Below are positions 1 through 23,014 of a stretch of DNA of 23,014 nt, piece by piece. The notes below the pieces were generated by a model, which was not told the origin of the DNA, did not search any database, and saw only the letters and a list, made by a program, of their open reading frames with translations. Numbering within the stretch: position 1 is the stretch's first letter; every line of letters begins with the position of its first letter. A program made the translations under genes and the position numbers. This DNA is from a virus, in the IMG/VR virus record IMGVR_UViG_3300044626_000371, positions 1-23,014 of that record. One strand, given 5' to 3'.

Positions 1-780
1 CGATTTTACCATTGTATCAAGTATACTTCTTTGATCAGAAAAAGTCAAGTAAGGTTCAATTCTCAAACTATTCATTGCTTCTAAAATATCAAATTCATCA
101 GTATCAATAAATTTAGAGTATCTATAATAAAGTTGATTCCAGATATGTTTATAAATTTGCTCCAATCTATTTGACTGTATGTTTTGAGTTTTGATACCCC
201 AGAGATGGTAAAGATCTTGTTTCAATTTGACAAGATCAGAAATAAAACTATCAACATAACAGTCAAGAAAATCAATAAAAAATAATCTATTTTTATGAAA
301 AATAATATTATTAAAAGTTAAATCTCCATGACAAAAAGTTTTAGGAACATAAACATCTTGCTTACCAATTAAAAGTTCAATGTATTCCAAATAATTCTTA
401 TAACAAGTTTTATTTTTTAAAAATTTAATTTTTTCATCAATATTTGGTTGAACATTAATCAATCGATAGTTTGAAATAAGAGAATCAAAATATTCAAATA
501 AAGTATCAATGACAAATTCTATGTCCTTAATAGAAGATGTAGAAAAAAATTTCACAAAAGATTTTCCAGGAATGTATTCCATATCAAAATACCCGTCCTG
601 AATATTATGAACTTTGGGGGTATCTATATTCTTTAAAATTCGATGAGAAAATAAAACTTGTTTATTAACTTGTAAAGAAAGTCTTGAGTTATAATTGATT
701 GATGAAGAATATTTTCTAAGTACTCTGCTATCAATTAATTCAAGTTTACATCCAGATAATCCTACAGAAAAATCTAACAT
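1..780 (-). CDS. APH/choline-kinase-like phosphotransferase, C-terminus cut by window edge
   Basis: The frame is open from an ATG at 780 to the window edge, giving 260 codons without a stop, so the C-terminus lies outside. The Brenner motif of aminoglycoside/choline kinase-like enzymes is visible: HGDLTFNN at residues 151-158 (catalytic D153, N158), followed by FIDF with metal-binding D174. Proteins of this fold transfer phosphate from ATP to small hydroxylated substrates; the substrate here is unknown. It lies 43 bp downstream of fucose-nucleotide genes on the same strand, so a role in making or decorating a surface glycan is plausible but inferred. It is markedly AT-rich and lysine/isoleucine-rich compared with fcl and gmd, which may mean separate acquisition. 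No Shine-Dalgarno sequence precedes the ATG, and an in-frame TAA lies 18 bp upstream, which fixes the start. Confidence 0.75.
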   Translation of the reverse strand, partial: MLDFSVGLSGCKLELIDSRVLRKYSSSINYNSRLSLQVNKQVLFSHRILKNIDTPKVHNIQDGYFDMEYIPGKSFVKFFSTSSIKDIEFVIDTLFEYFDSLISNYRLINVQPNIDEKIKFLKNKTCYKNYLEYIELLIGKQDVYVPKTFCHGDLTFNNIIFHKNRLFFIDFLDCYVDSFISDLVKLKQDLYHLWGIKTQNIQSNRLEQIYKHIWNQLYYRYSKFIDTDEFDILEAMNSLRIEPYLTFSDQRSILDTMVKS

Positions 781-823
781 TGAGGATATTGATAAATTTT
801 ATGCTACTTTCATTAGAAATAAT

Positions 824-1756
824 TTAAATAATATTTTCCAAATACCACTTATAAGTTGATTGAATACCTTCACGAAGACCAATTTTGGGATTCCAACCAA
901 GTGCTTTAATTTTATCCACATTCAAAAGTTTTCTTGGTGTTCCATTTGGTTTTGTTGCATCCCAATTGATATGACGGTCATAACCAACAACATCAGAAAT
1001 TGTTTCTGCCAGTTGTTTAATTGTCACATCCTCACCAGTCCCAACATTAATATGTTCTGGATTATTATAATTTTTCATAGAAATATAACATGCTTCAGCC
1101 AAATCGTCAACATGAAGAAATTCTCTCATAGCAGAACCATCTCCCCATAGTTTCACTTCCCAATGTTCGCTATGGTTAAGGGAATTATGAAACTTAGCAA
1201 TCATCGCAGGAAGAACGTGCCCAGTCTCCCAATCAAAGTTATCATAAGGACCATAAAGATTTGTAGGCATTAAAGAAATTGCCTTAAACCCATATTGCTT
1301 ATAATATGCTTGACACATTTTAACGCCAGCAATTTTTGCTATTGCATAAGCATCATTTGTAGGTTCTAGAGGGCTTGATAATAGTTGATCTTCAGTAATC
1401 GGTTGTTTAGCAAGTTTTGGATAAATGCAAGATGAACCAAGAAATAAAAGTTTCTTAACACCAAAATTATAAGATGAATTAATGATATTATTTTGTATCA
1501 TTAAGTTATCATATATGAATTCTCCAGGATAATTGTAATTTGCCATAATACCACCAACTTTTGCAGCGGCAAGAAAAACATATTCAGGTTCTTCTGAGCA
1601 AAAATATCTTTCAGTTTCATCTTGATTTGTAAAATCTACATCGTCACGAGTTCCTTTGATGATGTTAGTATATCCTTTACTTGCAAGATTTCTGACAATT
1701 GCAGATCCAACCATTCCGTTGGCACCTGCAACTAAAATTTTAGAATCACTGTCCAT
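824..1756 (-). CDS. fcl: GDP-L-fucose synthase
   Basis: This bifunctional NADPH-dependent epimerase/reductase converts GDP-4-keto-6-deoxymannose, the product of the neighbouring dehydratase, to GDP-L-fucose. Residues 11-17 carry the nucleotide-binding GANGMVG. The active-site segment GSSCIYPK gives S108 and C110, and Y137/K141 form the YxxxK pair, all in the family register. At 310 residues the length is normal. I chose the ATG at 1756; an upstream in-frame ATG at 1774 would add six residues not seen in the family. The start overlaps the end of gmd by 11 bp, so the two are translationally linked. In a phage the product probably supplies an activated sugar for modifying host surface glycan or a virion glycan; that role is inference. 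Confidence 0.93.
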
Positions 1757-2747
1757 AAATGCACATATCCTCAACTAATTGATTAAAAGAAATCTTAGGT
1801 TCCCAACCTAATTTTTTCTTTGCCTTAGAGGCATCCCCCAATAAAGTCTCTACTTCAGCAGGTCTAAAATATTTAGGATTGACTTTAATGACTGCTTTCT
1901 TAGTATTCCAATCATATCCCACCTCATCAAGACCTTCACCCATCCATTCAATCTTCATACCAAAGTAAGGTGCTGCTGCCTCAACGAACTCACGCACCGA
2001 GTACTGCTCTCCTGTGGCAATTACATAATCATCTGCCTCATCTTGCTTAAGCATTAACCACATCGCCTCTACGAAGTCCTTAGCGTGTCCCCAGTCCCTC
2101 TTTGAGTTTAGATTCCCGAGATATAATATATCTTGTTCCCCAGTTGAAATGCGTGATAATCCTCTAGTGATTTTTCTTGTAACAAAAGTTTCTCCTCTTC
2201 TAGGGGATTCGTGATTGAAAAGAATTCCAGAAGATGCATGTAATCCGTAAGATTCTCTGTAGTTTTTGACGATCCAGTATCCATATAATTTTGCAACTCC
2301 ATAAGGTGAACGAGGATAAAATGGTGTGGTTTCTTTCTGAGGTATCTCTTGAACTTTACCGAACATCTCAGAAGTAGATGCCTGATAAATTCGGGTTTTA
2401 TTCTCCATACCAAGAAGACGAACTGCCTCAAGAATACGAAGAGTGCCGAGACCATCAACCATACCAGTATACTCAGGTATCTCAAAAGACACTTTTACAT
2501 GACTCTGAGCACCCAGATTATATATTTCATCTGGTTGAACTTGCTGAATAACTCTTACAAGATTTGTGGAGTCAGTCAAATCACCATAGTGCAATTTGAT
2601 TTGATTGTAAATATGATCAATTCTTTGAGTATTGATTTGAGAAGCACGACGAATAATACCATGAACTTCATATCCTTTCTCTAGGAGAAGTTCGGCAAGA
2701 TATGATCCGTCTTGACCTGAAATTCCCGAAATTAAAGCAACTTTCAT
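1746..2747 (-). CDS. gmd: GDP-mannose 4,6-dehydratase
   Basis: This short-chain dehydrogenase/reductase makes GDP-4-keto-6-deoxy-D-mannose from GDP-mannose, the first step toward GDP-L-fucose or GDP-rhamnose. The N-terminus has the NADP-binding GISGQDGS (residues 8-15), followed by STSEMFG (124-130) and Y149-x3-K153. The 333-residue length is slightly short of the usual 340-370 but complete. It is the first gene of the sugar operon and overlaps fcl. A promoter (TTGCAT, 17 bp, TATAAT) lies 21-49 bp upstream, embedded in a terminator. No clear ribosome binding site is present, as in many genes of this window. Confidence 0.95.
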
Positions 2748-2754
2748 ATAAGAA

Positions 2755-2940
2755 CTACTTTTTTATTATTATAGCAAAAAAGGAGAGTTTATGCAACTCT
2801 CCTTGTATAGCATGTAATAACCCTTTAATCAAGGGGGAGTTGCGCTTCTCCAGGTTGCTCGCCACCAATTCTTTGACTGGAAATTGGAAACCAGACGGGA
2901 GTAACCTCCATCCGCACCAGTCGTCATTTATATCGCCCAT
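2755..2940 (-). CDS. doubtful 61-codon ORF in the gmd upstream region
   Basis: This is an open frame in an otherwise gene-free 280-bp stretch. The middle of the translation (several Trp, mixed charged and hydrophobic residues) looks protein-like, but its last third is translated through a strong terminator and the gmd promoter, and it has no ribosome binding site. The stretch is richer in G+C than its neighbours and contains short hairpins, so an untranslated RNA or a decayed gene is equally likely. A late-promoter-like TATAAAT lies inside its 5' end (about 2926-2932). Confidence 0.2.
2768..2796 (-). promoter_or_regulatory. sigma70-type promoter of gmd, fused to the terminator
   Basis: TTGCAT (2791-2796), a 17-bp spacer and TATAAT (2768-2773) read toward gmd. 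The -35 spans the stem-loop junction of the terminator, and the T-run forms part of the spacer. The same arrangement recurs at 4984-5012 and 14930-14958. Confidence 0.7.
2776..2804 (-). terminator. rho-independent terminator before gmd
   Basis: A perfect 10-bp stem (AAGGAGAGTT/AACTCTCCTT) with a 5-nt loop (GCATA) is followed by a run of T on the minus strand. It ends transcription coming from the 3501-3032 operon. The loop also contains the -35 of the gmd promoter. Confidence 0.85.
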
Positions 2941-2974
2941 ACGACAAGGGCATTAAGGGGTCATATTTGACTCC

Positions 2975-3047
2975 ACCAGTACTTTTAGAGTCTCTCCGTG
3001 ACTAAAGGGGGTTCATCACCGACCAGTACTTTTAGAGACTCTCCGTG
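2975..3047. repeat. 26-bp direct repeat, two copies
   Basis: The 26 bp at 2975-3000 and at 3022-3047 differ at one position. The second copy contains the last codons and stop of the 85-residue gene ending at 3032; the first is a copy just beyond that stop, 21 bp away. Both contain a short GAGAG/CTCTC palindrome. Confidence 0.85.
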
Positions 3048-3289
3048 TCTTCATCATCGTCTCTTATATAACAAGGTACTCTATCAGGGTCCAACCATTT
3101 AGCATAATTAAAGTCTTCCATAGCAGTCAAGCACTGCATCTGATTATCAAACAGATAGATATCATTCCATCGTTTGGTATAATAATCTTTTTTCTGAAGG
3201 CGATAATCGGGTTTGTTGTTAAGTTCAATAATACCCTTTTCTACAAACCGATATTCTTCTCGTTCCAAGAGAACTTTAGATTGAATCAT
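3032..3289 (-). CDS. hypothetical protein, 85 residues
   Basis: I do not recognise a family. The protein is rich in charged and aromatic residues and ends in an acidic tail (RDDDEDTESL). There is no signal peptide or membrane segment, so it is probably a small cytoplasmic phage protein. Its ATG overlaps the TGA of the preceding gene (ATGA at 3286-3289), which implies translational coupling. The stop codon lies in one copy of a 26-bp direct repeat. Confidence 0.75.
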   Translation of the reverse strand: MIQSKVLLEREEYRFVEKGIIELNNKPDYRLQKKDYYTKRWNDIYLFDNQMQCLTAMEDFNYAKWLDPDRVPCYIRDDDEDTESL

Positions 3290-3501
3290 TTTACTTCAAC
3301 AGTTTCAAGGTCCTGAATAAGATAATCAATTAGAATGTCATAGTTATCCAAAGCATCCTCAGAGAACATTACACCTTCATTTTGATAATATCGACGAATT
3401 TTTTTGTAAAGTTTTGGACTCTTTACATCAAGATAAAAATCACCATTCGCGGCGGCACGAAGAGTACTAAGTTCTTTCTTGAATTTGATAGTCAGAGACA
3501 T
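3286..3501 (-). CDS. hypothetical protein, 71 residues
   Basis: This is a small soluble protein with a basic N-terminal half (KFKK, KLYKKIRRYY) and an acidic C-terminal helix (LIDYLIQDLETVEV). I do not recognise the family. It is the first gene of a two-gene operon with the 85-residue gene. A perfect sigma70 consensus promoter sits 24 bp upstream of its ATG, and AAGG lies upstream of the start as a weak ribosome binding site. Confidence 0.75.
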   Translation of the reverse strand: MSLTIKFKKELSTLRAAANGDFYLDVKSPKLYKKIRRYYQNEGVMFSEDALDNYDILIDYLIQDLETVEVK

Positions 3502-3524
3502 CGCTTTGATTTGTTTACCTTGTT

Positions 3525-3553
3525 ATTATAGAGTGATTTGAGTTTTATGTCAA
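3525..3553 (-). promoter_or_regulatory. consensus sigma70 promoter for the 3501-3032 operon
   Basis: TTGACA (3548-3553), exactly 17 bp, TATAAT (3525-3530): a full consensus match. It lies between tRNA-Pro and the hypothetical gene starting at 3501. Confidence 0.85.
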
Positions 3554-3577
3554 GTGTACCAGTCTCGGAACTGGCAA

Positions 3578-3651
3578 TCGGGCATAGAGGATTTGAACCT
3601 CTGACCTTTCCGGCCCAAGCGGAACGCGCTACCAAACTGCGCTAATGCCCG
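3578..3651 (-). tRNA. tRNA-Pro (TGG), copy 1
   Basis: A full cloverleaf: acceptor CGGGCAT/ATGCCCG, D-stem GCGC/GCGC, anticodon loop CTTGGGC, T-loop TTCAAAT, discriminator A. It has the C1-G72 pair typical of proline tRNA. CCA is not encoded. Confidence 0.95.
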
Positions 3652-3664
3652 TATTTCTTTATGT

Positions 3665-3693
3665 ATAATACCATGACTACCCCATCATGTCAA
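3665..3693 (-). promoter_or_regulatory. sigma70-type promoter of tRNA-Pro
   Basis: TTGACA (3688-3693), 17 bp, TATTAT (3665-3670), starting 3 bp past the 3' end of tRNA-Ser. The spacer contains the short inverted repeat CATGA/TCATG. Confidence 0.75.
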
Positions 3694-3695
3694 TA

Positions 3696-3778
3696 CGGAA
3701 AGAACAGGAATCGAACCTGCGAAGTTTTTACACCCAGCCGCTTTCAAGGCGGTGTCCTCGACCAACCGGACTCTTTCC
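3696..3778 (-). tRNA. tRNA-Ser (TGA)
   Basis: Acceptor GGAAAGA pairs with TCTTTCC, the anticodon loop is CTTGAAA, and there is a class II long variable arm, T-loop TTCGATT and discriminator G. The outermost anticodon-stem pair is an A/C mismatch. Confidence 0.92.
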
Positions 3779-3789
3779 AAAATAAGTCC

Positions 3790-4050
3790 TTAACGGACTT
3801 CAAAATCAAGTCGTCTTACTTTACGCTGACGCCTTGCTTCTTGAAAGGCAAGGTCTTCATTCGTAAGAACAGTAGACTTTTCTTTGATACTCATATAGTT
3901 TACCATAACGACCTTTGATAAGTCAAGTGCCGCAATATTTTCATTATTACGAATGGTTGCCATATTAGGACATCCACAAGTAATTGTTTTACCAGACTTC
4001 CCTTCAATCTCGCTTCCGCAAGGCTTACATCTAACTTTTAAGTTTTCCAT
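3790..4050 (-). CDS. small zinc-ribbon protein
   Basis: This 86-residue protein has a four-cysteine metal site near the N-terminus (C8, C11, C25, C27; pattern CxxC then CxC). A hydrophobic middle and a very basic C-terminal helix (EARRQRKVRRLDFEVR) follow. The arrangement suggests a small nucleic-acid- or protein-binding zinc ribbon; no enzymatic motif is visible. It starts 12 bp after the dps stop on the same strand and is probably co-transcribed with it. tRNA-Ser follows 11 bp downstream. Confidence 0.8.
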   Translation of the reverse strand: MENLKVRCKPCGSEIEGKSGKTITCGCPNMATIRNNENIAALDLSKVVMVNYMSIKEKSTVLTNEDLAFQEARRQRKVRRLDFEVR

Positions 4051-4062
4051 CGCTATAATTAA

Positions 4063-4506
4063 TTATTCAGTAAATGATCTTAACATCCAAACTGCTTTTC
4101 CGTGAGATTCATTCAAATCGTCAACAAGATTAATAGTTCCTTTTGAGTTTTGTTTCTCTGCTTCATCGGACACCTCGGTAAGCATCTCAATAATTTTCTT
4201 ATGGTCTCCCATCAATTGCTCAACCATAGTCTTGGCATCAATAGACTGTGTGCTATTTGACGCCTGCTCCACTCCAGAGACCTCTGTAATGCGTGTGAGG
4301 GTGCTTACAGGTTTCATACCCAGGAATCGCATATGCTCGGTGATACGGTCGATTTCCTCAAACATTTCCTCATATTGCCCACCAAACAAATCGTGATACT
4401 CCTTAAAATTGGGTCCAACAACATTCCAGTGATATATCCAAGTTTTATGAAATAAGACGAAAAGTGATGCCTGTGTATCACTCAATAGTTTGAATAGTTT
4501 TTCCAT
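4063..4506 (-). CDS. dps: Dps-family ferritin-like DNA-protection protein
   Basis: Members of this family form dodecamers that oxidise and store iron and often bind DNA, protecting it from peroxide. The ferroxidase residues of Dps are present: H26 in YHWNVVGPNF, H38, and D53-x3-E57. The 147-residue length is normal for the family. The late-promoter octamer TATAAATA (4526-4533) lies 20 bp upstream of the ATG, so expression late in infection is likely, perhaps to protect phage DNA or capture iron during packaging (inference). It is followed by the zinc-ribbon gene. Confidence 0.9.
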   Translation of the reverse strand: MEKLFKLLSDTQASLFVLFHKTWIYHWNVVGPNFKEYHDLFGGQYEEMFEEIDRITEHMRFLGMKPVSTLTRITEVSGVEQASNSTQSIDAKTMVEQLMGDHKKIIEMLTEVSDEAEKQNSKGTINLVDDLNESHGKAVWMLRSFTE

Positions 4507-4525
4507 TACTCAAAGTAGTTTTGAG

Positions 4526-4533
4526 TATTTATA
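4526..4533 (-). promoter_or_regulatory. T4-type late promoter of dps
   Basis: The octamer TATAAATA lies 20 bp before the ATG and directly after the 3' end of tRNA-Val. It matches the T4 gp55/gp33-dependent late promoter. Confidence 0.75.
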
Positions 4534-4534
4534 A

Positions 4535-4607
4535 TGAGCAATCGCAGATTCGAACTGCGGACTTTCTGAATGTAAATCAGACACTCTAACCGCTGAGTTA
4601 ATCGCCC
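4535..4607 (-). tRNA. tRNA-Val (TAC)
   Basis: Acceptor GGGCGAT/ATTGCTC (two G-U pairs), anticodon loop TTTACAT, T-arm CGCAG-TTCGAAT-CTGCG, discriminator A. Its 5' end is 6 bp beyond the stop of a 44-residue ORF. Confidence 0.94.
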
Positions 4608-4613
4608 CTAAAG

Positions 4614-4748
4614 TCAAGACTGATTCATCATATATTCTACCGTAGTTGCTATATCATTCATAGCATCACGGAGATTTTCTCTTTGACCAGATTCTTGTTT
4701 ACGAATTGGACGAGAACTATCACACAGAGTCCACCTCCACTGATTCAT
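4614..4748 (-). CDS. small ORF, 44 residues, overlapping the upstream gene
   Basis: An ATG at 4748 opens a 44-residue frame that overlaps the end of the 80-residue gene by 29 bp and stops just before tRNA-Val. It starts MNQWRW and ends with a helix (NDIATTVEYMMNQS). The composition is protein-like, and the frame fills an otherwise empty gap with the overlapping-start style seen throughout the window. There is no clear ribosome binding site. The family is unknown. Confidence 0.5.
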   Translation of the reverse strand: MNQWRWTLCDSSRPIRKQESGQRENLRDAMNDIATTVEYMMNQS

Positions 4749-4962
4749 TTCTGAGCAGAACCATAGATTTATCTTCATTCTTATAGTGTTCTAACTTAAT
4801 CCAATTTATAAGAGCATTTACTTCCATCATTTTTTGTTCATCTTGTTTAATGACGATATCAGAAGGAAGTTCTCCAAAGTTAATGATTAATGGAATTGCA
4901 GTTTTATAGTATTCTAATGCTTCTATAGCAAGTTTTCTATCACGTTGAGAAATAAGCGACAT
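4720..4962 (-). CDS. hypothetical protein, 80 residues
   Basis: This is a small helical acidic protein (starts MSLISQRDRKLAIEALEYY) with no recognised family. An in-frame ATG at 4995 lies upstream of the -10 box and cannot be transcribed from the promoter at 4984-5012. The ATG at 4962 has the best ribosome binding site in the region, TAGGAGG ending 3 bp before it, so I place the start there. It may be coupled to the 44-residue ORF that overlaps its 3' end. Confidence 0.75.
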   Translation of the reverse strand: MSLISQRDRKLAIEALEYYKTAIPLIINFGELPSDIVIKQDEQKMMEVNALINWIKLEHYKNEDKSMVLLRNESVEVDSV

Positions 4963-4983
4963 AGACCTCCTAACTCGTTTCTT

Positions 4984-5012
4984 ATTATACGACAAAAGGG
5001 AGGTTTCGTCAA
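4984..5012 (-). promoter_or_regulatory. sigma70 promoter built into the pstS terminator
   Basis: TTGACG (5007-5012), 17 bp, TATAAT (4984-4989). The -35 covers the loop of the pstS terminator and the spacer includes its descending arm and T-run. It drives the 80-residue gene starting at 4962. Confidence 0.8.
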
Positions 5013-5018
5013 CCCCCC
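4994..5018 (-). terminator. pstS rho-independent terminator
   Basis: The stem GGGGGGTT/AACCTCCC (one G-U pair) with loop GACGA and a TTTT tail starts 10 bp after the pstS stop. An alternative hairpin GACGAAA/TTTTGTC overlaps it. Confidence 0.8.
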
Positions 5019-5027
5019 ATATCTATA

Positions 5028-5990
5028 TCAGTTACCGATACGCTTTACGGCAATTCTTGATTTGTTGAGAATGCTACCGGCAAGAGGAACATAACCCAGA
5101 TCATCAGCAAGCATTTGTGCCTTAGAACTCAAAGCATAATTGAGTGCCTGTTGAATATCACCAGTCTTTGCACCATTTCCAGTCTTATAGGCAAGAATCC
5201 AAGTCAGAGTGGAGATAGGATATGCACCAGAGGCAGAAGGATTAGGATTTTCGCCAGCAAGATTTGCATCCAGTTTGATAGAGTTTAGAGCAATAGCACC
5301 AGACTTAGCAGTAGGAAGAACAAACTGCCCTGCCTTATTTTGAACTGCTGCTGTCTGAAGTTTATTTGCTTTCACAAATCCGGTATTCACATAACCAATA
5401 GAACCAGGAGTGGTCTTAACAGTACCAGAAACACCTTCATTTCCTTTACCACCAATACCAACAGGCCATTTTACTGACTTACCAACTCCAGGTTTCCAAC
5501 CACCAAAAGCATCCAGAGAATTAGTAAATGCAAAAGTAGTTCCAGAACCATCAGAACGATGAACCACAAGAATAGGTCCAGCAGCACATCCAAGTGCCTT
5601 CCAGTTCTTGATGGTTCCAGAAAACACATCTACAGTTTGCTTCTGAGTGAGTTTCAGAGTGCATCCAGGTTTGTTATAAGCAACGGCAATAGTTCCACCC
5701 ACCATAGGAATTTGAACCACGCCACGCTTAACTTTACTTGCCTCTTTTGACGAAATAGGTTCATCAGTTGCACCAAAATCGACAGTTCCTGCGACATACT
5801 GACGGACACCAGAACCAGAACCAACTGACTGATAATTCACACGATTGCCAGTTTCAGAAGCATAACCTTGGAACCAGCGTTGATAGATGGGTGCTGGAAA
5901 GGTGGCACCAGCACCATTCAAAGGAGGTCCAGCAAGAGCGGCAACAGGAGCAGCAACCAGACCAGCAACAATAAGATTTTTGAGTTTCAT
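5028..5990 (-). CDS. pstS: periplasmic phosphate-binding protein PstS
   Basis: This is the substrate-binding subunit of the high-affinity phosphate ABC transporter. It carries a signal peptide (about residues 1-20, ending VAALA) and the family hallmarks GAGATFPAPIY near the mature N-terminus, GSGSGVRQ, and HRSDGSGTT in the middle, all phosphate-contacting segments. The 320-residue length is typical of cyanobacterial and cyanophage PstS. No PstABC genes are present, so it must work with host permease. It sits behind a Pho-box-like site and a promoter, and next to a porin gene, suggesting joint use during phosphate-limited infection. Phage pstS regulated by host PhoBR is known in cyanophages. 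Confidence 0.97.
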   Translation of the reverse strand: MKLKNLIVAGLVAAPVAALAGPPLNGAGATFPAPIYQRWFQGYASETGNRVNYQSVGSGSGVRQYVAGTVDFGATDEPISSKEASKVKRGVVQIPMVGGTIAVAYNKPGCTLKLTQKQTVDVFSGTIKNWKALGCAAGPILVVHRSDGSGTTFAFTNSLDAFGGWKPGVGKSVKWPVGIGGKGNEGVSGTVKTTPGSIGYVNTGFVKANKLQTAAVQNKAGQFVLPTAKSGAIALNSIKLDANLAGENPNPSASGAYPISTLTWILAYKTGNGAKTGDIQQALNYALSSKAQMLADDLGYVPLAGSILNKSRIAVKRIGN

Positions 5991-6013
5991 AAAAAGTGAA
6001 TAACTACAGAGTA

Positions 6014-6042
6014 ATTATAAGGTAAAGGAAAGATAAAATCAA
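6014..6042 (-). promoter_or_regulatory. pstS promoter
   Basis: TTGATT (6037-6042), 17 bp, TATAAT (6014-6019) reading toward pstS, whose ATG is 24 bp further on. The -35 overlaps the second half of a Pho-box-like site. Confidence 0.75.
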
Positions 6043-6058
6043 CTAAGATTTGGTTAAG
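6040..6058 (-). promoter_or_regulatory. Pho-box-like operator of pstS
   Basis: On the minus strand, CTTAACCA, three bases, then CTTAGTTG. The first half matches the cyanobacterial Pho-box octamer (PyTTAAPyPyT/A) and the second matches partly, with the correct 3-bp spacing. It sits immediately upstream of and overlapping the -35. Binding by host PhoB is inferred. Confidence 0.6.
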
Positions 6059-6060
6059 AC

Positions 6061-6089
6061 AAAAAAAAGCACCCAAAGAATGGGTGCTT
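6061..6089 (-). terminator. porin terminator
   Basis: A perfect 9-bp stem (AAGCACCCA/TGGGTGCTT), 5-nt loop and a run of eight T. It begins 24 bp past the porin stop and separates the porin transcript from the pstS promoter. Confidence 0.92.
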
Positions 6090-6112
6090 CTACTCATATT
6101 ATGAGTTGTTTA

Positions 6113-7597
6113 TCAGAATGTGAACTTAGTCTGGACTACACCACCCCACTTGCTGGAATCTTGATAACGCTGATTGTTATCAACATAGAACAGAGCAGGA
6201 GTAATGCTGATGTTATCGGTGACTTGGAACTTGTAGAAGATTTCAAGCAGAGTTGCATCATCTACACCAGCGGTTTCGGCAGAAGGTGCTTGACCCAAAG
6301 CAATACCAGCAGAGTTACCCTTAGCAAAGACATCGCTCCACTGAAGACCAACCATCCAAGAATTGGAATCAGTAGCATCACCCGAACCAGGAGTACCACT
6401 TACACCATTATATCCATAAGCAGCAGAAACGGAAGGAACCCAACCAGATTGTTGTGGTTGCCAATAAGCATTAAGAGCAACACTATTGGATTCTTGACCA
6501 GCAGCAAGAGTACCATTAGCACTCAAGAGACCGTTGTAGGTGCGCGAACGAGTGCCTTCAGTACCATAACGGTAACCTACGGCAACACCCCACTGAGGAG
6601 CACGATAACCAACTTGAGCAAGCAGGTTCAGAGCACCATCAGCATTGAATACACCAGTTTCGGAATCATCACCGTTCTGAGCAACATAGTTCAGACCAGC
6701 AACAAATCCACCTTGACCTTTCTTGGTAGGTTGTTTCCACTGAGCACCAAAACCAGCACCAGTTGCCTTGTTATAGACACCGGGAACACCAGAAACAGCA
6801 AAGAAGTCAAGAATTTCTGACTTATAAGCAGAAGGAATCCATGCCATCTCGGTATTACGAACCAGAGGACCAGCAGTTAGAGTTAGACTCTTACTTACAG
6901 GGAACTGGTAGTAAAGACGATCGATCTCTACAGTTCTATCGGTAGATTCTGCCTTATCAAGTTTGAACAAAGAAGAACTAGAACCAAAAGGATCGCTACT
7001 GAAGTTACCGGAACGAAGACGAGTACGGAGCAAGTCCTTACCAGTAAACGAGGTATCAAAGTTCAGACGCAGATCATAGTTGAATGCGGTGTTACCCACA
7101 TCAGCACCTTTATTGGTTTCAAGACTAGGAACTCCACCAAGCATGAAATTGACTTCACCCTTGAGTTTAGTAGTGGTAGAGAATTGTGTTGCTTCCAAGT
7201 TTCCAACACGGTTCTCCAGACCATCTACACGACCCTTGAGTACTGCAAGTTCACTCTTGAATTCGTTCAGCAGTCGTTGAAGTTCATCTGTAGTTTCAGT
7301 CACACGATCCAAACAGGCATTCAGCAGTGCTGCTGCTTCAAAGCGAGTCATTGCCTGACCACCTTTGTATGTGCCGTTAGGATAACCAGCAACGCAACCA
7401 TAACGGTCTACGAGGTTGGTAAGTGCCTGATATGCCCAATCAGTAGGTTGGACATCAGAGAATTGAGTAACACTTGTAACCTGTGCTGCCGAAGCATACT
7501 TATTGACATCCTCAGTATTGAGTTCTGCAGCGATAGCAGCAGGAGCAACAAGACCCAGAGCAACAGGGACGAGCATTAGTTTTTTAAGAAAATTCAT
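6113..7597 (-). CDS. cyanobacterial-type outer-membrane porin with SLH domain (SomA/OprB-like)
   Basis: Cyanobacterial major porins have a signal peptide, one SLH domain that anchors to peptidoglycan-linked polysaccharide, a coiled coil and a C-terminal beta-barrel. All four are visible: signal peptide at residues 1-23 (ending AIAA), SLH at about 44-97 (FSDVQPTDWAYQAL, YPNGTYKGGQAMTRFEAA), coiled coil at about 100-135 (RVDGLENRVGNLEA), then an alternating-strand region ending in phenylalanine (VQTKFTF) as outer-membrane barrels do. The 494-residue length is complete. It has its own terminator and lies just upstream of pstS. The protein should insert in the host outer membrane and admit small anions or solutes; a role in phosphate entry is inference from its neighbour. 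Confidence 0.9.
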   Translation of the reverse strand: MNFLKKLMLVPVALGLVAPAAIAAELNTEDVNKYASAAQVTSVTQFSDVQPTDWAYQALTNLVDRYGCVAGYPNGTYKGGQAMTRFEAAALLNACLDRVTETTDELQRLLNEFKSELAVLKGRVDGLENRVGNLEATQFSTTTKLKGEVNFMLGGVPSLETNKGADVGNTAFNYDLRLNFDTSFTGKDLLRTRLRSGNFSSDPFGSSSSLFKLDKAESTDRTVEIDRLYYQFPVSKSLTLTAGPLVRNTEMAWIPSAYKSEILDFFAVSGVPGVYNKATGAGFGAQWKQPTKKGQGGFVAGLNYVAQNGDDSETGVFNADGALNLLAQVGYRAPQWGVAVGYRYGTEGTRSRTYNGLLSANGTLAAGQESNSVALNAYWQPQQSGWVPSVSAAYGYNGVSGTPGSGDATDSNSWMVGLQWSDVFAKGNSAGIALGQAPSAETAGVDDATLLEIFYKFQVTDNISITPALFYVDNNQRYQDSSKWGGVVQTKFTF

Positions 7598-7656
7598 ATA
7601 GTTCGTTAAGAATTACAACTACGAAGTTTATTTAGACCCCCTGATATTTTAGGGGA

Positions 7657-7727
7657 AGCGGATACACGGATTTGAACCGAGGATAAAAGTTTGGAAAACT
7701 CTTGTGTTACCACTACACCATATCCGC
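7657..7727 (-). tRNA. tRNA-Gly (TCC)
   Basis: Acceptor GCGGATA/TATCCGC, anticodon loop TTTCCAA, T-loop TTCAAAT, discriminator T. It is the last tRNA of the array, followed by a short hairpin (CCCCT/AGGGG) and the porin gene. Confidence 0.93.
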
Positions 7728-7732
7728 AATGT

Positions 7733-7803
7733 TGAGAGTGGAAGGTTTCGCATCCTTCTACTGTATCCCTTGTCGGGGTGCCTTACTTTTGGCATCACTC
7801 TCA
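7733..7803 (-). ncRNA. tRNA-sized cloverleaf-like RNA without an anticodon
   Basis: A perfect 8-bp closing stem (TGAGAGTG/CACTCTCA) encloses a 4-bp hairpin (TGCC/GGCA), a weak CCC/GGG hairpin, and a 5-bp hairpin (GAAGG/CCTTC) that abuts the closing stem as a T-arm would. The 71-nt length equals a tRNA, but there is no TTCRA T-loop and no plausible anticodon loop. It lies 24 bp downstream of a consensus promoter and 5 bp before tRNA-Gly. Function unknown. Confidence 0.5.
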
Positions 7804-7826
7804 GCGTACTTCCTTCACACCATGGA

Positions 7827-7855
7827 ATTATAAGACATAATGAGTATTATGTCAA
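7827..7855 (-). promoter_or_regulatory. consensus sigma70 promoter with palindromic spacer
   Basis: TTGACA (7850-7855), 17 bp, TATAAT (7827-7832). The -35 overlaps the last base of tRNA-Thr. A perfect 8-bp inverted repeat (GACATAAT/ATTATGTC, 4-bp centre) fills the spacer. It drives the tRNA-like RNA and tRNA-Gly. Confidence 0.85.
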
Positions 7856-7925
7856 GCCCCATAACAGAATTGAACTGTTCTCTGCAGTTTACAAAACTGC
7901 TGCATCACCACAATGCTTATAGGGC
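7855..7925 (-). tRNA. tRNA-Thr (TGT)
   Basis: Acceptor GCCCTAT/ATGGGGC, D-stem GCAT/ATGC, anticodon loop TTTGTAA, T-arm AACAG-TTCAATT-CTGTT, discriminator T. Its 5' half is also the last codons of the HNH gene. Confidence 0.93.
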
Positions 7926-8233
7926 GGATTGTGTAATTCTCTATGGCAGTTAGCACAAACAAGAATACACTTTTTTGCTTCTTCTCTTTGTTTTTCAAGA
8001 GAAAGAGTAGACCCAATTATACCACCTTCCTTTACGGTTGGGTCAAGATGGTGGAAATCTAATGCGGCAATGCACTTATTATACCCACATATAGAGCAAC
8101 AGTTTCCTGCTTCCTCTTTTAGAATAGCAACATTTTTCCTTCTGGTAGCGGATACACGCTCTGCGCTTTTCTTTGCCCAATCAGGATTTTTTGCTTTTCT
8201 TTCAGCATAAGTTCGTGTTTCTATTTTTGCCAT
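7889..8233 (-). CDS. HNH endonuclease, probably a free-standing homing endonuclease
   Basis: This 114-residue protein carries an HNH nuclease core with a zinc site: C46-x2-C49, the catalytic FHHLDP (H61, H62), and C93-x2-C96-HREL. The N-terminus is basic and lysine/arginine-rich, as expected for DNA binding. Such small HNH proteins act as mobile endonucleases in T4-like phages and often sit beside tRNA genes. The last 12 codons and the stop lie inside tRNA-Thr. A late octamer TATAAATA (8255-8262) precedes the ATG by 21 bp; no ribosome binding site is evident. Confidence 0.88.
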   Translation of the reverse strand: MAKIETRTYAERKAKNPDWAKKSAERVSATRRKNVAILKEEAGNCCSICGYNKCIAALDFHHLDPTVKEGGIIGSTLSLEKQREEAKKCILVCANCHRELHNPPYKHCGDAAVL

Positions 8234-8254
8234 TATTATTGGTATAACTTTTAT

Positions 8255-8262
8255 TATTTATA
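8255..8262 (-). promoter_or_regulatory. T4-type late promoter of the HNH gene
   Basis: TATAAATA between tRNA-Asn and the HNH start, 21 bp before the ATG. Confidence 0.65.
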
Positions 8263-8269
8263 CCGATAA

Positions 8270-8342
8270 CTCCCCCACCTGGACTCGAACCAGGAACACT
8301 TTGATTAACAGTCAAATACTCTGCCAATTGAGCTATAGGGGA
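8270..8342 (-). tRNA. tRNA-Asn (GTT)
   Basis: Acceptor TCCCCTA/TGGGGGA, anticodon loop CTGTTAA, T-loop TTCGAGT, discriminator G. Confidence 0.95.
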
Positions 8343-8348
8343 ATATTG

Positions 8349-8461
8349 GTAGGAGGGGGAGAACAAAGTGACTACCTCATCCCTCTTGCACATCATCTAG
8401 ACTTTTGGACAGACCAGAGAGAGGTGTTGCACTTCCTACATTTTGATAGAGGCGCCTATCA
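8349..8461 (-). ncRNA. structured RNA segment between promoter and tRNA-Asn
   Basis: Just downstream of the promoter at 8468-8496 comes a 6-bp hairpin (TGATAG/CTATCA, 8444-8461). A domain closed by GTAGGA/TCCTAC (8349-8439) with internal ACCTC/GAGGT pairing follows. The segment has no convincing ORF. It may be a leader removed during tRNA processing or a stable RNA. Confidence 0.35.
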
Positions 8462-8467
8462 GTTTAT

Positions 8468-8496
8468 ATAGTAACAAACTTTTGAAGGTTTGTCAA
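8468..8496 (-). promoter_or_regulatory. sigma70 promoter inside the tRNA array
   Basis: TTGACA (8491-8496), 17 bp, TACTAT (8468-8473), 3 bp past tRNA-Arg(ACG). The spacer contains ACAAAC/GTTTGT as an inverted repeat. Confidence 0.75.
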
Positions 8497-8498
8497 GC

Positions 8499-8571
8499 GT
8501 CCTTTGAGAGATTCGAACTCCCGACACATAGGTTCGTAGCCTACTGCTCTAATCCACTGAGCTAAAAGAAC
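8499..8571 (-). tRNA. tRNA-Arg (ACG)
   Basis: Acceptor GTTCTTT/AAAGGAC, anticodon loop CTACGAA, T-loop TTCGAAT, discriminator G. The A34 anticodon would need tRNA adenosine deaminase (host TadA). Confidence 0.94.
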
Positions 8572-8575
8572 AAGG

Positions 8576-8647
8576 CGAAGGGTGAGGGATTTGAACCCCC
8601 ATCGCAAGGTTTTGGAGACCTGCATCTTACCGTTAGACTAACCCAAC
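8576..8647 (-). tRNA. tRNA-Trp (CCA), with stem mismatches
   Basis: The anticodon loop CTCCAAA gives CCA; T-arm GGGGG-TTCAAAT-CCCTC; discriminator G. The acceptor GTTGGGT/ACCCTTC has two T-T mismatches and the anticodon stem one C-T mismatch, so function is less certain than for its neighbours. Confidence 0.75.
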
Positions 8648-8669
8648 AAAATTTGGATATAAAATCCAA

Positions 8670-8743
8670 TGCCCGATACAGGACTCGAACCTGTAAAACC
8701 TTGTTTCTAAGACAAGTATGTATTCCAATTCCATCAATCGGGC
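8670..8743 (-). tRNA. tRNA-Leu (TAG), short variable loop
   Basis: Acceptor GCCCGAT/ATCGGGC, anticodon stem CTTGT/ACAAG with loop CTTAGAA, T-arm ACAGG-TTCGAGT-CCTGT, discriminator A. The variable region is only about 5 nt (GTTTT), whereas bacterial leucine tRNAs have a long arm. Confidence 0.88.
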
Positions 8744-8746
8744 TGG

Positions 8747-8817
8747 CTGAGAAACTAGGACTCGAACCTAGATAAACGCCTTCAAAGGGCGGTGTCCTAC
8801 CATTAGACGATTTCTCA
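8747..8817 (-). tRNA. tRNA-Gln (TTG)
   Basis: Acceptor TGAGAAA/TTTCTCA, anticodon loop CTTTGAA, T-loop TTCGAGT, discriminator G. Confidence 0.94.
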
Positions 8818-8821
8818 TTGG

Positions 8822-8893
8822 GGTGTCGTGAGGGAATCGAACCCTCGTAGGGAGAATCACAATCTCCAGTCTTAACCACTAGACTAACGACAC
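8822..8893 (-). tRNA. tRNA-His (GTG)
   Basis: Acceptor GTGTCGT/ACGACAC, anticodon loop TTGTGAT, T-loop TTCGATT, discriminator C. The base before position 1 is T, so the usual encoded G at -1 is absent. Confidence 0.92.
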
Positions 8894-8895
8894 AG

Positions 8896-8968
8896 TGGCT
8901 GTAGATGGATTCGAACCACCGACGACTTCCGTATGAAAGAAGCGTTCTACCAACTGAACTATACAACC
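8896..8968 (-). tRNA. tRNA with anticodon CAT (elongator Met, or Ile2 if modified)
   Basis: Acceptor GGTTGTA/TACAGCC, anticodon loop TTCATAC, T-loop TTCGAAT, discriminator A. The G1-C72 pair argues against an initiator. Lysidine-modified Ile cannot be excluded. Confidence 0.92.
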
Positions 8969-8971
8969 TGG

Positions 8972-9054
8972 TGGAAGATGTTGGATTCGAACCAACGGAG
9001 GTTTTATCCTCACGGTTTAGCAAACCGATGCATTAACCGCTCTGCCAATCTTCC
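8972..9054 (-). tRNA. tRNA-Ser (GCT)
   Basis: Acceptor GGAAGAT/ATCTTCC, anticodon GCT, long variable arm (TGAGGATAAAACCTC), T-loop TTCGAAT. The discriminator is A rather than the usual G of serine tRNA. Confidence 0.92.
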
Positions 9055-9058
9055 AAGT

Positions 9059-9148
9059 GGGGAGAAGGTGGAATCGAACCACCATTGCCAAAGGACGGAA
9101 TCGAACCGTCTCTAACACCGTCGTGCTCACCATCCAAGGTGCTCTCCC
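9059..9148 (-). ncRNA. tRNA-like RNA with two T-arm-like hairpins
   Basis: The ends pair as an acceptor stem (GGGAGAG/TTCTCCC), and a normal T-arm (GGTGG-TTCGATT-CCACC) abuts it. A second hairpin with the same loop (GACGG-TTCGATT-CCGTC) lies 10 nt upstream. A CACC/GGTG hairpin and an AGCAC/GTGTT hairpin with a 4-nt loop occupy the D and anticodon positions. The only 7-nt loop that could serve as anticodon loop is the second TTCGATT (CGA, serine), but then the D region is about 12 nt too long. It may be an aberrant tRNA-Ser, a recombined tRNA, or a tRNA-like RNA. Confidence 0.55.
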
Positions 9149-9151
9149 AAG

Positions 9152-9258
9152 TTGATAAGGGCGCCTGATTTAAAGTGCGCTTGGGTCGTTTAACTAGGGG
9201 ACTATTTCACCCTCCTCCCCCGTCACACTAATGTTTGGTGGGGGTGGACCCTTATCAA
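9152..9258 (-). ncRNA. 107-nt structured RNA closed by a 10-bp stem
   Basis: The perfect inverted repeat TTGATAAGGG/CCCTTATCAA encloses 87 nt containing GCGC/GCGC and CCCCC/GGGGG pairings. It fits exactly between tRNA-Ile and the tRNA-like RNA, has no convincing ORF, and is G+C-rich. Its position resembles that of stable RNAs C and D in the T4 tRNA cluster. Confidence 0.5.
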
Positions 9259-9330
9259 TAGGAATACCCAGATTTGAACTGGAATCTATCGGTTATCAAC
9301 CGATTGCTCTAACCATTGAGCTATATTCCT
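9259..9330 (-). tRNA. tRNA-Ile (GAT)
   Basis: Acceptor AGGAATA/TATTCCT, anticodon loop TTGATAA, T-loop TTCAAAT, discriminator A. Confidence 0.95.
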
Positions 9331-9334
9331 GAGG

Positions 9335-9408
9335 CGGGAACAATTGGATTTGAACCAATAACACCTTGTTCTTCAAACAAGTGCTCTACCAATTGGAGCT
9401 ATGTTCCC
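9335..9408 (-). tRNA. tRNA-Phe (GAA)
   Basis: Acceptor GGGAACA/TGTTCCC, anticodon loop TTGAAGA, T-arm ATTGG-TTCAAAT-CCAAT. The discriminator is G, where A is usual. Confidence 0.93.
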
Positions 9409-9412
9409 AAGG

Positions 9413-9486
9413 TCTGAGAGGCAGGATTTGAACCTGCGACTTGAGCGTTCCAAACACCCAGCTCTACCAAACTGAGCTACTCCCAG
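9413..9486 (-). tRNA. tRNA-Pro (TGG), copy 2
   Basis: Acceptor CTGGGAG/CTCTCAG with C1-G72, anticodon loop TTTGGAA, T-loop TTCAAAT, discriminator A. It reads the same anticodon as the copy at 3578 but differs widely in sequence, so the two were acquired independently. Confidence 0.92.
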
Positions 9487-9489
9487 ATA

Positions 9490-9561
9490 CATTCCTAACG
9501 GGATTCGAACCCGTGTTACCTCCTTGAAAGGGAGGTGACCTAACCGCTAGTCGATAGGAAC
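9490..9561 (-). tRNA. tRNA-Glu (TTC)
   Basis: Acceptor GTTCCTA/TAGGAAT (G1-U72 wobble), anticodon loop CTTTCAA, T-loop TTCGAAT, discriminator G. Confidence 0.93.
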
Positions 9562-9568
9562 TTGATTT

Positions 9569-9629
9569 GAAGGCAGGTGCGGTATCATCCCGAAGGCGTT
9601 CCCATGCTCCTTTTACTTTCCTTGCCTCC
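9569..9629 (-). ncRNA. possible structured RNA between tRNA-Asp and tRNA-Glu
   Basis: A 7-bp terminal stem (GGAGGCA/TGCCTTC, one G-U) closes 47 nt with a CC-TTCG-GG mini-hairpin. The acceptor-like stem length is suggestive, but no T-arm or anticodon arm is present. Confidence 0.3.
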
Positions 9630-9631
9630 AA

Positions 9632-9703
9632 CGACCCTAACGAGATTCGAACTCGTGATTCTTCTTAGACAGAGAAGTATGATAACCACTTCATCATAGG
9701 GTC
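9632..9703 (-). tRNA. tRNA-Asp (GTC)
   Basis: Acceptor GACCCTA/TAGGGTC, anticodon loop CTGTCTA, T-loop TTCGAAT, discriminator G. Confidence 0.95.
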
Positions 9704-9707
9704 AAGG

Positions 9708-9796
9708 TGGGAGAAGAGGGAATTGCACCCCCAACGGTTCTTATGTAACAGTTTTACAGACTGCCGCCACACATATCTAATAGTAGCCTTTCTCCC
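9708..9796 (-). tRNA. tRNA-Tyr (GTA), aberrant D- and T-loops
   Basis: Acceptor GGGAGAA/TTCTCCC, anticodon loop CTGTAAA, long variable arm, discriminator A. The T-loop is TGCAATT (G replaces T at position 55), and the D-loop (TATTAGATATGT) lacks the G18-G19 pair that normally docks with it. Confidence 0.8.
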
Positions 9797-9799
9797 AAA

Positions 9800-9872
9800 T
9801 GGGTCGTAGAGGAGTTGAACCTCTCTCTACCGGTTAAAAGCCGGGTGCATAAAACCGATCTGCCAACGACCC
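9800..9872 (-). tRNA. tRNA-Lys (TTT)
   Basis: Acceptor GGGTCGT/ACGACCC, anticodon loop CTTTTAA, T-arm AGAGG-TTCAACT-CCTCT, discriminator A. Confidence 0.95.
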
Positions 9873-10002
9873 AAATAATATGGATAAATATTCGGTTGTC
9901 TAGGTTCTGGTGGAGAGGCAATCCCTCAACCACTTGATTAGAATACCACCGTTTGGTCTCTGGGGGGAGATTGGTGGGCACTTAGGAAACTGGTACAGGC
10001 AA
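9873..10002. other. 130-bp spacer in the tRNA array
   Basis: A GTG-started frame (from 9981) reads toward tRNA-Lys with protein-like composition but runs on through the tRNA before stopping, so I do not call it a gene. A late-promoter-like AATATTTA segment and a TATTAT lie close to tRNA-Lys, too near to start that transcript properly. It may be a decayed gene. Confidence 0.3.
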
Positions 10003-10037
10003 CAAAAAAGGGGAGGAAACTTTTGGTTTCTCTCCCC
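10003..10037 (-). terminator. terminator of the 33-codon gene
   Basis: GGGGAG and GAAAC (one bulged A) pair with GTTTC and CTCCCC around a short A-rich loop, followed by six T. It lies 30 bp past the stop at 10067. Confidence 0.88.
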
Positions 10038-10066
10038 CTTCTTATTTGCTTTTTATGGATTACATC

Positions 10067-10168
10067 TTACATATGTCTTTCCATATCCGCAAACAGGGGA
10101 GAACCCTCAATATGCCAATAGCGGCAATCGAGATTACTAATCTGTTTTGTGGGCATCGGATAAGACAT
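10067..10168 (-). CDS. 33-residue protein encoded within the tRNA array
   Basis: An ATG at 10168 opens a 33-residue frame starting MSYPMPTKQISNLDC and ending in a methionine/histidine-rich helix (ADMERHM). The gene has every part of a transcription unit: promoter TTGACT-17-TATAAA at 10192-10220, an AGG-containing ribosome binding site about 9 bp upstream, and a strong terminator 30 bp downstream. The family is unknown. It contains one Cys, one Trp and no membrane segment. The compact unit argues for real expression, as peptide or as a small RNA of about 180 nt. Confidence 0.55.
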   Translation of the reverse strand: MSYPMPTKQISNLDCRYWHIEGSPLFADMERHM

Positions 10169-10191
10169 TGTTTTCGACCTAAGTGTTTTTA

Positions 10192-10220
10192 TTTATAAGA
10201 CTTTTTTGTTAAAAAGTCAA
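10192..10220 (-). promoter_or_regulatory. combined early/late promoter of the 33-codon gene
   Basis: TTGACT (10215-10220), 17 bp, TATAAA (10192-10197). The -10 also forms a late octamer TATAAATA (10190-10197). The -35 starts 2 bp past tRNA-Ala. The spacer carries GACTTTTT/AAAAAGTC as an inverted repeat. Confidence 0.75.
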
Positions 10221-10221
10221 G

Positions 10222-10295
10222 TGGAGAATATCGGACTCGAACCGATGACATCTTGCTTGCAAAGCAAGTGCTACTACCAACTGAGCTAATTCCCC
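10222..10295 (-). tRNA. tRNA-Ala (TGC)
   Basis: Acceptor GGGGAAT/ATTCTCC with the alanine identity pair G3-U70, anticodon loop TTTGCAA, T-loop TTCGAGT, discriminator A. The D-loop has two extra bases. Confidence 0.95.
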
Positions 10296-10298
10296 AAG

Positions 10299-10372
10299 CG
10301 TCCCGAGCTGGATTCGAACCAGCGACCCACATCTTAGAAGGATGTTGCACTAATCCGCTGTGCTATCGGGAC
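10299..10372 (-). tRNA. tRNA-Arg (TCT)
   Basis: Acceptor GTCCCGA/TCGGGAC, anticodon loop CTTCTAA, T-loop TTCGAAT, discriminator G. First tRNA of the main array in the direction of transcription. Confidence 0.95.
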
Positions 10373-10460
10373 ATAAGGAACCTCCCTGTTTGTGCTTCTA
10401 TGAGAGGCATGGGAGGTGTGGGATTTATAAGAAGTTTGGACCTCCTCCACCCGTGAACCT
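10373..10460 (-). ncRNA. leader segment upstream of the tRNA array
   Basis: The segment lies between the promoter at 10461-10489 and tRNA-Arg(TCT). It contains a perfect 7-bp stem (ACCTCCC/GGGAGGT) around a 24-nt loop, and a late-like TATAAAT. I see no convincing ORF. It is probably a processed 5' leader. Confidence 0.3.
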
Positions 10461-10489
10461 ACTATAAGGCATCAGGGTACTAAAGTCAA
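10461..10489 (-). promoter_or_regulatory. promoter heading the tRNA array
   Basis: TTGACT (10484-10489), 17 bp, TATAGT (10461-10466). The -35 overlaps the stop codon of the histone-like gene. Confidence 0.75.
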
Positions 10490-10674
10490 CCCTTTGCTTC
10501 CTTACGGGCGTTCTTCTCTTCGGTAATCTCGCCTCTACGGGTCTTGACGAGTTTGGCAACTTCCTGAAGTGCCTTACGGGCACGAGTACCGGCGGCACTA
10601 TTACCAGCAGTGAACTTTTCGTCTTCTACTTTCCACGCTTCAATAGCAGTCAGTAGTTCTTGTGATACAGACAT
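10486..10674 (-). CDS. histone H1-like (Hc1-type) small basic protein
   Basis: The 62-residue protein resembles the N-terminal part of bacterial histone H1-like proteins: residues 21-47 carry the family pattern F-x-x-GN-x-AAGTRARKALQE followed by a basic helix. It lacks the long Lys/Ala-rich tail of chlamydial Hc1. Such proteins coat or condense DNA; here it could bind phage or host DNA. I place the start at the ATG at 10674, which has GGAG six bases upstream; the in-frame extension to 10806 overlaps the preceding gene. A late-like TATAAACA (10701-10708) lies upstream. With Dps this is the second putative nucleoid protein in the window. Confidence 0.75.
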   Translation of the reverse strand: MSVSQELLTAIEAWKVEDEKFTAGNSAAGTRARKALQEVAKLVKTRRGEITEEKNARKEAKG

Positions 10675-10711
10675 AATAATCTCCAAAATAAAATAGGATA
10701 TGTTTATATAG

Positions 10712-11119
10712 CTAGTTTTTGGGGCAATCAGGCATCCAGGGAGCACATAAACGCATTTCTCCGCCGAGTGACTTACATTCTTCGGTATAACACACGGATT
10801 CATCAACAGGTTTTTCTGAAAATATTGGAGCAGGAACTTCTACTGGTTTCTCTCCAGATTGTTTCCAATAATCATCAATTGCTCTATCCACATCCCGTCC
10901 AATTCTTCTTTTGAGTTTTTCATCATCTTTGATAATAAACTCATTTAGTATAGTTTGTGGAAAATATTTTCTTTGTATCTCATCCAGTAAATCCCAAAGT
11001 TGATTGCTGGGAATACTAGAGCACTGTGAAAGTATTGCAATCACAGAAGATAGTACGACTCCTATAATTGCATATTGTTTAATATCAGGTTTCTTCTTAC
11101 CAAAATTGAAATTAAACAT
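10712..11119 (-). CDS. membrane-anchored protein of unknown function, 135 residues
   Basis: A basic N-terminus (FGKKKPDIKQ) is followed by one hydrophobic segment (about residues 16-31) ending LSQC, which weakly resembles a lipobox. The soluble part is charged (DLLDEIQRKYFPQTILNEF) and ends with five cysteines in the last 30 residues (CYTEEC, LCAPWMPDC). I recognise it as a conserved cyanophage protein type without a known role. Its place between a lysozyme gene and the tRNAs, with a membrane anchor and a periplasm-facing Cys-rich tail, would suit a lysis accessory (spanin-like) role; that is inference only. Confidence 0.7.
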   Translation of the reverse strand: MFNFNFGKKKPDIKQYAIIGVVLSSVIAILSQCSSIPSNQLWDLLDEIQRKYFPQTILNEFIIKDDEKLKRRIGRDVDRAIDDYWKQSGEKPVEVPAPIFSEKPVDESVCYTEECKSLGGEMRLCAPWMPDCPKN

Positions 11120-11145
11120 AAAAAAAGAGGAGTATAGAACTCCTC
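11120..11145 (-). terminator. terminator after the tail-type lysozyme gene
   Basis: The stem GAGGAGT/ACTCCTC with a 5-nt loop is followed by seven T, immediately before the next gene's ATG at 11119. Confidence 0.88.
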
Positions 11146-11147
11146 AG

Positions 11148-11155
11148 TATTTATT
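11148..11155 (-). promoter_or_regulatory. late promoter for the 135-residue gene
   Basis: The octamer AATAAATA lies 3 bp before the terminator stem. A start about 6 bp downstream would fall inside the stem, so transcripts from it would lack the full terminator. Confidence 0.55.
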
Positions 11156-11173
11156 GTGGACTTATGATTTTTA

Positions 11174-11818
11174 TCATACTTCAGTAAGAACCATCTTATT
11201 AGCATAACCATAAGCAAAGTCAGTTCGGGCACCGTGATGACCCCAACGAATCCACTTTCTAGCAAGTCTCATATAATCAGTAATGGACTTACCAGGGGTT
11301 TTCATTTGGTTCTCAATCATCTTCCAATCACCTTCGTGTAACATATACTGCAATTGAGTATCAAGAGTGGAAGGGTCTCCACCAATACGGGCAGCAAACT
11401 TACCAAGTCCATAGTATCTTGGAGCATTTGTCCATTGGAGTATTCCTACCCCACCGCTCCTACACTGGTGATAAGGCACTCTAGCACCACCCTCACATAT
11501 GTTAGGAGTGAAGGTAGATTCTTGTTTAATATTGCCCATAATGGTTGCTAGGGCGTTTTTGTCAGTGATTCCTCGTTTCTGTAAGAATTCCAGAGTACGG
11601 GACTCATTAGTATTACATCCTTTACAAACTAATCGTTTTACCTTAGGTTTTTCGGGAACAACCTCTTTGGTCTCTGTCTCTTGAGTTGGCGCTTCAGGAA
11701 CAATTGAAAATGGTTGTACTACTGAAGATGTTGCCATACTCGGTGTTGGCAGTGTTGCCGCTGATGTTGCAACCGCACCCAAAATCGCTACGGTTACATT
11801 TGTTAGGTTTTTAAGCAT
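11174..11818 (-). CDS. secreted lysozyme of the phage tail lysozyme type
   Basis: A signal-like N-terminus (about residues 1-29) and a Pro/Glu/Lys-rich linker precede a domain at about residues 72-200 with the pattern of phage tail lysozymes (PF18013-like): LEFLQKRGITDKNALATIMGN, IKQEST with the probable catalytic Glu, GGVGILQWTNAPR, and LDTQLQYMLHE. Such domains cleave peptidoglycan. The signal peptide is unusual for a virion-bound enzyme and suggests export into the periplasm. CKGC in the linker may form a disulfide. A consensus promoter at 11951-11979 and a 25-codon ORF lie upstream. Confidence 0.8.
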   Translation of the reverse strand: MLKNLTNVTVAILGAVATSAATLPTPSMATSSVVQPFSIVPEAPTQETETKEVVPEKPKVKRLVCKGCNTNESRTLEFLQKRGITDKNALATIMGNIKQESTFTPNICEGGARVPYHQCRSGGVGILQWTNAPRYYGLGKFAARIGGDPSTLDTQLQYMLHEGDWKMIENQMKTPGKSITDYMRLARKWIRWGHHGARTDFAYGYANKMVLTEV

Positions 11819-11823
11819 TTAGT

Positions 11824-11901
11824 TTAATAGAATTCGGCATCCGTATAGAAGAGGGGTACACCCAACTCTCGGAGGGCATCTTCCACGGCTCTAAGTGTCA
11901 C
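11824..11901 (-). CDS. possible 25-codon leader ORF before the lysozyme gene
   Basis: A GTG at 11901 opens a 25-residue frame ending five bases before the lysozyme ATG. The peptide is amphipathic (LRAVEDALRELGVPLFYTD). There is no ribosome binding site. It could be a leader peptide, a fragment of a larger lost gene, or chance. Confidence 0.3.
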   Translation of the reverse strand: MTLRAVEDALRELGVPLFYTDAEFY

Positions 11902-11922
11902 GTCACAGACTCATTATGACAA

Positions 11923-11943
11923 AACCCACCTTTTGAGTGGGTT
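11923..11943. other. hairpin at the predicted transcription start
   Basis: The 7-bp inverted repeat AACCCAC/GTGGGTT is followed on the minus strand by TTTT-G. It begins within 1-2 bases of the expected start of the minus-strand promoter, so it would form a 5' hairpin on that RNA; it may alternatively stop plus-going or minus-going transcription. Confidence 0.5.
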
Positions 11944-11950
11944 CCTTTGC

Positions 11951-11979
11951 ATTATATGAGATTATTTAGGTTTTGTCAA
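11951..11979 (-). promoter_or_regulatory. consensus sigma70 promoter upstream of the lysozyme gene
   Basis: TTGACA (11974-11979), 17 bp, TATAAT (11951-11956): a perfect match, reading toward the 25-codon ORF and lysozyme gene. Confidence 0.85.
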
Positions 11980-12057
11980 GTGTGCCAGTTTGAGAAGTGG
12001 TTAGGGGTGAATAAGTCTCCCAAGAATCTAAATACTTCAAACTACTTTTCACATTTT

Positions 12058-12252
12058 ATGCCACGGGAGTGGAATACACCTCATAGAGAAGACTGGAACG
12101 CACCGATACATAATATGCTTAAAGCAATAGATAATCACACTCACGAGTACTTCAAGAGTGGTGATGAATGGCATCTAAATAAGGCACAAGAACTCAGAAA
12201 ATATGTTGCTGAGTTGAAGGAATGGATACACCAAACCGAAGGACGATTATGA
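12058..12252 (+). CDS. hypothetical protein, 64 residues
   Basis: First gene of the only plus-strand operon in the window. It starts MPREWNTPHREDWNAP, with several Trp and His, then a helical C-terminal half (LNKAQELRKYVAELKEWI). No family is recognised. I use the ATG at 12058; the frame extends back to 11947, but that part overlaps the divergent promoter. Its stop overlaps the start of the next gene (ATGA). A late-like CTAAATAC lies at 12028-12035. Confidence 0.65.
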   Translation: MPREWNTPHREDWNAPIHNMLKAIDNHTHEYFKSGDEWHLNKAQELRKYVAELKEWIHQTEGRL

Positions 12253-12542
12253 AATTCAAATATCCAACACTTGATAATATAGTTCCTGTGATGGTTGCAT
12301 TTGTAGCAGCAGCAATTGTTGGAATGACTTTCACAAATTATGTAATATGTAATTTCAAGGTAATGACTAGTTTACATTATCTGTATCTTGTAAAGGCATT
12401 TGATAAAAGTGGAGCAAAACCTCCAAGTAAATGTGACGATAATACATCAGAATCAATTCAAGTTTTGATGTCTCTTCTAGCAACTATTATTGCTTTGAAG
12501 GCAAACTTAAATAAAAAACCCGAAGAAAAAGAAAATGACTGA
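12249..12542 (+). CDS. two-membrane-segment protein, holin candidate
   Basis: The ATG at 12249 overlaps the previous stop and has AAGGA five bases upstream, so I prefer it to the earlier in-frame ATG at 12222. The 97-residue protein has two hydrophobic segments (about residues 11-34 and 70-84) and a highly charged C-terminal tail (NKKPEEKEND). Small size, two membrane spans, a charged tail and neighbours encoding cell-wall enzymes are the features of a class II holin, but no sequence motif defines holins, so the call is inference. Confidence 0.65.
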   Translation: MKFKYPTLDNIVPVMVAFVAAAIVGMTFTNYVICNFKVMTSLHYLYLVKAFDKSGAKPPSKCDDNTSESIQVLMSLLATIIALKANLNKKPEEKEND

Positions 12543-12645
12543 CCCAGTATGGAGTGTAAATATACTATTAGGTATTGGACTTGCCGGTGCTGCTTATATC
12601 ATATACTATATACTTAAATTAGCATACGAAGAAGATAATGTATAA
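12535..12645 (+). CDS. 36-residue single-span membrane peptide
   Basis: The ATG at 12535 overlaps the preceding stop by 8 bp, and the TAA overlaps the next start by 8 bp, so the ORF is locked into the operon. The peptide begins MTDPVWSVNILLGIG, has one hydrophobic segment (about residues 8-27) and an acidic tail (YEEDNV). It is too short for most gene finders. It may act with the adjacent two-span protein, for example as a holin partner or antiholin (inference). Confidence 0.65.
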   Translation: MTDPVWSVNILLGIGLAGAAYIIYYILKLAYEEDNV

Positions 12646-12979
12646 CTATAGAATCAAGAAGATAGAAAGAATTGTTGATGGAGACACATTAGATGTTTCA
12701 ATAGATTTGGGATTCAATCTTACAACTGTTCAAAGAGTTCGTCTCAAAGGTATTAATGCAGCAGAAACAAGAACCAAAGACCTTAAAGAAAAGGCAGAAG
12801 GTCTTGCGACAAAAGCGTGGTTAGAAAAAGAACTGTCCCGAGAAGGTGAATGGGTAATTGAAACTTTCAAAGAAGATAAGTATGGAAGAATACTCGGCAC
12901 TCTTTATTTTGTTGGAGACCCAGTTACGGTGAATGAGAGAATGATAAATGAAGGAATAGCAAAACCTTTTATGGTGTAG
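12638..12979 (+). CDS. staphylococcal-nuclease-type thermonuclease
   Basis: This 113-residue single SNase domain (PF00565) hydrolyses DNA or RNA with calcium. The active-site residues appear in the family register: D16-T17 in VDGDT, R35 and E43 in RLKGINAAE, and R84 in KYGR. No signal peptide is present, so it acts in the cytoplasm unless released at lysis. A role in degrading host nucleic acid or clearing DNA at lysis is inferred. It is the last gene of the plus operon and its 3' end overlaps that of the convergent lysozyme gene by 11 bp. Confidence 0.9.
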   Translation: MYNYRIKKIERIVDGDTLDVSIDLGFNLTTVQRVRLKGINAAETRTKDLKEKAEGLATKAWLEKELSREGEWVIETFKEDKYGRILGTLYFVGDPVTVNERMINEGIAKPFMV

Positions 12980-13586
12980 ACCAAAGTTTTCCTTCTGCTT
13001 TTCTCCTTCTTAATAATCCTGCTTCAACATTAGTTCCAGGATTACGATAGAGTTTAAGTGCTTCCGGAACTTTATCCCATTCCTTATTCTTTAGGACTCT
13101 TGTAATAGTATTGAAGTCAGGATTACCATAAAAATCTGCACCGAGATTATAAGCAAAGCAAAGTAGAGCCCCTTTTTGACTGTCATTCATTTCACTCCAG
13201 TAAGGTATTTTTTGGAGAGCAGGAATAAACTCACGACGCAGTTGATAGTAGAACAAATCATCTGCTTCTTCTTGAGTGATTTTGTTTCCAATCATAAATC
13301 GGGTTCCATCCTTTCTACGAGTGCTTCCCCAACCTATCGTAATGGGCAAACCACCTGTAAGAGGATCGTAATATGCTTTAAGATGACATTTCTCAAATTC
13401 CTTAATAAGTTCTACACCTTCAATAGGCAATCCATCAAGTGTTGGTTCTATCTTTTGATTTCTATAAATCCTAGCAAACTCATCCAAGATTTCTTTGTGA
13501 ACTGATGCCTGAAGAAATGCCCAGGCACGATTTTGATGCTCCAGGTCTTTATGGTTCTCTACGGCATCTATGAATTTGATAGTCAT
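12969..13586 (-). CDS. GH24 (T4-type) lysozyme, probable endolysin
   Basis: GH24 muramidases use a Glu-Asp-Thr triad; here E65, D74 and T83 are correctly arranged in EFEKCHLKAYYDP and ITIGWGS. Conserved helical segments follow (QKGALLCFAYNLG, AGLLRRRKAEGKLW). An extra N-terminal domain of about 55 residues is not part of the GH24 fold and may bind the cell wall or regulate. No signal peptide is seen, so a holin would be needed. Its ATG overlaps the TGA of the C39-like peptidase gene, indicating paired expression. Confidence 0.9.
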   Translation of the reverse strand: MTIKFIDAVENHKDLEHQNRAWAFLQASVHKEILDEFARIYRNQKIEPTLDGLPIEGVELIKEFEKCHLKAYYDPLTGGLPITIGWGSTRRKDGTRFMIGNKITQEEADDLFYYQLRREFIPALQKIPYWSEMNDSQKGALLCFAYNLGADFYGNPDFNTITRVLKNKEWDKVPEALKLYRNPGTNVEAGLLRRRKAEGKLWSTP

Positions 13587-14281
13587 TTAAAGATTCTTCC
13601 CCAACCAGTTTTATCCTTACCGTTCTCTAACCATCTATACTTTAGAACTTCAACAGGATAAACGGCACCTTTACCTTTATTTACGGGTGTAGTATAACCC
13701 GACATCAAATCCCCATATGGGTCATTACAGATATAAGATTTTCCATCAGGACTTTTTCCTATTACACACAGCATGTGCCCACCAGTAGGAGAAGATAGAG
13801 TACCACGGTGGAGTATGCCAATAACAACGGGTCTCCCAGCAGATAACTCACGATCAAGATCAGCAAAAGAAAGATTGTAACTAAAGCGTGACTTAATTCC
13901 ATAAGAATCAAGAACTTTGGTCTGAACCGTGTGATCAGTTGAGTCACCGATTGCAAACACTTTCTGAACATAGGCATCATCGCCCTTTGCTCCCTTTAAA
14001 GTACCTGGCTTAAAATACTCAAGGCACATAGCACAGGAAGAACTATTGCAAGTACGATTAGCGTCTCTATAATTATCTGTCTGAGGATAATATGGAACAT
14101 TCAAAATTCCAGGAATGACTGCTTCTATTTTTGTTCTAAAGATTTTGACCCAGTTAGCAGTATCCTCTATCAGGTCCGGACACTTACTTGCAAGATTCAC
14201 TTCAAGTTGCTCTACTGCCGCAACATGTTTTGGGTTCTTTGGGTCATAATGTAGAAAAAAGTTGTGAAGGTCTATTCTCAT
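13583..14281 (-). CDS. C39-like cysteine peptidase
   Basis: The 232-residue protein matches the C39_2 peptidase pattern: NVPYYPQTDN before the catalytic Cys (C78 in RTCNSSSCAM), H169 in TGGHMLCVIG, and D187 in CNDPYGD. About 55 residues precede the domain. Such enzymes cleave peptides, in phages often peptidoglycan cross-links. It is translationally coupled to the GH24 lysozyme downstream and shares one base with the stop of the 61-residue gene upstream (TAATG). A combined glycan- and peptide-cleaving lysis pair is likely (inference). Confidence 0.82.
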   Translation of the reverse strand: MRIDLHNFFLHYDPKNPKHVAAVEQLEVNLASKCPDLIEDTANWVKIFRTKIEAVIPGILNVPYYPQTDNYRDANRTCNSSSCAMCLEYFKPGTLKGAKGDDAYVQKVFAIGDSTDHTVQTKVLDSYGIKSRFSYNLSFADLDRELSAGRPVVIGILHRGTLSSPTGGHMLCVIGKSPDGKSYICNDPYGDLMSGYTTPVNKGKGAVYPVEVLKYRWLENGKDKTGWGRIFK

Positions 14282-14466
14282 TATTCGTCTCCTAAGTATT
14301 CAAGTGAAAAAACATCGTGTTCAGAAATATCGGGGTCCATCCATTCTCTAAACTCTGCCTGAATTGCCTGAGCATCTTCAGTACCTTTATTCTCACATAA
14401 TGTATGTATGCGATCAACTGCCCAATCATGTGATGTTCTTAGAGTCTGCTCTAGTAGTGTCATCAT
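14281..14466 (-). CDS. hypothetical protein, 61 residues
   Basis: This is an acidic helical protein (EFREWMDPDISEHDVFSLEYLGDE at the C-terminus) with no recognised family. It overlaps the end of the GIY-YIG gene by 41 bp, and its TAA overlaps the ATG of the C39-like gene. Two adjacent ATG codons make the start ambiguous by one residue. Confidence 0.65.
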   Translation of the reverse strand: MMTLLEQTLRTSHDWAVDRIHTLCENKGTEDAQAIQAEFREWMDPDISEHDVFSLEYLGDE

Positions 14467-14881
14467 AATAATCTTTCCGAAAATAACGATTTAGAATATT
14501 AGAATTATAGTACGCTGGAACCCCAGAGTCAAGTGATTCGGTCAGTACATTATTTAGAAAAAGTTGTCTTGTTTCCTCAAAGTTACACTTACCTTTGGTC
14601 TTATGAAGACTTATAATTTCTCTACTGAACAACTCTTTGCCATACTGAATTATATCTTCTTTCAGTTCGGGGCAAGAACCATAATAATTTTTCCAATCAG
14701 ATTCTGACTTTACTTTTCTCTTCTTTCCTTTTGGTGTTCTGAACTGCCAAAGGTACTTGCGTCCAATATAATTTCTACCGGTGGTCTTACAGGATATGAG
14801 ATATACGAATCCAAAATAATCTTCTATATGAGTTGACTCAAAAATCTCCCCATTATATCTCCAAGGATTCTCATAGCTCAT
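14426..14881 (-). CDS. GIY-YIG-type endonuclease (putative homing endonuclease)
   Basis: The N-terminal third has the two GIY-YIG core strands, GFVYLISC and RNYIGRK, followed by a basic stretch (PKGKKRKVKSESDW) and the WKNYYGS...IIQYGKELFSREI segment common in T4-like phage seg-type nucleases. These free-standing endonucleases spread by cutting related phage genomes. The 151-residue length is usual. It has both a sigma70-like promoter (14930-14958) and a late octamer (14903-14910) upstream, and no ribosome binding site. Confidence 0.8.
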   Translation of the reverse strand: MSYENPWRYNGEIFESTHIEDYFGFVYLISCKTTGRNYIGRKYLWQFRTPKGKKRKVKSESDWKNYYGSCPELKEDIIQYGKELFSREIISLHKTKGKCNFEETRQLFLNNVLTESLDSGVPAYYNSNILNRYFRKDYYDDTTRADSKNIT

Positions 14882-14902
14882 TTAGTAGTCTTATAGAGCT
14901 AT

Positions 14903-14910
14903 TATTTATC
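14903..14910 (-). promoter_or_regulatory. late promoter of the GIY-YIG gene
   Basis: GATAAATA (NATAAATA type) 21 bp before the ATG. Confidence 0.6.
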
Positions 14911-14929
14911 CTTCAACGGAGACAAACCT

Positions 14930-14958
14930 AGTCTACATAAAAAAAGGAGACTTGTCAA
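14930..14958 (-). promoter_or_regulatory. sigma70-type promoter inside a terminator
   Basis: TTGACA (14953-14958), 17 bp, TAGACT (14930-14935). The -35 covers the terminator loop and the T-run is in the spacer. Confidence 0.65.
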
Positions 14959-14967
14959 GCCTCCTTT
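14939..14967 (-). terminator. terminator of the 132-residue gene
   Basis: An 11-bp stem (AAAGGAGGCTT/AAGTCTCCTTT, one G-U) with a GAC loop and seven T, 21 bp past the stop at 14989. Confidence 0.88.
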
Positions 14968-14988
14968 AAGTTATGTTAGGATTTTAGA

Positions 14989-15387
14989 TTATAAACCTAA
15001 CATTTTTTTCAGTTGTTCTCTTTTTGAATCTTCACGCTTATTGCGTTCTCCAAATAAATCGTCTCTACGACTTTTTAGACGACCTCCCATTCTTTTTGCC
15101 TTTTCTTCTCTTTCGCCTCTTGGAAGTTTATTCAATCCTTTACTTCTACCTTGATGTTGATTATCAAGAACATTTTGTGCCTTATAAGTCGTCTTTACAC
15201 CTTTATCAATTTGCTTATCAGATTGGTCTGCCGCTGCCTCAACAATAGTTCCAATAGCTTCGGCATCCATCTCCATCATTACATAATGTGCCTCTTCTAC
15301 GGTCTCTACGTGCCCCTGTGAGAGGAGATACTCAAGCACAAGGTCATAGGCATCACACTCGTAAGAGTCGGTAGTAAATGTTTTCAT
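14989..15387 (-). CDS. cyanophage protein with helical tail-end module, 132 residues
   Basis: Residues 8-50 (YECDAYDLVLEYLLSQGHVE, then EAHYVMMEMDAEAIGTIV) resemble residues 264-304 of the neighbouring 370-residue protein (YDTFDTVLEHLVAEGYADTN, then VIMANMSEEWRQSI), so the two share a module typical of cyanophage virion-associated proteins. The C-terminal half is highly basic (REEKAKRMGGRLKSRRDD), suggesting nucleic-acid contact. No enzymatic motif is present. The ATG follows a late octamer (15406-15413) that overlaps the preceding terminator, so late, structural-type expression is likely. Confidence 0.7.
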   Translation of the reverse strand: MKTFTTDSYECDAYDLVLEYLLSQGHVETVEEAHYVMMEMDAEAIGTIVEAAADQSDKQIDKGVKTTYKAQNVLDNQHQGRSKGLNKLPRGEREEKAKRMGGRLKSRRDDLFGERNKREDSKREQLKKMLGL

Positions 15388-15405
15388 TTTTTTTACTTTT
15401 TTAGT

Positions 15406-15413
15406 TATTTATA
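15406..15413 (-). promoter_or_regulatory. late promoter overlapping a terminator U-tract
   Basis: TATAAATA begins with the last T of the terminator at 15413-15438 and lies 18 bp before the ATG at 15387. Confidence 0.75.
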
Positions 15414-15438
15414 AAAAAACCCCTCCGGGTGGAGAGGT
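15413..15438 (-). terminator. terminator of the 370-residue gene
   Basis: An 8-bp stem (ACCTCTCC/GGAGGGGT, one T-G) with loop ACCC, then seven T. Confidence 0.92.
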
Positions 15439-15462
15439 CTTGTGATTACTTGAAAAATAATA

Positions 15463-16575
15463 TCAACCTTCTTTTTTTGGCATTTTGGCGCCAGAAGTGT
15501 GCCTTTCAGTGCCTGCAGAATCTCTATAGGTTTCTCTTTCTCTTCTTGGTGTTACATAACCTACGCCGGGAACAGCACCAGTCTTTCCAGCATCTCTGGC
15601 AGCATTTCTTTCTGCTGCTCTTTTTGCTGCTCTTTGACGATTTTTATCGTAATTATCACCCTCATCTAAAATACTCTGTCTCCACTCTTCACTCATATTT
15701 GCCATAATGACCAGAGCCGCTTCATTTGTATCAGCATAACCTTCGGCAACTAGGTGCTCAAGCACAGTATCAAAAGTATCATACTCCATTTCCATATTCA
15801 GGCGCTGCTGTCTAGGAGTTGGTTTTGCAGCAGGAGTAGGCGATGTTTTTGCAACAGCAGGAGTTGGACTAAATGCAGCAGGTTTTGATGCTGCTGCTAC
15901 AGTATTACTTAGTGTATTACTTGGAGCAACTTTAGGGGCACCGGCAGACTTTGCTGCCTGAAGTGCTTTCTCTGGAGATGCTCCAGATGCTCTTGCTGCT
16001 TGTGCTGCCTTCAATTCGGAGGAAGTTGGAGTTCTTCTCTCAAATGAAGTTTTACCTAACATACCAGTTGCTGGTTTTGCCGGTGCTGTGGGTTTTGTGG
16101 GTGCTACTTTAGCGCCAGCGGGTGCTGGTGTAGCAGGTCTAGCGGCAGCGGGTGCTGCTGGTTTTGTGGCAGCGGGTGCTGGTGCTGCTGGTTTTGCGCC
16201 AGCGGGTGCTGGTGCTGCTGCTGGTTTTGCGGCAGGAGCAGGAGTAGTAGCGGGTCGTACTGAACCAGGAGAAGAACCACTACCTCTCCTACCACCACTA
16301 CCAGACCCACCAGCACTACCTGCGCCAGGAGTTGTTGGTAATGTAAAAACTGAAGAATTTTGTCCCGTGGTTCTTGCTCGACCTTGCTCTTCAAGATAAG
16401 ACTCATACATCTCTTCCCAAGTATAATCACTCAGGTCATAACCCTCTTCAATAAGGCCATTTACCCAAGTCTCAACTTCTTCCCAAACCTGCTCTTCGGT
16501 GAGTTCTTGAGGGGCATATACATTATTATATGCCTCCATCAAACCATATGCATCAGTACCAGTAAGTCTAGACAT
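15463..16575 (-). CDS. modular Pro/Ala-rich cyanophage protein
   Basis: This 370-residue protein has an N-terminal helical module (residues 1-66, with LIEEGYDLSDYTWEEMYESY), a Gly/Ser linker, a low-complexity Pro/Ala/Lys region (about 108-170, repeats of PAPAGAKPAA type), an Ala-rich helix, a C-terminal module (about 261-305, VIMANMSEEWRQSI) and a basic tail. The two end modules recur in cyanophage structural proteins. The spacer-like middle resembles flexible linkers of fibre or scaffold proteins. A late octamer lies 26 bp before the ATG. Probably a virion or assembly protein; function unknown. Confidence 0.75.
   Translation of the reverse strand: MSRLTGTDAYGLMEAYNNVYAPQELTEEQVWEEVETWVNGLIEEGYDLSDYTWEEMYESYLEEQGRARTTGQNSSVFTLPTTPGAGSAGGSGSGGRRGSGSSPGSVRPATTPAPAAKPAAAPAPAGAKPAAPAPAATKPAAPAAARPATPAPAGAKVAPTKPTAPAKPATGMLGKTSFERRTPTSSELKAAQAARASGASPEKALQAAKSAGAPKVAPSNTLSNTVAAASKPAAFSPTPAVAKTSPTPAAKPTPRQQRLNMEMEYDTFDTVLEHLVAEGYADTNEAALVIMANMSEEWRQSILDEGDNYDKNRQRAAKRAAERNAARDAGKTGAVPGVGYVTPRRERETYRDSAGTERHTSGAKMPKKEG
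16066..16254 (-). repeat. imperfect tandem repeat encoding Pro/Ala-rich linker
   Basis: Repeated units of the form GCAGCGGGTGCTGGTGCTG (plus strand) with small variations. The region is markedly G+C-rich compared with the flanks and probably varies in copy number. Confidence 0.8.
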
Positions 16576-16601
16576 CTTTTCTTATAAGTTCTTTATAGTT
16601 T

Positions 16602-16609
16602 TATTTATA
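16602..16609 (-). promoter_or_regulatory. late promoter overlapping a terminator U-tract
   Basis: TATAAATA shares its first T with the seven-T tail of the terminator at 16609-16634; it lies 26 bp before the ATG at 16575. Confidence 0.75.
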
Positions 16610-16634
16610 AAAAAAGAGAGCCTCAAGGACTCTC
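16609..16634 (-). terminator. terminator of the nrd operon
   Basis: The stem GAGAGTC/GGCTCTC (one T-G) with loop CTTGA and seven T. The stop codon of the 53-residue ORF lies in the loop and 3' arm. Confidence 0.9.
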
Positions 16635-16784
16635 ATTAGTTTTATTATTCAACCAAATATAAGAATAGTCGTGGTCTCCAAAAAGCACATCATCATATTC
16701 GGCAGCATCCTTATAACATTTTATAATTTCTTCTTCACACCACTCATCGTAATTTCCATCACTATTGAGTATTTTTGGTGTCAC
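16623..16784 (-). CDS. 53-residue protein with GTG start, coupled to nrdB
   Basis: The frame opens with a GTG whose last two bases begin the TGA of nrdB (GTGA), the same overlap style used between other genes here. The protein begins TPKILNSDGNYDEWCEEE after the initiator and is acidic, with aromatic residues and two Cys. Its stop lies inside the operon terminator. The family is unknown. The position invites comparison with small redox or regulatory partners of ribonucleotide reductase, but no glutaredoxin CxxC motif is present. It is easily missed because of the GTG start. Confidence 0.7.
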   Translation of the reverse strand: MTPKILNSDGNYDEWCEEEIIKCYKDAAEYDDVLFGDHDYSYIWLNNKTNESP

Positions 16785-17962
16785 AACTTGAATCCGGAGA
16801 AAGTGTCGGGTTTTACATCAGACTTAATACCTCCAACCAAATATGAAGTTATCTCTGATTCTTGTGGTGCTATTTGTACTTCTCTTGAATTCAACCAGTG
16901 TGAGGTCCAAGGAAGAGGATTATTCTTCGCAGGAATATCATAAAGTGGGCGAAGACCAATTGCCTTCATTCTGCGGTTGGCAGTCCATTCAACATACTGG
17001 CAAAGAAGTTTATCATTCAGTCCGATCATAGAACCATCCTTGAACAAATATTCTGCCCAGAGTTTTTCTTGATTGACTGCATTCTCAAAAGTCTTATAGA
17101 CCCACTGCTCTTCTTCCTGTGAGATTTTCTTCATATCTGGGTCATCACCTTCCTTCCACTTGTTGAGGATGTTCTGGGTAATGACTAGGTGCTGACTCTC
17201 ATCACGGGCAATTAGACCGATGATTTTTGCACTTCCTTCCATAAGTTTGAGTTCGCCAAATGCAAAACTGCAAGCGAAACTGACGTAAAAGCGAATACCT
17301 TCAAGAATATTAACGTTTGCAACTGCTCTGAAAAGTTTTCGTTTGAGTTCATATCTTTCTGCCTGTGCGTAGGGAACTGATTCTTGGGCATGTTTCCAAA
17401 GTTCAGAAGTTCCATAATGATGGGCACTATTGATGAAATCATTATATGCTTCGGTGACACTCACGGCACGTTCTAGGATTCTTTCATCACGAAGAATTGT
17501 ATCAAAGACATCCGCAGGGTCCGAATAAACATTCTTAATGATATAGGTATATGAGCGACTATGAATCATCTCCATAAACTCCCAGACCTTCATACACGCT
17601 TCCAGTTCAGGAAGAGAGCAGTAGGGAGCAAATGCCATACCAGGACCTCTTCCCTGAACCGAATCAAGCATAATCTGATATTTCAGATTACTCGTAAAAA
17701 TATGTTTTTGTTCCTGGCGTAATGTTTGATAATCACCACGATCTTTTTGTAAGGAGATTTCTTCGGGTCTCCAAAAGTATCCAAGTTGTTGTTGAGTTAA
17801 TTTATCAAAGATTGGATACTTGTAAGAATCATAACGCTGAATGCCCAGAGGTGCTCCAAAAAACATCGGTTGCTTTTTAGTATCTACCTCCTGAGAGTTA
17901 AAAACTGTCATTTGATTGACCACATTTTTCTCCTCTAGTTTTGTTTTAAAGTTAAAATCCAT
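16781..17962 (-). CDS. nrdB: ribonucleotide reductase class Ia, small subunit
   Basis: NrdB houses the diiron-tyrosyl radical cofactor that starts reduction of ribonucleotides by NrdA. Iron ligands and radical site align with E. coli: D100 (KYQIMLDSVQGRG), E131 and H134 (FMEMIHSRSY), radical Y138, and later E/H in IARDESQH. The 393-residue length is normal. The start has GGAG about ten bases upstream. It lies 45 bp after nrdA, so the two are co-transcribed, and a 53-residue ORF follows. The role is to make dNTPs for phage replication from host RNA and nucleotide pools. Confidence 0.97.
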   Translation of the reverse strand: MDFNFKTKLEEKNVVNQMTVFNSQEVDTKKQPMFFGAPLGIQRYDSYKYPIFDKLTQQQLGYFWRPEEISLQKDRGDYQTLRQEQKHIFTSNLKYQIMLDSVQGRGPGMAFAPYCSLPELEACMKVWEFMEMIHSRSYTYIIKNVYSDPADVFDTILRDERILERAVSVTEAYNDFINSAHHYGTSELWKHAQESVPYAQAERYELKRKLFRAVANVNILEGIRFYVSFACSFAFGELKLMEGSAKIIGLIARDESQHLVITQNILNKWKEGDDPDMKKISQEEEQWVYKTFENAVNQEKLWAEYLFKDGSMIGLNDKLLCQYVEWTANRRMKAIGLRPLYDIPAKNNPLPWTSHWLNSREVQIAPQESEITSYLVGGIKSDVKPDTFSGFKL

Positions 17963-18007
17963 AATTTTTTTTCTCCAAATTAACTCACACTTTTATATTT
18001 ACTCAGG

Positions 18008-20308
18008 TCAGATTTTGCAACTTTCACAGTCGTCTTCATCAGAACTCATAATATCATACAGGAGGGATTGAAGTTCTTCTTTAGATTCTTCAACCACTTC
18101 ATCAGTCTTAATATCATAAGTATTCTGATAATAACTTGTTTTCCAACCTAGTTTATAAGTTGTAAGAAGGTCTTGTGCCATTACCGACACAGGTACTTCA
18201 TTATTGGGATAATTTTCTGGATTATACGACCAGTTTCCAGAAATTGCCTGATCAAAGAACTTTTGCATAACAGCAACAATATTGATATAACCAGTATTGC
18301 TAGGCATATCCCAAAGAAGCGTATAGTTGTTCTTAAGAGTTTGATACTGGGGGACAATCTGCTTGAGAGGTCCTTTCTTTGATTTCTTAATGGACAAGTA
18401 TCCCCGAGGTGGTTCAATTCCATTTGTTGCATTTGACACAACGGAACTGCTCTCCGAAGGCATTTGTGCCGACAGTGTTGAGTTCCGTACTCCATATTGC
18501 TTAACTTGTTCCCTAAGACTATCCCAATCATACTTTAAGTTATTCGGAACAATTTCATCAACATCCTTCTTGTATGTATCAATCGGTAGAATACCCTGAC
18601 CATACTTAGTACGATGAGAATACTCACAGGCACCTTTTTCTTTCGCAAGATTTACGGTTGCCTTAATCAGATAATATTGGAATGCCTCACTCAAGTCGTG
18701 TACTAGTTTCCAGGCACCAGGGTCTCCATAGTTTTCTCCATTCTTGGCAAGATAGTGTGCCAGACCAATATAACCTATCCCAAGTGATCGGCGCCTCTTG
18801 GTGAAGTTCTCTGCTGCCTTTACGGGGTAATTTTGATAGTCAATAATCTCATCCAAAGCACGAACAGAAAGATCGCAAAGTTCTTTCATATCATCAAAGT
18901 GCTTTAATTTTCCAACATTTATCGCAGATAGAATACAAGTTGCGACTTCTCCATTCTCATCATCAATATGCTGTATTGGAGTCGTGGGTTCGGTGATCTC
19001 CATACAAAGGTTACTCATATTAACCTTATCCAGATAAGAACTATGAGAGTTGCAGTGGTCAATATTCATAATGTAAATACGACCGGTCTCTGCTCTTTCC
19101 TTCAGAAGATCCAGAAAAAGTTCTTGTGCTCCAATAGTTTTTCTTGGAATAGACTCATCTTGCTCCGCATTTACATATATCTCATCGAATGAATCTGTAC
19201 CAAAAGCATCATACAATCCGGGAACTGAGTGTGGGGAGAAAAGTGTGATCTCCTGATTCTTGATGAATCTTTCATAGAACAGTTTGGATATTTGAATTCC
19301 ATAATCCAATTTACGAACACGATTATCTTCAGTTCCTTTGTTATTTTTGAGAACTAGAATGTCTTCTATTTCTTGGTGCCAGATAGGAAAGAAAACTGTA
19401 GCAGAACCACCTCTGATGCCGTTCTGAGTGCAGCATCGGACAGTTGCCTCAAACTTCTTAAGGAAGGGCACCACGCCTGTGTGTTGTACCTCTCCGCCTC
19501 TGATTTTGCTGTTGATGCCACGTATTCTACCAGCGTTAATGCCGATACCAGCCCTTTGTGAGACATATTTACCAATAGCCACATCGCTGCTAAAGATGCT
19601 ATCGAGGGTGTCATCAACATCAACGAGAACACAAGATGCAAATTGACGAAGTGGAGTTCTGACTCCTGCCATAATCGGCGTTGGGATGTTGATTTTGTGT
19701 TTGCTGATTGCGTCATAATATTTTTTAACGTAATCCAAACGAGTTTCCTTTGGATATTTAGAGAAGATGGTAGCAGCAATCATCAGGTACATAAACTGAG
19801 GAGTCTCATAAAGAGCACCGGAACTTCTGTCCTGAACCAGATACTTATCAACCACCTGACGGAGACCCGCATAGGTGAAGAGATAATCACGCTCATGTAC
19901 AATAAAGGACTGAAGTTTCTCAAACTCTTCATCACTATAAAGACTCAGAATCTCGGCATCATAGACACCCTTATCAACACAATTATGAACGTGTTCAATC
20001 AGAGTAGGGCACTCGTGCATACGACCGAATAACTGCTTGCGGAGAGCGAACAGAAGCAGGCGAGCGGCAACAAACTGATAGTTAGGGTGGTCTAGGTCAA
20101 TCAAGTCGCTTGCAGAGCGAATTAGAATCTCCTGAACCTCCGATGTGGTAATGCCATCATAAAACTGAATACCGGACTGCATTTCAACTTGAGATGCCGA
20201 TACTCCTGCTAAGTCCTTACACGCTTCTTCTACCATTAGGTGAAGTTTGTTTAAGTCAAGACCCTCAATCGATCCGTTTCTTTTAATAACCTTTGTTCCG
20301 TTGCTCAT
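18008..20308 (-). CDS. nrdA: ribonucleotide reductase class Ia, large subunit
   Basis: NrdA binds substrate and allosteric nucleotides and performs the reduction. An N-terminal ATP-cone-like region (KVIKRNGSIEGLDLNKLHLM), an active-site Cys in FASCVLVDVDD, the thiyl-radical Cys in MSNLCMEITEP, its partner in ATCILSAINVG, and the C-terminal CESCKI redox pair are all visible. The 766-residue length is complete. I use the ATG at 20308: it overlaps the primase TGA (ATGA) and has GGAAG five bases upstream, unlike the ATG four codons earlier. It is expressed with primase and nrdB. Confidence 0.97.
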   Translation of the reverse strand: MSNGTKVIKRNGSIEGLDLNKLHLMVEEACKDLAGVSASQVEMQSGIQFYDGITTSEVQEILIRSASDLIDLDHPNYQFVAARLLLFALRKQLFGRMHECPTLIEHVHNCVDKGVYDAEILSLYSDEEFEKLQSFIVHERDYLFTYAGLRQVVDKYLVQDRSSGALYETPQFMYLMIAATIFSKYPKETRLDYVKKYYDAISKHKINIPTPIMAGVRTPLRQFASCVLVDVDDTLDSIFSSDVAIGKYVSQRAGIGINAGRIRGINSKIRGGEVQHTGVVPFLKKFEATVRCCTQNGIRGGSATVFFPIWHQEIEDILVLKNNKGTEDNRVRKLDYGIQISKLFYERFIKNQEITLFSPHSVPGLYDAFGTDSFDEIYVNAEQDESIPRKTIGAQELFLDLLKERAETGRIYIMNIDHCNSHSSYLDKVNMSNLCMEITEPTTPIQHIDDENGEVATCILSAINVGKLKHFDDMKELCDLSVRALDEIIDYQNYPVKAAENFTKRRRSLGIGYIGLAHYLAKNGENYGDPGAWKLVHDLSEAFQYYLIKATVNLAKEKGACEYSHRTKYGQGILPIDTYKKDVDEIVPNNLKYDWDSLREQVKQYGVRNSTLSAQMPSESSSVVSNATNGIEPPRGYLSIKKSKKGPLKQIVPQYQTLKNNYTLLWDMPSNTGYINIVAVMQKFFDQAISGNWSYNPENYPNNEVPVSVMAQDLLTTYKLGWKTSYYQNTYDIKTDEVVEESKEELQSLLYDIMSSDEDDCESCKI

Positions 20309-21276
20309 ACTTTCTTCCATTCGTTAAACTTTACTTTTGCTTCTAAACCTGTTCGTGTATTCAATTTTAACACATCCATAACCGAAAGTCCAGCAAGCAC
20401 CATATCATTAATGTCCTTTTGCTGAATAGATTTTGACCAAATCACAACCTTACTTCCACTCTCAATAATCTTATTCATACGATTACAGATTTCTCGATTT
20501 CGTGGTTCATTATCAAAGACATAAACAACATCCTTAAAATTGCAGGATGATACATCAACATCGGCACCACACATAGCGATTCCATTCTCTACAAACTCAG
20601 AGTCAAATGGTCCTTCGACAATATAAACCGTCTCATTTGCATTTACCTTATTGAGTCCATAAAGTTTGGGAATCGAATCATCCAAGATGACGGTAATGTA
20701 TTTAACACTATTCGGTCCTAGTGCTCTTCCTTGAAATCCGAAGACTTCTCCTTCCCTAGTGTATAGTGGTATGACTATACGACTCTCATCCTTTACAATC
20801 CTACTAAATGTAGGTTTTTGAGTATTCACCCACTCCTGAAACTTGTCAGCAAAATAAAACTTTTCCGGATTGAGTTTTCTTTTTTCCAAGTATTCTTTAG
20901 CAATTTGATTGGACGATGCTTTAGGAAGATTTAGTTTCTTTTGGAAGACTGGTTTTGAGAACTCAAACTTTGGTTCTTCAACCACAAAGTTCTTACCAGT
21001 ATGACCTTCCTTAAATTTCTCAAGTGTATATTGTTTGTGAAGAGTTGGGTCCAGTTCTTTGAGGAAGTTATTAAATGATAAACTTGACCCACAGTTATGG
21101 CACTTAAAGTTTGTATTAGTCTTTACGGCATACAAATATCCCCTTGTCTTACTTTTATTCTTTTGAGAATCTCCACAAAGAGGGCAGCGAAAATTGTAGA
21201 GGTTTGATTTAACTCTTTTAAATTTCTGAAGGCGTGACGAAACTAATCCAATATACTTGGAATCAATCAAATCCAT
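20305..21276 (-). CDS. 61: T4 gp61-type DNA primase
   Basis: The enzyme makes RNA primers for lagging-strand synthesis with the T4-type gp41 helicase (not in the window). An N-terminal zinc-binding domain has C31-x2-C34 and C59-x2-C62 (FRCPLCGDS, KCHNCGSS). A TOPRIM catalytic region follows, with the Glu in YIVEGPFDS and Asp residues in VVYVFDNEP and KDINDMV. The 323-residue length suits gp61. It is coupled to nrdA by a 4-bp overlap, joining primer synthesis and dNTP supply in one transcript. Confidence 0.93.
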   Translation of the reverse strand: MDLIDSKYIGLVSSRLQKFKRVKSNLYNFRCPLCGDSQKNKSKTRGYLYAVKTNTNFKCHNCGSSLSFNNFLKELDPTLHKQYTLEKFKEGHTGKNFVVEEPKFEFSKPVFQKKLNLPKASSNQIAKEYLEKRKLNPEKFYFADKFQEWVNTQKPTFSRIVKDESRIVIPLYTREGEVFGFQGRALGPNSVKYITVILDDSIPKLYGLNKVNANETVYIVEGPFDSEFVENGIAMCGADVDVSSCNFKDVVYVFDNEPRNREICNRMNKIIESGSKVVIWSKSIQQKDINDMVLAGLSVMDVLKLNTRTGLEAKVKFNEWKKV

Positions 21277-21287
21277 TATAAAGGGTA

Positions 21288-21731
21288 CTATTTTGCTTTT
21301 TCTATTCTAATCTTTTCTGCGTCTGGTGTCAAGACATCCACAACCATACTTGACTGAGAAAACGCAAAAGAAACTATTACTAAAGCACCCGCAACTAACC
21401 AACGAAACTTTGTTACGTCATCAACCTTTTTATCTACAGATTCTATACGATTATCTATCTTTTTTTCTAATGATTCAAACCTTTCGATTACTCTACCGTG
21501 CTCTTCTGTATTTTTATCTTCCATCACCCGAATTCGACTAAAAATTACCTCATCAGTCTTATTAGTATTATCCAACTTTTCTTCATGGACTGCTAACATC
21601 TTCGATATGCTTTGACTAGTCTGTCCCATTATCTGAATGGCTTCATCTATCTTTTTCATCATAACCTCATAGGAAGTAAGACGTTCTTCGAGAACCGCTA
21701 TTTTTGTTTCGTTAGATGATTTGGTAAACAT
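21288..21731 (-). CDS. coiled-coil protein with C-terminal membrane anchor
   Basis: I place the start at the ATG at 21731 (147 residues), because the in-frame ATG at 21776 only adds an unlikely hydrophobic leader. About residues 8-105 are heptad-like and charged (ERLTSYEVMMKKIDEAI, FESLEKKIDNRIESVDKKV), followed by one membrane segment (about 111-127, WLVAGALVIVSFAF) and a short tail. The layout recalls XhlA-like membrane-anchored coiled coils, but I cannot claim homology. A late octamer lies upstream at 21794-21801. Confidence 0.7.
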   Translation of the reverse strand: MFTKSSNETKIAVLEERLTSYEVMMKKIDEAIQIMGQTSQSISKMLAVHEEKLDNTNKTDEVIFSRIRVMEDKNTEEHGRVIERFESLEKKIDNRIESVDKKVDDVTKFRWLVAGALVIVSFAFSQSSMVVDVLTPDAEKIRIEKAK

Positions 21732-21793
21732 TTTTTTTGTTGGTGGGTATATGGTTCTACAAAACAAAAAAATCAAGTAGTGGTCTTGCTATT

Positions 21794-21801
21794 ATTTATT
21801 T
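21794..21801 (-). promoter_or_regulatory. late promoter upstream of the coiled-coil gene
   Basis: AATAAATA overlapping the stop codon of the 70-residue gene; about 60 bp before the ATG at 21731. Confidence 0.55.
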
Positions 21802-22008
21802 GGGTTTTCTTCTTTGCATTCTGGCAAGATTTTTGAAGAATGGGTTCCAATTCCTTCTCTTTCCTTTTCTCAAATCTACTGGAGGATTATCACCTGCTTC
21901 TACTGTACCGGCAATCTTTCCACCAGCAAGACTATTAGTAGGGGCAGCACCACCCTCACCCTCCTCTTTGAGATTATGAATAATATCAATAATCTTGTTT
22001 ATATCCAT
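21796..22008 (-). CDS. small conserved cyanophage protein, 70 residues
   Basis: The start at 22008 overlaps the preceding TAA by one base (TAATG), which I prefer to an in-frame ATG at 22035. A short helix (MDINKIIDIIHNLKEE) is followed by a Gly/Ala/Pro-rich stretch (PTNSLAGGKIAGTVEAGDNP) and a very basic tail (RKGKRRNWNPFFKNLARMQ). The pattern fits small proteins found in the structural region of cyanophages; no function is known. Confidence 0.75.
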   Translation of the reverse strand: MDINKIIDIIHNLKEEGEGGAAPTNSLAGGKIAGTVEAGDNPPVDLRKGKRRNWNPFFKNLARMQRRKPK

Positions 22009-22379
22009 TAGATTTTTTGTAGTTGAGATAGGCACTCAGAATCTTCAACAATTTCGTGTATCTGAGTTTTGGGATATTCCGGTAAACGATTTAAGAACAG
22101 TAAAAAACTTTTAATAGACGGCCACAGTTCCTTTTCTAAGTTATAGAATAATAAAGGAACTGCGGCATCATTAAAAACATTAAAGAGAATAATGAGATGA
22201 TTTAAGATGAGATGAGTTTTTAATTCTCCGGTATTTTTATATCTTTTTAATAATCTTTTTACATATCTTATTCTTTTCAAATCAGACTCAAAGTCCTCCA
22301 TCGTGACTGATTGAGGATTTTCATAATACTTAATGGCAAATAATATATAATTATTCTCATTCAACTCATCAAATCTCAT
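22008..22379 (-). CDS. conserved T4-like phage protein (DUF7207-like)
   Basis: This all-helical 123-residue protein (MRFDELNENNYILFAIKYYE, FESDLKRIRYVKRLLKRY, LILNHLIILFNVFN) resembles a conserved protein of T4-like phages (DUF7207-like) found near structural genes. Function unknown. It lies 6 bp after the Ig-like protein and is followed by the 70-residue gene with a one-base overlap, so the three are in one transcript. Confidence 0.8.
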   Translation of the reverse strand: MRFDELNENNYILFAIKYYENPQSVTMEDFESDLKRIRYVKRLLKRYKNTGELKTHLILNHLIILFNVFNDAAVPLLFYNLEKELWPSIKSFLLFLNRLPEYPKTQIHEIVEDSECLSQLQKI

Positions 22380-22385
22380 AGGTTA

Positions 22386-23014
22386 TTATGCGTAATCAAG
22401 AGTTGCTGCGTTAGAAGTTGCTGTTGCTCCACCAGTTGAAGTAACCACGGTACGATACTGGTATCCATCAGGAATATTAGCACCGACAGTTGTTGAACCA
22501 ATTCCGACTGTTGCCGTAGTTACATTACTGTAAATTCCACCGTTGGCAAGGTTAGTAAATCCTGCACCAACATAAGAAGCATACTGCCACTGGAATGTGA
22601 GAGGTGCTGTTGGGGTTGCACTTGCTACAACACTAAATGATTGTGCCGCAGTTGTAGAAACTCCACTCAGACTTACTGGTTGAGTAGTAATTGTAATGTA
22701 ACGGTCTGGGAATACGGCATCATCAAGAGCATCACCTGTTGCACCATAAGTTGCGGGTACATTAGAACTAATACCAGACATAGCTACGAGAACTTCTGAT
22801 TTGACTCTTAAGTATCCGTGCTGGTCAATGTAAGTGTGAATCCCAACCCAACCGGCGTGTGCTACTTTATACTTAGAACCAGTTGCGGCGTTGGCAGCAG
22901 CTTCGTATTCATCTACACCATAAACTGCATTGGTTAAACCAGTAGAAGTGGTTTGAATACCTGCGTAATTTGAATCTTCTAATGTATAAACTGGTTTTTG
23001 CGTTAAAGTATATC
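22386..23014 (-). CDS. Ig-like-domain structural protein, N-terminus cut by window edge
   Basis: The frame stays open to the window end (209 codons); the ATG at 22781 is internal, since the coding sequence continues upstream through KYKVAHAGWVGIHTYIDQHG and LVAM. The upstream part (AHAGWVGIHTY, LRVKSEVLVAM) resembles a cyanophage structural-protein motif of the type KHTGW...ETLVAM. The last 110 residues read as a bacterial Ig-like fold (ITTQPVSLSGV, PLTFQWQYASY, YRTVVTSTGGA). Probably a virion surface or tail protein; Ig-like domains often mediate weak carbohydrate binding. Confidence 0.8.
   Translation of the reverse strand, partial: YTLTQKPVYTLEDSNYAGIQTTSTGLTNAVYGVDEYEAAANAATGSKYKVAHAGWVGIHTYIDQHGYLRVKSEVLVAMSGISSNVPATYGATGDALDDAVFPDRYITITTQPVSLSGVSTTAAQSFSVVASATPTAPLTFQWQYASYVGAGFTNLANGGIYSNVTTATVGIGSTTVGANIPDGYQYRTVVTSTGGATATSNAATLDYA

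Follow-up and report, generated by a model that had tools for sequence, protein, structure and literature searches.

The idea of one composite element that both stops and starts transcription is already known from T4-like phages, in which promoter-early stem-loop (PeSL) elements have reportedly been described and tied to module exchange (Arbiol 2010; Comeau 2014). Composite promoter-terminators of T4-like phages are mentioned as PeSLs in the portions of PMC4503421 and PMC3950731 available to us, and according to the same portion of PMC4503421 only few such elements were seen in one region of the cyanophage S-PM2. The S-PM2 stem-loop given there at 11369-11391 appears to match a nested site that we locate at 11377, its -35 box agreeing with the consensus at only 3/6 positions. 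The elements reported here resemble PeSLs at sequence level in that one element unites a stem-loop terminator with an early promoter of host type. They appear to differ in register: in our own scans the promoter follows the terminator in RB49, Aeh1 and T4, whereas in many cyanophages the -35 box lies in the apex of the terminator hairpin. We found no description of a -35 box in the terminator apex of cyanophages in the accessible text of PMC1524935, PMC10134795, PMC4503421, PMC3950731, PMC4177764, PMC5348500 and PMC5931544. In the literature covered, outside of which most subscription papers including both PeSL papers fall, the nested register of cyanophages, its late-promoter sister form and the link to the wcaG RNA were not found described.

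Two further systems are close to the elements reported here. The wcaG RNA is a putative cis-regulatory RNA of cyanophages, for which the sections of PMC2864571, PMC9964418 and PMC9602691 available to us leave a terminator with a nested promoter between RNA and gene unmentioned. In post-termination recycling, a terminator likewise lies near a promoter and a retained polymerase can reinitiate, the studies having been performed, as far as the accessible text of PMC6978380 and PMC6978322 tells, in vitro with E. coli polymerase and with separate rather than nested elements.

Here, we analysed a window of 23,014 bases, i.e. the whole stretch of DNA under study. The window, itself a virus record of IMG/VR type, is cyanophage DNA, its closest named record being Synechococcus phage S-SRM01 (77.5% identity across 38% of the window) of the family Kyanoviridae, a T4-like family, in agreement with the annotations. 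The minus strand holds 13 of the 14 window open frames of at least 200 aa, and 20 tRNA genes were found with ARAGORN. A contig of 233,886 b (G001) encodes a PstS identical to that of the window and contains all three sites described below (A, B and C at 32447, 42393 and 30231, respectively).

Geometry of the three nested sites

An earlier note on this DNA had claimed three terminator-promoter sites on the minus strand, and hairpins, -35 boxes, 17 bp spacers and -10 boxes were all found where it had placed them. Site A lies between a pstS-like phosphate-binding protein gene (5028-5990), which is the candidate to end there, and an 80-aa gene without Pfam match (4720-4962), which is the candidate to start there. 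Its hairpin (4998-5018; 8 bp stem, loop GACGA), supported by scan, fold and gene-anchored relatives, is located directly 3' of pstS and folds with -13.6 kcal/mol (z -3.3 versus shuffles). The -35 box TTGACG (5007-5012) has its TT within the 5' arm and GACG within the loop, and is followed after 17 bp by the -10 box TATAAT (4984-4989), resulting in a promoter of 11/12 consensus matches, with the ATG of the next gene at 4962 being preceded by AGGAGG. Site B precedes a gene for a SegE-type GIY-YIG endonuclease (14426-14881; Pfam PF19835, E 3e-52) and consists of a hairpin (14943-14967; 11 bp stem, loop GAC; -12.8 kcal/mol, z -4.2 versus shuffles) found by scan and fold and in relatives, the -35 box TTGACA (14953-14958) found by the promoter scan, and, after a 17 bp spacer, the -10 box TAGACT (14930-14935), i.e. 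a 10/12 promoter. Site C shows a hairpin (2780-2804; 10 bp stem, loop GCATA; -14.3 kcal/mol, z -4.6 versus shuffles) found by scan and fold, a weak -35 box TTGCAT (2791-2796; 3/6) and, again after 17 bp, the -10 box TATAAT (2768-2773). It is absent from the promoter-scan list because the scan needs at least 4/6 matches per box. The gene that is the candidate to start at site C encodes a GDP-mannose 4,6-dehydratase (1746-2747; Pfam PF16363). All features of the three sites are on the minus strand.

At all three sites the last two bases of the 5' arm, TT, open the -35 box, which continues into the loop and thus spans the stem-loop junction as proposed, and the 3' arm together with the T-run makes up the spacer. 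An end and a start are thereby packed into about 50-60 bp, in line with the compactness suggested earlier. We infer terminator activity, promoter activity and insulation from this sequence arrangement, and early timing from the promoter type only.

Several other features were observed in the window. Upstream of pstS, between a terminator at 6089 and the gene, CTTAACC/CTTAG repeats (6089-6010, minus strand), kept in many relatives, perhaps represent a Pho box. A porin-like gene with OprB and SLH domains (6113-7597, minus strand) is located directly 5' of pstS, and a porin gene is likewise present in the pstS region of S-SRM01. A perfect promoter (TTGACA, 17 bp, TATAAT; 11979-11924, minus strand) immediately precedes a hairpin that has a T-rich tail (11942-11924). 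Transcripts from this promoter would therefore open with a terminator-like hairpin, an order opposite to that of the nested sites. Two minus-strand promoters (7855-7827 and 8496-8468) have their -35 boxes at the 3' ends of tRNA-Thr (7855-7925) and tRNA-Arg (8497-8571), the former carrying an inverted repeat in its spacer and having the same sequence in G001 and S-SRM01. An abiF RNA (RF03085, 44.8 bits; 10416-10380, minus strand) adjoins the tRNA cluster and is found at several related loci too, and in one related contig (L019, 4227-4422) a group I intron adjoins an abiF RNA.

Enrichment and register of apex promoters

The comparison of related genomes with shuffled controls, proposed by the earlier note, shows an apex -35 box being commoner than chance. 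Consensus matches were scored over the 12 bases of the -35 and -10 boxes, an apex promoter being a match of at least 9/12 with its -35 box at the hairpin apex. The 13 cyanophage genomes and large contigs comprise 10 records (9 Kyanoviridae and S-SKS1, whose record states Llyrvirus and no family) and 3 contigs, S-SKS1 being covered to 200,000 of 208,007, Syn33 to 160,000 of 174,285 and S-CRM01 up to its last 163 bases, with three pieces of G005 left out of the counts. Hairpins scoring below 8.5 were excluded, as were those lying less than 90 nt (upstream) or less than 200 nt (downstream) from the end of a piece. Among the 369 strong terminators of this set, which was not dereplicated as a whole, 70 carry an apex promoter and 37 one of at least 10/12, compared to 9 and 3 on the opposite strand of the same hairpins and to 8.0 ± 2.2 and 1.6 ± 1.3 after shuffling of the loop and downstream bases. 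In a separate, dereplicated count for 9 of the 13 genomes, 47/267 terminators carry an apex promoter against 7 (Fisher 4e-9), and in G001 10 of 29 strong terminators carry one versus 1.0 ± 1.1 in shuffles and 1 on the opposite strand. The apex totals vary by 1-2 between counts because two reference points, the stem end and the loop centre, were used in setting the interval. The position of exact TATAAT peaks 0-15 nt past the stem end. A scan of 152 stretches from IMG/VR and the S-SRM01 record (the window, 45 kb of S-SRM01, 70 pstS relatives and 80 nrdA relatives), performed with an upstream margin of 80 nt and using 512 of 570 detected hairpins, yields for 176 dereplicated strong terminators 30 matches of at least 9/12 whose -35 box starts between 20 and 11 bases ahead of the stem end, the remaining 5-bp bins containing a mean of 2.7 matches (range 0-7).

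In a stricter swap control the hairpin was retained and the sequence downstream of it was replaced by that of a different real terminator in the same genome. An excess is seen in G001 (10 versus 5.0 ± 1.7), S-SRM01 (10 versus 4.3 ± 1.5), G003 (11 versus 5.3 ± 1.9), G002 (6 versus 3.4 ± 1.4), P-SSM2 (8 versus 4.3 ± 1.5) and S-PM2 (3 versus 1.3), and is absent in DSL-LC03 (2 versus 1.6), Syn9 (1 versus 0.9) and S-CRM01 (1 versus 1.3). The excess is smaller in this control because many terminators of these phages are followed by a -10 box at the distance required, and this placement at one fixed distance is itself part of the design. The occurrence is patchy, with 1/49 terminators in S-CRM01, 1/25 in Syn9, 1/22 in S-SSM7, 2/20 in Syn33 and 2/24 in DSL-LC03. 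Larger genomes seemed richer, yet S-SSM7 with 232,878 b has 1/22, by which genome size was rejected as the cause. A host origin of the design was rejected as well, with 0/117 terminators in 80 cyanobacterial contigs that were found via PstS similarity and whose titles name mostly Synechococcus/Cyanobium and one Bifidobacterium breve, these contigs being a weak control at 66% GC. T5 and SPO1 have no apex promoter in 89 terminators.

These data bear on the explanation that the nested sites are a chance by-product of AT-rich and compact intergenic spaces. Promoter-like matches are indeed common, with 46 in positions 1-12000 of the window versus 29.8 expected, and several cyanophages are without excess in the swap control; however, the stem-preserving shuffles, the opposite strand, the flanking rates and the gene-anchored relatives described below all oppose chance for the family, rendering this explanation scarcely credible. 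Chance is refuted for the family, while one single site could yet have arisen in this way.

The register differs between these cyanophages and RB49, Aeh1 and T4. Counted per terminators, nested and tandem promoters of at least 10/12 occur in a ratio of 35:5 in the 13 cyanophages versus 6:26 in RB49, KVP40, Aeh1 and T4, with KVP40 supplying 5 of these 6 nested promoters, and of 0:6 in T5 and SPO1; at a threshold of at least 9/12 the ratios are 70:21, 11:50 and 0:17, respectively. The register was also measured from the promoters, those of at least 10/12 near a strong hairpin being called nested if the hairpin centre is 0 to less than 10 bases from the -35 start. This applies to 9/14 in G001, 6/15 in S-SRM01, 9/21 in G003, 5/9 in G002, 4/6 in P-SSM2 and 7/14 in KVP40, and to 0/48 in RB49, 2/39 in Aeh1 and 0/7 in T4. 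RB49 differs further in having hairpins also inside the promoter spacer, over the -10 box or upstream, and KVP40 is partly nested, its near-nested form having TTGAC within the 5' arm. An ATG, counted as a codon only, lies within 200 nt of the stem in 33/35 nested cyanophage sites, the median distance of the first one, counting from 22 nt onwards, being 37 nt.

Orthologous places, the late-promoter sister form and module joints

Clusters of similar sequences show both boxes at a spacing of 17-18 bp in 15/15 distinct sequences for site A, 20/21 for site B and 16/16 for site C, comprising 8, 14 and 10 different 5' arms, respectively; these clusters are partly circular, since the grouping used the element itself, a loose pattern served for the -10 box of site A, and among several fitting spacers the one nearest 17 was chosen. 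Due to this circularity we repeated the comparison with relatives chosen by the neighbouring gene only, blind to the element, from which 2/70 pstS and 4/69 segE hits with unmatched ends or a short flank were removed and in which identical regions were merged. Behind pstS a strong terminator is present in 25/36 distinct regions, and 23 of these 25 carry an apex promoter of at least 10/12. Before segE 23/62 distinct regions have a strong terminator, with an apex promoter of at least 9/12 in 19 of the 23 and of at least 10/12 in 18. The best spacer is 17-18 bp, and the stems are highly varied (site A: gggggtt/aaccccc, aaggggc/gcccctt; site B: aagcaccct/agggtgctt, gagaggg/ccctctc, gggcct/gggccc). 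Putative terminator and apex promoter go together at both orthologous places, and the gene-anchored relatives are the strongest evidence for this association. A strong terminator is lacking in 11/36 pstS and 39/62 segE regions, and even at these typical places the element is thus by no means universal. The pstS 3' regions of five loci (L012, L024, L028, L031 and L037) contain another nested element, with a gcTTGACgc or gCTTGAcac apex, and another following sequence, suggesting that elements of different make replace one another there.

The suggestion that the design recurs rather than being copied stands for the three window sites, the stems of which are unrelated, and does not extend to the whole clade, in which near-copies exist. 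Copying as the sole cause at sites A-C was rejected as the stems differ both here and among relatives. One early-type element has near-copies at S-SRM01 52024 and 56776, G001 144140 and G003 248530, the downstream flanks of which are unrelated or barely related (z at most 3.5), while one pair has a common upstream flank (z 14.1).

We identified a sister form with a late-type promoter. In the window, two sister composites are encoded on the minus strand, one at 16602-16634 (hairpin 16634-16616, T-run into TATAAATA at 16609-16602) before a 370-aa gene and one at 15406-15438 (hairpin 15438-15419, T-run into TATAAATA at 15413-15406) before a 132-aa gene whose end lies just 5' of site B. TATAAATA corresponds to the T4-type late promoter motif. 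As in T4-type late promoters, the sister composites end in this motif, directly past the T-run, and unlike the nested early type this class has no -35 box in the loop. A T-run into TATAAATA at most 18 bases from the stem occurs in 29/369 cyanophage terminators, 0 to 0.12 per genome being expected from the downstream sequence (9 genomes), and in 3/32 terminators of T4.

A joint at base level was found in one such late-promoter sister element, none being seen at sites A and B. The late-type element at G003 245758 shares 112 nt with 99.1% identity with that at S-SRM01 62459, and this island stops at the start codon. The genes behind the two elements are dissimilar; the G003 gene instead resembles the gene behind another S-SRM01 element at 56008 (84.6% over 384 nt). 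The S-SRM01 gene at 62515-63273 contains NUMOD3 motifs and the one at 56059-56742 has no Pfam match. The simplest reading of these sequences would be recombination at the late-type element. At site C, relatives retain the upstream part and differ in their downstream genes (7 of 14 loci tested), which in the seven loci encode a GDP-mannose dehydratase, a protein resembling cytidylyltransferases, three epimerase-type proteins, a nucleotidyl transferase and, in one case, a product lacking a Pfam match. As a separate observation, two genes of S-SRM01 (L324; 51291-52024 and 56008-56776 in the numbering of the record), one annotated with nuclease-associated modular domain 3 and the other as hypothetical, each have a late-type composite before them and an early-type nested composite after them.

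The wcaG locus and models of the nested junction

Site C is preceded by a wcaG RNA (RF01761; 2851-2953, minus strand), which passes the Rfam covariance model with 71.4 bits versus a cut-off of 42 and ends 46 nt from the site. A wcaG RNA lies just 5' of the composite in 17/18 related loci picked because they carry such a composite, the exception being L019. Just 5' of the wcaG RNA two near-identical direct repeats (ACGGAGAGNCTCTAAAAGTACTGG; 3050-2960, minus strand) were read by eye. Since a putative terminator and its own promoter separate wcaG from the gene, wcaG would either act via termination or belong to the upstream message, and the nested promoter thus bears on what wcaG regulates.

The loop of site C, ttGCATAaa, is invariant across 16/16 distinct cluster sequences, the stems of which vary, and such constancy appears to exceed what a promoter by itself need demand. 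Together with the poor -35 box this would fit a model according to which some sites are terminators only, their loops being kept for an RNA reason, e.g. contact with wcaG at site C, and their boxes being weak or inactive. On the other hand, the -10 box and the 17 bp spacer are retained in these same 16 sequences, the apex behind the wcaG RNA reads TTGACT in G002 and TTGACA in DSL-LC03, and the stem is no more complementary to the wcaG RNA of its own locus than to swapped partners (7.6 versus 8.0 at 14 loci), so that we consider this model improbable. As to a possible riboswitch action of wcaG on the downstream gene, a terminator follows this RNA closely, but the same simple complementarity test gave no support for its pairing with the site C stem as an anti-terminator, a reading that was rejected.

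Comparison of all sites supports a model, which we consider quite likely judging from the sequence, according to which the element is a self-contained nested terminator-promoter junction ending the upstream message and starting the next one. As RNA, a GC-rich hairpin followed by U residues would end the upstream message, and as double-stranded DNA the same stretch would act as a host-type, i.e. early-type, sigma-70 promoter, its -35 box occupying the apex of the hairpin. A spacer of 17-18 bp would result from the 3' arm together with the T-run, the -10 box starting about 5-12 bp beyond the stem, and the new transcript would start some 17-25 bp beyond the stem and thereby never contain a complete terminator. 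Since base pairing leaves the apex of a terminator unconstrained, both signals would fit with little conflict. Co-directional gene modules would thereby be separated by a self-contained boundary of about 60 bp, which may also serve as a homologous joint for module exchange.

The proximity of both signals raises the possibility of a coupling by polymerase recycling, in which the polymerase releases the RNA at the T-run, slides about 10-15 bp to the overlapping promoter and reinitiates. The nested layout places the promoter near the release point, and the accessible text of PMC6978380 (see also PMC11347151) reports E. coli polymerase being retained, sliding and reinitiating downstream in 37% of terminations, and in 55% with added sigma-70. 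However, this support is from E. coli and not from cyanobacterial polymerase, the restart is usually antisense according to the portion of PMC6978322 available, and a reach of about 1000 bp, as cited in the accessible part of PMC11347151, renders an overlap unnecessary. Moreover, the sequence cannot tell coupling from adjacency and a simple module boundary explains the data equally, and we consider recycling unlikely.

Mutual exclusion, in which a promoter-bound polymerase blocks arriving ones and upstream traffic occludes the promoter, would result in an either-or control of neighbouring modules. In favour of such a model, a promoter footprint of normal size would presumably span the hairpin. 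The nearest upstream promoter is nevertheless of late type in 14/49 nested versus 24/137 plain terminators (7 of the 13 genomes; Fisher p 0.10), so that nested sites do not as a rule mark a switch of promoter class, making mutual exclusion rather improbable. With the same counts, a temporal switch, by which early genes would be restarted at nested sites following late genes, is not established.

A more far-reaching version, to which we assign little probability, is that of an active coupler, in which polymerase freed at the T-run would be passed to the promoter in the same hairpin, termination thereby driving initiation, and in which wcaG would toggle between readthrough and restart at site C. 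If true, site C would be a switch for the downstream sugar genes whose off position is also the start site.

The self-contained junction would imply that one DNA stretch is apparently under two codes, i.e. RNA pairing and reading by a sigma factor. The elements are natural compact parts for asking whether polymerase that terminates is passed on to a promoter next to it, and their layout appears specific enough for predicting transcript ends and starts from the sequence in some cyanophages. Our data suggest that the PeSL idea of a composite element can be extended to cyanophages.
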